A stretch of 64,000 bases of DNA, from assembly GCF_019693215.1 (NCBI RefSeq), contig NZ_CP081183.1, forward strand, positions 1,057,226 to 1,121,225. Direction: 5' to 3'. Under the pieces are notes generated by a model. It saw nothing but the letters and a program-made list of their open reading frames with translations, had not been told where the DNA came from and searched no databases. This document shows positions 1 to 64,000 of the stretch, one piece after another (within the stretch, counting starts at the first letter, position 1; each line of letters opens with the position of its first letter). This DNA is from Salinarchaeum sp. IM2453 (GTDB lineage: Archaea; Halobacteriota; Halobacteria; Halobacteriales; Salinarchaeaceae). Made by a program: the position numbers and the translations under genes.

Positions 1-283
1 CAACTGCTGCCTTCCAGGCGCGTTCGGAAATCTCTCCCGTTGCGGTAACTGCCAGTGCCAAAACCAGCATTGGCGTTGTCAAGATCCAATCAGCATAGTA
101 CGTGAGTTCAACTACATACCATTCAGTTTCAAAGTTGAGATACATCAGACCAGACCAACCAAGGATCAGTGCATGCAGCGTCTGGATCCGTTCATCAACT
201 CCCCAATCATACAGATACAGTGCTGCAGCTCCGAGTAGTGACACGAGTGCATACAATTGCTTTGGATCAGTTAGAAGCTCCAT
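1..283 (-). CDS. Microbial-rhodopsin-like membrane protein, 3' end outside window
   Basis: I translated this partial gene by hand from the ATG complement at 281-283; 94 codons are visible and it runs off the left edge. Three hydrophobic helices are seen at about residues 9-26, 37-51 and 58-81. The third contains YYADWILTTPMLVLALA, which matches helix C of bacteriorhodopsin (RYADWLFTTPLLLLDLA). The counter-ion Asp (D85 position), Trp86, Thr89 and Pro91 positions are kept. The near-invariant Arg82 is replaced by Tyr, and the proton-donor Asp96 position is Ala. The start codon overlaps the end of the upstream membrane-protein gene by 17 bp, so it is the last visible gene of the operon. Family membership rests on helix C. 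The retinal lysine lies in helix G outside the window, so a functional pump, a sensor or a non-photoactive opsin relative are all possible. Confidence 0.7.
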   Translation of the reverse strand, partial: MELLTDPKQLYALVSLLGAAALYLYDWGVDERIQTLHALILGWSGLMYLNFETEWYVVELTYYADWILTTPMLVLALAVTATGEISERAWKAAV

Positions 284-1607
284 AGTTTCCTCCGTCAGTT
301 GCTGCTGTCTGTTGGTTCGGTTGATCTATTCCATCAAAATCGAGATCGTCCTTTGATGGCTCCTGCTCGTAATGCTCTTCGTATCGGGTTCCCTGTGCAA
401 TCTCAGTCAATACCTCGTCCATTGTTGAGGCATCAACAGTCATCTGATCGCGGAGGACTTTATCGACATCTCGCACTGCTGCAGTCTCTGAGGCAATTTC
501 TATTGCACTCATGGCAGTTAGGAGATCTCTGCCTATCATTGCCTCATCTTTCAGAATCTCCCTATTTGCGTCAATTTTTCCTTTCTCAATAGCCAGCTCT
601 CGATCATTGGCAAGTCCTGGCCATGTGCCATTTGCAGTGTTTGATTGTGGATCAAAATCTCGCACTAAATGCGCTCTCCCTCCAGGAGTCATAAGTGACA
701 CAATACCTCCATCAACCTCCAACTCCTCAATGCGCTCTGGAGGCCCACTGTATGCTGCAATTGATCCAGTACCATTTTGAGCTGCATCAATAACCTCTGA
801 GGCATCCAGATCAATGATCCACTCTCGATGTGGATCATACACTCGATTAACCAGAATATACACGGGGATAAGTGCCAACACTGTTGCAGCAATTGATCCT
901 GCAACTAACAATCTCTGGAGGTCTGAAAGAGCACTCCACATCTCTGGAGGAGTTGGAGCATATCCAACAAGCGTAGCCAGCACATACAACGATGCAACAA
1001 ACCACACGAATACCTTAGATCTGCTGTCAGCAGCTGATTTTGCTCCTCTGATAACTCTCTCTCGAACTCCCTCAACAGGATCAGATTCAATCTCGATTTT
1101 CTTCTCACTAAATAGCTCTGTCCAATTATTGTGATGCTTCCGTCGCAGATTACCAACAACCAATCCTAATGCTAAGATAGATCCAAGGATGCCAGAGGCA
1201 GCTGCAAGTTGCACCAATTGCGTTGTTGGCTGCTCAGTCAAAATTGTAATGCCAGTATCTCCTTCATACGTGTAGGCATCTCCCTCAGAGGCAACGAAAA
1301 TTTGTTCTTCAGAAATTGGTATCTCAACAGTTAGCTGCTCTCCAGGAGATACTCGAACGGACTCAAATCCAAATGATCCAGTATCATCTGCCAGCTCTCC
1401 AACGGAGGCAGATTCTGGCTCATCTGCCTGCAGCGTGATCTCTGCAGTGCTATCATCAAACTCAACAGCAACCAATTCAAGAGTTGAATCATCAAACTGG
1501 TAGATAATTTCCTGCGTATCTCCAGCAGGATCATCATCAGCTGCAGCTGTGCCAACTCCTGATAAGCAAACTACTACAATCATCAAAACAGTTGCTGCTC
1601 GATGCAT
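267..1607 (-). CDS. Secreted/membrane protein with signal peptide and three TM helices
   Basis: This 446-aa protein begins with a signal peptide (residues 1-23, hydrophobic core VLMIVVVCLSGVG, then TAAADDD). A short acidic ectodomain follows to about residue 125. Hydrophobic segments lie near 130-150, 198-216 and 233-253, followed by a soluble C-terminal half of about 190 residues. I do not recognise a named family. Its start lies 2 bp after the stop of the 859-aa gene, and its stop overlaps the rhodopsin-like gene, so translation is probably coupled. In context it looks like a membrane component of an envelope or vesicle module; that is inference from topology and operon only. Confidence 0.7.
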   Translation of the reverse strand: MHRAATVLMIVVVCLSGVGTAAADDDPAGDTQEIIYQFDDSTLELVAVEFDDSTAEITLQADEPESASVGELADDTGSFGFESVRVSPGEQLTVEIPISEEQIFVASEGDAYTYEGDTGITILTEQPTTQLVQLAAASGILGSILALGLVVGNLRRKHHNNWTELFSEKKIEIESDPVEGVRERVIRGAKSAADSRSKVFVWFVASLYVLATLVGYAPTPPEMWSALSDLQRLLVAGSIAATVLALIPVYILVNRVYDPHREWIIDLDASEVIDAAQNGTGSIAAYSGPPERIEELEVDGGIVSLMTPGGRAHLVRDFDPQSNTANGTWPGLANDRELAIEKGKIDANREILKDEAMIGRDLLTAMSAIEIASETAAVRDVDKVLRDQMTVDASTMDEVLTEIAQGTRYEEHYEQEPSKDDLDFDGIDQPNQQTAATDGGNYGASN

Positions 1608-1609
1608 GA

Positions 1610-4189
1610 CTAATCACTCAGTAATGCATATGCAAGTGCTCCTCCAGGGACAAGCCACGCCCACCGTGGAATGTCTGGTATAAGATCATCTGATCCTGGC
1701 ACACCAGGGAGATCTGGAGGTGACCAATATTGATCCTGTTGCAGTGACTCTTGATATTCTTCGCTATCTTCCAGATATTCGAGGAACTCATCAACATTGT
1801 ACTGGTCATATTCAGGGTCGTCCCAACCTTCGGACTCTTCGATTTCTTCCCCGTCTGTATCTGTCATTTTCTCAATTGAAATAGAACCTAATGTCATGTT
1901 AACTTCCTCAGACTCCAGAGCATCGTAAAATGTTGAGAATCGGGGAATAATTTGATCGTATTGATCTGGATATACCAGTGGTTCAAAACCCTCATTATCG
2001 ATAGATACATCACTTGATAACTTGTTTCCTTCAAAATCATAAACTCCACCCACATCGCTTAGAGGGCTATCTATTCGGATTTCCTCATTTATCAAGTCCA
2101 TCTCAGTATGTACTGTTTCATTCTGGAAACTCTCATCAACAATTGTCTCAACAGTATTGTATAGCTCCCCGTTCGGTTGAATCCACCCAGTTGTTATGCA
2201 ACAGGTGTGTGATATTCCCGCACCTCCAGATGACCAACCATGATCAATTGCGTATGTGAATCGTCCAATAGAACCAGTCTCGAATTCTATCTGAGAATCA
2301 TCATTCTCACTGACTCCTAAACTATCAACTATCCCCGAATTGTCGAACGTTGTCAAATGAGCCTCGAAATTATGAGTAGCACCGTCATCTGCATAGACAG
2401 TTGCGATGGGCACTGCGTGTTGATCTGTCAGGTATCCTATCTCCACATCGGCATACTCAGGTTCAGGGACATCGTGAGAGTATTGCTTCTCACCCTCAAT
2501 ATTCCAAACAGTCAAATCATTATCAACTATCCCAAAGCCATTATGATTTATTGTGGTATCTTCAATATTGCTATATCCGTGTTCTGCTAGCTCGTTAATA
2601 GATTCTCCATCAAATTCGAACAAACTAGTGCTGCTTATCCACAGCAGTCGGTCTTGGGTCGAATGAGAATCTATCACATCACCGACATAATCAAATTCTT
2701 CAATTTCGTCTCCGTCTAAATCAATCTGATATGATTGTCCATCTCCAAGATAATACAGAGTTCCATCCAGAAACTCAACAGCATCAAATTCATCAATGTC
2801 TGGATCATATGGCTCTCTATCCTCATCTAAACTATGCTGGATTTGCCCGGCGGTATCATGGTAAAGCTCTCCAACTAAAATGCGTTGACCAACCTCTATA
2901 TTGTCGATCTCTCGTGCGAATAGCAAGCCGTCCATAGGGCGATTGTCCACATGATCTTGCGGATATTGAGCAACAATATTGCCGCTGTCGTCGGGCTCTC
3001 TAAACCAATCCGTGAATCCCGAGTATTCAACAGTCATCGAAGCTATTTCCTCTAAATCTGGTTGATCCATGTTGAGCTGCTGATATAAGGCTAACTGATA
3101 AGAGTCGGACGCAACGTCAGCATCCCCCGACAAAAACCGGGCCTGACCGTCGACACCCCGAAGCTCATTCGGAGAAATGTTTCCAGCATCAAGAGCTTGG
3201 TAAATGTCTTCCACGAAACTCTCATCATAGTTCCCGATAACGGAAGATGCTTGTGAAGATATTTCTTCTTCTCTAATATACTCTAAATGTCTGTCAAATC
3301 TCAATACTGTGTATCCAGATAAGCCTGCCTCCGGAATATTCGGGATAATGATACTCCCGCTCCATGTTGCGGTATATCCCTCATCCGTCTCAAATTCGAA
3401 GACATCGAAGCCAGTTCCTCCTTGATAGTCCATATCTGCAATTGTTCCCTTCCATTCATCGTTTTCCCATTCAAAGAGTAATTCAGGTAAAGTGGTTGTT
3501 AGAGTCTCTCCGTTTACCAATTCAAACTCAGCTTCAACACGCGAATCGGTTAGTTCGATCCATTCAAGATCATAATCTTCGGGATGACTGGGCGACGCGA
3601 CGAAATTCCACAGAGCCATGTCTGTGTCGTCTAGATTACGATCACCATCTATGATATGATCTAATGCTCTTTGACTGAGATAACTATGTTGTATTGCGGA
3701 TTTGGCGATTGTCTGAATATGGTTGCGCTCAACCCTCTCAGCATAATAATCATTGATTGCTGAGAGTGCATCTGTATAGGCATCTCCAACATCTTTACCA
3801 TCTTCCCATGCACGCGCAATGGCTTCTCTCGCCTCCAGATTTGCCATAGTGTTGGTATCTGTGAGTGTGTTATCCAGATTGACTAGATGAGCGTCCAAAC
3901 TCTCCAGCTCACTTCTCGCTTCAGCATGCAAAATAGCAAGGTCTTCTGCATTAGAATCACTTACCCAATCTAACACGCTTCCTATGCCTTTTGCTGCTGC
4001 TAAACCAACTCGATTAGGAGCAGTTGGAGCATAGACAAAACTCCCTGTATCTGCCTTAACTGAGTCTGCAGATGCTGCTGCTCCAGCTCCTCCAGCAGCT
4101 GCAGCAACTGATCCTGCTGCTCCAACTCGCAATGCATCTCTCCTCGATAATCCTATACTGTTGTCTTTGTTGTCCTGATTTTCACTCAT
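1610..4189 (-). CDS. Large Tat-exported, C-terminally anchored surface protein
   Basis: The 859-aa product starts with a twin-arginine signal (LSRRDALRVGAAGSVAAAAGG), indicating folded export by Tat, the common haloarchaeal route. The body is acidic and rich in Asp, Glu, Tyr and Gly, with no recognised enzymatic motif. The C terminus has a Pro-rich stretch (YWSPPDLPGVPGSDDLIPDIP) and then a short hydrophobic anchor (WAWLVPGGALAYALL). An exported ectodomain with a C-terminal anchor, encoded next to small multi-TM proteins, resembles the spike-protein arrangement of pleolipoviruses, but no sequence identity was established. It could equally be a host or plasmid surface protein. It lies 23 bp downstream of the small secreted-protein gene. 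Confidence 0.65.
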   Translation of the reverse strand: MSENQDNKDNSIGLSRRDALRVGAAGSVAAAAGGAGAAASADSVKADTGSFVYAPTAPNRVGLAAAKGIGSVLDWVSDSNAEDLAILHAEARSELESLDAHLVNLDNTLTDTNTMANLEAREAIARAWEDGKDVGDAYTDALSAINDYYAERVERNHIQTIAKSAIQHSYLSQRALDHIIDGDRNLDDTDMALWNFVASPSHPEDYDLEWIELTDSRVEAEFELVNGETLTTTLPELLFEWENDEWKGTIADMDYQGGTGFDVFEFETDEGYTATWSGSIIIPNIPEAGLSGYTVLRFDRHLEYIREEEISSQASSVIGNYDESFVEDIYQALDAGNISPNELRGVDGQARFLSGDADVASDSYQLALYQQLNMDQPDLEEIASMTVEYSGFTDWFREPDDSGNIVAQYPQDHVDNRPMDGLLFAREIDNIEVGQRILVGELYHDTAGQIQHSLDEDREPYDPDIDEFDAVEFLDGTLYYLGDGQSYQIDLDGDEIEEFDYVGDVIDSHSTQDRLLWISSTSLFEFDGESINELAEHGYSNIEDTTINHNGFGIVDNDLTVWNIEGEKQYSHDVPEPEYADVEIGYLTDQHAVPIATVYADDGATHNFEAHLTTFDNSGIVDSLGVSENDDSQIEFETGSIGRFTYAIDHGWSSGGAGISHTCCITTGWIQPNGELYNTVETIVDESFQNETVHTEMDLINEEIRIDSPLSDVGGVYDFEGNKLSSDVSIDNEGFEPLVYPDQYDQIIPRFSTFYDALESEEVNMTLGSISIEKMTDTDGEEIEESEGWDDPEYDQYNVDEFLEYLEDSEEYQESLQQDQYWSPPDLPGVPGSDDLIPDIPRWAWLVPGGALAYALLSD

Positions 4190-4212
4190 TGTGTTAATAT
4201 TGGAACGGAGAT

Positions 4213-4686
4213 TCAGCTATCTTCTCGAAGCAATGCAGCAATCCCGATAAGCACAACTAAGCCAACAATTACTCCAAGTACGGAACCATCGTCAGTTAGT
4301 CCAATGCCAGTTGGCTCCTCAACAGAGATCTCTGTTTGATTGATGAGATCTGCTGTTGACTCATCAACCTCAACATCAACTGTTAGTGTCTCGTTGGCAT
4401 CCAGATCAGCATTAAGATCAACTCTCTCAAACTCTGTTGTTGTCCAATTGCCAGCATCAGCATCAACAACAGACTCATTTAGCTGCTCATCTGCCTCATT
4501 CTCGAACACAGTAATTGTTGCTGACTCAGTTTCCTCGATCTCCTCAGCAAACTCAATATCAACAACCAGTGTCTCATCCTCATCGAGATCTTTCGTTTCT
4601 TCTGCTACTGCTGCAGCTGCAGCAGGAGCTGCAAACAGGAGCATCAATGCAACTGCAAGTGCCGTAAGTGTGGATTTCCGTATCAT
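4213..4686 (-). CDS. Small secreted acidic protein with C-terminal membrane anchor
   Basis: The 157-aa product has an N-terminal signal peptide (LTALAVALMLLFAAPAAAAA). A highly acidic, Thr-rich ectodomain follows with two similar beta-like stretches (DETLVVDIEFAEEIEET and NETLTVDVEVDESTAD). It ends in a TM anchor (VLGVIVGLVVLIGIAALL) and a short charged tail. The repeated ETLxVDxEx pattern suggests a duplicated beta-sandwich unit. Its ATG overlaps the stop of the preceding 80-aa membrane gene in an ATGA arrangement. No family is recognised. Confidence 0.65.
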   Translation of the reverse strand: MIRKSTLTALAVALMLLFAAPAAAAAVAEETKDLDEDETLVVDIEFAEEIEETESATITVFENEADEQLNESVVDADAGNWTTTEFERVDLNADLDANETLTVDVEVDESTADLINQTEISVEEPTGIGLTDDGSVLGVIVGLVVLIGIAALLREDS

Positions 4687-4925
4687 TGGTCTATAATTGT
4701 CGTGTAGTCAGTGATGCCGAACGTTTCCAGAATATCAATCACTCCAAGCAGGCCGATAACCCCACCAATCACAGTATACCACTGAGCGGATAAGCCAAGC
4801 CAGGCCGTCCAGATGTTGAGATCAAACACTGCAAACATGCCGGTGTTAACTGCTCCAATGGCTACCAAAAACCAGATCAACACAATGCCAGGATGATATT
4901 CCTCCCACTTGCCGGCATCAATCAT
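4683..4925 (-). CDS. Small membrane protein with two or three TM helices
   Basis: I chose the ATG at 4925, two bases after the stop of the upstream gene, giving 80 aa; a GTG at 4940 would add five residues. Hydrophobic helices run from about residue 15 to 35 (IVLIWFLVAIGAVNTGMFAVF) and 45 to 65 (WYTVIGGVIGLLGVIDIL). The stop overlaps the next start (ATGA). No family is recognised; it is one of the small integral membrane proteins in this operon. Confidence 0.6.
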   Translation of the reverse strand: MIDAGKWEEYHPGIVLIWFLVAIGAVNTGMFAVFDLNIWTAWLGLSAQWYTVIGGVIGLLGVIDILETFGITDYTTIIDQ

Positions 4926-4927
4926 TG

Positions 4928-5368
4928 TTATAGCATCCACCCCACAACGAGTTGTGCCGTTGTAATCAATGCGACAAAGATCAATCCAAAGAAGTCCTGA
5001 CCTCCAATTGCTGCAGCTAAACCAGGGATCAAAATCCAGCCAACTAAGAGAGCAGCAGTGCCAATTACCGCTCCTGCATAATACTGTGGCAAGTTTTCAA
5101 TATCTCCTCGCAGCTCACTCAACTCTGTATTGTCATTTGTAATGACTGTGCCAACTAACGAGATCACTGCAACCAGCCAGGCCATTGACGGATCAACCGG
5201 CAGTGCGCTTACATGAAACACTGGATCAGCAAAGTCAAACCCGAAAATCTCCAGCGTACCAAGGCCAGCCATTACGATAGTCATAAGGACGGTAGCAACC
5301 AGCAACCCAACGTCAAGCGGATTAAACGACAACTCGGTATCGCCCGCGACGAACGTATTTGTCGCCAT
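4928..5368 (-). CDS. Four-TM integral membrane protein, first gene of the operon
   Basis: The likely ATG is at 5368 (146 aa; a TTG at 5380 would add four residues). Four hydrophobic helices are visible: GLLVATVLMTIVMAGLG, AWLVAVISLVGTVIT, AVIGTAALLVGWILIPGLAA and FGLIFVALITTAQLVVGWML. A four-helix protein of this size upstream of a large exported protein resembles the small matrix-type membrane protein of pleolipoviruses, but this is only a topological comparison. The 107 bp between this start and the divergent gene at 5476 must hold the operon promoter. Confidence 0.6.
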   Translation of the reverse strand: MATNTFVAGDTELSFNPLDVGLLVATVLMTIVMAGLGTLEIFGFDFADPVFHVSALPVDPSMAWLVAVISLVGTVITNDNTELSELRGDIENLPQYYAGAVIGTAALLVGWILIPGLAAAIGGQDFFGLIFVALITTAQLVVGWML

Positions 5369-5475
5369 ATATCGACCCAACTACTCAAACGCGCATAGAA
5401 GGACGGAAAAGAGTGATTCTACCCAACATCATGAGAATACAAAGACTTTAGAGAATCAGACCAGTGACACCGCAC

Positions 5476-5646
5476 ATGGAAATCCGCAAACTCTCATCAA
5501 CTGGTGAAGGCTCCTATGGCGTCACGCTCCCAAAAGACGATCTCCGCGAACGTGGGCTGATCGATGACACAGAAGACTCGCTTGAACAAGATCAGTTTCT
5601 AAAAATCAAAACCGATGAAGACGGTTGGCTGATTGAGCTAGTCTGA
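5476..5646 (+). CDS. Small AbrB/SpoVT-like DNA-binding protein
   Basis: This 56-aa protein reads MEIRKLSSTGEGSYGVTLPK and then DDLRERGLIDD, the swapped-hairpin AbrB pattern (K-x-x-x-x-G-S-x-x-V-x-L-P-K) common in haloarchaea as antitoxins or regulators. I prefer the ATG at 5476 over an in-frame GTG at 5464 because the domain begins at MEIRK. It is divergent from the membrane operon and could be its regulator (inference from position). No toxin gene is adjacent. Confidence 0.6.
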   Translation: MEIRKLSSTGEGSYGVTLPKDDLRERGLIDDTEDSLEQDQFLKIKTDEDGWLIELV

Positions 5647-5687
5647 ATTTAGCGTTCTTCTCCTAATTTGTACACCAGTATGCGGAG

Positions 5688-6332
5688 CTATAAGCAAGCA
5701 CTGGGAGTACGCAGTTGATCGTCTGTCTTTTCTGTCGTGTATAATTGTTCTCGCCATCGGATATTGTTCTCTTCAAAAATCTGGTCAAGAAGGCCATCAT
5801 CTCGCTTGGCTACATATGGAGTTCCTTCAATGTGCTTCTCGGTCACAGTCACAATGTATTTTTCATAAACTTCCAGATCAAGTGTATCAGACTCAGCACT
5901 CCATCCTTGTCGGGGGACTTTGCCTTGAAAAACTAAATGAAACCCAGTTTCAGAAGGGGAAAGCTCTGCGTACGTGTTGGCCTGTTCGAGATACTTACGA
6001 GCTGGCTCATCAATTCGCTTTGTATCTGGATCAATGCAGTCGTCAAAATCAACGATTACAAACGGATCTTTGGCGTCGTTTATCACCACTTGCTTGCCTT
6101 CAATTTGGTCGTATGTCGTGACCAGTTTCTTTGCTTCTTGATACGTATACCAGTGACCAGGCTCTTTGTAAGTAACTCTGTATACGCTTTCGCTATTGGG
6201 ATTAACATCAACTGGAACTTTTTTTATCCGATCTCCATCTCTCTCCTTACGCCAACAAAGCCACCGGTCCATGCGTTTCAGTCGCGGAAGTAGATTATGT
6301 GATTTATTATTCGAAGGGTACACCCGCCGCAT
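5688..6332 (-). CDS. PrimPol-type primase/polymerase N-terminal domain protein
   Basis: The 214-aa product shows hallmarks of the archaeo-eukaryotic primase (PrimPol) domain seen in plasmid and phage primases. These are an acidic motif (FVIVDFDDCID, about residue 92), the SPSETGFHLVF motif (S-x-x-G-x-H, about residue 130) and a following LEVYEKYIVTVTEKHIEGTP segment typical of NrS-1-like proteins. The N-terminal DRWLCWRKERDGDRIKKVPVDV also fits. Full-length relatives carry a helicase or PriCT domain downstream; here the protein stops after the catalytic domain, so it may be a truncated replication gene or a stand-alone primase. It lies 35 bp upstream of the minus-strand end of the McrC gene. 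A mobile-element origin is likely but inferred. Confidence 0.65.
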   Translation of the reverse strand: MRRVYPSNNKSHNLLPRLKRMDRWLCWRKERDGDRIKKVPVDVNPNSESVYRVTYKEPGHWYTYQEAKKLVTTYDQIEGKQVVINDAKDPFVIVDFDDCIDPDTKRIDEPARKYLEQANTYAELSPSETGFHLVFQGKVPRQGWSAESDTLDLEVYEKYIVTVTEKHIEGTPYVAKRDDGLLDQIFEENNIRWREQLYTTEKTDDQLRTPSACL

Positions 6333-6366
6333 TGGTAGTCAATGCCATTTGCAACTCTTATTAACA

Positions 6367-7776
6367 TTACGGAGATGACTCACTTAGCCTATGCTCCACA
6401 ACCGATTCAGGCAGACTCCGCGAAAGTTGTTCTTTAATCACTGATATTTGCTCTTCATGTTCTTTCGGGCGAAGTGGCGTTTGTTCAATCGTGTAGCCTG
6501 AACTCGAAGCAGTTGTTGGTGTTGTTCTCTCGCCTACGTACAGGATCGTTGCGGTGGCCTTACCGTGCGCTGGCATTAAATCGACAGTATAGCTCAAGAG
6601 TCGCTGGTAATCTTCTAATCCGATGTTGTCTGCTAAACTGTATTTTGCATCACCGATCCAAACAATATCATTTCCAACGCTGATCGCGTAATCGGGGCGT
6701 CCGGGGTTAGAATTAAATCTTGGCGAAAGGATTCGACTGTACTCTTCAAGCGAACGATTGTAGTGCAGTGTTATTTTCGGTGTAAACTCAAACGTTCGTA
6801 GCTCATCACCGGGACGGGTTGGTTCGAGCCCAGTCAAGTCTTTGAGACAGTCTAAGATAATCGTAAGCCCCCACAATTCGTATAGTTTTTCTACTGGTTT
6901 GATCCCAATAGTTAGTTGTTGCTCAATACTCACGCCGAGCGCTTGTTCAGCCTGATATGCCTCCCAGAGATCAATTATTTCCGCAAGTTGCGTCGGGGAC
7001 TCACGCTGTGCTTGCGCTATCAACGATGGATCTGAGAAATCGAGTTGCAGCGCTTTGTCAACAAGTTCCGGGGAGAACCGCGATTCAACAAATTGCTGAT
7101 GATATTCTTTGTTTTTTCGTACTGCTGATTCTGTTAGTACACTATCGTCGATGAGCTGATCCAACTCTTGACTGAGTTCAATATGAAACCGGAGAAGAAG
7201 AAGGTTCAGTGGGTGGTTAAATGAGAACTGGAGGTCATAATAGGCAATCGATCGTGAACCAGTCGCCCGCTCCTGTACCGTTCGATTGATATCAAGCGTT
7301 CCACCGGGATTCGAATCTACACGTCGTTCTCGATTAATCGCAACTGGTGGACGGTTGGCTACAGCTTCTTCAGAAAATTCTATTAATGCATTACTGTAGC
7401 CAAGCAAAATTCGACGGCGTTCAAGCGCTTTGCTTTGAACTAAAGGCAACACGTTCATAGCCGTTGGGAGGTCCCATAATTCTATCCACCCTGCAAGTTC
7501 AGAAAGTAAAAACTCGTACTCATAACGATTAAGCTTGTCAGGGCGTGGGCGCACGGTAATTCCACCAGGGTATCGTCCAGCCCAACCGCCGGGAGAGAAT
7601 CTGGTAACCTTTGATGAATCGTTATCGACAAAATGCGGCGGCGAAGACTCGATCGGCTCATTCTCAGTTTCCTGCTGAATAATCGGTTGGATCTCTTCGA
7701 CAAACTGTCTAAGATCCTTCCACTCATCGACTGTTAGTCCAACCTTTTCCCGTGACAGTGTTTCGTAGGTGATCAT
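6367..7776 (-). CDS. mcrC: McrC-like nuclease subunit of McrBC system 1
   Basis: This 469-aa protein carries a PD-(D/E)XK nuclease core near residues 360-380 (GRPDYAISVGNDIVWIGDAKYS: catalytic Asp in RPDY, then D-x-K in GDAK), followed by a Tyr/Leu-rich helix (EDYQRLLSYTVDL). This matches McrC/DUF2357-type partners, in which the nuclease is activated by an McrB AAA+ ring on modified DNA. The gene follows the McrB-like gene with a one-base stop/start overlap, so the two are translationally coupled. The N-terminal 300 residues are helical and would contact the AAA+ ring. Both genes appear intact. Confidence 0.8.
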   Translation of the reverse strand: MITYETLSREKVGLTVDEWKDLRQFVEEIQPIIQQETENEPIESSPPHFVDNDSSKVTRFSPGGWAGRYPGGITVRPRPDKLNRYEYEFLLSELAGWIELWDLPTAMNVLPLVQSKALERRRILLGYSNALIEFSEEAVANRPPVAINRERRVDSNPGGTLDINRTVQERATGSRSIAYYDLQFSFNHPLNLLLLRFHIELSQELDQLIDDSVLTESAVRKNKEYHQQFVESRFSPELVDKALQLDFSDPSLIAQAQRESPTQLAEIIDLWEAYQAEQALGVSIEQQLTIGIKPVEKLYELWGLTIILDCLKDLTGLEPTRPGDELRTFEFTPKITLHYNRSLEEYSRILSPRFNSNPGRPDYAISVGNDIVWIGDAKYSLADNIGLEDYQRLLSYTVDLMPAHGKATATILYVGERTTPTTASSSGYTIEQTPLRPKEHEEQISVIKEQLSRSLPESVVEHRLSESSP

Positions 7777-10622
7777 CAGCCGATGATCTCGTGTGTATTC
7801 AATGCCTGCTCAAGTTTTTTCTTTGTGTTCACGAACCCGACCTTCTCAGCATATTCAATCACTCGTTTAAATTGGTCCTCCGCTTCTGACTCTGCGGCGA
7901 CAGTTCCGGAACGGCGGAGTTCAGACATATATGGCTCAATCTGCGGGAGAATATATGCAACAACTGCTTGGTCAACTGTGGACCAATCAGCATCGTCAGG
8001 AAACAGCATGTGGTACACTATAATGTATTTATATGCATCAATAACGATTCCTTGGCCGATGGCAGCAACATTTTCTTTATCAAGTTTTTGAACAAACCCG
8101 TGGATGGCTCGGTCAAAGCTGAGGTCACTTCCCACTGGTGAAATATTCTGTCGTGCCTGCTGGAATTCCTTGTCGGTTACTTCGGAAACATTCTTATCAA
8201 CTTCAAATACGTCCTCGAGGTATGGAATTGCGAGTGAGCTATCAGCGTCGAATGGTGAACTGTGATCAAAGTCGTTGATTGCCGCACGTTCTACAATGTA
8301 AGTGGACTTTTCATAGTCTGGATCGAGATTAACATTATCAATATCGGCCTCAGGCTGATTTGATTCCGGGCGTTGGTACACAGGTGGCACTTCTACAAAC
8401 GCAAACCGCCTTCGAAATGCATACCCTAACGCAAACAACTGTGATTGATCCTCGCTATTCATGGTCCCAAGGATCCGAAACGCAAGTGGTACCGCTTGCT
8501 TTTCTCCATCTGCGTACTCTAGTTCTGAATTTTCACGATGAGAGAGGTCAAGCAGGGTAAACACTTCGCCAAAGGCTTCATCAAGATTAGCCCGGTTGAG
8601 TTCGTCAATCAGTAGCCACTGTGGGTGAGGTGGATCAGTGGACGTGAGTGAGTCAACACACGATGCTGCAGCCTTTGTTAGGATCCCAGGCGTTGGTGTA
8701 AATCCGTTGTTTTCTGGACGGTAACCGCCGACAACATCTTGATTTGTCCACTCAGCGTTAGCCGTCTCAACGTGAAGATCAGAACATAACGCCTCGCTCA
8801 GCCGCTCTGCAATCCGAGTTTTACCACTTCCGGGAGGCCCATAGAAGATAACATTCTTTCCAGCAACCAAGTGTACGAGTGCTTTATCATATATTTCTGG
8901 TCGAGGCTCTCCCCCTTTGACTGCTGGTCTTATCATTGCAGCACCCGGGTTGGGATCCTGTCTAATGACTTCCTTGTGTGGAAGCGGATCGGCTATCTCC
9001 CGGAGTTCCACAATATCCCTAATTCCTTCGGGTTCATCCTTTTCATCTGGGGAATTAGGTTCATTCTCGTTGTTGTCTTCTTCGTCACGATCTTCTTCAT
9101 CATCGTCGACTTCCTCAATTGACTCGACATTTCCATTCTGTGTGACCTGAACTTTTGTTCCTCTCTCGGTGAGAGTATCTATCAGGTCTTGAGCGTCTTC
9201 TTCTTCGAGTACGGAGTTCCCCCACGGCCTCACTGGCGCCTCATCTGCAGATAATCGGTAGAGTTGGTCCCAAGACACCTGAACCTGATTAGGGAACTCG
9301 CCATCCCAAGCCTCTGGCACAATCTCTTCCTCAACTTCACTTTCAGCATAAAACGGTCCATATATGAATTTATCATCTGTCCCTGAGATATTCTTGTTAC
9401 CGTAATCGTAGAGAACAAGAATATCTCCCGGTTGTGTATCTCGATCATCCGAATTTTCGGGATAGCCAAACAACTCTCGCGTGAAGCACTCTTGACACGT
9501 GCTTTGATTTTCCCCTTCACCTTGGCCGCAAACGTATATCTCAACCGAATCTATGTCGCTCATGTCATTCGAATTTAGATTTTGTTGCGTACTTTCTTCG
9601 TTTTCTGGATATCGATGCTTCACCGATACTGTTAATTCATTTGTCTGGTCTTCAGGGTCAACATCCGATACGGGATCTCGATCGTCTTTAATCTTATATA
9701 TCTCTGTCTTGGACTCTAACCATTGGTATAATCTTTCTTCAGCAACTGATTCAGAATTATACTCTCCCAAAAGACGGATAAAACGCACCTCGTCGTCTGT
9801 GTTAATCTGTTCTTTAATCTCTCCAAGTGAGACATCAGCAGGACAGTGCATATAATAAATCGCAAACGGATCGCGGTCAATTTCCAGTTCTCTGCGGTCT
9901 GACCCCGATATCAAGCCCACTGTGCAGGGATAATTCAGCTCTTTGCTCTTACGCCACATAGCTTCGGTTGGCCCAGCAACGTACACGTCTGGGCCATTGG
10001 AAGGAGTATACTCCTCGGAAGTCTGTGCAGGTGTGGTATCTAGTAGCAGTGTATCAATTTCTACGTCCGTCGCTTCACGAACCTCGTCTATATTGAAATC
10101 AGGTCTAGTTGTCACTGGTGGCCGTACACTAAATGGACCAGCAACGACTCTGTTATCGGCATCGACATCATTGAGTACTTTTAGATTATCAAAAATTTGT
10201 ATAGAGTCTCCTGGAGGGACTGTCATAATAGCTGTCGAACCAACAATGGCTGGGTTGTTGAGTGGCCGTTTAATAAGACCATCCCGTTCTAACTTATCCG
10301 GAATATCCATATCCATATCCATATCTCGCTCAGATCCAGCGTGAATAAACTGAATCCCTGACTTTTGTAACTCCTCAAGCTTGGATCGCAGTGTCTTGAT
10401 GTCTTCAGAACTTGGACGGCGCGTAGCCCACAACTTACCTGTTTGTACGACAGCGTCAACATTTCTATCGAGAGCCTTATCTATCGCTTTACGAAATGCA
10501 TTGCGAAACTCTGGTCTTCTTTTTGAGGATACGTTTGATGAAGAAAGATAGGTAGGACCGATATGAAGTATTGTTATATCGTGCTCTGTAGTCTCCAGCG
10601 AGGTATCAGCTTGATCTACCAT
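7776..10622 (-). CDS. mcrB: McrB-like AAA+ ATPase with degenerate Mre11-like and DCD/PUA-like N-terminal domains
   Basis: Three parts are visible in 948 aa. Residues about 12-310 follow the Mre11/SbcD phosphoesterase (ILHIGPTYL, NVDAVVQTGKLWATRRP, SGIQFIHAGSERD), but every metal-ligand motif is lost: DxH is PTY, GD is GK and GNH is GSE. Residues about 359-465 (VEIYVCG, CQECFTRELFGYP, PGDILVLYDYGNKN, YGPFYAES, EAWDGEFPNQVQVSW) closely match the layout of DCD domains, which belong to the PUA/EVE-like fold. After an acidic linker, residues about 560-948 are an McrB-type AAA+ domain: Walker A GPPGSGKTR (about 597), Walker B LLIDELNRAN (about 669), GTMNSEDQS and the arginine-rich ALGYAFRRRF. The ring would translocate DNA and activate the downstream McrC nuclease. 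The front domains are probably the target reader. An MDMDMDMDI run near residue 100 comes from a short tandem repeat. Confidence 0.8.
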   Translation of the reverse strand: MVDQADTSLETTEHDITILHIGPTYLSSSNVSSKRRPEFRNAFRKAIDKALDRNVDAVVQTGKLWATRRPSSEDIKTLRSKLEELQKSGIQFIHAGSERDMDMDMDIPDKLERDGLIKRPLNNPAIVGSTAIMTVPPGDSIQIFDNLKVLNDVDADNRVVAGPFSVRPPVTTRPDFNIDEVREATDVEIDTLLLDTTPAQTSEEYTPSNGPDVYVAGPTEAMWRKSKELNYPCTVGLISGSDRRELEIDRDPFAIYYMHCPADVSLGEIKEQINTDDEVRFIRLLGEYNSESVAEERLYQWLESKTEIYKIKDDRDPVSDVDPEDQTNELTVSVKHRYPENEESTQQNLNSNDMSDIDSVEIYVCGQGEGENQSTCQECFTRELFGYPENSDDRDTQPGDILVLYDYGNKNISGTDDKFIYGPFYAESEVEEEIVPEAWDGEFPNQVQVSWDQLYRLSADEAPVRPWGNSVLEEEDAQDLIDTLTERGTKVQVTQNGNVESIEEVDDDEEDRDEEDNNENEPNSPDEKDEPEGIRDIVELREIADPLPHKEVIRQDPNPGAAMIRPAVKGGEPRPEIYDKALVHLVAGKNVIFYGPPGSGKTRIAERLSEALCSDLHVETANAEWTNQDVVGGYRPENNGFTPTPGILTKAAASCVDSLTSTDPPHPQWLLIDELNRANLDEAFGEVFTLLDLSHRENSELEYADGEKQAVPLAFRILGTMNSEDQSQLFALGYAFRRRFAFVEVPPVYQRPESNQPEADIDNVNLDPDYEKSTYIVERAAINDFDHSSPFDADSSLAIPYLEDVFEVDKNVSEVTDKEFQQARQNISPVGSDLSFDRAIHGFVQKLDKENVAAIGQGIVIDAYKYIIVYHMLFPDDADWSTVDQAVVAYILPQIEPYMSELRRSGTVAAESEAEDQFKRVIEYAEKVGFVNTKKKLEQALNTHEIIG

Positions 10623-10779
10623 TTCCTTCAGTTATCATGAACGATACAGTTGATTGTTATTTTATCGATTACAACACCCAGCTGATATTTGTACAGGCCG
10701 TCATAGAACGGTTAGCATACCAGCGAGGGCGACAATCTTACTGAAATCTTCCAAGAACGGCGTGGAAGATATAGAGGAT

Positions 10780-12916
10780 CTATTCATCAGTTTCGACATT
10801 GGTAATTTCGAACCGTGCCCCACCGGCAGAGCTATCGGTCACACGGATCGTCCAGCCGTGTGCGTTAGCTATTTGTTTGACGATATTCAGTCCAAAGCCG
10901 AACCCGTCTTCCCCCGTCGAATATCCGATGTCGAATATCTCCTCCCGTTCGTCTTCAGGGATGCCGATCCCATCGTCCTCTACATAGAACCCGTTAGCCA
11001 GTTCCCCGACCGTGATTGTCACGTCGTTACCGCCGTGTTTGATCGCGTTACGGATCAGGTTCTCAAGGAGTTGCTGGAGGCGATCCTGATCGGCTTGGAC
11101 CGTTTGATCAATCTCGATGCGAATCGCCGCATCGGCTGTTTCGATGTTCTGCCAGCATCGTTCGGACAATTCCGCAAGCTCAACCGCTTCTAACTCGATT
11201 CCATCATCCCCCTCGCGGGCCAGCGTGAGCAAACTCTGAATGAGATTGTTCATCCGCGTGAGCGCAGATTCAATCGAGACGAGATGCTCGCTGTCGCATT
11301 CATCTTTGGCGAGTTCCAACCGTCCTTGTGCAAGGGTCAACGGGTTTCGTAAGTCATGCGAAACCACACTGGCAAACGCATCAAGACGTTCGTTTTGGCG
11401 CTGCAGCCGCTGTTCCCGTTGCTTTCGGTCGGTGATTTCGATCCCGATGCCGACCATACGCGTCTCGTCGTCAACGACCTGACCGCGGACATCTAACCAG
11501 CGGTACTCACCGTCTTCGGCCTTGATTCGATGTTCGACTCTGTACGGTTCACCGGCCTCGATTGCCTCTTCCATTGCCGTCTTGACCCGTTCGCTATCAT
11601 CCGGATGCAATCGCTCTTCGAAGGCATCAGTGCAGCCGTCGAATGTCTCCGGGGTGAGCCCCAACAGTTCCAGCAATTCGTCACTCCAATAAAGGTCATC
11701 AGTTTCGAGATTCCATTCCCAAACGCCACCATCGGCTTGCTGGAGTGCTAAATCCAATCGGCGCTTCGCCGTTTGCAGTTCCTGTTCCTGATACTTTTGT
11801 TCTGTGATATCCTGAATTGCCCCTCGAACAGCGGTTATTTCGCCGGATTCTCGTACTGGTTCACCGCGTGTTCGAACCCAACGATCTTGCCCTTCAGCGG
11901 TGACGAAGCGTGACTCTTCCACATAGGGGATCCCGTCAGAAATGCATTGCTCGACAGCTTGTCGGATGGTTTCTTGATCGTCGGGATGATAAAATTCGAT
12001 TCCATCGTCAATAGTCGGATCGAAGTCTCCATCCGGATCGAGATCGTGGATTCGATATGTTCCGTCAGTCCAACGCTGCTGGCCGGTTTTTGCATCTGCT
12101 TCCCACCCTCCAATTTGTGCGAGTTCTTCTACATGGTTATAGCTCGCGGTTTCGCCTGAGTTCCAGTTCCTGCTGTTTTTTATCCGTAATTTCTTTGGAG
12201 ATGATTGTGAGTCCCTTCTCGGAGGGATAAATATACTCTCGATACCATTTGTCCCACGGTTCAAATGGTTCTTCGATGGTTCGGGGGTCCCCCTCAGCAA
12301 GTGCTTCATGATAGTGTTCGTAAAGCGGCGTTTCCTTGGCTTCAGGAAACGCTTCCCAGATATTGCTGTTAAGCAAATCCTTTCGATCTGCTCCGAATAG
12401 GTCTTCTGTAGCCTGATTAAGATAGGTAAATTGCCAATCTTCGTCGAGAGCAAATAATGCATCAGACAGACGGTCGATTAGCCTCAGCGGATCGTGCTGC
12501 ATATCCCGCCGAGATACTCGCAATCGACTTTCGGTGACGGCGCGATCGATCCGATTTGCTAACAGAGTGTATTTTTCCGTCCCTCCTTTTTGTAGATAGT
12601 CGGTAACACCAGCAGAGATGGCTTCACTTGCGATGTCTTCGCTTCCTTTGCCGGTAAAAAGAAGAAACGGGAGATCCGGATAGGTTTCGCGAACAGTTTT
12701 GAGAAACGCGATCCCGTCCTGCCCGGGCATATCGTAGTCTGAAACGACACAATCGAATTCCTGCTCGGCAAGGCAGGTCAGTCCGTCGTTCGCACTTGTC
12801 GCCGTCTCGATGTCAAACCGCTTGTCTTCTCGTTCGAGGAAGGTAGCAGCCATCTCTGCGAAATCCGGCTCATCATCAACATGAAGCACACGGATAGTCT
12901 CTTCTTTTGTTTGCAT
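10780..12916 (-). pseudogene. Frameshifted receiver-PAS histidine kinase
   Basis: Two overlapping frames form one kinase. The upstream frame (12916 to about 12137) encodes a receiver domain (VLHVDDEPD, Asp in VVSDYDMPG, Lys in LFTGKGSED) and a PAS domain ending EITDKKQQELELRRNREL-stop. The downstream frame resumes at YNHVEELAQIGGWE with two further PAS domains, HisKA (SVVSHDLRNPL) and HATPase (NLIRNAIKHGG, DDGIGIPEDE, GFGFGLNIVKQIA), stopping at 10780. The natural junction REL/YNHVEE lies at about 12137-12150, and a small indel there breaks the frame. Domain order matches haloarchaeal REC-PAS-PAS-PAS-HK sensor proteins. An independent downstream product starting inside the overlap is possible but would carry a nonsensical N terminus. 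A sequencing error cannot be excluded. Confidence 0.75.
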
Positions 12917-13047
12917 CCTTTGCCACTCCCCATAAATTTCTCATTCAAGCATTATAAACTCGTACCTGATCAACACAACTCGGTCCATCTGTGATGACCG
13001 ATACGCGCTGTGCATCTTGTATAACAGCAAAAATACTATTTTCATCT

Positions 13048-13057
13048 GGTGGTTTCC
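13048..13057. repeat. 10-bp target-site duplication (left) of IS copy 1
   Basis: GGTGGTTTCC at 13048-13057 is repeated at 14484-14493 immediately after the element. This defines the insertion boundaries and shows the IS moved here by transposition. Confidence 0.9.
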
Positions 13058-14483
13058 CATTCGTTCTAGTTTAGGCAGCGAACCAGCAGACGTGGCTACG
13101 GAAATCGCTGAAGCTACATGAGTAAGGAACCCGGTAGGAGATATGACCTACTCTCCACCGGATTCGGTAGTAGTTGAGCGAATCAAAAGAGCGTTTCCCT
13201 CCGATGAATTGCGCGACCGCGGTCGCGCAATGACAGAACGTGACCGGAAATTCGACTTCGTCGCACTGTTCTACACACTCTCGTTTGGATTTGCTGCTGG
13301 GTCAGATCGGTCTCTTCAGGCGTTTCTTGAACGCTACGTGGAGATGGCTGACTGTGATTCTCTCTCATATCCCTCCTTCTACGAGTGGTTCTCACCAGCG
13401 TTCGTTGCACTCCTTCGAGAGATCCTCGATGACGCTATCGAGGATCTCGACCCCGGCAGAAACGACTTGAGAGGGCGTCTCGAACACTTTCGAGACGTTC
13501 TCATCGTTGACGCAACATTCATCTCACTCTACCAAGACGCTAAAGATGTCTACAGAGCAACTGGTGATGACCAAGCTGGGCTGAAGTTACACTTGACCGA
13601 GTCGCTTTCGACCGGCCTTCCAACCCGGTTTCGAACCACCGATGGAGCGACCCATGAACGGAGTCAGCTACCCACCGGCGAGTGGGTAGCTGACGCCCTC
13701 ATCCTGTTCGATCTCGGGTTCTACGATTTCTGGCTGTTCGACCGTATAGACGCCAATGACGGGTGGTTTGTCTCCCGCGTCAAGTCCAATGCTAACCCGA
13801 AGGTCGTCGAAGAGTTACGAACATGGCGGGGCAACAGTATCACGCTGGAAGGGAAGTCGCTGAAGGGCGTCCTCGACGACCTTCAGCGACAGGAGATCGA
13901 CGTTCTCGTGGAATTGGAGTTCGACCGCAAACGTGGTTCTTCAGCCACTGCACACGTCAGTTCAGATTGGTTGGGCTGCTCAACGAAGACGAAGACGAGT
14001 ACCATCTCTACTTCACGAATCTACCGCGTAACGAGTACTCCGCGCCCGATATCGCGCAACTCTATCGGGCGCGGTGGGAAGTAGAGCTACTGTTCAAAGA
14101 GCTGAAATCGCGGTTTGGACTCGATGAGATCAACACGACTAAACCTTACATCATCGAGGCATTGGTGATCATGGCGGCGATTTCGCTGATGATCAGCCGC
14201 GAGATTGTCGATGAACTCCACAAGCTGGACGCGAAACGACGTGAGGCCGCGGACGCCGACGAGTCGGCGTCGCGGCTTCCTCCTCGTCGTGGTTCACTGG
14301 CGGTTGAGCGACATTCCCATCTGATTCAGTTGTACTTGATGCTTGAGCTGGGCTACGAACTGCCAGATCTGGACGAATTATTGTTGTGGGCGTCGCAGAA
14401 TCCAAATCCACACAGGGAACGGTTACGCAGAGAGGTTGAATCGGGTGAGTTCGCCTTTGACCGCGACTAAACTAGAACGAATG
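13058..14483 (+). mobile_element. IS4-family (ISH8-type) insertion sequence, copy 1
   Basis: The 1,426-bp element is bounded by perfect 16-bp inverted repeats (CATTCGTTCTAGTTTA at the left, its complement at the right) and by 10-bp duplications of GGTGGTTTCC. It is nearly identical to the element at 54112-55537 and in the same orientation. Element length, CAT ends and a 10-bp duplication fit the ISH8 group of IS4. Its transposase gene is frameshifted in this copy. Confidence 0.92.
13143..14470 (+). pseudogene. IS4-family (ISH8-type) transposase, frameshifted, copy 1
   Basis: The reading frame starts at ATG 13143 and continues intact through the first two catalytic regions (IVDATFISLY; LFDLGFYDFWLFDRI). 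It loses frame near 13951, where GCACACG replaces the GCAACACG present in the second copy, a one-base deletion. The C-terminal part with the IS4 YREK-like signature (YRARWEVELLFKELK) continues in another frame to 14470. Intact length would be about 442 aa. The other copy is intact at this position but broken elsewhere, so neither copy encodes full-length transposase. Confidence 0.88.
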
Positions 14484-14665
14484 GGTGGTTTCCTCACCGG
14501 TTAATACGCAAGCTCAACAGAACGGCTCTTGCACACTCACCTCACCGAAAACAAGTCATTGTGAACAGTTCTATGACACCCTCGATATTTATATACCCCG
14601 CATTTCCAGATAAAGTGATAATCAAGTGTAACAATATTTGTTTGTCCATCTGAATCGTTCATAAT

Positions 14666-15184
14666 ATGGCAGGCATCTCAGAAGAACATCTCGAAAAAAT
14701 TGTGGAGGAACGTGCCTCTGATCTGCGTTGGACGAAGACCGGTTATTTTAAAATGGAAGAATATATGAAACGTATCTCTTCATTGATAAGTCTTATTACG
14801 ATCGCGACGGCAGGAGGATTGGGTGTTTCTATAGCACAAGGGTTGTTTGAAGGTGTAGGCCAGATCATCATTGCTACTATCGCTGCAAGCACCGGACTGG
14901 TTAATCTCGCTTTTAATCCAGGACTCAAATCATATAAATACTACAGCAGCGGAGAGAAGTATAATTCGCTGCTAAAAGAGTATGAAGAGTATTATTATCA
15001 GACTCTATTGGACGATTCACAACCCTTCGAAAAAAGACAGGAAAAGTTAAAACAACTAAACGAACGAAAACGCGACATAGACAAGATGACTCCGCCTATA
15101 CCCGATTTTGTAATGAACCGCATAGGTGAAGACGATCTTGGAGGAACAATGGATTTTACCAAAATTAGAAGTAAGTCAGAATGA
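14666..15184 (+). CDS. SLATT-type two-TM membrane effector protein
   Basis: This 172-aa protein has a soluble N-terminal helix and two TM helices at about residues 36-60 (SSLISLITIATAGGLGVSIA) and 64-84 (GQIIIATIAASTGLVNLAF). A long cytoplasmic helix follows (YYSSGEKYNSLLKEYEEYYYQTLL). This is the layout of SLATT domains, predicted pore-forming effectors of nucleotide-sensing defence systems. No cyclase (SMODS) or SLOG gene is adjacent. The nearest partner candidate is the convergent 2H phosphoesterase 40 bp downstream. The gene sits just downstream of IS copy 1, with an AT-rich promoter-like stretch (ATATTTATATACC, about 14585) ahead of it. The family call rests on pattern and length and is moderately firm. 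Confidence 0.65.
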   Translation: MAGISEEHLEKIVEERASDLRWTKTGYFKMEEYMKRISSLISLITIATAGGLGVSIAQGLFEGVGQIIIATIAASTGLVNLAFNPGLKSYKYYSSGEKYNSLLKEYEEYYYQTLLDDSQPFEKRQEKLKQLNERKRDIDKMTPPIPDFVMNRIGEDDLGGTMDFTKIRSKSE

Positions 15185-15224
15185 TGACTAAGGGAAGGTG
15201 TTTCGATCTCTGGGGGTTTCCTCA

Positions 15225-15746
15225 CTAGTATTCGTGTAGTGATATCTGATACTGGTCCTCTGTCCAAGTTGTGATTGCCGTTTTATCCTCATTCTGTTGA
15301 TTGACAGTCTTTTTCAGCTGATCGACCGTCGCCTCCGGTAGACTCTCCGCTGCCTGTTTACTGTCTGCCATTTTGAACAACGTAATATGAGGGGTAACCG
15401 GCTGATATACAATATGTCCGCCAGCAGCACGTATGGTTCTGATCAGCGTCTCACGCAGATTCTGAAGATTAACAGACACCTCTAAGCTGATAACAAACGG
15501 ATCATCTTCAGGATACAAGCCTAACTGGTCAACACAGATTTTTTGACCCGGCAATTCAGCGTTTTCAACCTTCTCTTCGAGCGTATCATACTCTTCACCC
15601 GGGATTTCTGCACCCGGTAAGACCGAAATATGTGGATCAGTCTCTTCATCAAATTGCGAAGGAATCCTGTCGACGAGATCTTCTCGAAGGCACCGTATCT
15701 TACTCTCAGATTCAGATGAGAGGCGCAGTGCAACCCAAATATTCAT
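15225..15746 (-). CDS. 2H phosphoesterase (LigT/2'-5' RNA ligase-like)
   Basis: The 173-aa protein carries both defining H-x-(S/T) motifs of the 2H superfamily, HIS at residues 39-41 (TDPHISVLPG) and HIT at 120-122 (VTPHITLFK), spaced as expected for the pseudo-two-fold active site. Members cleave cyclic phosphodiesters or 2'-5' linkages in RNA or signalling nucleotides. It converges on the SLATT gene. Given that SLATT effectors are usually gated by nucleotide signals, a role in degrading or sensing such a signal is conceivable but unproven. RNA repair or modification is the conservative alternative. Confidence 0.75.
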   Translation of the reverse strand: MNIWVALRLSSESESKIRCLREDLVDRIPSQFDEETDPHISVLPGAEIPGEEYDTLEEKVENAELPGQKICVDQLGLYPEDDPFVISLEVSVNLQNLRETLIRTIRAAGGHIVYQPVTPHITLFKMADSKQAAESLPEATVDQLKKTVNQQNEDKTAITTWTEDQYQISLHEY

Positions 15747-15952
15747 TATCTAATATTATTGCAATCGTATGGTTCAACCTTTGCATCGCAGGACCGAATT
15801 CGATCGCACTTCTGGAAGAAAAATCATCAACGATGTCTTTCCAACTCGATGATAGGAAACTGCGTAATCACCGTACTGTTCTGGAATATTATAATCGCAA
15901 AACAACATAATATGGTTAACCATTATCACATCACTTGGCATCGTTAGGTGTG

Positions 15953-16231
15953 TTAGTCCCCAATACGTCGGATATCGTCTGACAGTTGTTCGAGTTCTTT
16001 TGATAGTGCCTTAGCACGGTCAGCAACCTCTTCAACACGTAGAGGTGCAATAGCAAGTAACGTTTCCGTAAGCTGTTTGTAGATCGTTCTGTGAATTTCT
16101 TCAGTGTTACCTTCGTGTGCCTGTTCTCCAAGAGTGACAGCAACAAATCCACTCGCCTCGAGGGCCTTTTTAGCGTCTTTGTTGAGACTTCCAACAACAA
16201 GGATGCGTAACTGTGGAACTTTTCGTAGGTT
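15953..16231 (-). pseudogene. C-terminal fragment of Mrr-like nuclease gene, cut off by transposon
   Basis: Read on the minus strand from the duplication (16231-16223) the frame gives LRKVPQLRILVVGSLNKDAK and onward to DIRRIGD-stop (stop codon 15953-15955), 89 residues after the shared LR codons. It continues the N-terminal fragment at 19942-20571 in frame once the intervening element and one 9-bp duplication are removed. The LRILVVGSLNKDAKKALE segment is the usual last strand and helix after the catalytic Lys of restriction-endonuclease-like folds. A longer overlapping minus-strand reading frame here is a shadow. Confidence 0.82.
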
Positions 16232-16350
16232 CGTTCATCTGTAGAACCCAGTACTTGCGTCAATAGCCGATTCTGTTTGGAATAATGAGAACCTCTCGCT
16301 CATAGAATCACAAAGTGGATTCGCCGAGTATTCGCTTCTACAGATGAGCG
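16232..16350. mobile_element. MITE with IS1595-type ends (119 bp)
   Basis: A non-coding 119-bp segment starts CGTTCATCTGTAGAACCCAG and ends TTCTACAGATGAGCG, so both ends match the IS1595 element at 17852-19941. It has no coding capacity and was presumably mobilised by that transposase in trans. It forms the left end of the composite unit. Confidence 0.78.
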
Positions 16351-16497
16351 TAAAAAGATACGTCGGACGATGCTGTTCATCGGATTCCACCAGACTGCTG
16401 AACTTGCCACAACTCCCGCGACAGGTCAGAAACTACACCGTGAAGCACCGGTCTGGTGAACACCACGATTTTTGTGGTCGGTCAACTACACACTCGT

Positions 16498-17487
16498 ATG
16501 CCATTCACGACGACATGGCACAACCTCCTTGACAATATCGACGAACTTCCCCCTGACGCCACACTGGTTACGCCACTCTCGAACAAGGCGTTTCAGATCA
16601 CCGACAACCAGGAACATCGCGTCCTGATACAATACCGCGACGACGATGAAACGATCCCACTCCAGAAAGACCAGTTTGAGACACTGTACCAGCGGATTCA
16701 AGATACCCACGGCGAGTTCGAGCTTGATCGGCTCCCGCGGGGTGCAGAACCATATGCGACAGTTCTCTCCCTGCATCCTCGCTTCGAGATCGACGACCGC
16801 GAAGCCACGATTACCGAGAGCGAGCAGTCCACAGGCTCGCCACTGGTCAAAGCCCAAGAGACAACCGACGACGCCGACCAGGAACGCGAAGAACCCGACG
16901 TGGACGTGTACACTGACGCACTCCTGCTCATCGACGCCCTCGAACGACACGATCTCGCTGCCCTCGAAGACACCGAAACACCCGCACTCGTTAATCTCTA
17001 CACGCTGCTGTCGGACGTGCAGCGCAATGCCAACGAACTACGCAAAGAGATTCGGAGCCTCCTGCTCGACCGTCTCCATCACGATCAGCCCGTCAGCGGG
17101 CAGTTCGGCTCCGTCCAGCGCACCACCCGCCGCAATCGCTCGCTCAAAGACGATGAGCTGGTGCTGGATGCTTTCGAGTCGGCTGGCATCGAGCGCGAAC
17201 GCCTCACCACCGTCGATGCCGACAAAGTTGATGACGCCCTCGACGTGACCCAACTCTCCGAAACCGACGTGTACGAAATCGACGAACGTGAGTACGTTCG
17301 CAAAGCCGACGTTAACGAAGACGAGAAAGAAACCCGCCTCCAGGGACTCAAAGACCAACTCGCCGCCACAGAGGGCGAGGAAGCCGACCAACTCCGCGAC
17401 GAAATCGACGAACTCGAAGACCAGATCGCAGAACTCACAGAATTCCGTTCCGGGCGCTCATTCCGCGATTCAGAAGCCAGTGGATGA
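16498..17487 (+). CDS. Haloarchaeal protein of unknown function, transposon cargo
   Basis: The product is 329 aa from the ATG at 16498, preferred because the conserved-looking sequence starts TWHNLLDNIDELPPDATLVT; a GTG at 16456 would add 14 residues. The N-terminal 100 residues look like a small alpha/beta domain. A low-complexity acidic linker, a helical middle (LVNLYTLLSDVQRNANELRK) and a C-terminal coiled coil (TRLQGLKDQLAATEGEEADQLRDEIDE) follow. The gene is visibly more GC-rich in third positions than its neighbours, consistent with arrival from a typical high-GC haloarchaeon inside the composite transposon. No enzymatic motif is seen, and I do not recognise a named family. Confidence 0.65.
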   Translation: MPFTTTWHNLLDNIDELPPDATLVTPLSNKAFQITDNQEHRVLIQYRDDDETIPLQKDQFETLYQRIQDTHGEFELDRLPRGAEPYATVLSLHPRFEIDDREATITESEQSTGSPLVKAQETTDDADQEREEPDVDVYTDALLLIDALERHDLAALEDTETPALVNLYTLLSDVQRNANELRKEIRSLLLDRLHHDQPVSGQFGSVQRTTRRNRSLKDDELVLDAFESAGIERERLTTVDADKVDDALDVTQLSETDVYEIDEREYVRKADVNEDEKETRLQGLKDQLAATEGEEADQLRDEIDELEDQIAELTEFRSGRSFRDSEASG

Positions 17488-17851
17488 AACGATGCTGACG
17501 GTGCTCAGACAATGGCTTACCGGTCAGTACAGGACAAGTAGTGACCGGTGAGGTGTGCTTCTTACCAGATGTTCATCAGAAGTGCCGTCCAAGATGCACA
17601 GCGCGAATGTGTCACCAATCTCGGGCAGAGATGAGGCATAGAAAGGCAGTAACAGGTATGAAACCCGCTGAGTGACACCCTTGCCAAATGGGATTACCAG
17701 ACCTCTCTAAAGGCATGTGCACCTGCGCTGTAGGAATATATGCTCGCCTTATGTTACAAGACGGCCACTCACGTCCATTATGATACATAAGGCTACTATC
17801 TTCGGATCTATGAACAGAGCTAAGCGACACATTGGGGAGAAAACTCAACAA
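17488..17851. other. Non-coding stretch inside the composite transposon
   Basis: No convincing gene, repeat or RNA structure is visible between the cargo gene and the left end of the IS1595 element. The short minus-strand frame at 17612-17851 has no coding character. Confidence 0.5.
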
Positions 17852-18410
17852 CGCTCATCTGTAGAAGTCAGTACTTAGGATTTTCTCGAACCAACGGTCT
17901 GTGTTGAGTGTGAGGCTGAAGAAGTTCAGATAGCCCTGTAAATGGTGTTTTGAGACGCCTCGGAACCTTCGCAACCAGTTGCGAAGGAAGCTGTGGCGAT
18001 TCTCACAGCTGTTTGTATGAGCATCACCAACGACGTAGTGTTCGTCGTGATTGATGGCGAGATGGCCATCAATCTCGTCGTACTCGTCGATTCCGTTGTA
18101 GATGCTGTACTGATCTGTGCAGAGGATCGCCGGATCGTCTTCATCGCCGTATTCAACGATGTCCTCGTCTACGTCTTCGAGATTCTCACGAACGAGGAAC
18201 CGAACTCGTCCGTCGGAGCGACGGACGAGTGTCACGACTGGCGGTTTGTCTGACTCGAAGGTTCCGCGTCCCTTTTTTTGAGCCCACGATCACGCGGTTC
18301 ATCTTGATCGAGACCTTTCTCACCAGCCACGACGTAGACCTCATCAGCTTCGCAAACACCGGTGAGATCAAACTCTGGATCGTCGTCGAGAGCGTCTTGG
18401 ACTTCATGTA

Positions 18411-19552
18411 ATGACTAAGATAACTTTTGAAAGTCAAGGAACTTCTCACACCACTTCTTTGCGAAGCTGACACGGTTCGTTATTTTCTCGAACGTTCTCT
18501 GAACAAGGGTTTTGAATTCACTTTCGTTGTCAACGACAATCGGTGCCATCGTCCACTTGAGATGTTTCCAGACCTGTTCGATTGGGTTGAGGTGCGGTGA
18601 GCCTGATGGAATGAAAATCAGGTCGATTCCGAGTTCATGCGCACGCTTGCGCGTGTATTTACATCTATGAGCTCCGTGCTTATCCAAAACGAGCAGAATC
18701 CGCTTGCCGGGATTCTGCTCGCGAACCATTTCTAATACACCACAGATTCGTTCCTTCTTTTCGTCTTCAGTGAACTCAACCAAGCTCTCGCCGTTGAGCG
18801 CGTAGAATCCAACCGCAGAATCGTGTGTCTTGACTAACTCCCGCTCAATGTGTGGATCGTCTACGTACCAGACACGTCGTGAATTATCGTACGGTTGTGG
18901 CTTCGATGCGTCAAAAAATCCGAGGACTGTACCACCATCGGTGCAGATATCATCGTCAACAGTCCATCCTTTCTCGTCTTCTCCCTCACGTTTGTTGTGT
19001 GGCTGGTTGCCCTCGTCGAGCGCGTCATCGACGCGCTCTTCGAGGATTTCATCAGGATTCTCTGGTCGATGTGGACGTTTTGGCCGTGGTTTCGCGTATG
19101 AGAGACCGAGTTCCCGAAGGAAGGTACCAAGGTAATTTGGACTGTAGGAAACGCCGAATTCCTCCTGGAGAAGATGCTGAATCTCCTGTGATTTCCACGG
19201 TTGGCCGTCACGAAGCATCTCGACCAGCTCTTCTTGCTCATCCTCGTCGAGTTTCGGGGGCCGGCCGCCCCCGAAACTCGGCATCAGTCCATCTAAGCCG
19301 TCCTCGTTCCAAGCGTCGGCCCAGCGACCACCGGTGGTGGCCGACCGACCTTCTCGGTCGGCGGCCTCCGGGATCGAGTCGCCTTGGTAGAGATTTTTCA
19401 AAAATCCAAGCCTGCGGAGGTGGTGATCGTCTTCGGTCTCACGCAGTAATTTATCGATTTCTTCCTCAGTCAAGTGACGCTTAATTTCTTTTCGACGTGA
19501 GCGCTCCATTACTCTTCTATCGAGCTTAGCTCACAAAAGTTTTCATACTCAT
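18411..19552 (-). mobile_element. IS630-family element nested in the IS1595 element
   Basis: The 1,142-bp element is flanked by TA dinucleotides (18409-18410 and 19553-19554), the standard IS630 target. Terminal inverted repeats are ATGACTAAGATAACTTTTG at the left and the complement of ATGAGTATGAAAACTTTTG at the right, matching at 16 of 19 positions. It contains one intact transposase gene. Confidence 0.85.
18415..19509 (-). CDS. IS630-family transposase (intact)
   Basis: This 364-aa protein has an N-terminal helix-turn-helix/linker region (DSIPEAADREGRSATTGGRW, SQEIQHLLQEEFGVSYSPNY). A C-terminal DDE domain follows, with a first acidic region near GFFDASKPQPYDNSRRVWY, VLDKHGAHRC and the diagnostic IPSGSPHLNPIEQVWKHLK. 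It appears complete and could be active, since it is the only undamaged transposase in this nest. Confidence 0.88.
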   Translation of the reverse strand: MERSRRKEIKRHLTEEEIDKLLRETEDDHHLRRLGFLKNLYQGDSIPEAADREGRSATTGGRWADAWNEDGLDGLMPSFGGGRPPKLDEDEQEELVEMLRDGQPWKSQEIQHLLQEEFGVSYSPNYLGTFLRELGLSYAKPRPKRPHRPENPDEILEERVDDALDEGNQPHNKREGEDEKGWTVDDDICTDGGTVLGFFDASKPQPYDNSRRVWYVDDPHIERELVKTHDSAVGFYALNGESLVEFTEDEKKERICGVLEMVREQNPGKRILLVLDKHGAHRCKYTRKRAHELGIDLIFIPSGSPHLNPIEQVWKHLKWTMAPIVVDNESEFKTLVQRTFEKITNRVSFAKKWCEKFLDFQKLS

Positions 19553-19941
19553 TAGACGAAGTCCAAGACCGTCTTGTATGTTCGGTCAAGTTCTCGAGTT
19601 ATCTCTGCTGTCTTGTCTTCTTCCATTCCGCGAATGATATGGAACATCTCCGGGAGTGAAAGCCTGTGCTCGGAAAATATAGTCTCGGTAAGATCGTTGA
19701 AAATGCTGTCACAGTTGTGACAGCGATAGCGTTGAGCGCCCTTTCTCGTCGTCCCCTTCTTGATCGTGTCCGCACTCTCGCAGTGCGGACACGTCACCTC
19801 ATCTGGCCATCGTTGCTCACGGAGATACTCCAGACAATCCTCCTTGTCAGGCAGAAAAACCTCGTCCACGCTCTCTCTGCTGACCATCTTGGAGCCAGTT
19901 ACGAACTCCACTCACAAAGTATTCACTGCTACAGATGAGCG

Positions 19942-20571
19942 TCGTAGGTTAATCACCCGACCAACTTCCTCATCTACCGTTGGTCGTCCCACTTCAGAAT
20001 TCCAGTTTTTACAGGATACATAGATTGAAAAGTTTTCCTGTGGATTCTCAGCCCAGACATCAACCTCTGCTTTTGGTCCTTCTCTTGTTGTTCGATAGTC
20101 ATTCGTTGTTGTCGTGTAGCCGAGCGAATCTAGTACATTCGCCGTGATACTTTCCAATAACTCTCTGGAAGGTTCCCCCGTATAATCAGTACCTATCGAC
20201 GGTTCTGTCGTTGATCTGTCTGCTTCTGAAGGCTCCGACCCCGACTGTTGAGCTGCAGAGAATGTTTTAACATCGGTGCCATTGCTCGTGATTTTTCGGA
20301 CATCAAAGACAGCACTGTCGACGTGTTTTGGAAGGCTCTTCCGAAGATACATAGGGATATCTTCAAGTTTTATATACCGATCTGATACGCTTTTTACTTC
20401 TAAAGACAGCGGCTCGTCAACGTGTTTCGTTTCATCGTCTTTTGAAACCTGAACAAGGTTAAATTCAATTCTGTATCCCTCAAATGCCTCTCTGCTTATC
20501 TCCCTTCCGAGTGGGGTTCTGGCTGAGATCCGTGGTTCCCATCCAGAAAAACTGCCTTTAGCTTGTGCCAT
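19942..20571 (-). pseudogene. N-terminal part of Mrr-like restriction nuclease gene, truncated by transposon
   Basis: The first 210 codons, from ATG 20571 to the duplication, encode an N-terminal domain and then the core of a PD-(D/E)XK fold (KAEVDVWAENPQENFSIYVS, CKNWNSEVGRPTVDEEVGRV). The catalytic E/Q-x-K position reads S-C-K here. Joined to the fragment at 15953-16231 the gene would be 299 aa, a normal size for Mrr-like enzymes, which cut methylated or foreign DNA. It lies just downstream of the second McrBC operon and was probably part of that restriction cluster. Confidence 0.8.
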
Positions 20572-20838
20572 AGTTGAACAAGTAACTGTTCATTCAATAA
20601 ATCTCTACGATTTATTACTTCATATTCGACTTTTCAGCTATTATCAAGACGTAGATTTGTTATGACAGAACAGCTTAGCGATGAACTGAGATATTGATCT
20701 GCGCTATAGTGGTGACTGCGCTGAGAAAATCCATCGAGTGGATCCATCACTTTTGATTTACAGGCTGTCGAGGCGAATGCCACGGGGCTTGACCCCGAGG
20801 CGGTTCACCATACCTTTGGAACACAAAGTCAACTATGA

Positions 20839-22152
20839 TCATACTTCTGCCAAAAGGTCATCAACGATCTCTTCTGCACTCGATTTGATAGATCCCACAT
20901 AATCATCGTACCGCTCTGAAATACTATCTGTCTCTTGCACATCTAATGACCTGACGAGTAACGGTCCACGTCGGGCAGCACTTTCTGTATAATCGTATGC
21001 TCGTGTCTCTGTCTCAGTCCCATCAGGATAAACAAAAACACCAGGCGTCTCCTCCTGTGCTTGATATACAGCAAGCTGATAGAAGTCGCCCCGGGAAGGA
21101 CTATCATCTGTCTTCCACTTTGCATCACCAACGGCGACAACGCAATCGTCTGTCGTCCGATCACGGAGCACCAAGTCGGGTTCAAGTGAGCGAGTTTCAT
21201 CCCCTGATCGTGATTCCGCTAAATCCCCGAGGTCATTTTCAGTAATACGGTATGTCTCTTGATCGATGGTAGACCGAATCGCTCTGACAGTAATCGACTC
21301 AAACACATTTGGCATGTTAAATACTAAGGAAGGGAGAGGCTGATCCGGTCGATCAAGGCCTCCAATTAGTTGCTCTTTAAGAATAAGCTCGGCCAGAGCA
21401 ACGATTCGTCGATAGTGTCGGTCAAGGCGTGTAAGTGTGAGGTCATCAAGAACAGATTCTGAAATTGGTTGCTCAGATACCTGTCGTCGAAGTCGTCCTC
21501 GGTGCTGAAGAAGCTTGGATCGAAGATTTGATGGCTGTAACCATGAGCACAAGCAGGATGTCGCCGCCAGAATAACCCGATTAAGTGGTGTATCATGAGT
21601 AAGCTCAGCGTATCTACACTCAAATGCAGTTGGCGCTACTCCCTGTCGTTCAAGTTGCTGCTGGATGCGTAACTGTCCACGTAACTGCTTTTCAGTGCGC
21701 TCGTGCTGTTGATATTCCTGCTGGAGCCCTCGTTGAAGCACGCGCTCAAGCTCAGTCAAAAACAGTTGAGCCAGAATCTGCTCAAGATCGTCGCCTGGTT
21801 CGAACCCTGCATCCTCAGCGTCATAGACAAGATCTTCATCAATGTGGCCAGAATACGCCAACAGATATAATAAATTACAGTCTATTTTCGGCTTGATTGA
21901 GAGCGAGTCACCGCTCGGAAGCCCGATAATTCCAACGTAATTTTTGACTTTTACGCGCGCCGTCTGTCCATCGTTGGATATATCGACTTCATCCCACTCC
22001 GATCGCAAATACTCGATATCCTCTCGTTCAAGAGAACACGTTGTGGTTTCCGACTCTCGAACATGATGCGTTTCTCCTGGAGTGATGTCCCTACTACTGT
22101 CGACCGCAGTAGCTGCTTCTGGTTGCTCGGGGGGATTAGCATGTTGACTCAT
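20839..22152 (-). CDS. mcrC: McrC-like nuclease subunit of McrBC system 2
   Basis: The 437-aa product has the McrC family layout. An N-terminal beta domain (KVKNYVGIIGLPSGDSLSIK) precedes the helical LLAYSGHIDEDL and LAQLFLTELERVLQRGLQQEY regions, RGQLRI, and a PD-(D/E)XK nuclease near residues 320-345 (SLEPDLVLRD, then VVAVGDAKWK). It overlaps the 3' end of the McrB gene by 4 bp (ATGA), so the pair is co-translated. McrC supplies cleavage once the McrB ring binds modified DNA. The gene looks intact. Confidence 0.88.
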   Translation of the reverse strand: MSQHANPPEQPEAATAVDSSRDITPGETHHVRESETTTCSLEREDIEYLRSEWDEVDISNDGQTARVKVKNYVGIIGLPSGDSLSIKPKIDCNLLYLLAYSGHIDEDLVYDAEDAGFEPGDDLEQILAQLFLTELERVLQRGLQQEYQQHERTEKQLRGQLRIQQQLERQGVAPTAFECRYAELTHDTPLNRVILAATSCLCSWLQPSNLRSKLLQHRGRLRRQVSEQPISESVLDDLTLTRLDRHYRRIVALAELILKEQLIGGLDRPDQPLPSLVFNMPNVFESITVRAIRSTIDQETYRITENDLGDLAESRSGDETRSLEPDLVLRDRTTDDCVVAVGDAKWKTDDSPSRGDFYQLAVYQAQEETPGVFVYPDGTETETRAYDYTESAARRGPLLVRSLDVQETDSISERYDDYVGSIKSSAEEIVDDLLAEV

Positions 22153-25100
22153 GAGAACTCGTGATTATCGACAAACGTTGAAAGAGCCTGTTCAAGATCA
22201 TCTGCATCGACTCGTGCAATCTCATGATTATCCTGATCGAACAGCCGAGAATCAACTTCTGTCTCAGCAGTCATGTCAACTTCAAACACTTCTTTCCGAA
22301 GGCGATTGAAGTCACCAAAGTAATACTCCTCAAGCAGTGGAAGGATATCGTGTTGCCAAGCAGCCACCAGTTCCTTCTCAGACTCGATTCCGAGCAGGTA
22401 TGAATGACCAATCCGCTTGCCCTTGGTTAAGTCACTCTTATCAATGATGTTTTCATTAATTGCCCGCAGTGCTCGAATTGAAAGTGCCAGTAATGGGTAG
22501 TAACTCGGTTTATTCGGAGGTACAGCTTGTTCTCGGTCACCGGAAATAACATCTTCAGCGAGATCTTCAATCTCTTGTGCTGAATCGAAGTCATATACCC
22601 GAGGGAATACACCGTAGTCGGGAGGAAATGAGAGGAAGCCAAAGCGACGACGTAGAGCTGCATCAATAAGAGCAATCGACCGATCAGCAGTGTTCATGGT
22701 GCCAATAATGTAAAGATTCGGTGGGAGAGCTATCGAATCGCCAGAGTGTGCCCACTGCACCGTCACAGCATCATCTTGTCCAAGCCGTTTGTCCATCTCA
22801 AGTTGAGTAATCGCTTCGCCAAATATCTGGGAGAGATTCCCCCGATTAATTTCGTCGATGAGAAGAACATATCGTGGCACATCGTCAGGATTGTTCGCCT
22901 TCAGATAAGCCGATCGCGCTTCTTGAACAATCTCCTTGAACGTCCCGTCCTTGTAGTTGTACTCAACCTGTCCTTCATCTGTAGCCTCTGCAGTAAGTCC
23001 TTCCATGAAATCTTCATACGAAAATGAAGGGTGGAAAGTGACTGTCCGGAATCGAGTTGTCTTTGGTCGATCGGTCTGTTCATGGATCCACCAGTGTGCA
23101 AATCGAGTAGCGGTGAACGTTTTTCCGGTCCCCGGTGGTCCAAACAAAACAACCTGACCTGTACGTTCGAGTTCAGTCTCAAGTTCGCGACGGTCCTCGC
23201 TTGGAAGTGATTTCGGGGCAGGCAACATAGCGGGCAAATCGTCTGTCCGTGTCACTTCCTGTAGGTTCGGAACCAACTCTTGGAACAAGGGTTGCATAAG
23301 ATTAGACACATCATGCTGGCTATCAGTCAAACTGGTGTAATCATCAGCGCCTGGTGAAAGCGTAGTGTTGAGTTGGATCTGTTCGACTCCAGGAACGTTC
23401 GACCATGAAATACTGTTCTGCATTAGTGCATCGATCTCGTCAACAAGATCGCTGTGTTCCATTGCAAAGAGTGGTTCTTCAAAGTTAATCTGGCTAAGAT
23501 CACCAGTGGCATGCAATTCATCAAGGGTAATCAAATATGGATACCGAAGCGCCTCGTGCTCGTCATACCACCACCGATCTGACTTCTGATCGTGATCCTT
23601 CACAACCGCAACTCCAACAATGCCGCCATTCGAATCAATATCAATTGACTCAAAATTTCGTTCTTCGGAGTCAGCCTGTAAGATGACGACGTCTCCTTGC
23701 TTGGTATTGATCCACTCGTCCCGTTGATCAGTTGTCCCATCGGTTCCATCTGGAAGAGGAAGACTACCGCGCCGAAGCACTGTAAGCAGCGTGCTTGGGC
23801 TCGCTGTGAACTGCCAAACAGCACAATCTTCCTGCTCTCTGTACTGGTTAATCACTGGGTTGTCTAGTGGCTCTTTTACACCCCCTTCTTCAAGCAGATA
23901 CTCTCCTGCATCCTCAGAGAGATTGAAAAGATATCCCTGGTTAATACCAGCTTCATTGACCGGATAGTAATGCTCCAAAGCCACATCAGATCGTGCCAGC
24001 CGCCTGAATACATCAGCAAACGCAATTGGAGGATTAAATTTTGTCAGTGAAACCTCAACTCGACATGCAGGCCCATCACCAGTAGCAGTAAGCGTCGCAG
24101 ATTCGGTTACTTCCGAATAGCCAATGATTTCCCCTCCCGCAAAATGGAATACAGTATCGCCTTCCTCAAGTCGGCTGAGATCATGCCCTGGAGCATTGTC
24201 TGGCGTTGCCTCAAGATACCCCTGTTCTATCTCGTCAGGGCTGTTTGTCTGATTTACCCAGTAGTATGGTGCAGATGGAACCTCATTGGAACAGGCGTCT
24301 GAAGGAGGGAGCTCGAACTGGTGGTCTCCGAAATGCTTTGCAAAGAGATAGTCGGCAGTATCAAACTTGGTCGCCCAGTCTGGAATCGGCTTATCAGAGA
24401 CTTCTGCAGCTAGTTCAGGCAAGTCGAATAACTCAATTGCCTCCTGAACATACTCAACAAACTCTTGATACGATTCATCTGATTCCGTCTCCGAAACCGG
24501 GTAGCCCAGAGCCTTCATTCCAACTTTGGAGCGTTCTGTGAACATGGCGTGTGTGTCTGGCTGATACAGACGGAGTAGTTCGCTCGCCTTCGTCACCCCG
24601 ACTCCATGTATCTGATCAAGAGTTTCTGGGGACTGATTCTCTGCTGCCGTCTGGATGGCTTCAGCGATCTCCTCAGGGCTGTGACGCTGGAGCATGCCCG
24701 CAATAGTTTGCTTAACATTGAGTGGAAGTTGTGTGGACAAGAGCTCATTATCAATAAGGCTCCTGAGCGTCTCCTCACTGGGATTCTGAACAAAATCAGC
24801 CATCCTCTCACGCCCGAGCTTCAAGTTGTCCCAATAGTCGGAGGTTGCTGGAGTATCGTCGGAACCTTCAGACTTTTCTGCGGTTTGAACATCAAGAGAG
24901 CTCCGAATGATCGCATAATCATCAGCTTCGATCGATGTGATAGGATCCTGAGCTGGACGGATTATGCCAGAACCATCAGCGGCACTCATGAAGCTGATAT
25001 CCAGTTCTGATCCAACATGGTCTATTTGACCCGTTGCTTCGTGCCAATCGATGATGTTAGCTAGCTTGTAGTTGCCGTCATCTCGCCGCTCACCCTCAAA

Positions 25101-26939
25101 ATTACCGAGCCGACCATACCCGAGAATAGTCCCGTTTTCGTGGATAACTACGTTCCCATCGTTCTCAGCGTCTTCTACCTGTTGCCAGTTGTCTACCTCG
25201 GTCTGTTTCATCACAAAGAACTGGTCATCTGTAAACTCAGTTCCCTCATCGCCAGCATTGAGAAGAAAATGATTCTCCGTGTTCGGTTCGCGGAGTTGGC
25301 CGTCAAATTCGTTGATAAGCCGTTTTAGGAAGGACTTCTGACCGCCCAGTTCCATCAACACATCGTCGTCAATACGGGTAAAATTCTTTCCCTGACTCGG
25401 AAACCAGTCTTCAATTTCGAATCCCTCAATTGCTTCACTAACAATCTCCTCAAACTCTTCTTGTGGGCAATGCAAATCGGCTATCTTACTTTCTGAAAAC
25501 CAGATATACTCATAATCAGAACTGGTCCAAATCCGATCAGACAGCTCTTTTCGCAAATCAAGAGGCACCTCTTCACCGAGAAGTAAGTCTACTTCCTGAA
25601 TGTAACGGACCTCACTCGGTTGCCCAGTCCGCATTATGAACCGATCGCCGACCTTCATCTGTTCGAAGAGTTCCACATCCTCTGTTTTGTCTTTCGTTCC
25701 CCACGCTGTCACCGTATCTGAATCGAGAAGCTCAAAAATCTCATCCGTATCAAATGAGAGTTCCTGCTGTTCTTGATACTGATCAATCATCTGCTTGAGC
25801 TCAGAGCGTTTTGATTCAGAGAAGTAATTTGCTAAACTGCGGGCTACGTGCCGATGGAATGGGTCGTCTTTGTAGCCCCGGGCCATGAACACGGAGGGTG
25901 ACTGATTAGTGGAGTCATCACTTCTGCTGGATTCTGATGGATCCAGCCGTTTAAAATCGCCACCGTCCGGAATCATAATATCCCCAACAGGGGCGAGTGA
26001 GAAACGAATTGCGTCTCGTTCATCACCGTGTGTATCTGGAAGTCGTACCCACTCATGAGAGACATACTCAAATTGGCCCAAATACCTGACCATTCCTTCT
26101 CCTTCCTGCCAGAAGAGGTGAAGTTCATCGTCATTGGCCTGGTGATTACGAATCGCTCGATTTCCTCGAATAAACTCCATATCACCTTCCTGTCCTTCAC
26201 CGGTGTATTTGAACGTCCCATCAGAAAGAAACTCGTCTTCGTATCCGTGATACTCCCCGCTTGAGCCTGCAAAAAGGAAGATCACCGGATAATCGGCAAC
26301 TGGAGCAATACCGGATTGTCGATTACCGCCGTACTCGTCATGCAGGTCACTCCGAGCATATTGCTTATTCAGCTCAAACGAAACCTTTGCGTCTTCGCTA
26401 CCCTGTTCTGACGATTTAGTTTCTTGATAGATATCTTCACCCTGTTCGGTGAGCGTGTATTCATTCCCTTCATTAGACTCCTCAATGATACCAAGCATCT
26501 GTAACCACTCACGATGCTGAACAGCGACACCAACATTTTCGTCAAAATCACTATTTTCGGCCAAGATTTCATGACACCGTTCATTCGTAAGTGGCCCTCT
26601 AGTTGCTGCCTTGATAAGGTTGTCAAATCCAGTAATATTGATCCGGAGTCTCTCAAAGATAATAGTAGAATCACCAGTTTCCAGAAATTCTTGACTGTGT
26701 TCTGTTAGTCGGTAGCTGCTGTCAGACTGTTCCAGCAGTTGTATCGATTTGAGAAATCGAAGCCGTCTGTTCACTGCATCCTCAGTTTGTGCATTTGTTG
26801 TTTCCAACACCCACTCGACAAGTGACTCCTCAGTTGGGTTGTTCGCGTCGACATGTTCAAATGTTCTCCGCAAGTGATCAAGTCGATCGTCAATTTTTCC
26901 AAACCATCGGTCAGCCGTGAGACGTTTGTCATTTTGCAT
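22149..26939 (-). CDS. mcrB: Giant McrB-like AAA+ ATPase with several modified-base reader domains
   Basis: The 1596-aa product is far longer than classical McrB. In order: a helical winged-helix region (1-165); an SRA/ScoMcrA-like reader (about 200-320: YGGNRQSGIAPV, KYTGEGQEGDMEFIRGNRAI); further beta-rich PUA-like segments (about 560-700); a helix-hairpin-helix-like stretch (IHGVGVTKASELLRLYQPDT, about 780); EVE-like domains near 890 (APYYWVNQTNSPDEIEQGYL) and 1040 (CAVWQFTASPSTLLTVLRRG); then the McrB AAA+ core. That core has Walker A GPPGTGKTFTA (about 1268), Walker B LLIDEINRGNLSQ (about 1360), GTMNTADRS (about 1413) and ALRRRFGF. The stacked readers suggest recognition of several base modifications or of hypermodified viral DNA. 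The partner nuclease is encoded immediately downstream. Confidence 0.85.
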   Translation of the reverse strand: MQNDKRLTADRWFGKIDDRLDHLRRTFEHVDANNPTEESLVEWVLETTNAQTEDAVNRRLRFLKSIQLLEQSDSSYRLTEHSQEFLETGDSTIIFERLRINITGFDNLIKAATRGPLTNERCHEILAENSDFDENVGVAVQHREWLQMLGIIEESNEGNEYTLTEQGEDIYQETKSSEQGSEDAKVSFELNKQYARSDLHDEYGGNRQSGIAPVADYPVIFLFAGSSGEYHGYEDEFLSDGTFKYTGEGQEGDMEFIRGNRAIRNHQANDDELHLFWQEGEGMVRYLGQFEYVSHEWVRLPDTHGDERDAIRFSLAPVGDIMIPDGGDFKRLDPSESSRSDDSTNQSPSVFMARGYKDDPFHRHVARSLANYFSESKRSELKQMIDQYQEQQELSFDTDEIFELLDSDTVTAWGTKDKTEDVELFEQMKVGDRFIMRTGQPSEVRYIQEVDLLLGEEVPLDLRKELSDRIWTSSDYEYIWFSESKIADLHCPQEEFEEIVSEAIEGFEIEDWFPSQGKNFTRIDDDVLMELGGQKSFLKRLINEFDGQLREPNTENHFLLNAGDEGTEFTDDQFFVMKQTEVDNWQQVEDAENDGNVVIHENGTILGYGRLGNFEGERRDDGNYKLANIIDWHEATGQIDHVGSELDISFMSAADGSGIIRPAQDPITSIEADDYAIIRSSLDVQTAEKSEGSDDTPATSDYWDNLKLGRERMADFVQNPSEETLRSLIDNELLSTQLPLNVKQTIAGMLQRHSPEEIAEAIQTAAENQSPETLDQIHGVGVTKASELLRLYQPDTHAMFTERSKVGMKALGYPVSETESDESYQEFVEYVQEAIELFDLPELAAEVSDKPIPDWATKFDTADYLFAKHFGDHQFELPPSDACSNEVPSAPYYWVNQTNSPDEIEQGYLEATPDNAPGHDLSRLEEGDTVFHFAGGEIIGYSEVTESATLTATGDGPACRVEVSLTKFNPPIAFADVFRRLARSDVALEHYYPVNEAGINQGYLFNLSEDAGEYLLEEGGVKEPLDNPVINQYREQEDCAVWQFTASPSTLLTVLRRGSLPLPDGTDGTTDQRDEWINTKQGDVVILQADSEERNFESIDIDSNGGIVGVAVVKDHDQKSDRWWYDEHEALRYPYLITLDELHATGDLSQINFEEPLFAMEHSDLVDEIDALMQNSISWSNVPGVEQIQLNTTLSPGADDYTSLTDSQHDVSNLMQPLFQELVPNLQEVTRTDDLPAMLPAPKSLPSEDRRELETELERTGQVVLFGPPGTGKTFTATRFAHWWIHEQTDRPKTTRFRTVTFHPSFSYEDFMEGLTAEATDEGQVEYNYKDGTFKEIVQEARSAYLKANNPDDVPRYVLLIDEINRGNLSQIFGEAITQLEMDKRLGQDDAVTVQWAHSGDSIALPPNLYIIGTMNTADRSIALIDAALRRRFGFLSFPPDYGVFPRVYDFDSAQEIEDLAEDVISGDREQAVPPNKPSYYPLLALSIRALRAINENIIDKSDLTKGKRIGHSYLLGIESEKELVAAWQHDILPLLEEYYFGDFNRLRKEVFEVDMTAETEVDSRLFDQDNHEIARVDADDLEQALSTFVDNHEFS

Positions 26940-27401
26940 ATTAGGTAGTCCTCAGAGGAAATATGAGTATATCTGAACGTTTCAATTTAGAATAATAAAG
27001 CCAGAGAGTCTGTTTATAAATTGTGGTTGATATTTGGGCCAACGGAGAATCTGAATTCAGTAAGACGACTTCTCTCGTTTCAGCTCTAGCACGCTGAATC
27101 AATTATTTACTGACCATGTCTAATTTGTGGCCTTTGACACCAGATTCAACTTTTGCAGGCGATAAGCCCCCGTCTTCAAGGATCCAGCGAAGGCGGCGAG
27201 TAGGCAGGGGTAGTTCACTATCCGATTTTACCCAATCTGGCGAAACACCTATCGGCTGTATTATATTGTCACGGAATGCCGCGCAAGGTATGACACGCGA
27301 GTGTTGCACGAAGCGAGAATCAATCTACGAAGGCCGCTAATTTCTCAGTGCAGAAACTTCGTTAAATATCAGCATAGAATAGCTTGGAATGAAAAAAGAT
27401 G
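26940..27401. other. 462-bp gap with no convincing gene
   Basis: Short open frames on both strands (for example 27103-27309 minus) lack a recognisable domain. A GC-richer stretch at about 27160-27210 looks different from its surroundings and may be a remnant of transferred DNA. The promoter of the McrBC 2 operon should lie just upstream of 26939 in the AT-rich part (AATTTAGAATAATAAAG, about 26984-27000). Confidence 0.35.
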
Positions 27402-27923
27402 TTAAGATCGAAACCCGCGTATAAATCCATCAACACTACCATACTTTTTCCTAAGTTTTTGTTGTCGAAAAGTTGCAACTCTCGAAAACCCTGGAAAATC
27501 GTAATTCGAACTATATCCAAGCTCTTCACGAAGCTTGCCTGCAGTTAGATCTAGAGATTTGCGTTCGGAAAGATGGATTAAGTAATCCCAGGGTTCGGTC
27601 GGATGGTCGCTACCAGTTGGATGAAGATAATCGTCCCAAAGAGCCTGTGACAGGTCTGGGTTGTGTTCTGTGGCGGATACCTTAGCAGCACACTCAATTT
27701 GATTATCGCTTACGTAGAAAAGAATCCAGTCATTAGGCTGAATTTTGTTCCAATGGTCAATTTTCCCGGAGGTAACACCCCAAAGTCGCGACGCTGCTTT
27801 ATCACCCAGTTTCGTGTGGTTCTTTACTATATTTTTATCAACCTGGCTATTAACTGTCATCTGAAGATGTTGATAAGGTGTCTCGGTACCCTTACTTGCT
27901 GGAGCGATGAACAACTGAGTCAT
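27402..27923 (-). CDS. EVE-like (PUA-fold) domain protein
   Basis: I chose the ATG at 27923, where the domain starts (MTQLFIAPASKGTETPYQHL); an in-frame start at 27980 would add 19 poorly fitting residues. The 173-aa protein contains the features of restriction-associated EVE domains: an N-terminal strand, ASRLWGVTSGKIDHWNKIQP, the NDWILFYVSDNQIECAAKV core strand and a closing WDYLIHLSERKSLDL. EVE domains bind modified cytosine or adenine and often sit next to McrBC genes. This one is upstream of the McrBC 2 operon on the same strand, so it may act as an accessory reader. Confidence 0.6.
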   Translation of the reverse strand: MTQLFIAPASKGTETPYQHLQMTVNSQVDKNIVKNHTKLGDKAASRLWGVTSGKIDHWNKIQPNDWILFYVSDNQIECAAKVSATEHNPDLSQALWDDYLHPTGSDHPTEPWDYLIHLSERKSLDLTAGKLREELGYSSNYDFPGFSRVATFRQQKLRKKYGSVDGFIRGFRS

Positions 27924-28232
27924 GCTTCCATATGTGAGCGGGATAATGTTAAAGATTGAGGAGACCACCATTGGATACACAGATTTGCTGACGTCTGATC
28001 CGGCACCAACCGCTCAGATCAAACAACCTTGTTTTGCTGCACTCATACTCTGTATTTTGCATTGACCAACTTATTAGTTTCCAGACATATACTGCTGTTT
28101 TACTGCGTTCAGCAAGAACCTTAATTGCCTAATACTGTCATAGAGTGAGGTAGTCCACGGTACGTCTCTTGTTGAACGGCAAACCTGAATCGCCCACCGC
28201 TCGGGGTTTCTCCAGCTTTCGAGTCCGTAAAG

Positions 28233-28613
28233 ATGTCAATACTTATTGATAGAGCACTGTTGGATTCGACAATGGATGAGCTAAACGAAGAAGTCCGAGA
28301 GTTCTGTGAAGCACGTAACTGGAAACAGTACCACACGCCAAAAGAACTCGCCATTGGACTGAGTACTGAATCAAATGAATTACTGGAACTGTTCCGTTTC
28401 AAGGACCAAGATGATCAAGATGCACTTTTAGCGGACCCGGACACACGCGAGGACGTTGAAGAAGAAATTGCAGATGTGCTGTTTTTCATTCTTCGATTTG
28501 CTGACCTATATGATGTCGACCTTGAGAATGCACTCGAATCCAAACTTGAAAAGAACCGGGAGCGGTACCCGAAAGATGAATATCACGGCAGTAACAGAAA
28601 ATACAATGAATAG
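28233..28613 (+). CDS. MazG-like nucleotide pyrophosphohydrolase (RS21-C6/dCTPase type)
   Basis: The 126-aa protein shows the MazG-type four-helix signature. EExxE-like acidic pairs appear as STESNELLELF and EDVEEEIADVLFFILRFAD, after WKQYHTPKELAIGLS, a segment typical of RS21-C6/dCTP pyrophosphatase relatives. These enzymes hydrolyse non-canonical or excess dNTPs. A later ATG at 28272 (MDELNEEV) is an alternative start. The stop lies 5 bp before the downstream nuclease-helicase gene, so the two form an operon. Confidence 0.8.
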   Translation: MSILIDRALLDSTMDELNEEVREFCEARNWKQYHTPKELAIGLSTESNELLELFRFKDQDDQDALLADPDTREDVEEEIADVLFFILRFADLYDVDLENALESKLEKNRERYPKDEYHGSNRKYNE

Positions 28614-28618
28614 CGACA

Positions 28619-30532
28619 ATGCTGATCTATGAGAATACTGTCGAAGGCCTGCTAGATGATATTGATGCCGACCAACTGGTAGAAGAAATCGATGCTGCAT
28701 TTGCCGAACAGGAGATCGGTGGCGTCAGCCCCGGCGAACGCCAAGCATGGCGAAACTCATTCCAGTTTATTTACCGCACTCTTCTGCGAAGTGATGTCCC
28801 AAATGATGTCGGAGTAGCTATCGAATTTAAGATCCCACTCACATCCAATCGCGTTGATCTCATGCTATCCGGGCGTGATGAAGAAGGAAACGAGAACGTT
28901 GTCGTAATGGAGTTGAAACAGTGGGACGGCGAGACGACCCAGCGAGTAGAAGGAAATGATGGCATCGTGGAAACATACCTTGGCGGTGATATCCGAAAAA
29001 CAACGCATCCAAGCTATCAGGCCTGGTCGTACGCAAACTTTCTCCATGACTTCAATGTAGAGATTCAAGAACGTCCGATTGACCTCCATCCAGTTGCGTA
29101 TCTCCACAACTACGAGCCAGAATATCGGGATGAACTGGAAAATCCAATCTATGCAGAGTATACCGAAGAAGCTCCAGTGTTTCTTAAAGGTGAAGTTCCT
29201 GAGCTGCGTGCGTATTTAGAGGACCGACTTGCACACGGCGATGAGGGCGAACTTCTCCGCACTATTGCCGAGAGTGAACTTCGTCCGAGCAAGTCGCTGC
29301 AGGATGTTATTCTCAGTATGATCGAAGGAAACGAAGAGTTCACACTACTGGGCTCGCAGAAGGTTGTTTTCGAAGAAGCCATCGAACTGGCTCGGCAGGC
29401 AAACGAAAACGACGAGAAACACGTTCTCATTGTTGAGGGAGAGCCCGGAACTGGGAAGACGGTCGTTGCAGTCAACATTCTCGTTGAGTTGCTTCAGCAC
29501 GATCTCACTGCTCAGTATGTCTCAAAGAACCAGGCCCCTCGAGAGGTGTACGAGCAGAAGCTTCGACAAGGAGATCTTCTTGTCAAAGAGATCAACCACC
29601 TGTTTACTGGGGCTGGAAGTTTCGTTGATGCTGAGCCAAATGAGGTGAATGCACTGATCGCAGATGAAGCACATCGACTTAACGAAGAGTCGAATTTCTT
29701 CGGACGTGGCGAAAACCAGATTATGGAAATCATCAACGCATCTCAGTTTAGCGTCTTCTTCATTGACGAAAGCCAGCGTGTGCACATCAAGGATATCGGA
29801 TCACGAGAGGAGATTCACAGACATGCAAATGATCTCGGAGCGGAGATCACTGAAATGACACTGGACTCCCAGCTCCGGTGTACTGGCTCCGCAGACTACA
29901 TTACGTGGGTCGATGATCTACTGGAGATTGAACCAGCACCCTCTGTTCGTGACGGACAAATAGACTATGACATCCAGTTGTTTGATGATCCACAGACACT
30001 TCATCAGGCTATCGAGAGAAAAAACGAACAGGAAGGACTCTCACGCGTTGTTGCAGGGTATTGCTGGGATTGGAACACAGACCATCAAGATGACCCAGAG
30101 TACGTTGACATTGAGATCGGAGACTACGGACGAAGCTGGAACCTTCAGGTCGACGATCCATGGGCGATTGATGAAGGATCAATCGATGAAGTCGGGTGTA
30201 TTCACACCTGTCAGGGATTGGAGTTCGAGTATGTTGGGGTAATCATTGGTCCAGATCTTCGCATGGAAGATGGCGAACTTGTCACTGACTTCCGAGAACG
30301 AGCTGGACAGGACTCATCAGTACATGGCATGAAGAAGATGTCCAGAGAGCAGCCAGAAAAAGCGCAAGAGCTTGCTGATGAGCTAATCAAGAATACATAT
30401 CGGACACTACTGACTCGAGGAATGCAAGGCTGTTACATCTACTGCTGTGACGATGACCTACAGGAATACGTTCGAAGACGAATCTCGCGGCTGCACAAAC
30501 AAGCAAAAAGCAGACTACAATCTCAACAGTAA
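28619..30532 (+). CDS. Nuclease-helicase fusion (PD-(D/E)XK + DUF2075-type SF1-like helicase)
   Basis: In this 637-aa protein, residues 75-100 carry a PD-(D/E)XK-like motif (NRVDLMLSG, then VVVMELKQWDG). Walker A is VEGEPGTGKTVVAV (about 275) and Walker B ALIADEAHRLNE (about 345), with FFIDESQRVH (motif III-like), IHTCQGLEFEYVGVIIG (motif V-like) and TLLTRGMQGCYIYC (motif VI). This is the DUF2075 organisation, a helicase group often paired with MazG-like enzymes in defence neighbourhoods. DNA processing coupled to nucleotide clearing is a reasonable hypothesis. The gene is intact. Confidence 0.8.
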   Translation: MLIYENTVEGLLDDIDADQLVEEIDAAFAEQEIGGVSPGERQAWRNSFQFIYRTLLRSDVPNDVGVAIEFKIPLTSNRVDLMLSGRDEEGNENVVVMELKQWDGETTQRVEGNDGIVETYLGGDIRKTTHPSYQAWSYANFLHDFNVEIQERPIDLHPVAYLHNYEPEYRDELENPIYAEYTEEAPVFLKGEVPELRAYLEDRLAHGDEGELLRTIAESELRPSKSLQDVILSMIEGNEEFTLLGSQKVVFEEAIELARQANENDEKHVLIVEGEPGTGKTVVAVNILVELLQHDLTAQYVSKNQAPREVYEQKLRQGDLLVKEINHLFTGAGSFVDAEPNEVNALIADEAHRLNEESNFFGRGENQIMEIINASQFSVFFIDESQRVHIKDIGSREEIHRHANDLGAEITEMTLDSQLRCTGSADYITWVDDLLEIEPAPSVRDGQIDYDIQLFDDPQTLHQAIERKNEQEGLSRVVAGYCWDWNTDHQDDPEYVDIEIGDYGRSWNLQVDDPWAIDEGSIDEVGCIHTCQGLEFEYVGVIIGPDLRMEDGELVTDFRERAGQDSSVHGMKKMSREQPEKAQELADELIKNTYRTLLTRGMQGCYIYCCDDDLQEYVRRRISRLHKQAKSRLQSQQ

Positions 30533-30651
30533 CAAGTCGATGTGTGCGCCTCTGTGATTTTATTAAGAACAAGCACAATAATGGTTACAACTATATTCGG
30601 TAAGATTTCTAATCCATCAAGATGCGTCAGGAACGCCTGAGTCACGACGAT

Positions 30652-31269
30652 GTTTCAATTTCTGTTGAATTTACTTTGTACTGAGACGCGAAGACTCAGT
30701 TACCGTCGATCTGGAGGAGGGAGAATCGTTTCAATTTCTGTTGAATTTACTTTGTACTGAGACTCTGTGGTTGTGTTTGGACCTGCGACGAAGCCAATCC
30801 GACGTTTCAATTTCTGTTGAATTTACTTTGTACTGAGACTGTGGCTTCACCCACGAGGACAACCGCCCGTCGCAGGTTTCAATTTCTGTTGAATTTACTT
30901 TGTACTGAGACTGACGGCTTTGGTGGGTAGGTGTCCATATCAGTACGTTTCAATTTCTGTTGAATTTACTTTGTACTGAGACACGCAAAGCATATCGCAG
31001 CAACTGGGCATTAGCGAGTTTCAATTTCTGTTGAATTTACTTTGTACTGAGACCGTCTGCCAGGTGTTCCGCCGTTATCTCTCTGTCCCGAGTTTCAATT
31101 TCTGTTGAATTTACTTTGTACTGAGACACTATTGGTGTGTCCGTACCGCTAAGAAAACCTGTTTCAATTTCTGTTGAATTTACTTTGTACTGAGACAAGA
31201 GCCTCCCGAGCATTTCAGGCAAGTCTTCAAGCAGTTTCAATTTCTGTTGAATTTACTTTGTACTGAGAC
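30652..31269 (-). CRISPR. Type I-D CRISPR array, leader-distal segment (9 repeats)
   Basis: Nine identical 36-nt repeats are present (plus strand GTTTCAATTT...TACTGAGAC) with eight unique spacers of 33-40 nt. The leader is on the right at about 34665, so the transcript runs on the minus strand and the repeat reads GTCTCAGTAC...ATTGAAAC, giving the usual 8-nt 5' handle. This is the oldest part of the left array, separated from the remaining 23 repeats by 1,732 bp of foreign DNA. Confidence 0.95.
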
Positions 31270-31270
31270 A

Positions 31271-31336
31271 TTCCGGCGTACAGACGACGAGGGCGTGTTC
31301 CGAGGAAAGGTTCAGGATTCACACCCTGATTCGTAG
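31271..31336 (+). pseudogene. C-terminal tail of a truncated foreign gene
   Basis: An open frame with coding-like composition (FRRTDDEGVFRGKVQDSHPD, then S and stop) enters from the repeat boundary and ends at TAG 31334-31336, 41 bp before the next gene. It is short, so the call is tentative; its value is that it suggests the left border also cuts a gene. Confidence 0.35.
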
Positions 31337-31377
31337 GAACCAACATCCTTTCGCTACCTGAGAGGGTAACAGATATT

Positions 31378-31707
31378 ATGAGTACAGAACACGAGTACCG
31401 ACTACCGGAAGATCGGCATGTTGAACAGCCTGAGATGATAACCAAGCCACTCGATGTCAGAGACAACGGAAAGTCAAAGTACGTTGTCCTTCCAATGCCT
31501 TTCGTCAGGGATCTTGAGTTGATGGATACGTTGGTTGACTGCTCAGTTGTGTTGAAAGATGGCACTATAATCGAGATGCGGGATAGACCAATCTCCACAC
31601 AACAGTTCGTTATCCCGTATCACCGAACAGTTCACTATGGCATCGAGGAAGGTGACGAGGTTCGAGTAGCTATTGAGGGTATTGTCACCCGTGATCGAGA
31701 TGACTGA
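31378..31707 (+). CDS. Small protein of unknown function in the foreign segment
   Basis: The 109-aa protein contains a central beta-rich stretch (SKYVVLPMPFVRDLELMDTL, then VVLKDGTIIEMRDRP) and a C-terminal HYGIEEGDEVRVAIEGIV that has the flavour of an AbrB or PUA-like barrel. I do not recognise a family. Its 3' end overlaps the ATPase start at 31700 by 8 bp, as in compact viral or plasmid genomes. Confidence 0.6.
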   Translation: MSTEHEYRLPEDRHVEQPEMITKPLDVRDNGKSKYVVLPMPFVRDLELMDTLVDCSVVLKDGTIIEMRDRPISTQQFVIPYHRTVHYGIEEGDEVRVAIEGIVTRDRDD

Positions 31708-32671
31708 GATCGAACCGCCGGAATGGACGGACATCTTCGAGCATCCAAGTGTGCTGCTGATCCTCGGTTCCAGAGGTTCAGGAAAGACCGCACTTGGACA
31801 TCGGCTGCTTGAGGTGTTCGCCCACGGGAACGACGACATAGATGCGTACATCATGGGCTTTCCAGCAGAAGAGGCTGACCGCCTTCCTGACTGGATTGAT
31901 CCGCTACCCTCGGCAATTTCGATGGATGACTGGCCGGAAGACTCTGTAGTGTTGCTACACGAGGCTCACCAGATCATGCACGCTCGACGGTCGATGGACG
32001 TGGAGAACTTAGAGATTGACCAATTGCTCACTGTCTCCCGACACCGTAACACCACGGTTATCACCGAGACACAGCAATCACAACGGCTGGATCGGAACGC
32101 TGTTACTGCGGTTGACGGCGTTATTGTTCGAGAGCCAGCCCTTCTCCAGTCCGAGTTCGAGCGCAAGCAGGTTCGGAAGATCATCAAGCGGGCTGATGAC
32201 GTGTTCGATCAGTATGTAGACACAATCGAGACAGAACAGTACACATGGAGAGAGAAATCCGAGGCTGCTCAGAAGACAGCGTTCATCCACTCAGAGCGGT
32301 TTGTCGGAGAGTACCCACACGACATTCAGTTGGCCGACCACTGGTCAGAGAGTATCAGCACAGTCTTCTCTGACGCTGCTGCGGTAGATGAAGAGGAGTC
32401 TGGTAGTGGTCAAGACCTAAACGACGGTGATAGAGAGACGCTTGAGACAATGGCCGAGAAGTTGGCTGATATGGCTCCGTTACAGGACTATGAAGGGATC
32501 GAACACGATGATATTCCACGACAGTATGCGTGGAACAACCTGACTTCATTATCTCAAGAAGGATTAGCTGAGAAGACACTGGATACAAACTCAGTTACGC
32601 TATATGTGTTGACAGACGAAGGGTGGGCGAAGAGTTCCGTCGAAAAACCCGACAATCTCTACGAAGAATAG
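31700..32671 (+). CDS. P-loop ATPase, Zot/halovirus-packaging-like
   Basis: I chose ATG 31700 (MTEIEPPEWTDIF, 323 aa), overlapping the upstream gene by 8 bp, over 31673. Walker A is LILGSRGSGKTALGHRL (about residues 20-36) and Walker B SVVLLHEAHQIMHARRS. Then LLTVSRHRNTTVITETQQS carries the conserved sensor/Arg region seen in Zot-like and halovirus or plasmid ATPases (the type found in pleolipoviruses, His1 and small Haloquadratum plasmids). The C-terminal 90 residues look like an acidic linker and a winged helix (DIPRQYAWNNLTSLSQEGLA). The gene is intact inside the CRISPR locus. It marks the segment as virus- or plasmid-derived; the exact family is inferred. Confidence 0.7.
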   Translation: MTEIEPPEWTDIFEHPSVLLILGSRGSGKTALGHRLLEVFAHGNDDIDAYIMGFPAEEADRLPDWIDPLPSAISMDDWPEDSVVLLHEAHQIMHARRSMDVENLEIDQLLTVSRHRNTTVITETQQSQRLDRNAVTAVDGVIVREPALLQSEFERKQVRKIIKRADDVFDQYVDTIETEQYTWREKSEAAQKTAFIHSERFVGEYPHDIQLADHWSESISTVFSDAAAVDEEESGSGQDLNDGDRETLETMAEKLADMAPLQDYEGIEHDDIPRQYAWNNLTSLSQEGLAEKTLDTNSVTLYVLTDEGWAKSSVEKPDNLYEE

Positions 32672-32680
32672 TATCCGACG

Positions 32681-33001
32681 TTACAGCGTGCCGTAAGCAC
32701 GCTTGAGATCACGACTGACATCTTCTGCCTGAGCAACGACCTTGAGACACTGTTGGTACGTGTCGATTGAGTCGAACTCAAAGATGTCGAAGTTGGCATT
32801 AATCTCGCCTTCTACGTGATCGAACTGGTGATTAGCACATGCAGTATTCAGTTCACTGATTTTTCCATAATCGACAACAGACCTAATCTCGTCTGCAACA
32901 TTTTTATCCTGAGCGAGCTTCCGGCCAGTCTGTCGAAGGCTGGCGATAAGGTCTGGATTTCGACGGACAATACGGCGGAGTGCCTCGCTCTTGTTAACAC
33001 C
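32681..33001 (-). pseudogene. Foreign gene truncated at the CRISPR repeat
   Basis: A minus-strand frame of about 106 codons (GVNKSEALRRIVRRNPDLIA, then LRQTGRKLAQDKNVADEIRS, FDIFEFDSIDTYQQCL, LKRAYGTL-stop) is open from the repeat boundary to the stop at 32681-32683. It has no start codon, and an in-frame TGA lies in the adjoining repeat. The sequence is clearly protein-like (helical, basic then acidic), so its N-terminal part was lost where the repeat begins. Function unknown. Confidence 0.6.
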
Positions 33002-34664
33002 GTTTCAATTTCTGTTGAATTTACTTTGTACTGAGACCCTCAAGCGACCACTGACTCTCGCCAAAGTCGTCCTCCCGTTTCAATTTCTGTTGAATTTACT
33101 TTGTACTGAGACAAATTGAGTTACGAGATACACTGCCGTCAGACCCCGCTGTTTCAATTTCTGTTGAATTTACTTTGTACTGAGACCCGACGACGGCCAG
33201 CCGCTCAATCGGTGGGTGGCCGAGGTTTCAATTTCTGTTGAATTTACTTTGTACTGAGACTATTGGACTGAGGTCGACGACGGCAACACAACCAGCGCGG
33301 TTTCAATTTCTGTTGAATTTACTTTGTACTGAGACTATTGGACTGAGGTCGACGACGGCAACACAACCAGCGCGGTTTCAATTTCTGTTGAATTTACTTT
33401 GTACTGAGACCTAGCACTACCCGACGGATTGCTGGATGAGACTGATGTGTTTCAATTTCTGTTGAATTTACTTTGTACTGAGACAACTAACCATGGACTT
33501 AGACCACACACTCTTGGACGACATCGTGTTTCAATTTCTGTTGAATTTACTTTGTACTGAGACAGCGGGGACCAGTCACGAACTCCCCGGCTGGATATTG
33601 TTTCAATTTCTGTTGAATTTACTTTGTACTGAGACTTCGAGCATCCCGTCCTCAACAGGATCGTTTGTGTCGTTTCAATTTCTGTTGAATTTACTTTGTA
33701 CTGAGACGGTCACTTGGCAGAGTCAAGGACTATATCACGGATCATGTTTCAATTTCTGTTGAATTTACTTTGTACTGAGACGCTTCGTTCCAATCGGGAA
33801 GCGTCGCCAGCGTGACGTTTCAATTTCTGTTGAATTTACTTTGTACTGAGACGCTTCGTTCCAATCGGGAAGCGTCGCCAGCGTGACGTTTCAATTTCTG
33901 TTGAATTTACTTTGTACTGAGACCACCGCGATCACCGTATCGTCCCGCGAACCCGAATAGTTTCAATTTCTGTTGAATTTACTTTGTACTGAGACCACAA
34001 AGCGATTCTGAGCCCGAGAAACACCGCTCACGTTTCAATTTCTGTTGAATTTACTTTGTACTGAGACCCCCCCAACACCAGCGGCGCCGCGGCCGCCGCC
34101 CCGGTGTTGTTTCAATTTCTGTTGAATTTACTTTGTACTGAGACACGCCCGCTATAATATGGTATGGAGAAATGCCCTCCAACAGGTTTCAATTTCTGTT
34201 GAATTTACTTTGTACTGAGACGCTCAAACACAACCACAGACGGATGCAGTCGGGCAGTTTCAATTTCTGTTGAATTTACTTTGTACTGAGACGGCGTAAC
34301 CGACCACTGAGCTGCGCGTTTCGTCAGCATCGTTTCAATTTCTGTTGAATTTACTTTGTACTGAGACTGTCGCGCTCGTACTGGATGCCGAATGGGACGA
34401 ACAGGTTTCAATTTCTGTTGAATTTACTTTGTACTGAGACAACTCTGTCATTGTCACATCAAGCGTCCCGGCAACGCCGTCGTTTCAATTTCTGTTGAAT
34501 TTACTTTGTACTGAGACCCGTCAACAGAACACCAGGTAAGTCAATTGAACGTGGCAGTTTCAATTTCTGTTGAATTTACTTTGTACTGAGACGAGCCAGT
34601 GGTATAGCACCAATCCGTCCGGATGCGGGTTTCAATTTCTGTTGAATTTACTTTGTACTGAGAC
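33002..34664 (-). CRISPR. Type I-D CRISPR array, leader-proximal segment (23 repeats)
   Basis: Twenty-three 36-nt repeats, identical to the 9-repeat segment, have 22 spacers of 35-43 nt and the leader on the right. Two repeat-spacer units are duplicated in tandem. The spacer at 33261-33299 equals that at 33336-33374, and 33782-33816 equals 33853-33887. Spacer 34068-34108 is very GC-rich and partly self-complementary (AACACC...GGTGTT). Spacers are on average richer in GC than the surrounding locus, suggesting targets from higher-GC haloarchaeal viruses or plasmids. Confidence 0.96.
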
Positions 34665-34790
34665 GGTATGTGCAAATTGCTGTAGCAACGTTATAAAGTT
34701 TTTTCAGGTAGTCTAAGCATCTCAGTTTGTCGTGACCGGGGGCTGTCAACTTCATTTATAAACCTCCACTATCTTTAGACAATATTTGCT
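34665..34790 (-). promoter_or_regulatory. CRISPR leader of the left array (inverted copy)
   Basis: The complement reads CCAGCAAATATTGTCTAAAG and onward to GCAATTTGCACATACC next to the first repeat. It matches the leader of the right array at almost every base, in opposite orientation. It contains a TATA-like GGTTTATAAATGAAG and a second CTTTATAACG. The copy even includes the last codons and stop of cas2, showing it was duplicated from the cas2-proximal side. Confidence 0.88.
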
Positions 34791-34803
34791 GGCTTCAGCC
34801 AGC
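34788..34803. terminator. Possible hairpin 3' of csa3
   Basis: GCTGGC-TTCA-GCCAGC forms a 6-bp stem with a 4-nt loop between the csa3 stop and the leader. It could end csa3 transcription or insulate the array. Short, so tentative. Confidence 0.3.
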
Positions 34804-34835
34804 TGCTCTGAATATAGTCCGTTTCATGGTGCAGC

Positions 34836-35483
34836 TCAAGAGTTCCGAATCAGAAGCTTTCCGGTTGGCGTTGGTGCCACCACCTTTCGTTTACTTGCCT
34901 GTTCAGATCTGACTAATCCGCTTTCTTCTAGCATCTGTACGTGTCGACTGGCAGTACTCTCAGAAATCGAAGCTTCCGTAGCGATATCTGATATGGATAG
35001 TGGTGCTTTTTGAGTGCCAAGAATTTGGAATGTGTCCTGTGCACGAGGTGGGACGGCGGCTGTCAGTTGTGGAAGGTCAACCGGTTCTGCTGCGTTTTGT
35101 GTATCTCGAAAGAGTAATACATCATTTAATTTGTCAGCATGTGCTGACACTGCAATAATAAACGGGACATGGATGTCCGTCGCCCCACCCCCAATACAGG
35201 CAACTGGTGGTTCTCCAGTGGTAAGGATCTCGCTACATTGTTCGACAGTATGTGAAAACCCGTCAGTCATAAGAGTACGATGTGTCACTTCAATATTTGA
35301 TGCCACTCCGCGAAGAGTTGATTTAACATCACTAACTGCACTTTCTGCGCGATGTTGTGCTGTTGAATCGGGTTGTTCTGGTTGAAGCAGTACCAACTGG
35401 TCTCCCTGCGAGAAGCCATGTGCGATAACTGGCTGAGTTACTCGATGGCTACTGAATCCCAGTGGTGCTACGAACCGTGTCAT
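34836..35483 (-). CDS. csa3: Csa3-like CARF-HTH transcriptional regulator of the cas locus
   Basis: This 215-aa protein has an N-terminal CARF-like Rossmann domain (TRFVAPLGFSSHRVTQPVIA, GDQLVLLQPEQP, then the glycine loop VACIGGGATDIHVPFIIAV). A C-terminal winged helix follows (PLSISDIATEASISESTASR, HVQMLEESGLVRSEQASKRK). That is the architecture of Csa3 regulators, which sense a ligand through CARF and control adaptation or interference genes. It is divergent from cas6 and separated by 254 bp, so it probably acts on that shared promoter region. Confidence 0.8.
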   Translation of the reverse strand: MTRFVAPLGFSSHRVTQPVIAHGFSQGDQLVLLQPEQPDSTAQHRAESAVSDVKSTLRGVASNIEVTHRTLMTDGFSHTVEQCSEILTTGEPPVACIGGGATDIHVPFIIAVSAHADKLNDVLLFRDTQNAAEPVDLPQLTAAVPPRAQDTFQILGTQKAPLSISDIATEASISESTASRHVQMLEESGLVRSEQASKRKVVAPTPTGKLLIRNS

Positions 35484-35737
35484 GTTCTACAAAAAGATAA
35501 TTCTTCTATAATAAATATTTTAGCCATGTAGTGACAGCCAGAACAATCTAAAAATGTAATATCCCTGCAAATCAGACGGATATACACGGTTAGTTTGCAT
35601 CGCAGTGCAACTCAATGGAAAATATACCGATTTCATAGTAGAGTTTATTGCTTATTTGTCCCTAATTGCAATAGTATTAGATATCCATAATTTTTATTTG
35701 ACAAGAAGAAAGTATGTACACATGAGGTCATGTTGAT
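35484..35737. promoter_or_regulatory. Divergent csa3-cas6 intergenic region
   Basis: This AT-rich 254-bp spacer must contain promoters for csa3 (leftward) and the cas operon (rightward). A TATA-like CCATAATTTTTATTTG at about 35684-35700 lies near 40 bp before the cas6 ATG. An operator for Csa3 is expected here, but no clear palindrome was identified. Confidence 0.45.
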
Positions 35738-36640
35738 ATGCACAGACTGACCCTGACACTTCGTCCGAAGAATGGAACGTTTCCCGTTCCATTCTCAACT
35801 GGGCCACAGGTTTATTCTGGACTATTATCGGTGTTAGATGCGGTTGACGAGGAGTTAGCACAAACCATTCATGATGATCCTTTTTCATCGCTTGTAAACA
35901 GTGGCCTGCAAGGACACTTTGATCCACATGGTGTGGAACATGATTATCACCAGTTGTTATTGGATAAACCATACCGGCTGCACTTGGGGATCACCCATCC
36001 GAGTGACGATGAGTTGTTCGAGGCGCTCGTCCGAGCTTTTGTGATTGAAGATCGTTGTCTTCCGCTTGCTCACGGTGAATTGTCTGTAGAAAGCGTACAG
36101 TCAGACTCTACAACGCCAAATGAGCTTCTTAACCATGCGAGTGAACTCGTTGACGGAGGAGCAGCCGGGGTTCGATTTCAGTTTATCTCACCAACCTGTT
36201 ACCAGCGATACGGTAATGTCTGGGATGTATATCCCGACCGGACAGAATTGTTCCCCCATCTTGCAGATCGCTGGAATGCTATGGTGACATCAGAAGATCT
36301 TGAAATAACACCGACAGCTGAAGCAGTTGGACGGGAATTGTACACAGACGTTGACACTGGTGCATACGATATTCACAGTGTCGTTGTTCATCGATGGAAA
36401 CGTAATTCAGCGGAGTCTGAAGGCCAAACCGCCGCTACAGACGGTGGGGAACCCAGTAATGCCAAACAGTGTCAGGGGTTTGTTGGATCGTGGTCGTATC
36501 GATTCAAACAGGCCTCCACCGCGACAAAACACGCAGTTGTTTTGCTTGGCTTATTTGCTGAATATGCTGGGGTCGGCCGACACAATGCTCGTGGTGCTGG
36601 AACAGTGCAAACTGATATTATAGGGGTCGATGGATCATGA
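35738..36640 (+). CDS. cas6: Cas6 pre-crRNA endoribonuclease
   Basis: This 300-aa RAMP protein is at the head of the cas operon. The C-terminal glycine-rich loop typical of Cas6 is clear (LFAEYAGVGRHNARGAGTVQ), preceded by FVGSWSYRFKQAS. The N-terminal strand MHRLTLTLRPKNGTFPVPFS starts the first ferredoxin-like fold. It would cut the 36-nt repeat to leave the ATTGAAAC 5' handle. The stop overlaps the cas10d start (ATGA). The catalytic His was not assigned with confidence. Confidence 0.88.
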   Translation: MHRLTLTLRPKNGTFPVPFSTGPQVYSGLLSVLDAVDEELAQTIHDDPFSSLVNSGLQGHFDPHGVEHDYHQLLLDKPYRLHLGITHPSDDELFEALVRAFVIEDRCLPLAHGELSVESVQSDSTTPNELLNHASELVDGGAAGVRFQFISPTCYQRYGNVWDVYPDRTELFPHLADRWNAMVTSEDLEITPTAEAVGRELYTDVDTGAYDIHSVVVHRWKRNSAESEGQTAATDGGEPSNAKQCQGFVGSWSYRFKQASTATKHAVVLLGLFAEYAGVGRHNARGAGTVQTDIIGVDGS

Positions 36641-39234
36641 GTGAGCAACAATCAACGCTGTCTGTCGAGAGTCATAATGCAGATGCACTTCAGAAGGCTG
36701 CTAATACCACTGAACGGGCTCATCGGCTAATTGTTGGGGTTGACGATGACACTGGATCAGGAATTGCCGGACGGTTGATCAAGCATACAGGCTCACATCC
36801 AGGAAAATATAATCCGCCTGTTGCGCTCTCGACGCACATCATCAATGCAATGATTGCTGGTTCGACGACGTACATCTATGATCGGATTGTGCGAGACGGT
36901 GAGTCAATTGATATTGAAAAGCTCAGGCTACTCATTGGAGCTCTTGCGCTACACGATGCGAATAAGATTGTTCAGGCGTTATATGATCCCCCGTTTGACA
37001 CAGACCAGAATACAGAGGATGTTATTGACTATTACTTCGACCAAGGCGATGTGCTAGGTGTACAGCAGATCCTTCCTGGTGAGAAACAGTCTGAGCAAAA
37101 GCGGGATCGGATGGATCTTAAATGGTTGATCCAGCGAACAGAGACAAATGATCAACGGAGAGGGACCCGGATGGAATCAACCCCACGGGCTCGCTCACTG
37201 GAGAGGTATTGTCGGATAGGTGATGGACTTGTCTCAAAAGTGGGAGTTGATGGAATCGGGTCCGGAGCAGACTGGCTAAGTAAGTTTTTCAGCGATGAGA
37301 AAGGTCACGTCCATCTGTTAGAGTTCACTGAGATCGAGCAGCCGATCCTGAACGATCACCTGATAGCCACGGTCAAACAGGTCATCGAAAAAGGAGTGTC
37401 TGCCGGGCAGCAGGATATTCCTACCCAGGGTGTCGTTTTAGGAAGCAGTCCAAGTGGCGTTCTGTATCTTGGATCTCCAATTGATCGCGATGCGCTGAAA
37501 CATGTTGTTGAAGACCACGTGATGAAGCGGATCACAGATATGCATGATTTCAGTGCCAAAACAAACTGGAATGCATTTGAGTACGATATTTTGTCAGAAA
37601 TCGACATTCCGTTCGATGACAAGCGAGAAACTATAGCAGAAGGATATGCTGAGACGCTTAGACAGGGCAGCGGAACAGATCACGAATTTGAAAATATTCC
37701 TGATAACTTTAAGTCCACGTTGCCAGAACTTGCTAAACTAGTATTCCGTGATCAAAATTACGAGGACGCATTTGCTGACTATCCTGCCATGGAGAATCTC
37801 TGGCAGCAGATCATTGAAGGCGACGAGTATAATGCATTCAGCCGAAAGATCGGATTTATTGCAGAGTTGCTCCGACACTGGGAAGGAAGTGTTCAAGACG
37901 CGGCTGATGCTGATACAGTCCGTGATGAACTAACAGATTTTGCAGAAGATCACCGTGAAGGACTTAAAGAAGATCTCACGCCTGATTCCGAAGCCGGTTC
38001 AGTAATCGTTAGCCGGTTCTTTGGAGAACTTGAGACAGACATATCGACCCCAAGCGGGGGTGAGATGTGCTTCCTCTGTGGCAGAGCTGCGTCACGAGAG
38101 TTTAAGAAGGGTAACAATGCATTCTACAAAACGAACAGTTTTTCAAAGCGAGTGGCTCCAGAGGAAGCATATAAGCGGATCTGCCCCGTGTGCAATCTTG
38201 AACATGCATTACTACGAGATGCTGTCGAGGATCATGACTACTCTGTTGGACCGGATATCGAGATTGCATTCGTATATTACGATGAATTTATCGGAAACTT
38301 GTCTGTCGGAACTGGTGGAACCCCGAACCGGCTTGTTCGGTCTTTACTATCACCAGATGATAGTGAAGAAGGGACAGACAGGCTCACGAATCCTGACCTG
38401 GTAGCCTCTTCGTTTGAGGCTCAGTATCATTTACAGCCGTTGTACATCGATAGTGAAAATACTCGCCTTCGATCAGTCCGCGAACTGCTCGAAGAGGTTG
38501 TTTCAGCGGGATTCAAAGTGGTGCTTGGAAAGCCATTTACTCGGTTTAAACCACAGGATGCACTATTCGTTGATTTTAATTCAACTCGAAGACAGACAGC
38601 CTTTGGAGCAGACCGTGTTGAGTCGTATCAGGAATTGCAGCGGGTCTGTCGGCTTTTTGATATCCTTCGAACTGTTGCTGAAAGCAGTGATTACAGTGGG
38701 GGCAGAGAGCTAATCAGCATTCCAGAGGACAGTTTTGTCCCGATTGCTGATCTGGTCGCCAGAGAAAGCGCAGCCCCAATGTCGGTCAGAGAACAGGCAC
38801 ACAAACATTTCCTTGAAAATCCACATCACGATCAATATATGCAAATGCGAAATGTCGCCCAGGAAGGGATTGACCTGTACGGGCACGAGTACGATAGCAG
38901 ACACAAGAAAACCAAGATTTTCAGACTAGCAGTTGACGCAACACTCGACGGCCTAAACCGTGGGATGGAAGTTGATGAATTACAGGAACATGTTGCTGGA
39001 CAGATATACAAAACAGCACAGGAAGACGCTGGATTTGCGAAGACAGAGCAGGCAACCGCATTTACTGAAGCATTATTCGAGTATCTAAAGGTTAATGACT
39101 CCTTCGACAAGGCATCGCTGAGTCAACGTCGGAACACATTAGCAAATACATACTTGTTTGCATATGATCGGCTGTTATCCGAATACCACGCAGATGACGA
39201 AGGAAAAGATGAATCGAATAAAGAACCAGCATAA
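36637..39234 (+). CDS. cas10d: Cas10d (Csc3), large subunit of type I-D effector with HD nuclease
   Basis: The 865-aa product has an N-terminal HD phosphohydrolase pattern (STHIINAM with His67, LIGALALHDANKI with His106-Asp107), which in type I-D sits on the large subunit instead of on Cas3. Near residues 478-521 there is a zinc-binding CFLCGRAASREF ... ICPVCNLEHAL. No GGDD cyclase motif is visible, as expected for Cas10d. The C-terminal region is helical. Order with csc2 and csc1 downstream and a Cas3 lacking HD fixes the subtype. Length fits Csc3. Confidence 0.88.
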   Translation: MSEQQSTLSVESHNADALQKAANTTERAHRLIVGVDDDTGSGIAGRLIKHTGSHPGKYNPPVALSTHIINAMIAGSTTYIYDRIVRDGESIDIEKLRLLIGALALHDANKIVQALYDPPFDTDQNTEDVIDYYFDQGDVLGVQQILPGEKQSEQKRDRMDLKWLIQRTETNDQRRGTRMESTPRARSLERYCRIGDGLVSKVGVDGIGSGADWLSKFFSDEKGHVHLLEFTEIEQPILNDHLIATVKQVIEKGVSAGQQDIPTQGVVLGSSPSGVLYLGSPIDRDALKHVVEDHVMKRITDMHDFSAKTNWNAFEYDILSEIDIPFDDKRETIAEGYAETLRQGSGTDHEFENIPDNFKSTLPELAKLVFRDQNYEDAFADYPAMENLWQQIIEGDEYNAFSRKIGFIAELLRHWEGSVQDAADADTVRDELTDFAEDHREGLKEDLTPDSEAGSVIVSRFFGELETDISTPSGGEMCFLCGRAASREFKKGNNAFYKTNSFSKRVAPEEAYKRICPVCNLEHALLRDAVEDHDYSVGPDIEIAFVYYDEFIGNLSVGTGGTPNRLVRSLLSPDDSEEGTDRLTNPDLVASSFEAQYHLQPLYIDSENTRLRSVRELLEEVVSAGFKVVLGKPFTRFKPQDALFVDFNSTRRQTAFGADRVESYQELQRVCRLFDILRTVAESSDYSGGRELISIPEDSFVPIADLVARESAAPMSVREQAHKHFLENPHHDQYMQMRNVAQEGIDLYGHEYDSRHKKTKIFRLAVDATLDGLNRGMEVDELQEHVAGQIYKTAQEDAGFAKTEQATAFTEALFEYLKVNDSFDKASLSQRRNTLANTYLFAYDRLLSEYHADDEGKDESNKEPA

Positions 39235-39258
39235 ATTCCAACACTCAATAACATATCC

Positions 39259-40233
39259 ATGACTATAAACACAGTCTCAGATCTTGAAATTCCGGAGAAA
39301 GGCTTCATCGACCAGTACGACTTCTACATGCGGCGACGCCCATCGGTGACGTTAGCTGTTGAACGAAAAGTTGTTGATCCACTGCTGATTCGTAATACCG
39401 AACAGGACCGTGCAGAGACGCAGGTTATCGCAGGCAAGACTCGTGCACAGTCAAATCCTGAAAAGTTTACCACCAAAGAACGATTGACAGGACTTGATCT
39501 TCTTCGGCGCATTGACGAGGATGACGACTTGATACATGAAGAGTATACATATAACGAGCCACCAGCTCTGGATCATGCAATCAACATGGATGCTCTCACA
39601 TACGGGATCACCGGAACTGGTGACCAAGACTATGGGATGAAATCGCGTCTGTTTACGGGCTATACGTATACAATCGGTGAGTATGATATTATGAATGAGG
39701 AAGTCCGGAACAAAGCATACGAGTCTGGCACGATGACCGATGAGGACGGAGAGCATTCACAGGGCTTATTCAGTCAGGTTCGAGTTCAGCCGGGGAACTC
39801 GTTTATGCACTTTTTAACGATTGAGGCAGGCACACCTGCGATGTTAGCCTACGTGCTTCACAATGTACTCAATACGCACGGATACGGCGCTCGAGAGACT
39901 CGAAGTGGTAAGACCGTCGAGAATCACATTCGAGCAGTTATACTCTCAGATCATCCAGCACTACTTTCAGTTGGCGAGTTCATCGATCAGTTTGATCCGG
40001 ATCCAGAAAGCGAAGATATCGGTCGACACCTCGGAAACTATTTACGTGCAAATGAGAGGGCCGACTGGGAAATCTACGGCGACGGCGTGGTCCGTGACAC
40101 TGATCCGTTCCCAGACTGGTTTAAGCAATTAAAGGCAATCGCTGGCCGAAATCGCGCAGACTCTACCGAGATTTTAGCTGAGTCACTTGCCGAGGAGACT
40201 AGCGCAGCAAAAGAGAACATTCCAGAGGCATAA
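39259..40233 (+). CDS. csc2: Csc2 (Cas7 family), backbone subunit of type I-D Cascade
   Basis: The 324-aa protein shows Csc2 hallmarks: KERLTGLDLLRR, FLTIEAGTPAMLAYVLHNVL and THGYGARETRSGKTVENHIR, which parallel the conserved LTGRELLR and RxxHYGAQTTRTG segments of cyanobacterial and archaeal Csc2. It forms the helical backbone along the crRNA. It lies 24 bp after cas10d. Confidence 0.88.
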   Translation: MTINTVSDLEIPEKGFIDQYDFYMRRRPSVTLAVERKVVDPLLIRNTEQDRAETQVIAGKTRAQSNPEKFTTKERLTGLDLLRRIDEDDDLIHEEYTYNEPPALDHAINMDALTYGITGTGDQDYGMKSRLFTGYTYTIGEYDIMNEEVRNKAYESGTMTDEDGEHSQGLFSQVRVQPGNSFMHFLTIEAGTPAMLAYVLHNVLNTHGYGARETRSGKTVENHIRAVILSDHPALLSVGEFIDQFDPDPESEDIGRHLGNYLRANERADWEIYGDGVVRDTDPFPDWFKQLKAIAGRNRADSTEILAESLAEETSAAKENIPEA

Positions 40234-40250
40234 GACGGATTTCAGAATCC

Positions 40251-40985
40251 ATGTCAGCAGCGATTAACGCGTATACGTACGACGCTACTCTCTATGCACC
40301 CCTGTTTTACGCCAGTAAAGAGGGGAGTGTGATAGAAACAGATCCCACCATTGCGGCGACAGCACTGATGCATGCCATTGGGTATGACTACTACGATCTC
40401 GAGAAACGATATGCTCTCGTCGGGGATGATGCAACATCGCCTGCCTACGAGCGATTACAGTCTCTTCCCTTCCTCGTCAGCGAAATGGTTCCAACTGAAG
40501 AAGTACAGGCAGAGGAGCGAACATTTCGAACGGTCTCGTACGCTACTGAACGAACGGTTGTCTCACAGGATGGCAGTGTTGGTGAGTTCATTAGAGGAAC
40601 AAAAAAACCAGTTCCACGAAGAATTGAAGGAAGTAACTCAGGGTGGCATAAAGTTCGGAAATACATCGGATTACCTCCGGGAACCTCATTTGAATTTACT
40701 GTTTGGGCATCTCCAGATAATGCACCACCCGAGCGGTTGGGCTTCCGAACTGGGATTAAACGAACGGGTGAGTTTAGAGCCGAACGTCGTAATGAGCCAG
40801 CAGATACGGTAACACTGAATCAATACCTGCTTCAGTCGGTGTATGACATTGATAATGACTTAATATACGGTTTGATGGAGCGATCTGATGAATACCAGCG
40901 GGGTAACGATGTTCGAACAAATCGTTTTATCGATGTGGACAGACCGTGGGCTGAGCAAAAAATAGTCAAAAGTATTATATCATAA
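40251..40985 (+). CDS. csc1: Csc1 (Cas5 family) of type I-D
   Basis: The 244-aa RAMP protein opens with NAYTYDATLYAPLFYASKEG and then TDPTIAATALMHAIGYDYY, the Csc1 pattern (L-x-x-P-x-F-Y-A-S, then a YALG-like helix). A GLPPGTSFEFTVWAS strand follows late in the protein. Csc1 caps the crRNA 5' handle. It starts 17 bp after csc2. Confidence 0.82.
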   Translation: MSAAINAYTYDATLYAPLFYASKEGSVIETDPTIAATALMHAIGYDYYDLEKRYALVGDDATSPAYERLQSLPFLVSEMVPTEEVQAEERTFRTVSYATERTVVSQDGSVGEFIRGTKKPVPRRIEGSNSGWHKVRKYIGLPPGTSFEFTVWASPDNAPPERLGFRTGIKRTGEFRAERRNEPADTVTLNQYLLQSVYDIDNDLIYGLMERSDEYQRGNDVRTNRFIDVDRPWAEQKIVKSIIS

Positions 40986-40991
40986 GAACAA

Positions 40992-43055
40992 ATGTCTGAT
41001 CCTCCAGCATCGACGTATCTCATCGGCGGGGCCGCTATGCCGACAGTGTCAACACCGGCGTTCAAGTATAATCCGGCTCGAAAGTTTCAACATAAAGCGC
41101 TTGAGTGGATCCATGACGACGATCGAGAGCCTGTTTCGGTCCTGACCGCACCGACTGGCGGGGGAAAAACAGCAGTGATTGCAGCATTAGCCGATGCCTC
41201 TGAACAGACTCTGTGTGTTTACCCGACGAACGCACTGGTCAACGCCCAAACGGCCGCACTTGAACAAGAGGGGCTTGAGGTTATCCGGGTGACTTCGGAA
41301 ACACTCGAAGGCACAGGTGATGAGCGAGCACAACACCTTTTATCAATTGCCCAACGCGGCCAGCGCGGGAACCATGATGTGATGGTTACAAACCCAGATA
41401 TTCTACAAGCAATCATTCAAGACATGTACTTTTCACCAGGTGACCGCATTCTTCAATTTTACAGTCTGTTTGATGCAGCTGTGTTTGACGAGTTTCATTA
41501 CTACGATGAGTTATCAGCTAGCGGACTGTTGATGCAAATTAAAGTTCTCTCTGAGCGCGGCAGCTACATCGATCCGGGTGATCTTGGCAAGCGCAAGTTT
41601 CCGCAGATTCTCCTTTCCTCGGCAACGCCAGACAATTCGTTTATTGAACACATCACGGATGATCTTAATCTGACTGTTCGACATGTGACTGGTACGGTAC
41701 AAGCATGTGATCTCCAGACGAGTAGTGATGCTCCATCTGCTAAATCAGACCTTCTGTACAATTCCAGTGAAAAAACACCAAACAAGATAGACATAGATGG
41801 TATCGATCCAGCAAGCACCGCTTTGGATGAAGTCAAAAAAACAGTTGACCCATCACAGCGCTTCCGGTTCCCAATGCGGGTTAATCGCTGGGATCAATAT
41901 ATCATGGATGATCTTAATGCCGTCGTTCAACGGCTACGGGAAACGGTAGAGGATGCATACGAAGGCGGAGAACCAGTGGCAGCAATTATCTTTAACAGTG
42001 CAGCGCGAAGTAATGAATTCCAGCAATATCTATACGAGACAGATCAATGGTTGTATGAGCAGACAGCAAAAGACAATGGCTATGACACTGGTGCAGACCG
42101 AAGCTTACCGGATGAGTTTGCAGTGCTAAATACTACGAGTAAGGGTGAAGTCGGGCTCGACTTCGACATTAAGCGTCTTGTGATGGTTCGTCCGTTCACT
42201 GGTACAGCATTTATCCAGCGCATCGGACGAGCAGGACGGCAATCGCCGGCAACTGTTGACGTATATGGACTGGACGATCCAAATTGGCCACCAGTACAAT
42301 CATACCCAGACTTTCTTCGACGAGTGCTTGACGTACATTCAGATTCAGCGCTTAACAGAGAACGGCTTCGCGAGGTTATCGGATTGCGAGCAGCACGAGC
42401 ACTCAGATCTCGATTTGAGGGTGATCGATACGCAAATGATGATATCTGGGACGATTTTGGAGACCTTCCACGTCAGTCGCACTGGCGGTCATTTTTGGAT
42501 GCTGTTGAAGATGCAATCGATCACATGAACGAGTCAGTACTACCGCCATTTGACCGAGCTGGTAAGCGAACACTGCACGCTATACAGGAAGCGGTCAAAG
42601 GGCTTGATTCGCTTCGAGGCCGGACCATTTCGCACCCTGTCACGTATCCGTTAGGAGATGGTTCTGATCAGACTGAATATGACCTACTCCGTGCACTTCA
42701 ACACTATACAATCGATACCATAAGTCACGACCAGCGACTTCATCTTAAAGACACAGACGAAACTGGCTCACTCAGAGGGATATACTGTGGATTCCCTCAG
42801 GATGGAGATGGTATCGATCTCACTCGCACAGAGTGGCAAATAGAAAAACAGCTTCAAGAAGGATACCTTCAGCAAGCGTCTGGCGCAGATCTTTCCGAAG
42901 CAGATGTTAGTAGTGGGATGCTCCAACGGTTTTTTGATGTGTTACCATTATCTGCTGCTCTGGTGCCAGAGAAGATCCAAACTTCACAGTATCTGATCAC
43001 CTGTAACACTGAGTACGGTGGGGTGAAGGCAATCGATGACCAACATAGCACATAA
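40992..43055 (+). CDS. cas3: Cas3' helicase of type I-D (no HD domain)
   Basis: This 687-aa SF2 helicase has motif I TAPTGGGKTAVI (about residue 55), motif II AVFDEFHYYDEL (about 165), motif III LLSSATPD and motif VI FIQRIGRAGRQ (about 410). There is no HD nuclease at either end, consistent with the HD being on Cas10d. It unwinds target DNA after Cascade binding. Its 3' end overlaps cas4 by 20 bp. Confidence 0.9.
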   Translation: MSDPPASTYLIGGAAMPTVSTPAFKYNPARKFQHKALEWIHDDDREPVSVLTAPTGGGKTAVIAALADASEQTLCVYPTNALVNAQTAALEQEGLEVIRVTSETLEGTGDERAQHLLSIAQRGQRGNHDVMVTNPDILQAIIQDMYFSPGDRILQFYSLFDAAVFDEFHYYDELSASGLLMQIKVLSERGSYIDPGDLGKRKFPQILLSSATPDNSFIEHITDDLNLTVRHVTGTVQACDLQTSSDAPSAKSDLLYNSSEKTPNKIDIDGIDPASTALDEVKKTVDPSQRFRFPMRVNRWDQYIMDDLNAVVQRLRETVEDAYEGGEPVAAIIFNSAARSNEFQQYLYETDQWLYEQTAKDNGYDTGADRSLPDEFAVLNTTSKGEVGLDFDIKRLVMVRPFTGTAFIQRIGRAGRQSPATVDVYGLDDPNWPPVQSYPDFLRRVLDVHSDSALNRERLREVIGLRAARALRSRFEGDRYANDDIWDDFGDLPRQSHWRSFLDAVEDAIDHMNESVLPPFDRAGKRTLHAIQEAVKGLDSLRGRTISHPVTYPLGDGSDQTEYDLLRALQHYTIDTISHDQRLHLKDTDETGSLRGIYCGFPQDGDGIDLTRTEWQIEKQLQEGYLQQASGADLSEADVSSGMLQRFFDVLPLSAALVPEKIQTSQYLITCNTEYGGVKAIDDQHST

Positions 43056-43665
43056 TAACAGCGATCTGATCCATGTCAGCGCCCTGAATCAGTATCTGTA
43101 CTGTCCAAGACGACTTTGGTACTATCGATTTTACAATCCTAATGATCGGTCTTCTGATCTAGTCAAAGGACAAGCCAAACATAGAAGCCAAGCCCGGCGA
43201 GAACAGCAGTTTCGAGAGCAATACTTTGCGGCACCAGTGATTAGCCTTCACGGGCGAGTTGATCTCCTTGAGACTGATTCCGAGCAGGATTCTCAGACCC
43301 TGACACCAGTCGAGCGAAAAAGAGCATCAAGTGGTCAATATTATTGGAACGATGAAGTACAGCTTGCTGGATACTGCATGCTAATCGAGCATGCGACACC
43401 AGATGTAGAGAACATCGACTCTGGGATCATCTACCTGTATTCAACTGACCAGCGGCATGAAGTACGTATTACCGAAAAACACCGAAATGCTGTTTCAAGC
43501 ACAATCGAATCAATCAGAGATTTAGCCCCTGGCTCACCACCTGATATCGTTGATAATTCAAACAAATGCCAAGGATGTTCTATTCGCCATCGATGCTTGC
43601 CAACAACCGTTTCAAAGTTCGAATCAGCGACTAACAAAGCCAGTGAAGGGATTACTCATGACTAA
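43036..43665 (+). CDS. cas4: Cas4 Fe-S nuclease (adaptation)
   Basis: This 209-aa RecB-like protein has the first cysteine in LNQYLYCPRRLWYYR and the C-terminal cluster CQGCSIRHRC for a 4Fe-4S centre. The nuclease residues are GRVDLLE and VERKRAS (E-x-K), with motif QLAGYCMLIE. Cas4 trims prespacers and selects PAM-proximal ends. It overlaps both cas3 and cas1. Confidence 0.9.
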   Translation: MTNIAHNNSDLIHVSALNQYLYCPRRLWYYRFYNPNDRSSDLVKGQAKHRSQARREQQFREQYFAAPVISLHGRVDLLETDSEQDSQTLTPVERKRASSGQYYWNDEVQLAGYCMLIEHATPDVENIDSGIIYLYSTDQRHEVRITEKHRNAVSSTIESIRDLAPGSPPDIVDNSNKCQGCSIRHRCLPTTVSKFESATNKASEGITHD

Positions 43666-44701
43666 TGCAACACCAAGTCCAGACCCTCGTCCGCCTCTTG
43701 ATGATGTGTTACTCTATCTCACAACACAAGGCACGCAATTAGGGACTCGAGAGGGACAGTATGTTGTTCGCGACCGTCGTGATATGGCTGATAACGACTC
43801 GAGGCAATCTGCACAATTAGCTAGTTTTCCTGTCGAGCAAATTGAGACGATTAATATATTTGGCAGAGGAATTGATGTTACGTCTCCTGCGCGAAATAAA
43901 GCTAATAGCACTGGAACGGTTATCAACTATTTTACAACGAACGGCGAATTTCAAGGACGGTTTATTCCAAGTAGCTCGTCAGTCGCAATACTACATCAAC
44001 AGCAACATACACTCACAACTACTGAAAAGCTCACAATTGCTCAAGAACTTGTTACTGGAAAAATAAAAAATGCCATCCGATACCTCAAGCGGAAGGACGC
44101 TCTACTAGCAGATAACGATGAGTTCTCACAAGCCATCGCACGGGCTAAAGATACTCAGACACTGAATGAGCTTCGCGGAATTGAAGGTAACGCTGCCAAA
44201 GCGTTCTATCAGCAGTACTCAGAGACACTCAAAGATGGATGGACGATCAGCAACCGGTCCCGACGACCTCCTGAAGATCATGTTAATAGCCTTCTCTCGC
44301 TCACATACACATTTCTGGAACGTGAGACAGAAACTGCGCTTCGGCAGGTTAATTTGGATCCATATGTAGGTATTTTCCACACAAACCGACACGGGCGTCC
44401 AGCTCTGGCACTTGACCTTCTGGAGGAGTTTAGACGAGCCTTTGGGGATCCACTCGTTTCCCGACTAATCAATCAAAATCACTTCTCGCATGCTGACTTC
44501 ACTGCCGAGCACAAACTTACAGATGACGGTTTTGATCAGTATATCGAACAGTATGACATGTACATGGACGAAAAGTTAACACACAATACTACTGATCGAA
44601 ATTTAACGCGTCGGGAAGTAATTCGACTACAAGCCCACCTCCTTCGAAAGCGAATTACATCCGATATTGACCAATACCGTTCATTCGTGATTACACAATG
44701 A
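43658..44701 (+). CDS. cas1: Cas1 integrase
   Basis: I start at ATG 43658 (MTNATPSPDPRPPLDD, 347 aa), overlapping the cas4 stop by 8 bp; an upstream in-frame start at 43550 would lie deep in cas4. Catalytic signatures are LRGIEGNAAKAFYQQY (Glu about residue 178) and GIFHTNRHGRPALALDLLEE (His about 243, acidic residues after). It integrates spacers with Cas2. The gene is intact. Confidence 0.9.
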   Translation: MTNATPSPDPRPPLDDVLLYLTTQGTQLGTREGQYVVRDRRDMADNDSRQSAQLASFPVEQIETINIFGRGIDVTSPARNKANSTGTVINYFTTNGEFQGRFIPSSSSVAILHQQQHTLTTTEKLTIAQELVTGKIKNAIRYLKRKDALLADNDEFSQAIARAKDTQTLNELRGIEGNAAKAFYQQYSETLKDGWTISNRSRRPPEDHVNSLLSLTYTFLERETETALRQVNLDPYVGIFHTNRHGRPALALDLLEEFRRAFGDPLVSRLINQNHFSHADFTAEHKLTDDGFDQYIEQYDMYMDEKLTHNTTDRNLTRREVIRLQAHLLRKRITSDIDQYRSFVITQ

Positions 44702-44976
44702 CCAGCCGATACGCGATCGCGTATGATGTAACCGAAGATCGCCTCCGAAGACAGATTCGTCAAGCCTGTAAGCGGTACGGAGCGCATCAGCAATACAGCC
44801 TCTTTGAGGTGAAGCTTACCCCGACCGAACGCGCGAAACTTGTAGACAAGCTTGAATGCTTTGTAAGAGAAGCACAGGAACCAGCACACATCCGAATATA
44901 TTCTGTGGGCCCTCGATCAAACGATATCGATATCCCAGAGATTGATGACAGTGATGAACCAGCAAATATTGTCTAA
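44698..44976 (+). CDS. cas2: Cas2
   Basis: The 92-aa protein starts MTSRYAIAYDVTEDRLRRQI, with the conserved Asp after the first strand, then KRYGAHQQYSLFEVKL. It is the structural partner of Cas1. Its ATG overlaps the cas1 stop (ATGA). Its last codons (PANIV-stop) are duplicated in the left-array leader. Confidence 0.92.
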   Translation: MTSRYAIAYDVTEDRLRRQIRQACKRYGAHQQYSLFEVKLTPTERAKLVDKLECFVREAQEPAHIRIYSVGPRSNDIDIPEIDDSDEPANIV

Positions 44977-45086
44977 AGATAGTGGAGGTTTATAAATGAA
45001 GTTGACAGCCCATGGTCACGACAAACTAAGATGCTTAGACTACCTGAAAAAGCTTTATAACGTTGCTACAGCAATTTGCACATACC
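44977..45086 (+). promoter_or_regulatory. CRISPR leader of the right array
   Basis: This 110-bp AT-rich leader lies between the cas2 stop and the first repeat, nearly identical in inverted orientation to 34665-34790. It includes GGTTTATAAATGAAG and GCTTTATAACGTTGC, possible TATA boxes, and ends GCAATTTGCACATACC at the repeat. Confidence 0.88.
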
Positions 45087-45942
45087 GTCCCAGCACAAAG
45101 TAAATTCAACAGAAATTGAAACTTCATCCAAGTTTACGGGGGTAGAGACATAGGCAGAGAGTCCCAGCACAAAGTAAATTCAACAGAAATTGAAACAGCT
45201 TGATCGAGAGATGCCGACTTACCACTACCCATACAGTCCCAGCACAAAGTAAATTCAACAGAAATTGAAACTCGCTTATCCCAAGTTGTTCTGAAATGCT
45301 CATTTTGGGTCCCAGCACAAAGTAAATTCAACAGAAATTGAAACGACGTGGATCTCTTGCCCCTGATTCCAGACGCGATCAGCGGGTCCCAGCACAAAGT
45401 AAATTCAACAGAAATTGAAACTGATGTGAGTGCGTCCGTGAGTGAAAACTCACAGAGGCGTGTCCCAGCACAAAGTAAATTCAACAGAAATTGAAACTCA
45501 ATATATGGCGTCGTGACACTCCGATCATTCAGATCGTCCCAGCACAAAGTAAATTCAACAGAAATTGAAACATGGCCGGTGACGCTGATCCCAGTACGAC
45601 CGCTGGGTCCCAGCACAAAGTAAATTCAACAGAAATTGAAACGTGCGCCAGACTGCAGTGCCAGGTATGCGTGTTTGATGAAGTCCCAGCACAAAGTAAA
45701 TTCAACAGAAATTGAAACCGAGAAGCTGAAACACATCCGCAAACGCATCTCGAACGGTCCCAGCACAAAGTAAATTCAACAGAAATTGAAACCGATATGG
45801 AAAGACTGTTCCCCGGTTCAAGGAACAGCGTCCCAGCACAAAGTAAATTCAACAGAAATTGAAACGAAGTTCAAGCGCGTGCGGTTAAGCGCCCTTGTCC
45901 GAAGGTGTCTCAGCACAAAGTAAATTCAACAGAAATTGAGAC
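45087..45942 (+). CRISPR. Type I-D CRISPR array, right (12 repeats)
   Basis: Twelve 36-nt repeats read GTCCCAGCAC...ATTGAAAC on the plus strand, differing from the left array at two positions (GTCCCAGCAC versus GTCTCAGTAC). There are eleven unique spacers of 36-41 nt. The last repeat (45907-45942) is degenerate (GTCTCAGCAC...ATTGAGAC), marking the trailer end and confirming the leader at the left. Confidence 0.95.
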
Positions 45943-46023
45943 CAAACGTCATACCTGACACTGGATTATGTCCGGAAATGAGCACCCATTTTATAAGATC
46001 ATCTCACATCAGCACAACATACA

Positions 46024-47082
46024 ATGCTGACAACGCCGCGTGTCTTCGACGATGATCACCTTCCCCGCACATATCCGCACCGTGATGCCGAGCTACGCGA
46101 GTGTTTCCGTTGTTTTGACCCGGTGCTCGAAGGAAAAGAAGCTGAAAGTCTTCTGCTCTCGGGATCAAGCGGTGTCGGAAAGACATCGCTGGCTCGATAT
46201 GCACTTACTGAACTGCAATCACAGGCCCCAGTCAATACAGCGCATATCCGTTGTCTTGGCAAAACACCCGTCGGAATTTTACGAGCCATGCTCGAAGAGG
46301 TAACCAGAACATCGATCCCCGAGAATGTCCCCAGCACTGAACTCAAGACTCGACTTGAGCAAGTTGATGGTCCGACAATAGTGATTCTTGACGAGGCTGA
46401 TGACATCGCCGAATCAGATATTGTATCGACACTGCTCAAAATCAACGGTATCTCAGTAATTTCTATCGTTCATAATCCAGTCAACTGGCTTTCTCATCTC
46501 ACCCCCACGACGGCAACACGTCTGCGTGGCGATAACCACCTCTCGCTTGATCGATACACTGTCGATGAACTTGCCGACATTCTTGAAGATCGAGCGAACC
46601 GTGGCCTTCCTCCCGGTGTTGTTGCCCGTCGACAACTTGAACAGATTGCTGATGAAGTAGCTGGCGTTGCCCGACGAGGAATCCAAGCACTCCGAGCAGC
46701 TGCAACAATCGCAAAAGAACGTGAACACCAAACGATTCAGGAATCAGATATTGCAGATTCATTTGCCCGAGCACGTCAACGAATCCGACGCATGAATCTC
46801 CGCTCACTGCCGCTTCATCACCAGATTCTATACGCGATTATCCAGTCACATGGAACAATTACAGCTGAGCAACTCCACCAGCAATACGAAACAATCGCTA
46901 CAGATGCATATCAGGACACCCCCCTGACGCCGATCGGGAAACGATCACGTCGAAACAAACTCCAAAAACTCGAAGCATATGATCTGATCGAGTGCGAAGG
47001 AGCAGGATACGGACGACAGTACTCGGCAATGGATACTGCAGTGTCCCCACAGATTTCTTTGCCCTCATTGCTCCCAACTTAG
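46024..47082 (+). CDS. Orc1/Cdc6-family AAA+ ATPase, copy 1
   Basis: This 352-aa protein has Walker A LLLSGSSGVGKTSLARY (about residues 41-57), Walker B TIVILDEADDIAES and a sensor region (VISIVHNPVNWLS). A helical lid (RYTVDELADILEDRANRGLP, GVARRGIQALRAAATIA) and a C-terminal winged helix (LTPIGKRSRRNKLQKLEAYD) follow. It is strongly similar throughout to the protein at 52486-53556. It may initiate replication of the replicon or of an integrated element; haloarchaea carry many such paralogues. It starts 81 bp after the CRISPR array; no clear origin repeats were seen. Confidence 0.85.
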   Translation: MLTTPRVFDDDHLPRTYPHRDAELRECFRCFDPVLEGKEAESLLLSGSSGVGKTSLARYALTELQSQAPVNTAHIRCLGKTPVGILRAMLEEVTRTSIPENVPSTELKTRLEQVDGPTIVILDEADDIAESDIVSTLLKINGISVISIVHNPVNWLSHLTPTTATRLRGDNHLSLDRYTVDELADILEDRANRGLPPGVVARRQLEQIADEVAGVARRGIQALRAAATIAKEREHQTIQESDIADSFARARQRIRRMNLRSLPLHHQILYAIIQSHGTITAEQLHQQYETIATDAYQDTPLTPIGKRSRRNKLQKLEAYDLIECEGAGYGRQYSAMDTAVSPQISLPSLLPT

Positions 47083-47168
47083 AAACAGGTGGCTTTTACT
47101 TCAATAAATATGTTCGAAATATAAACGCCACGCTGGATATAGACCATATATTGATCAGTATAACCCAC

Positions 47169-48281
47169 GGCGGGCGTGCAGAAGGTTTCTCATATCTCAA
47201 CGATTGGACTAGCGATGTCACCTCCTTGTTCGTGGTTAGCGATGATGACTGCCAAACGGAGACAAAGAGCAACAAAGACGTGAGTTTTTGCCCGTTCTCG
47301 GCCTCGGACTTTTGGAGTCCCGAGGCCGAGATCCTTGCACACACCGATTGCTGTTTCGACTTGTGACCGGTTATCGTAGGTATCATCAAGTTGCTTTTGC
47401 CAGACTCGGACAGTGTCGCTGTGTTCTTTGATTCGTTCCTGGATACGATACTCGATATCCGGTGGATCATTCGTGTTCCGTGGATTGTACGGAACCACTG
47501 GCACGACGCCTGCTTCAATCAGGTCGTCGTGCCAATCCAACATGTCGAACTCTGCATCACCGACAAACGTGACTGGCTTCTTGACGGCGAGCGCATCCTG
47601 TGTGATGCGCCTCGCCGTCTCCTTGTCCACGGATTTCTCATCCGTGAACTCCGCTGCAATCGGGATGTTGTTGTCAGTCGTCACCAGACAGCAACCGTAG
47701 CCGTAGTAGGTCTCTTCGGCGGTACTATCATAGTCCCATGAGGCATCCTCGTCCGGGCGAGGTGCCCGGACATCGGTGCCATCAATCCGGAAGCAGGTAC
47801 CCAGCTCAACACGGACCAGTACTTGCTGAAGAATTCGTGAGAAGACTTCCTCGACGACACCGGAAAGATCGTCGATAAAGCGACCAAGCGTCCGCCGTGA
47901 CGGCGGTCGCTTGAACTCACAAACACGCCACACATCATCGTTGGCGAGTTCTTGGGCCATTGCTTCTGGTTCGTAGATATCGTTGTAGAAGCAGTGCAGC
48001 AACCCCCGAAACAGTTCAGGTGGGAAGAATTCGCGTGGTCGTCCCCGTGGATCGGGGGCGAACACGGGGAACTCATAGAGGAATTGGAGATCTAGATGTT
48101 TGAACAGTACTGTTGTCTCTGTCTCCAGTGATTTCAAGACCTCTGCGATTGTATCTTGATGTGGCAGGGTTGTTGTAGACACATTTCACTATCCCTGCCT
48201 CAACTCCGAGAAGATTTCTGAGTTCTTCGCAATTTCCCAAATCTGCCGGTACAGCCGTGTTAACTATTCTGCACGCCCGCC
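47169..48281 (-). mobile_element. IS5-like insertion sequence
   Basis: The 1,113-bp element has perfect 15-bp terminal inverted repeats (GGCGGGCGTGCAGAA and complement) enclosing one transposase gene. No target duplication was recognised in the flanks (CCAC / TATT), so the insertion may have been followed by rearrangement. It lies 86 bp after the Orc1/Cdc6-like gene and 33 bp before the csm5 fragment. Confidence 0.82.
47190..48182 (-). CDS. IS5-like DDE transposase (intact)
   Basis: The 330-aa product has an N-terminal helical region (FFPPELFRGLLHCFYNDIY, RPPSRRTLGRFIDDL) and a DDE domain: CFRIDGTDVRAPRPDED, VTFVGDAEFDMLDWHDDL and YDNRSQVETAIGVCKDLGLG (R-x-x-V-E...K). No disruption is visible, so the element may be active. 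Confidence 0.85.
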   Translation of the reverse strand: MSTTTLPHQDTIAEVLKSLETETTVLFKHLDLQFLYEFPVFAPDPRGRPREFFPPELFRGLLHCFYNDIYEPEAMAQELANDDVWRVCEFKRPPSRRTLGRFIDDLSGVVEEVFSRILQQVLVRVELGTCFRIDGTDVRAPRPDEDASWDYDSTAEETYYGYGCCLVTTDNNIPIAAEFTDEKSVDKETARRITQDALAVKKPVTFVGDAEFDMLDWHDDLIEAGVVPVVPYNPRNTNDPPDIEYRIQERIKEHSDTVRVWQKQLDDTYDNRSQVETAIGVCKDLGLGTPKVRGRERAKTHVFVALCLRLAVIIANHEQGGDIASPIVEI

Positions 48282-48314
48282 TATTACTAGTATAGACAAC
48301 ATATCACAATCAGG

Positions 48315-48532
48315 ATGGATGTAGCACTAACAGTACGCTCACCGGTCCACATCGGGGGTGGGAAGAATATCAGTCCCAAGAGTACGTATTTGATCGTGGC
48401 AGAGCGTATAAACCAAATCTTGACGCATACTTTCGTGAACATCCAGAACAGATAGACCCATTCATTGAAGACATAGAGCAGGGACGTTCTGTTGACAAAT
48501 TCATCGAAAGCATTCATGCTTCAATCCCATAA
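48315..48532 (+). pseudogene. csm5: Csm5 N-terminal fragment (type III CRISPR remnant)
   Basis: Starting at ATG 48315 the frame reads MDVALTVRSPVHIGGG, the classic Csm5/RAMP opening (LTxxSPVHIGxG). After a one-base loss near 48363 it continues in the next frame as EEYQSQEYVFDRGRAYKPNL, then DAYFREHPEQIDPFIEDIEQ and FIESIHA before entering the first CRISPR repeat at 48518, with a stop at 48530-48532. Only about 70 of the several hundred Csm5 residues remain. It is a dead relic whose downstream part was replaced by the array. Confidence 0.75.
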
Positions 48533-48944
48533 GGGTTCTTCTGAAACAAGACGGCGAGGAGTTGTTTGTCTGGTCGTTCGAGTGCTTCAATCCCACAAGG
48601 GTTCTTCTGAAACTTCGTCGGCGTTTTCGTAGTTCGCCGCCGTCAGGCCGCTTCAATCCCACAAGGGTTCTTCTGAAACAATACTAAGTGGTTCGTCTGC
48701 CTCTGCGACACAATTGCTTCAATCCCACAAGGGTTCTTCTGAAACTTATATTATGAGACATGAATTGTATTGTGTTGTTTTGCTTCAATCCCACAAGGGT
48801 TCTTCTGAAACGCTGTGTGTAGCCGTCCTCCTTGATCGACTTGTGGAGCTTCAATCCCACAAGGGTTCTTCTGAAACCCTTGTCGGTGGAGGTGGTGACT
48901 AATGGGAATTATCAGCTTCAATCCCACAAGGGTTCTTCTGAAAC
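48518..48944 (-). CRISPR. Orphan CRISPR array with haloarchaeal 30-nt repeat (7 repeats)
   Basis: Seven 30-nt repeats (plus strand GCTTCAATCCCACAAGGGTT...CTGAAAC) have six spacers of 36-38 nt. The complement ends ATTGAAGC, the usual haloarchaeal type I-B handle, so transcription is on the minus strand. The leftmost copy carries a CAC to CAT change, consistent with the trailer end. No matching I-B cas genes are in the window. The 190 bp to the right lack an obvious AT-rich leader. Confidence 0.93.
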
Positions 48945-49134
48945 ATGGGGTTCGAGCCCTGTAGCGTGTCATAGAAGGCTTCGGATACCAGTAGATCGGT
49001 GGCCTCGGCACTCACGAATCACAATCTATCCATAGTCAATGTGTATAGCGGCTCTTTCGAGCTCGCTCAGTCCGTAATTACTCTAACAACCTGTCTGTAC
49101 TATTCATCACAACTGCCTCTGACACGAGTAGGTG

Positions 49135-49944
49135 TTATTCCACAATTTCACGGAACCTGTCCAAGGAGATATCCAACTTATGTGCTTGTTTGAAACCTCC
49201 CAGGTATGCGTTCTTCTCTGGATTCCCACCCTGTTCGGGTGAGAGGTTTTGTTGTAACTCGTCCGTGAGGTAGTGATGCCCTCCTCCGCTGTGTTGGCTA
49301 ATTCGAAACGCTTTGTCCAGAAGCCCGCCCGGTTCCTTCCCGTCAACAATAACTAATCCGTCATTGTCTGCAATTGCACCAGACGCTTCGAATCGTTTAG
49401 CATGGGCGTTCTCGCTATACTGCTCGATGAGATTATGCTGTTCGTCGGTAGGTAAGTCGCTGAACTTGACCTTCTCACCATCCCGCTTCAAATTCTGGAA
49501 GTCAATAATATCATCGACGGTGAAGTAGCCAATTATGTAGCGATGGGTGTAACTCGTGTTCTCTCCGCTTAGACCCGTATAGAACGCCACTACGTCGTCC
49601 TCACTGAGACTGCGAATGACTTGTGTGTACGAACCCCTACTTGTACTCTCACCATAGGTAAGAGCCTCGAAATTGGGGTCGTAATGTAGCGGCCATTTTG
49701 CCAATCGATCGCCTGTGAATTTCTCGCTGTCGTCCTCTGTCGGCTTGATATAGTCCAGATAGTCCGCCATTGAAGCGTCTTGATTGCGGAGTTCCGAATT
49801 TCCAAACGTACGCTTCTCAGTGGTTCCTTCTGGCCCCTTCGACTCAGGAATTGGAATATACTCGAATCTGTTGTCGGAGTAGACCGGTGGCGTTGGTGAA
49901 CTGTTCGTCGAATCTGCCCCTACGCCCAGTAATGCTATTGTCAT
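49135..49944 (-). CDS. Nmad3-type putative DNA base-modification protein
   Basis: The 269-aa protein opens MTIALLGVGADSTNSSPTPP and then NRFEYIPIPES, KRTFGNSELR, WPLHYDPNFEALTYGESTSR, SEDDVVAFYTGLSG and YIIGYFTVDDII. These match the conserved blocks of nucleotide-modification-associated domain 3 proteins (FEYIPIP, hxDPxFExxTYG, FYxGL, YIIGYF). Such proteins are predicted to hypermodify DNA bases or to read them. It heads or joins a minus-strand cluster with the next two genes and lies beside the orphan CRISPR array. Catalytic mechanism is unknown. Confidence 0.65.
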   Translation of the reverse strand: MTIALLGVGADSTNSSPTPPVYSDNRFEYIPIPESKGPEGTTEKRTFGNSELRNQDASMADYLDYIKPTEDDSEKFTGDRLAKWPLHYDPNFEALTYGESTSRGSYTQVIRSLSEDDVVAFYTGLSGENTSYTHRYIIGYFTVDDIIDFQNLKRDGEKVKFSDLPTDEQHNLIEQYSENAHAKRFEASGAIADNDGLVIVDGKEPGGLLDKAFRISQHSGGGHHYLTDELQQNLSPEQGGNPEKNAYLGGFKQAHKLDISLDRFREIVE

Positions 49945-49959
49945 TTGTATCTAGAGTAA

Positions 49960-50610
49960 TCAGCACCCACTCGACTCGTCGTGAAGCGGGTCATCGGTTT
50001 CTGGTGGTACGCCGCCTTCTTCCCACAACCGCGGCCGCCCAACTCTCTTCTCAAGTCTTTCAACCTCCTCAACACATTCGTGGTAGATGTTCTCGGCATC
50101 ATCTAAGTAGGATAGAATCTTCTCTGTCTTCTCCTCATTCAGCCTCTTCTGATTTCGCGTATCTGGCGAACCGACCAGTGAAAGTGGGCATGCGTCCTCG
50201 AACGATACGAGTTTGATTGGGCCCTGGATGGCGGTTCGGCCATTTATATCCAGTTTCCGACGCTTATCGATGTATCCGACATAGAACTGCTCCCCATTGG
50301 CTTGTAGCTCGCTGTTTCGAACTCGCGTGAATAGGAGCAAATAGCGTTCACTGTCGTCGTCTGCGAACGAAGAGATATTCTCGGGGATACATTTTGTGCA
50401 GTAGTTTTCAGCTTTGCGTTCAATACATGGCTCAACCTTGTCACCGTGTCCTTGAGTGCCCGTTACGTCCCGAACTGGTAAGTCATTACCTCGGTGGTGG
50501 AAAAAGAATTGAGCCCTTCCCCGAGCGCCCAACTCATCGGGCTGGAACTCTTGGACGATTTCTACCCCTTGGTCAATGTCAGAATCAGTCAAAGGTATTG
50601 GGTCGTTCAT
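49960..50610 (-). CDS. Conserved-looking protein of unknown function near Nmad3
   Basis: The 216-aa product has a Cys pair region (ENYCTKCIPENIS), a beta-rich core (RYLLLFTRVRNSELQANGEQ, FYVGYIDKRRKLDI, IQGPIKLVSFEDACPLSLVG) and a C-terminal coiled coil (IYHECVEEVERLEKRVGRPR). The core strand order (LLLFTRV ... FYVGYI) resembles EVE- or Nmad-like reader folds, but I cannot assign a family. It lies 15 bp upstream of the Nmad3-like gene on the same strand, so co-expression is likely. Confidence 0.55.
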   Translation of the reverse strand: MNDPIPLTDSDIDQGVEIVQEFQPDELGARGRAQFFFHHRGNDLPVRDVTGTQGHGDKVEPCIERKAENYCTKCIPENISSFADDDSERYLLLFTRVRNSELQANGEQFYVGYIDKRRKLDINGRTAIQGPIKLVSFEDACPLSLVGSPDTRNQKRLNEEKTEKILSYLDDAENIYHECVEEVERLEKRVGRPRLWEEGGVPPETDDPLHDESSGC

Positions 50611-50694
50611 TGGATTGATATATTTATGGGATACACTAATAATTAATCCAGATCTCGCAGAGTGTAAACAACAGGGTGCTATTGTAATGTTATC

Positions 50695-51696
50695 TCAATC
50701 TGAATCTTCTAATTCAGTCGTATACTCGGGGTTCTCTCGGAGTTTCGAGAACGAGACGTATCGATGCCCCTGGACAAATGCAACTGTTCGGTCAGAATCA
50801 CTCGCTGTCTTATCGTTCTTCACCGGACGGTCAAGTTCGATACCATCCTGTAGGAAGATGACCTTCTCCGTCTCACCGTGCCGTTCGGACTCTTTTTTGC
50901 GAAACTGTGTGACTGCGTCGAACAGTTTCTTACGCTGTGATTGTGAGAGGTCGGGATGATTTCGTACCGTTTCCTCTGTGAGCTCGATGCTCTCGATGGA
51001 ATCTGTTACTGACGGGACTGCGGTTTTGATTTTGCCATCGGTGTAGAACGCAAGGTGGTCGACAGGTTTGAACGACCGATTCGCTTGGCAGAAGTATAGG
51101 CCGTGTTCCTGATACTCGGGCCATGCCTTGCGAGCCGCAACGACCAACACACGGTCTTCCTTGCCGCTCACGAGGTCTTCGTCGTAGAGGAATCGACTCA
51201 GTTCGCGCAACAGGAATGCCTCGCGTTCTGTTGGGACGGACATACTCGCTTCGGCGTCCCCTACGTCTCGTTCGAGCACCGTCTCGATGGTGTCAATGAG
51301 TGAGTCAAAGTTCGCCCACACAATACGCTCGTCGTCGATCGTTGCCACCTCGTCGGGAATTTGAGCGTCAGGAGTCAGAACGATGAGGCGCTGTAGCTCC
51401 GCTTCGTCCTCGTCGAGTGCATGAAGATGGTTTTTGAGTTGTTCCTTGTCCACGGCATCCCGACGTGTCTTCGTCTCGAACCAGAGCGCGGTTGAACTCT
51501 TGATTACAGCATCCGGTACTGAGCCAACGCCTGTCACCTGATTATCGAATGAGACGAGCGATAGGTCTGATTCGTCGGTCAGTGCTTCCAGAATATCCTC
51601 TGCTAACTGATTGTTGACGTGCTCAAGGACGGCGATGACGGTCGACGTAACACGGTTTTCGCCTTGGGTGTACGTTGAGAAGAGAGGGTTTGGCAT
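50695..51696 (-). CDS. PD-(D/E)XK nuclease-like protein
   Basis: I prefer the ATG at 51696 (MPNPLFSTYTQGENRVTSTV), the natural start for this type; an upstream frame to 51723 adds nine residues. The 333-aa protein has SVPDAVIKSSTALWFETKTR (PD ... E-x-K), then DKEQLKNHL, the core of a restriction-type nuclease. A C-terminal half with KVIFLQDGIELDRPVKND follows. It is upstream of the 216-aa and Nmad3-like genes on the same strand, 84 bp away, which suggests a modification-linked defence cluster. Confidence 0.62.
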   Translation of the reverse strand: MPNPLFSTYTQGENRVTSTVIAVLEHVNNQLAEDILEALTDESDLSLVSFDNQVTGVGSVPDAVIKSSTALWFETKTRRDAVDKEQLKNHLHALDEDEAELQRLIVLTPDAQIPDEVATIDDERIVWANFDSLIDTIETVLERDVGDAEASMSVPTEREAFLLRELSRFLYDEDLVSGKEDRVLVVAARKAWPEYQEHGLYFCQANRSFKPVDHLAFYTDGKIKTAVPSVTDSIESIELTEETVRNHPDLSQSQRKKLFDAVTQFRKKESERHGETEKVIFLQDGIELDRPVKNDKTASDSDRTVAFVQGHRYVSFSKLRENPEYTTELEDSD

Positions 51697-51723
51697 GGAA
51701 GAAGATACAAATACCTGACTCAA

Positions 51724-52429
51724 AAACTCTCGGCTTACCAGTTGTCTACTGGCTCAAGGATGTCGGCAAGCGATTCAGCTAATTGATTCATAATCTCGCA
51801 ATAGGATTCGCGGTAATCGCCTATACTTGGTGGCATTCCGAACGACCGCATTCCTCAGTCCTAATCACTCGTTGCGCTACGATGGTCCTCGACCACTCTC
51901 AAATCATAAACTCCACTTATTGGGTCAAATTGACAGCGGAGACTGACGGTCTCTGCGATCCCTCGCTCGTTTCGATGTTATCCCTTAGGCCGTATCGCTG
52001 TCCCCGCTTCACGCCCGTATCTCTTCGGTCTACCACGAGTATTCGGGCGAGAGTCGAGGCACTCATATGGCTCCTCATTACCCATAGTGCTGAATGTGCG
52101 CCTTGCACAGCAGCGAGTTCACTTATTGTAGCTGATAGAATGTTCTGTGGCAAGTACGTATCTCTACTGATCGTTGTGAACGATTCTATGACGCGCTCAT
52201 TGGATGGGCTCTCTGAATCAAACGTCAGTGTATTAGAGCAAATTCATGATCTTCCATGAAGTGTGAAGATCGGAAATAGACGCCCGCTTTAATATCCAGT
52301 CTCTCATAGGTCAACTTGCATCGGTCGTGCACTGATCTTCAGTGTACCAGTACTGCAGACACTCATCAGTAGCTGCAACGCATGCAACCAAACAAAGAGG
52401 TGCTTGGGGATGATAGCGGAATTGTTTAT
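51724..52429. other. 706-bp region with a possible gene remnant
   Basis: Codon pattern does not support the long plus-strand frame here. On the minus strand about 52235-51918 is open and protein-like (SNERVIESFTTISRDTYLPQ ... ALWVMRSHMSASTLARILVV) but has no good start and no recognised domain, so it may be a decayed gene. The rest is probably regulatory sequence ahead of the second Orc1/Cdc6-like gene. Confidence 0.3.
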
Positions 52430-52452
52430 TCTCTCGGAATTGATGCTGAGCT
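52430..52452 (+). promoter_or_regulatory. 23-bp promoter-like repeat, copy 1
   Basis: TCTCTCGGAATTGATG...GCT occurs here and again at 54087-54109. It ends 33 bp before the ATG at 52486 and is followed by TTATGTTACT, so it overlaps the likely BRE/TATA position of the Orc1/Cdc6-like gene. A shared operator or origin element is also possible. Confidence 0.55.
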
Positions 52453-52485
52453 TTATGTTACTGTTCGTTCTTATCGCCAGACACA

Positions 52486-53556
52486 ATGCTGACTGCGCCG
52501 CATGTCTTCGATGACACACATCTCCCCGCTCGATACCCTCATCGTGACGCTGAACTTGAACAGTGTTATCGGCTACTTGAGCCAGCCTTGCACAATCGGA
52601 GGGCAGACAACCTGCTGTTATCCGGACCAAGTGGCGTTGGCAAAACCTCATTAGCACGGTACGTCACGAGAACGCTCCAGGAACGGACCCAGCTGCATAC
52701 CGTTCACGTGCGCTGTATCGGATCCACCACGGGACAGATCCTTCGAACCATTCAGCGAGGCATTACTGAAGAGCGGGTCCCAGAAAATCAGCCGGTCACA
52801 ACGACCACGCAACAGCTCAAAACAACAATTGACCAGCCGGCTGTTATCATCCTCGATGAAGCCGATGAACTCCCAGAAACAGATGTCCTCCAGGAACTAC
52901 AGACTCTGCCTCAACTCTCCGTGATTGTCATTATTCACGATCCCACGCACTGGCTGTCACAGATTACGACCGATATGGCTCACAATCTGGATGGAGATAA
53001 TCACATTGGGCTTGATCGATACACTGTTGATGAGCTCGCAGACATTCTTGAAGATCGGGCTAATCGAGGACTTCCTCCAAATGCAGTAACACGCACGCAA
53101 TTGGAGCGAATTGCTGACGAGGCTGCTGGCGTTGCCCGTCGAGGGATTCAGGCGTTATATGCAGCCGCACAAATTGCTGCTGAGCGGAATCATACCCAGA
53201 TACAGAGCACTGACATTGATGATTGCTTCCCTCGCGCACGTCGGCAAATCCGGAAATCAAACCTCCGGTCGTTGCCCTTCCACCATCAGGTCCTGTACGC
53301 AATTCTGCATCAGGCTGACGAGCTCACCAGTCGCGAACTTCACCAGCGATACGAACAGCTTGCTGATGAGGTTTATGCGACTGCGGCAGTGACGCCGATC
53401 GGCAAGCGAGCCCGGCGGGATAAGCTACGAAAACTCCAATCATATGATCTTGTTGAGCAGCATGGTGAAAACCGCTGGCGACGATATACTGTTCGCGACC
53501 AGACGGTTACGCCGACAGTGACACTACCAGAGACAACAGATACGATCGTTTCATGA
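52486..53556 (+). CDS. Orc1/Cdc6-family AAA+ ATPase, copy 2
   Basis: This 356-aa paralogue of the protein at 46024-47082 aligns from MLTAPHVFDDTHLPARYPHR to the winged helix (VTPIGKRARRDKLRKLQSYD). Walker A is LLLSGPSGVGKTSLARY, Walker B AVIILDEADELPET, and the lid is RYTVDELADILEDRANRGLP. The two copies differ enough to exclude a recent duplication. It lies between two copies of a 23-bp repeat. Roles could be origin binding or control of an accessory element. Confidence 0.85.
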   Translation: MLTAPHVFDDTHLPARYPHRDAELEQCYRLLEPALHNRRADNLLLSGPSGVGKTSLARYVTRTLQERTQLHTVHVRCIGSTTGQILRTIQRGITEERVPENQPVTTTTQQLKTTIDQPAVIILDEADELPETDVLQELQTLPQLSVIVIIHDPTHWLSQITTDMAHNLDGDNHIGLDRYTVDELADILEDRANRGLPPNAVTRTQLERIADEAAGVARRGIQALYAAAQIAAERNHTQIQSTDIDDCFPRARRQIRKSNLRSLPFHHQVLYAILHQADELTSRELHQRYEQLADEVYATAAVTPIGKRARRDKLRKLQSYDLVEQHGENRWRRYTVRDQTVTPTVTLPETTDTIVS

Positions 53557-53637
53557 TTATACGGATAACATAAAGATGAAATTGTCACCATCGGACCGTC
53601 CAGTGTTTAAATTTGCTTAGAAGTGACCTGTCACCCA

Positions 53638-53991
53638 TCAGTGAAAAGTACGACTTGGTTCTTCGCCCTCTTTTTCTTCGGGTTCCTCAGGAATTTCATC
53701 TTCACTAGAAAAATAAGACTGTATCTGCTGTATAAACTGCGCGGCCGTAGTATAATGTGAGACTTGTATTGTGTCTATATATACGAGTTCTTGCTCACCA
53801 TCCGACTCTATCGGCTCAAGAACATCTACATAGTCTCGATTCCCATCCGCATACGTGATGGCTAAACCGTATATCCCAATCGTTTGATCTGTTGCACACT
53901 GTCCAATCATAAGACTTCGTGCTCGCTTTCGCCAGATTTCATGTTTCTGCTGTTCTGTCGCTGATCTCTCTCTTTCTCCATCACTACTCAT
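53638..53991 (-). CDS. Small acidic protein of unknown function
   Basis: The 117-aa product has an N-terminal basic helix (KHEIWRKRARSLMIGQCATD) followed by strands (TIGIYGLAITYADGNRDYVD, ELVYIDTIQVSHY) and an acidic tail. The codon pattern is normal for the region and the frame is clean, so it is probably real, but no family is recognised. It converges on the Orc1/Cdc6-like gene. Confidence 0.5.
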   Translation of the reverse strand: MSSDGERERSATEQQKHEIWRKRARSLMIGQCATDQTIGIYGLAITYADGNRDYVDVLEPIESDGEQELVYIDTIQVSHYTTAAQFIQQIQSYFSSEDEIPEEPEEKEGEEPSRTFH

Positions 53992-54086
53992 ACATACAGG
54001 TTAACCATTTTTCATTTTAATACCAACTTAACCGAAGTGAAAGTGGTACCCTCAAATCTTATCGGTCCTCTTTCACGACATCGGTC

Positions 54087-54109
54087 TCTCTCGGAATTGA
54101 TGCTGAGCT
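54087..54109 (+). promoter_or_regulatory. 23-bp promoter-like repeat, copy 2, split from its gene by an IS
   Basis: It is the same 23-bp sequence as at 52430-52452. The IS insertion begins three bases later, within GCTGAGCTAT, whose second copy continues TTATGAG into the methylase gene. Before the insertion this element would have sat just ahead of the adenine methylase start. Confidence 0.55.
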
Positions 54110-54111
54110 AT

Positions 54112-55537
54112 CATTCGTTCTAGTTTAGGCAGCGAACCAGCAGACGTGGCTACGGAAATCGCTGAAGCTACATGAGTAAGGAACCCGGTAGGAGATATGA
54201 CCTACTCTCCACCGGATTCGGTAGTAGTTGAGCGAATCAAAAGAGCGTTTCCCTCCGATGAATTGCGCGACCGCGGTCGCGCAATGACAGAACGTGACCG
54301 GAAATTCGACTTTGTCGCACTGTTCTACACGCTCTCGTTTGGATTTGCTGCTGGGTCAGATCGGTCTCTTCAGGCGTTTCTTGAACGCTACGTGGAGATG
54401 GCTGACTGTGATTCTCTCTCATATCCCTCCTTCTACGAGTGGTTCTCACCAGCGTTCGTTGCACTCCTTCGAGAGATCCTCGATGACGCTATCGAGGATC
54501 TCGACCCCGGCAGAAACGACTTGAGAGGGCGTCTCGAACACTTTCGAGACGTTCTCATCGTTGACGCAACATTCATCTCACTCTACCAAGACGCTAAAGA
54601 TGTCTACAGAGCAACTGGTGATGACCAAGCTGGGCTGAAGTTACACTTGACCGAGTCGCTTTCGACCGGCCTTCCAACCCGGTTTCGAACCACCGATGGA
54701 GCGACCCATGAACGGAGTCAGCTACCCACCGGCGAGTGGGTAGCTGACGCCCTCATCCTGTTCGATCTCGGGTTCTACGGTTTCTGGCTGTTCGACCGTA
54801 TAATCGCCAAAGACGGGTGGTTTGTCTCCGCGTCAAGTCCAATCCTAACCCGAAGGTCGTCGAAGAGTTACGAACATGGCGGGGCAACAGTATCACGCTG
54901 GAAGGGAAGTCGCTGAAGGGCGTCCTCGACGACCTTCAGCGACAGGAGATCGACGTTCTCGTGGAATTGGAGTTCGACCGCAAACGTGGTTCTTCAGCCA
55001 CTGCAACACGTCAGTTCAGATTGGTTGGGCTGCTCAACGAAGACGAAGACGAGTACCATCTCTACTTCACGAATCTACCGCGTAACGAGTACTCCGCGCC
55101 CGATATCGCGCAACTCTATCGGGCGCGGTGGGAAGTAGAGCTACTGTTCAAAGAGCTGAAATCGCGGTTTGGACTCGATGAGATCAACACGACTAAACCT
55201 TACATCATCGAGGCATTGGTGATCATGGCGGCGATTTCGCTGATGATCAGCCGCGAGATTGTCGATGAACTCCACAAGCTGGACGCGAAACGACGTGAGG
55301 CCGCGGACGCCGACGAGTCGGCGTCGCGGCTTCCTCCTCGTCGTGGTTCACTGGCGGTTGAGCGACATTCCCATCTGATTCAGTTGTACTTGATGCTTGA
55401 GCTGGGCTACGAACTGCCAGATCTGGACGAATTACTGTTGTGGGCGTCGCAGAATCCAAATCCACACAGGGAACGGTTACGCAGAGAGGTTGAATCGGGT
55501 GAGTTCGCCTTTGACCGCGACTAAACTAGAACGAATG
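54112..55537 (+). mobile_element. IS4-family (ISH8-type) insertion sequence, copy 2
   Basis: This 1,426-bp element has the same 16-bp ends as copy 1 (CATTCGTTCTAGTTTA) and a different 10-bp duplication, GCTGAGCTAT at 54102-54111 and 55538-55547. The two copies are almost identical, so at least one move was recent. Each has its own target duplication, so they are independent insertions. Confidence 0.92.
54197..55524 (+). pseudogene. IS4-family (ISH8-type) transposase, frameshifted, copy 2
   Basis: The frame is lost near 54828, where TCTCCGCG replaces the TCTCCCGCG of copy 1 (one C missing), after the second catalytic region. The C-terminal part with YRARWEVELLFKELK continues to 55524 in another frame and is intact at the site where copy 1 is broken. 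A composite of the two copies would give a full transposase. Confidence 0.88.
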
Positions 55538-55549
55538 GCTGAGCTATTT

Positions 55550-56359
55550 ATGAGTTCCACCAGTCATCCGGACTGCATTATGCCCGACGCAGTCTTCCCC
55601 TATCCAGGGGGTAAATCGCAACTTGCATCGTGGATTCTTGAACACCTGCCTGAGCATACGTGCTACGTTGAGGTGTTTGGTGGGGCAGCAAATGTGCTCG
55701 TAAACAAGGATCCAGACCGTTCTGAAGTCGAAGTGTACAACGATCGAGACGGTGACCTTGTCCATTTCTTTGAGACTCTTCGCGACCAGCCAGACGAGCT
55801 CACTGAGTGGCTCGATGATGTGCCCCTTTCTCGAGAGTTGCATCAGCGCTGGGTGGACCTGTACTATAACGGTTATCGACCAAGCGACCCGATCGAACGC
55901 GCTGGACAGTTCTTTTTCCTACGGTATGCTCAGTTTGGTGCGGGATATAGTGGTCCAAACGGCTTTGCGACTGGAAAAACCAAAAATCAGGCTAAAGGCT
56001 ATGCAAACAAGATCGACCGACTCCAGAAATTTGCTTATCGCTTCGACCGGGTCGTAATTGAAAATCTTGATTGGAAAGATGTGATCAACAAGTACGATGG
56101 ACCGGAAACGGTGTTTTACTGTGACCCGCCGTACGTTGACCAGGAAGCCGCGTATCCTGTCAACGATATCGATCACGCTGAGTTTGTTGACGTGTTAGAC
56201 GAGACCGAAGGCAGTTGGTTGGTTTCCTATGAGGACATCCCCGACGGCTTAGAGGAATATGAGGTGATCGAGCGCGGTCATACCCGCGGGATCAACAGCG
56301 GAAAGTCAGGGTCAGCAAAGCGGGTCAAAGGGCGGCTTATTGTGAATACCGATAGCTGA
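55550..56359 (+). CDS. Dam-family DNA adenine methylase
   Basis: The native start is ATG 55550 (MSSTSHPDCIMPDAVF) or ATG 55580 (MPDAVF), since the longer frame reads into the IS. About 269 aa. Motifs are PYPGGKSQLASWI (AdoMet-binding region), CYVEVFGGAANVL (motif I, F-x-G) and VFYCDPPYVDQE (DPPY catalytic motif for N6-adenine). It is an orphan methylase with no cognate endonuclease adjacent. IS copy 2 has separated it from its likely promoter, so expression may now depend on the IS. Confidence 0.88.
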   Translation: MSSTSHPDCIMPDAVFPYPGGKSQLASWILEHLPEHTCYVEVFGGAANVLVNKDPDRSEVEVYNDRDGDLVHFFETLRDQPDELTEWLDDVPLSRELHQRWVDLYYNGYRPSDPIERAGQFFFLRYAQFGAGYSGPNGFATGKTKNQAKGYANKIDRLQKFAYRFDRVVIENLDWKDVINKYDGPETVFYCDPPYVDQEAAYPVNDIDHAEFVDVLDETEGSWLVSYEDIPDGLEEYEVIERGHTRGINSGKSGSAKRVKGRLIVNTDS

Positions 56360-56403
56360 GTACCGCTATTTAATCTCCCAGTCTGAATAGAACCCATCTG
56401 GAA

Positions 56404-57261
56404 TTACTCGTCGCGAAGGGTCGAAATGGCTGCCTCTGCCTGATGTCCTGGGATATAATATCCGCCTAATTCCTCATCATGCAAAATAAAACTACGGTTA
56501 CTTACCGTGGATGAAGCGATGGTACTGTCTGATCGGTCGTCAAACCATTCTCTTTGGACTCCTATTTGATCGACATAATCGAGGGTATAGGCTACGAGCC
56601 GACCTAACCCAAGTGCCGCCACTCTCTGTTTGGATCCCAATTCTGCAAACTCTGGCGCGCGTTCAACCTCTCCATTTTCAAGCACCACAATATATCCTTC
56701 AATCGCATTAGCAACTTTCTGACGGTCAAAGTCTGTCCTTGATCGGACTACTGAGTGCAGTGGATTTTCTTCAACGGGTTCTGCAAGATCCTCTAGAATA
56801 TCAGTTATTCGGTCGATATCATCGCCCTCAGACGCAAATTCTCGCACGAGTTCAACTATCATCGCTGAACAGAGTGAAATTCCCAACTGCGCATCTGCCT
56901 TCCTCACAGGCTTATCAAAATTGAGGTGGGCCGCATTCCGGTCGCTACGAATTGACCACGCAGTATGCAGCATATTTGGGATGTGTTTACGAATCCCTTC
57001 GGATACATCAGCATCCACCCCGTCGTCAAGATATCGTTGTGCAAAATCACGAATTGTCTCATCACGAAGCGTTTCTTCAATCTCCCGCTGCAACAATTTC
57101 TTTATACCTTCACTGAACTTCCCAACGTGAATTCCGACTTGCTCGTACTCGCCGGTTTGAAAGCTGGCCTGCATTGTATAGTATTCCTCTACGAGGAACT
57201 CGACCTCTCGCTCTGGGAGTCCAATATCCAAGAGGACTGCTGTAAGTTGGTCCTCCTCCAT
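56404..57261 (-). CDS. HEPN-like protein of unknown function
   Basis: I use ATG 57261 (MEEDQLTAVLLDIGLPEREV, 285 aa); a start at 57300 adds a hydrophobic 13 residues. The helical middle contains LHTAWSIRSDRNAAHLNFDK, an R-x(6)-H arrangement followed by a helix (AQLGISLCSAMIVELVREFA), reminiscent of HEPN domains of abortive-infection proteins, which are RNases. The C-terminal third (SFILHDEELGGYYIPGHQAE) looks like a winged helix. The assignment is tentative. Confidence 0.45.
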   Translation of the reverse strand: MEEDQLTAVLLDIGLPEREVEFLVEEYYTMQASFQTGEYEQVGIHVGKFSEGIKKLLQREIEETLRDETIRDFAQRYLDDGVDADVSEGIRKHIPNMLHTAWSIRSDRNAAHLNFDKPVRKADAQLGISLCSAMIVELVREFASEGDDIDRITDILEDLAEPVEENPLHSVVRSRTDFDRQKVANAIEGYIVVLENGEVERAPEFAELGSKQRVAALGLGRLVAYTLDYVDQIGVQREWFDDRSDSTIASSTVSNRSFILHDEELGGYYIPGHQAEAAISTLRDE

Positions 57262-57318
57262 ATCTGCAAGTAAAAATACCAAAGTCCATAATGGTTTCAC
57301 TTCTGTGATGGATTGTAT

Positions 57319-57522
57319 TTACAATTCTTCTGTCCTAAACACGAGCTGGCTACTGTACTCTTCAAGCCACGACGCGTGGCTCTGGTATTCTGGATTGTAC
57401 TCGTCCACCAGTACCCAGAATGAACTGGAGTGATCAGATGCTTTCAGATAGGTTGACTCGTGTAATTTACGGTCAATGGTGGGAGCATCAGTTGCACCTT
57501 CTGAGTCGATATACTCAGAAAA
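57319..57522 (-). pseudogene. C-terminal remnant of an unidentified gene
   Basis: An open minus-strand frame without a start reads FSEYIDSEGATDAPTIDRKL, then KASDHSSSFWVLVDEYNPEY, SHASWLEEYSSQLVFRTEEL-stop. The composition is convincingly protein-like, but no complete gene is present. It lies between the FtsK-like gene and the HEPN-like gene and may be the tail of a deleted member of that cluster. Confidence 0.35.
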
Positions 57523-57627
57523 TATCGTACAAGTATTATATGAAAGGCGGTAGTGAATTGAGTACAGGTACTGATCAAGTAGTAAATATATTGAAGAAAT
57601 GTAGGAATCAACCGTTGTAATACTATA

Positions 57628-60600
57628 TTAGCGGTATTTGGTAATCAGATTGCGTATGTCGTCTGAGTCGACATAGAATCCTTGGAGTCGCACTGTTTCT
57701 TTTGAGTTTTTAAACAGCATGTCGCCGTTTCCGCCAAGTTCTTCTGCTCCCCCTTCGTCAATGAGAATTCGTGAGTCAGCTTGCTTCGGCAACCGGAAGG
57801 CTACTCTGGTATTGAGGTTGGCACGGAGATCCGTGTCAATCGCTTCGTGGGAGGGCCGCTGAGTTGAGATGACGAGGTGAATCCCTTGTGCTCTAGCAAT
57901 CTGCGCGATTCGCCGGACATTATTTTCTGTTTCTCCGGCATCAGCGCCCAGTTGCTGCAAGAAATCGCTGTACTCGTCAATAACAATAACTATTGGACTC
58001 ATCTGGTCGTTCGGGTTCTGTTCGTTATACTCACCTATGTCTCTGCAGACGTTTTTCCTCAACAACTCTTTCCGTCGTGGTATTTCCTCGTCAACTAGCC
58101 ACTCGAACAGGTCCGCTGCATCATTAGGATCGGTTATTACATCATCAGTCACGAGATTTGGCAACGCGTCGAAGAAAATGAAATCTGTCTCTTTGGGATC
58201 TATCAGGGCAAATTCAATATTTTTCTCTCCCTTCTGCTCAATGAAGTTCATAATCAGTGAGTACAGGAACACTGTTTTACCACTACCAGTGGCTCCACCA
58301 ACCAGCATATGTGGAGCTTTGGAAAGATCAGAATGGTGTATCTCACCGTCAGGAGTAACTCCCGCCAAGAAAGGTAACGATTCCGTGCTAATTTCATCAG
58401 CCGTTCTATAATGTGTTTTATACTCTCGGAGGGGAACCACAACGCTGTCTTCTCGAGGAACATCAAGGGCAACGTACTCCGTACCGCGAAGACGTTGGAC
58501 CATTGGCTCCTTATCGAATGCCATCTCCCGGGCGATATCTTCAGTTCGATTTTCTAGTGAATTTTGTTTTTCTCCAGGAGCGAGTCGGATTTTAAACCGT
58601 ACTACATTTGGCCCTACTTCGACATTATCCGGATCGATCTCTCGGATGTCGATTCTGAAGTCATTAAGAACTCGTTTCAATGTTTCTACCGTATCGGCGT
58701 GCAGTTGTGGATCCCCAAAGTCGTTGGAAGTGAAGCTAGAACCACCAGTCTCCTCGCTTGTCTCTTCAGCCACATTCCGTTCGTTTTCCGCACTCTCATC
58801 CGTTGTCTCTTTCTCTGGTGTCAATTGTTTCTTTTCGTCCTGACCTTTTCGATCTTCAATACCACTGATAATTAGCCGCTTTATTGACTCTCTGGGGAGT
58901 TTATCGACACGGACTGATTGTGCGTTTGGAGTTACCCCGTCGATTCGCTCATCAGACGTGGCTTCGCTTGTGACTTCAACCGATATGATTCTTGGGTTGA
59001 TTTTGATCTGGGCTTCACCACTAAATACCTCATTAATTCGAACCGCCCATTCCTGCATATCACCTATTTCTTCTGCTGAGATCAGTTTGTAGTACAATTG
59101 CTCTCGAAGCGCTTCTTTCCTAGGAGACGTCGTGAGATTACTCTCACCACTGAATAACCCTCGGATTGTCTCTGCTGTTTTGAACACTTGATCAACAGCA
59201 CTACCTTCGATGATTTTGGCACCATTGTCGTCTGTAATCGTGTAAGCATTACTGGCCTCTTCAACCGTTTTGATTTCAATGATATCCAGAATGAGCCCAT
59301 CATCATCATCGAACTGAACTGTGAGAATGTCAGCTCGGCTTTGACTGTCCCCAAGGTTCAGCCATTCCCTGGTCCGAGGATTGTCGATTGAGAAAATAAG
59401 TTTTGGATCAGCGAGAGTCTGTTGGAGCCACTGTACTGCGATAATCGATCCTAATAATCCTTTGTTGTTCTTCGATTTTCCACCTCCAAGTGTCTCTTTA
59501 GTAACTAAGCGCAGGAGACCTGACTGTTGTATGTCTGCTATCCTTTCTGCAATCTCTTCAAGATCGGTGTCATCTGGAGCCAAACGGTAGTCATTAATGA
59601 TCCGACGAAGAACTCGTCTGAAATAACCGATATCTGCAGAGTATGTGGCAAAGTCACGGTCTCCGCGTCGTTCTCGGGAAATCAGATTATCCCTCCAGAA
59701 CGGATCCCTATTCATTGGAGGCGATGAAATAGATACCCAGAGAGAAGACTGGAGAAACCTTTCTACAGTCTCTTTCTCAATGTTTAGATCATTGACTTCG
59801 GCGTTGTGGATTGATTGACGTTGGTTGTAAAGCTGATTGGTTAGATCTTGGTATTCGGAGAATAGCATACCTTCCTTTGACGGAGATATGTTTATCTTAT
59901 CTTCTAGAAGATCGTATTCGAATTCTTTGGGAACATACAGCGGATGGATTGCAGTGTCAGTGTCTCGCTCGAACGTCTGTATATTGAAATCACTCTGATC
60001 GTTGAGTAAGACAAAATGCTTTGGATTTTCGTCTAGATTATCAGCGTAACTGCTGTAACTGGGATATTCTCTGGTTAGTATCTCAAAGTTACCAGAATCA
60101 TTGTCTGGTCCAAACAGATTGATTATGTCCTCAGATACGTTACCTGAGTTCGAGTTGCTGAAAATCGACGTCTCCTCGTTTTTAATGAATGCGAACTCTA
60201 CAGTGGCTCCCTGAATTTGGTCTTCCTCGGCAAGGTCTGTAATGTCGGAAAGTAGGTTTTCTGGCTCAAGAGGATCAATTACGCTAATTTTAATATGACG
60301 TTGAGATGGTGGGTATGCCGAGACAAACTTGTTAATAATATAGTCGTAGAATTGAGAGTTCGTTCCTTCTGAAGCATTCTCAATCTGTGTGTAAACCGGA
60401 AGGCGATCAATTTCTGTTGACTGAACGAGATATGTTTTTTCCGATAGACGGTAATTCCCGCCGACATGGATGCTCCGAAGAACATGAGGCTGTTCATCAA
60501 CACTATCAATGAGGAAACGCTGTTCTTCTTGTGACAGAGATTCCTTTTCCTCTTTCATATTCCGTGCCAACTCGGTATATTTCCAGAGATGAAGAGGATG

Positions 60601-62199
60601 GAGCGGAGATAACATGAGTTCCCTTTCATCTTCGTACTCGAAGATGATCGTATCAAACAAAAGGAAATCAGATAGAAGTTTTGACGCCCCTTCTGAGCTC
60701 ACTTTCTGTATTTCTCGGTATTTCTTGTCTAATCTATTCTGGACCTCTCGATATGCCTCAATATAGTTTTCTGACTCACTAAGTAACTCCTCATCACCCA
60801 GCAACCGGATAAGAGGTGCTGAAAGCAATCCCGGTAAGGCGTCGACGAGTTTTTTTCGAGTTGTGACATAACGGTCAATCGCTTCAACCAAGTCCTCAAA
60901 CTTACCGGTACTCTCGGCTGCTCGACGTAGCTTCTTGAAGCTACTATCTCCGCCATATGGCTGGAATTTCACCGTTTGAAGGGCTTGGAAATTCTTAATG
61001 GCGTTTGATTGATCCTCCGGACTGTGAATTATCCCACCAAATGACTCCTCCGTAACAAAATGACTGACAAAATAATGGAGATCGTCATTTACGTTGAATG
61101 CTAATTGTTCATCGTGGGTGAAGTCTATCTCAACGCTGTTCTCTTCTTTATTAATAGCTTCTCGATACTCGTCATCGAATTCCTCCGAAATACGTTTCAA
61201 CTCATCCGTCTCGTCATCGAAGACAGCCTCAACACCTACTGATTCAACATCCCGACGGGTGGTAGTGGTGTTTGTGGACCGCCTTCGAGAAGGTTGTGTT
61301 GACGTTGAGAAAATATCGTCTACTTCTTTGTATGTCAATTCTCCCAGAATTTTCGCATCACCAGTCCGCTCGAACCGACGAAGCTTAGCAACGGCTTGTT
61401 CTCGTTCTTCGCGCTCTCCGTCATCAACCTTATTAATACTATTGGTGAGGCGGCGGCGATCTCGTCTGGACATGTGAGAAACTCGAAGCACGAGATCTAG
61501 ATTATCTGCCAACCGGTTTGGAATTTCATCCGGGTCATTAAGTCCAGGATCAGCGAATAGGCGAAGCCTATACAGTTGGGTTCCCAAAGCGTCGAGTGAA
61601 CCTTGCTTACTATCCCGGAGGGTAGCCGTAGCGTAATCGGCCACCGCAGAAATTTCAAACCGGTCGTAGAGATTTGACCCTATTGTTTCCCAGACCGCCT
61701 CGGCTGGAGGACTACCCGCGAACGGATCCTGGTGTTTCATTTGATTAGTTATCTCTCTCGTAACTTCTGCCAGCGGAAGGTCAATCATCCCCTCAAAATC
61801 TTTCATCGAGTTCAGGCGAGCATGATCTCCTCGAACTAGGATTACTAGCTTTTCGGGTTCTATACGGCCATCCCACTTGAACTCTGTTTCAGTTCCGTTC
61901 CTCCAATTAACAGCTACGCTCACTCTGTCGGTAATCTGGACAGACGAGTCCCTAGCCTGCGCCTGAAGGGTATTTATATCAGCTTCACTGATGCTAACCA
62001 TCGCTAACCCAACATCATACTCTGTACTACTGCACAGTGTATCGACAAAGGCCTCTGCGTCAAACCGCGGCGGTGATTCGATGATAACACCAATATTTTC
62101 TTCAGTTAACCGGTCAACAGTCTGTTGTCCGATTGCTCTTCCGATTAACTCTTTACTGTTCTTGAAAGAGTCGCGTTGTATTTTATTAGTCTTACTCAT
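57628..62199 (-). CDS. Giant nuclease-FtsK/HerA-type DNA translocase
   Basis: In this 1523-aa protein the C-terminal 250 residues are an FtsK/HerA ATPase: HMLVGGATGSGKTVFLYSL (Walker A, about 1305), ALIDPKETDFIFFDALPNL, IVIVIDEYSDFLQQL (Walker B, about 1406) and LVISTQRPSHEAI. Around residues 960-985 a PD-(D/E)XK-like motif appears (RADILTVQFDDDDGLILDII, then EIKTVEEA). The N-terminal 900 residues are long, mostly helical and unassigned. The start overlaps the end of the 500-aa gene by 4 bp. The size and pairing recall large ATPases of phosphorothioation-dependent restriction (DptH-like), but that is only a possibility. A translocase that carries its own nuclease suggests DNA restriction or plasmid/virus exclusion. 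Confidence 0.75.
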   Translation of the reverse strand: MSKTNKIQRDSFKNSKELIGRAIGQQTVDRLTEENIGVIIESPPRFDAEAFVDTLCSSTEYDVGLAMVSISEADINTLQAQARDSSVQITDRVSVAVNWRNGTETEFKWDGRIEPEKLVILVRGDHARLNSMKDFEGMIDLPLAEVTREITNQMKHQDPFAGSPPAEAVWETIGSNLYDRFEISAVADYATATLRDSKQGSLDALGTQLYRLRLFADPGLNDPDEIPNRLADNLDLVLRVSHMSRRDRRRLTNSINKVDDGEREEREQAVAKLRRFERTGDAKILGELTYKEVDDIFSTSTQPSRRRSTNTTTTRRDVESVGVEAVFDDETDELKRISEEFDDEYREAINKEENSVEIDFTHDEQLAFNVNDDLHYFVSHFVTEESFGGIIHSPEDQSNAIKNFQALQTVKFQPYGGDSSFKKLRRAAESTGKFEDLVEAIDRYVTTRKKLVDALPGLLSAPLIRLLGDEELLSESENYIEAYREVQNRLDKKYREIQKVSSEGASKLLSDFLLFDTIIFEYEDERELMLSPLHPLHLWKYTELARNMKEEKESLSQEEQRFLIDSVDEQPHVLRSIHVGGNYRLSEKTYLVQSTEIDRLPVYTQIENASEGTNSQFYDYIINKFVSAYPPSQRHIKISVIDPLEPENLLSDITDLAEEDQIQGATVEFAFIKNEETSIFSNSNSGNVSEDIINLFGPDNDSGNFEILTREYPSYSSYADNLDENPKHFVLLNDQSDFNIQTFERDTDTAIHPLYVPKEFEYDLLEDKINISPSKEGMLFSEYQDLTNQLYNQRQSIHNAEVNDLNIEKETVERFLQSSLWVSISSPPMNRDPFWRDNLISRERRGDRDFATYSADIGYFRRVLRRIINDYRLAPDDTDLEEIAERIADIQQSGLLRLVTKETLGGGKSKNNKGLLGSIIAVQWLQQTLADPKLIFSIDNPRTREWLNLGDSQSRADILTVQFDDDDGLILDIIEIKTVEEASNAYTITDDNGAKIIEGSAVDQVFKTAETIRGLFSGESNLTTSPRKEALREQLYYKLISAEEIGDMQEWAVRINEVFSGEAQIKINPRIISVEVTSEATSDERIDGVTPNAQSVRVDKLPRESIKRLIISGIEDRKGQDEKKQLTPEKETTDESAENERNVAEETSEETGGSSFTSNDFGDPQLHADTVETLKRVLNDFRIDIREIDPDNVEVGPNVVRFKIRLAPGEKQNSLENRTEDIAREMAFDKEPMVQRLRGTEYVALDVPREDSVVVPLREYKTHYRTADEISTESLPFLAGVTPDGEIHHSDLSKAPHMLVGGATGSGKTVFLYSLIMNFIEQKGEKNIEFALIDPKETDFIFFDALPNLVTDDVITDPNDAADLFEWLVDEEIPRRKELLRKNVCRDIGEYNEQNPNDQMSPIVIVIDEYSDFLQQLGADAGETENNVRRIAQIARAQGIHLVISTQRPSHEAIDTDLRANLNTRVAFRLPKQADSRILIDEGGAEELGGNGDMLFKNSKETVRLQGFYVDSDDIRNLITKYR

Positions 62200-63698
62200 G
62201 CTTCCCCCTCGGGAGTAGAAATAATTGTTACACCATCTGCATATTCATCAGCGTACCCTAAGTCGGATACAGTTCGCCTGAATCCGTCGTAGTTCTGATT
62301 ATTCAGCGGATCACTCTCAGCTGCGCTAGCTCCGAGTCGCACATCCCATTGAGCCAAATGAGCCCGATCTTGCTCTGTTCCCCCAACAATGATACCATAG
62401 CGCTCGCGCAATTCATTGGAAAGCTCTTGTAGCGAGATCTCTTGGCCTGGTCCGACCACCGACAGTATGATTGGCTCCAACATCTCAGGATCCGGCCGAA
62501 ATCTGCGCTTGTTTGCGCGATTTCCACGTGGCTTAAGAAGGCCAGCACGCCAAGCAAGAGTCTGTGCCGTTGATTGAGGTGTGTACGTATCGAATCTATT
62601 GGAAAAGTCATGGATCACATTGCTGACAGCATCGACCAGTCGGTGAAACGTACTATCTTTTTCCGGGTCACGTGAAGCCCGAAATACCTGTTCAAACTTC
62701 TCATGATCCTGTCTGATTTTCTCAGTTCTCCGTCGATTCAACTCAAGGAAGTTGTTATTCTCTATTTCGCGGAGAATCTCGTCTTTACTGTAGTCTCTGT
62801 ATCCTTTTCTATCGAGAACATGTCTAACACCGAGTCTTGTAGCAAGTTGAATTTCAGATCCAACAATACGAAATGATTCAAGACTGACGTCAGCAACTGG
62901 ATTATCGCTATTGCCAGTATAATTTAATACCAGCGGGACAGGTTCGTCCTTACTTTTGTCTTCCCTGATCTCATTATGTCGGTTCGCCATGTAGACATAA
63001 ATCATAAATCCAGCAAATTTGATAGTGCGACGAAGATCCCGAGCAAAGTTTAGGTCATGCTCACCATTCGAGTCTTTCAGATGTTTCGACAGCGTTCCGA
63101 ACCCATCTACGAACTCATTGGTAATCTTCTGATCCTCAAATGCGTCTCCGAGAGCAGGCTCTTTCCATGGTGATACAGTTATATTATCTCGTTCTCCATC
63201 AATAACCAGAGGCCGGAAAAGCAGAGAGACAGCATCATGGTGGTCTCGCAACTGATCAGTGAGTTTTTGACCGATGTCGCTACTTGAATTTTTGATAACA
63301 GTATGTATGAATCTTGAGGGAGTCCTTCCGACAGTGCGGTTATGGATAAACCAGTCGCTCATCCCTGTCATCGCGGTATATGTCGGGGTACTTGCGTACA
63401 GGGCATTATCATTGTCGAGTACTTTTCGCATTTTGAGTCTGAGGTTATCCATTTGCTCGTCGCTGAGATTACGGGAAGACTCAAAAAGGTCGTGGTATTT
63501 TTCAGCAAGTTCGCTAGAAGGTGCATTACCCGGTTTCTCAACGAAATTAAACAAATCATCGGCTTCGTATGTAGACTCAAGAACATTGCTAAAGACAACC
63601 TGAGCTAGATGTACAGGCTTCAGCGAAGATGACGTTGCTTTGAATCCGAACGCAGCTTCTGACGCCTCTGAATTAATATCGTTAAGTTTCATTGGCAT
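62196..63698 (-). CDS. Partner protein of the FtsK/HerA-like translocase, unknown family
   Basis: The 500-aa product is helical throughout and ends in what looks like a winged helix (ISLQELSNELRERYGIIVGG, then DGFRRTVSDLGYADEYADGV). It has no metal, nuclease or ATPase motif. It is translationally coupled to the translocase (ATGA) and lies 6 bp after the 96-aa gene, so the three form one operon. A target-binding or regulatory subunit is the natural guess. Confidence 0.65.
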   Translation of the reverse strand: MPMKLNDINSEASEAAFGFKATSSSLKPVHLAQVVFSNVLESTYEADDLFNFVEKPGNAPSSELAEKYHDLFESSRNLSDEQMDNLRLKMRKVLDNDNALYASTPTYTAMTGMSDWFIHNRTVGRTPSRFIHTVIKNSSSDIGQKLTDQLRDHHDAVSLLFRPLVIDGERDNITVSPWKEPALGDAFEDQKITNEFVDGFGTLSKHLKDSNGEHDLNFARDLRRTIKFAGFMIYVYMANRHNEIREDKSKDEPVPLVLNYTGNSDNPVADVSLESFRIVGSEIQLATRLGVRHVLDRKGYRDYSKDEILREIENNNFLELNRRRTEKIRQDHEKFEQVFRASRDPEKDSTFHRLVDAVSNVIHDFSNRFDTYTPQSTAQTLAWRAGLLKPRGNRANKRRFRPDPEMLEPIILSVVGPGQEISLQELSNELRERYGIIVGGTEQDRAHLAQWDVRLGASAAESDPLNNQNYDGFRRTVSDLGYADEYADGVTIISTPEGEA

Positions 63699-63704
63699 TG
63701 GAAT

Positions 63705-63995
63705 TTACCTCCGTTCTACCTGATATCGATCGTCGTTTACAGTGAGTATCTCCAACTCACCAGTCTCTACATCCATAATATGAACCGTGCCATAATCCTG
63801 ATCGTGGCTCTCACGATATTCAATTTCTTCCATGAATTCCAGTAACTGCTGCTCCTCTTCTCTGTCTCGAAGAATATACGGTATGTTTCCTTCAAGTGCT
63901 CCTAACGTTTCAGATAACTCTGAGTCAATTCGTAACCTGACATCAGATTCTCGTCCTTCATATTCAAGGACGTGATGATCGTGATTGTAATCCAT
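63705..63995 (-). CDS. Small acidic protein, first visible gene of the translocase operon
   Basis: The 96-aa product starts MDYNHDHHVLEYEGRESDVR and contains strands (YGTVHIMDVETGELEILTVN) and an EEEQQLLEFMEEIEYRE helix. It is very acidic. The ATG lies 5 bp from the window edge, so a longer upstream start cannot be excluded. No family is recognised; it could be a third component or a small regulator. Confidence 0.5.
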   Translation of the reverse strand: MDYNHDHHVLEYEGRESDVRLRIDSELSETLGALEGNIPYILRDREEEQQLLEFMEEIEYRESHDQDYGTVHIMDVETGELEILTVNDDRYQVERR

Positions 63996-64000
63996 GGCGT

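Follow-up and report, generated by a model that had tools for sequence, protein, structure and literature searches.

McrBC restriction systems in which McrB carries an N-terminal EVE, DCD or YTH domain as a reader have been described, DCD-McrB fusions among them (Bell et al. 2020, PMC7641849), and DprA-phosphoribosyltransferase (PRTase) pairs are anti-phage systems in E. coli (PMC9122126). The terms "Mre11", "phosphoesterase" and "SbcD" are absent from the main text of the first of these papers and from that of a census of McrBC systems (PMC11090510), and our search of the open-access literature found no paper in which Mre11 is joined to McrB or a pseudo-Mre11 serves in defence. Here we describe an McrBC-like locus of Salinarchaeum sp. 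IM2453 in which a DCD-McrB protein is preceded by a domain that has the characters of an inactivated Mre11. It lies in a stretch of 64,000 nucleotides (the window) of the single 2.66-Mb contig of the host genome, in surroundings where defence genes and insertion elements abound.

The McrB-type protein, P0001, is encoded by one open reading frame of 948 codons (948 aa) on the minus strand, running from window position 10622 to 7776. The opposite strand had been assumed originally, and this reading of 7776-10622 is ruled out by the 32 stops in its translation; a frameshift or pseudogene fusion was also rejected, there being one open frame and no evidence for either. The order of the parts is pseudo-Mre11, DCD and AAA+, with matches to AAA_5 and Dev_Cell_Death in Pfam and to Mre11_Halo and McrB in NCBIfam. 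The stop codon overlaps by one base (TGATG) the start of the gene for a McrC-like nuclease, P0002 (469 aa, 6367-7776, minus strand), and the other neighbour is a histidine kinase. A stand-alone AEP/PrimPol-like protein of 214 aa (5688-6332, minus strand), which starts 34 bp after mcrC, is an uncertain third gene, with a Prim-Pol match below the cut-off (E = 0.034). The homologue closest to it among 394 genomes (45%, L065:6401-7168) is found directly downstream of an EVE-DCD-AAA gene of genome G173, and other homologues, in three genomes (L122, L124 and L125), adjoin SLATT_4 membrane effector genes.

Elsewhere in the window there is a second McrBC pair (20839-26939, minus strand), consisting of an McrB of 1596 aa whose N-terminal regions are large and an McrC matched by PF10117. 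A pair resembling SspH and SspG (57628-63698, minus strand; PADLOC E = 4e-64 and 2e-12) suggests by its sequence matches a phosphorothioation-linked defence system. On the plus strand, a 172-aa protein (14666-15184) has a sub-threshold SLATT_6 match, and the gene at 16456-17487 belongs to the haloviral family phrog_35116 (E = 6e-132), with a region in common with the C-termini of the proteins L074 and L112 discussed below.

The motor and nuclease parts of the locus conform to an McrBC system. The McrB-type AAA+ core (residues 590-740, window 8403-8855, minus strand) was recognised by PF07728 (E = 5.8e-23) and by motif alignment with six McrBC relatives, with a Walker A (GPPGSGKT) at residue 595, a Walker B (LLIDELNRA) at 670 and an intact RRRF finger region (AFRRRF) at 735. 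The McrB GTPase signature MNTADRS reads MNSEDQS, and it varies among relatives of the same clade as well; PADLOC made no McrBC-specific call for P0001, which is also matched by the NCBIfam McrB model. Homologues of P0002 adjoin six related McrBs (E from 2e-46 to 2e-67). PF10117 (McrBC) is above its cut-off only in the homologue L063, P0002 itself having a sub-threshold PDDEXK_7 match, and the PD-(D/E)XK motif, which P0002 keeps as PD...DAK (P361 D362 ... D376 A377 K378; 6643-6696, minus strand), is invariant in all seven homologues. The McrB ring that the original prediction had proposed is thus supported by intact motor motifs and a coupled gene with an intact nuclease motif.

The closest motors (L063, L064 and L066-L069; 39-44% identity) have the same McrC partner and none of them, including the short 404-aa protein L064, has an Mre11 match; therefore, the N-terminal reader appears to have been exchanged on a common McrBC chassis. 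Altogether, P0001 and P0002 are likely to form an McrBC-like restriction system with exchangeable readers.

As for the DCD, PF10539 matches residues 372-452 (9267-9509, minus strand; E = 1.5e-8, 34.9 bits against a curated cut-off of 27.8), so that the DCD-like domain suspected by the earlier reader is supported, and this PUA/EVE-like core is homologous to the DCDs of the haloarchaeal proteins L065 and L013, both also above the cut-off. A structure model of the domain, made with three sequences only, is too poor to be used (pLDDT 56, pTM 0.55). An acidic linker seen in the sequence (about residues 505-540; 9003-9110, minus strand) joins the DCD to the AAA+ core. Haloarchaeal DCD-McrBs that have no Mre11 include L013/L128 and L065, of which L065 also has an EVE domain. 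The AAA+ of this EVE-DCD-AAA gene (L065:7056-9197, minus strand) is a dead McrB-type motor, broken at its Walker A (GPTGTKKN), at its Walker B and in its RRRF region; a transposase-like ORF lies nearby and no McrC directly follows.

Several lines of evidence relate the N-terminal domain of P0001 to Mre11. The NCBIfam model Mre11_Halo (NF041030) matches residues 18-287 (E = 2e-17), and a BLAST search of the host genome with P0001 returned the protein itself, the second McrB and the host mre11, whose product (L003, a 409-aa frame with intact motifs and rad50 directly downstream) aligns with residues 17-142 at 33% identity (E = 5.3e-11). An archaeal Mre11 also ranks first in a sequence search of the PDB (E = 0.004). 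An AlphaFold2 model of the domain reached a pLDDT of 82.3 and a pTM of 0.82, and the top 50 PDB structures returned for it by Foldseek were without exception Mre11/SbcD (best 3av0, E = 2.9e-11, TM 0.66). As the input alignment of 31 sequences contained real Mre11s, the model alone is weaker evidence; the profile and BLAST matches are independent of it. The domain covers positions 1-312 of the 312 of the A1 profile, to which P0001 itself belongs, and the Pfam Metallophos model does not recognise it, as expected because its motifs are gone. Independent evidence from profile, BLAST and fold rules out a chance resemblance. By sequence and by predicted structure, residues 13-320 (9663-10586, minus strand) are a true Mre11 module, nuclease plus capping domain. 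The proposal of an Mre11/SbcD-like N-terminus of some 300 residues is upheld accordingly, and the suggested structural comparison with archaeal Mre11 gave this fold and not a different one. The Mre11_Halo match stops at profile position 272 of 361, so the Rad50-binding C-terminal segment is absent, and there is no rad50 beside P0001, its neighbours being the genes for McrC and the histidine kinase.

The catalytic site of this module has been replaced throughout. When P0001 is compared with 42 haloarchaeal Mre11-like proteins with intact sites (numbering of P0001), the ligands D, H and D are changed to P23, Y25 and K63, N to E98, the catalytic H to R99, the H of motif IV to P163, and in the last GDxH, D and H give way to T196 and P198. 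All five Mre11 motifs are replaced and every ligand or catalytic position checked is changed, and the domain is, judged by these positions, catalytically inactivated. The original prediction had seen the replacement of the metal-ligand motifs correctly, but it listed three of the five and was one residue out of register in reading GNH as GSE, because the ungapped alignment pairs GNHE with SERD. At the catalytic position His is present in all 42 intact sequences, while the nine inactive sequences compared (P0001 and eight relatives described below) have Arg (six) or Lys (three), and therefore a basic residue stands at the former catalytic His. In one member of the intact set (L071penta) the N of GNH is replaced by S, the other ligands being kept. 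The net charge of the P0001 domain is -19, versus about -35 for intact haloarchaeal Mre11s.

P0001 is not the only protein of this kind. Nine further inactivated Mre11-like domains were found in eight other haloarchaeal genomes: L071, L072 and L111 (both from one genome), L073, L074, L112, L113 (cut short near a contig end), L114, and L119 of Halosimplex pelagicum. A profile built from five inactive sequences, and not from the others, gives at least 217 bits to the inactive domains and at most 193 to real Mre11s. In a tree of 51 sequences (the 42 intact ones, the first eight relatives and P0001, with L119 outside), one branch separates the nine inactive from the 42 intact sequences with a support of 98/96, and the degree of motif loss differs among the members of the dead clade. 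The branch of the P0001 domain is very long (3.5-3.8) and draws a warning of long-branch joining from the program, so that its place in this clade may be due to long-branch attraction. The possibility that close homologues would have an intact site, which had been offered as a sign of simple decay, was not realised, since the closest relatives in the tree are themselves inactivated, which makes a recent decay of one gene unlikely. In two pairs of relatives, P0001 not among them, the dead domain is under purifying selection (dN/dS 0.29 and 0.37), and this together with the change of His to Arg or Lys argues for a function retained without catalysis. In all likelihood, then, the pseudo-Mre11 is functional.

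With regard to its origin, grouping of P0001 with an accessory family of haloarchaeal Mre11s is not rejected (p-AU 0.129), whereas grouping with canonical Mre11 is (p-AU 0.012), and the module probably derives from this accessory Mre11-Rad50 family. Members of the family (L076, L077, L079 and L080) also occur on plasmids and in operons with a Rad50-like ATPase and, as read by eye from the sequences, apparently NurA- and HerA-like genes. Most genome searches were done on samples of about 394 genomes; in the 394 sampled from the phylum the dead clade was not detected above threshold outside the haloarchaea. Pattern scans of genome and viral contigs gave no close homologue of the whole P0001 fusion, and plasmids yielded AAA+ matches and three accessory-type Mre11-like matches and no second fusion, so P0001 is the only direct fusion of a dead Mre11 to McrB found.

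The company of the dead domain in the relatives, whose gene functions are profile matches except where read by eye, is of two types. In four of them (L072, L073, L111 and L114) the dead Mre11 is followed by a helix-hairpin-helix (HhH) and a C-terminal ShosT/PsyrT-like PRTase, with pentapeptide repeats in two; L073 is a near copy of L111, and PADLOC matches ShosT/PsyrT in L072 and L111. The dprA gene adjoining L111 matches ShosA (3e-56) and the neighbour of L114 is a DNA_processg_A protein. Downstream of the latter pair, and set off from it by a gene on the opposite strand, are genes for a TerY-like vWA protein, a PP2C phosphatase and a large ORF (L114:15019-19003, plus strand). In the second type (L071, L074, L112 and L119) the dead Mre11 is placed between an extra N-terminal region and a variable C-terminus, which in L074 and L112 has a region in common with phrog_35116; no defence genes are evident beside L074, L112 and L119. 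The L071 gene, from Haloprofundus marisrubri, has the same orientation as an unrelated McrB and McrC pair that follows 279 bp downstream of it (McrC PF10117 E = 1.6e-51), with a ShosT-ShosA pair further on; neighbours in an island may have come together by accident. Beside this dead Mre11 (L071 11367-17052) there are also an intact phosphoesterase, an Mre11-like protein that combines near-intact motifs with pentapeptide repeats in one fusion, and a Bles03-like protein of 503 aa that at its start looks, by eye, like a degenerate phosphoesterase. The fusion of a dead Mre11 to McrB is real, as first noticed, but the domain is not peculiar to McrBC, being also fused to PRTases and placed beside an independent McrBC pair; as its relatives are joined to an unrelated class of defence proteins, it may be a sensing component that defence systems can reuse.

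Our preferred reading, to which we give an even chance as a whole, is that of a type IV restriction system in which a pseudo-nuclease helps to select the target DNA by its ends or branches. The two genes would encode an McrBC-like machine made of an AAA+ ring (McrB) and a PD-(D/E)XK nuclease (McrC), with the choice of target split between two N-terminal readers. The DCD/PUA-like domain would probably read a modified base. The Mre11 module stems from a family whose members act on DNA ends together with Rad50. It would have lost metal and catalysis while its fold and capping domain persisted, and would now serve as a clamp that holds DNA ends or branched, replicating DNA without cutting and so delivers McrB to viral DNA on entry or during replication. 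Binding of such DNA by the pseudo-Mre11 is itself about equally balanced in our estimate, and we infer the preference for ends or structure, the antiviral role and the division of labour with the DCD. This reading is favoured by the intact McrB and McrC motifs, the coupled genes and the kept Mre11 fold and capping domain, by the dead domain turning up with both McrBC and PRTase effectors, and by the supported branch of the dead clade, the purifying selection on two pairs of relatives, the basic residue at the catalytic His and the less acidic domain. The candidate donor family in Rad50-like/NurA-like/HerA-like operons, with the difference in p-AU, points in the same direction. It is weakened by the very long branch of P0001, the missing Rad50-binding part, the lack of a close homologue of the whole fusion in the contig and plasmid scans, and L074, L112 and L119, which have no evident defence neighbours.

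The recurrence of the same kind of inactive domain on two unrelated effectors could also mean that the dead Mre11 is a decoy of the host protein, so that viral inhibitors of Mre11-Rad50 would be caught by it and thereby set off the effector to which it is fused (McrBC or PRTase). Phage proteins that block Mre11-Rad50 exist (TelN, PMC12624138), guarding of host nucleases is known from a retron that senses RecBCD inhibition (PMC9122126), and a decoy requires exactly a lost catalysis and a kept fold. However, we identified no haloarchaeal viral inhibitor of Mre11, McrBC does not normally depend on a protein trigger and can already read DNA through its DCD, and the Arg or Lys at the catalytic His suits a nucleic acid at least as well, so we consider the decoy unlikely. 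Mre11 homodimerises via N-terminal helices, and these are modelled with high confidence in P0001 (H33-53 and H72-87), so only the dimer interface might have been kept to pair McrB subunits or hexamers, with targeting left to the DCD alone, as the DCD-McrBs without Mre11 could do. This would leave unexplained both the fusions to PRTases and HhH-containing proteins and the basic residue fixed at the catalytic His, and is slightly less probable still. Finally, a chance fusion of mre11 to the McrB gene, followed by decay without function, as the loss of every ligand, the very long branch and the finding of only one such fusion might indicate, is very improbable given an ORF that is open and in frame with the DCD and AAA+, a fold predicted with a pLDDT of 82, purifying selection in other clade members (dN/dS 0.29 and 0.37) and a His-to-Arg/Lys change common to all clade sequences compared.

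Going beyond this locus, we propose tentatively, and at rather less than even probability, that haloarchaeal pseudo-Mre11s are a family of exchangeable sensors or decoys in McrBC systems and ShosT/PsyrT-type PRTases, which would report viral DNA ends or attack on the host Mre11-Rad50. If so, a repair nuclease stripped of catalysis and reused as a defence front end would add a new type of input domain to prokaryotic immunity, and would tie the end-processing machinery to restriction and DprA-PRTase systems. It also raises the testable question of whether the pseudo-enzyme reads DNA ends or serves as bait for viral inhibitors of Mre11-Rad50.

In comparison with known systems, the locus shares with the McrBCs that have EVE, DCD or YTH readers the DCD-McrB fusion, the PD-(D/E)XK McrC and the coupled genes, and differs from them by the inactivated Mre11 module in front. 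The combination had been taken to be new as a whole; DCD-McrB is already published (PMC7641849) and present in the haloarchaeal L013 and L065, but the dead Mre11 in front of it is a new part. The pseudo-Mre11 is all that the P0001 system has in common with ShosTA/PsyrTA, whose PRTase is fused to a dead Mre11 of this kind in other haloarchaea. The P0001 system has no PRTase or DprA itself, and seven proteins of the region, with P0001 and P0002 among them, gave no match to a PRTase toxin or DprA antitoxin. With Mre11/SbcD it shares the phosphoesterase fold and the capping domain, without the metal ligands, the catalytic His, the Rad50-binding part or an adjoining rad50 gene. The B-subunits of the eukaryotic DNA polymerases alpha, delta and epsilon are likewise calcineurin-like phosphoesterases that have lost their ligands and act as non-catalytic scaffold parts, although they are related to the small subunit of PolD and not to Mre11, and work in replication and not in restriction.
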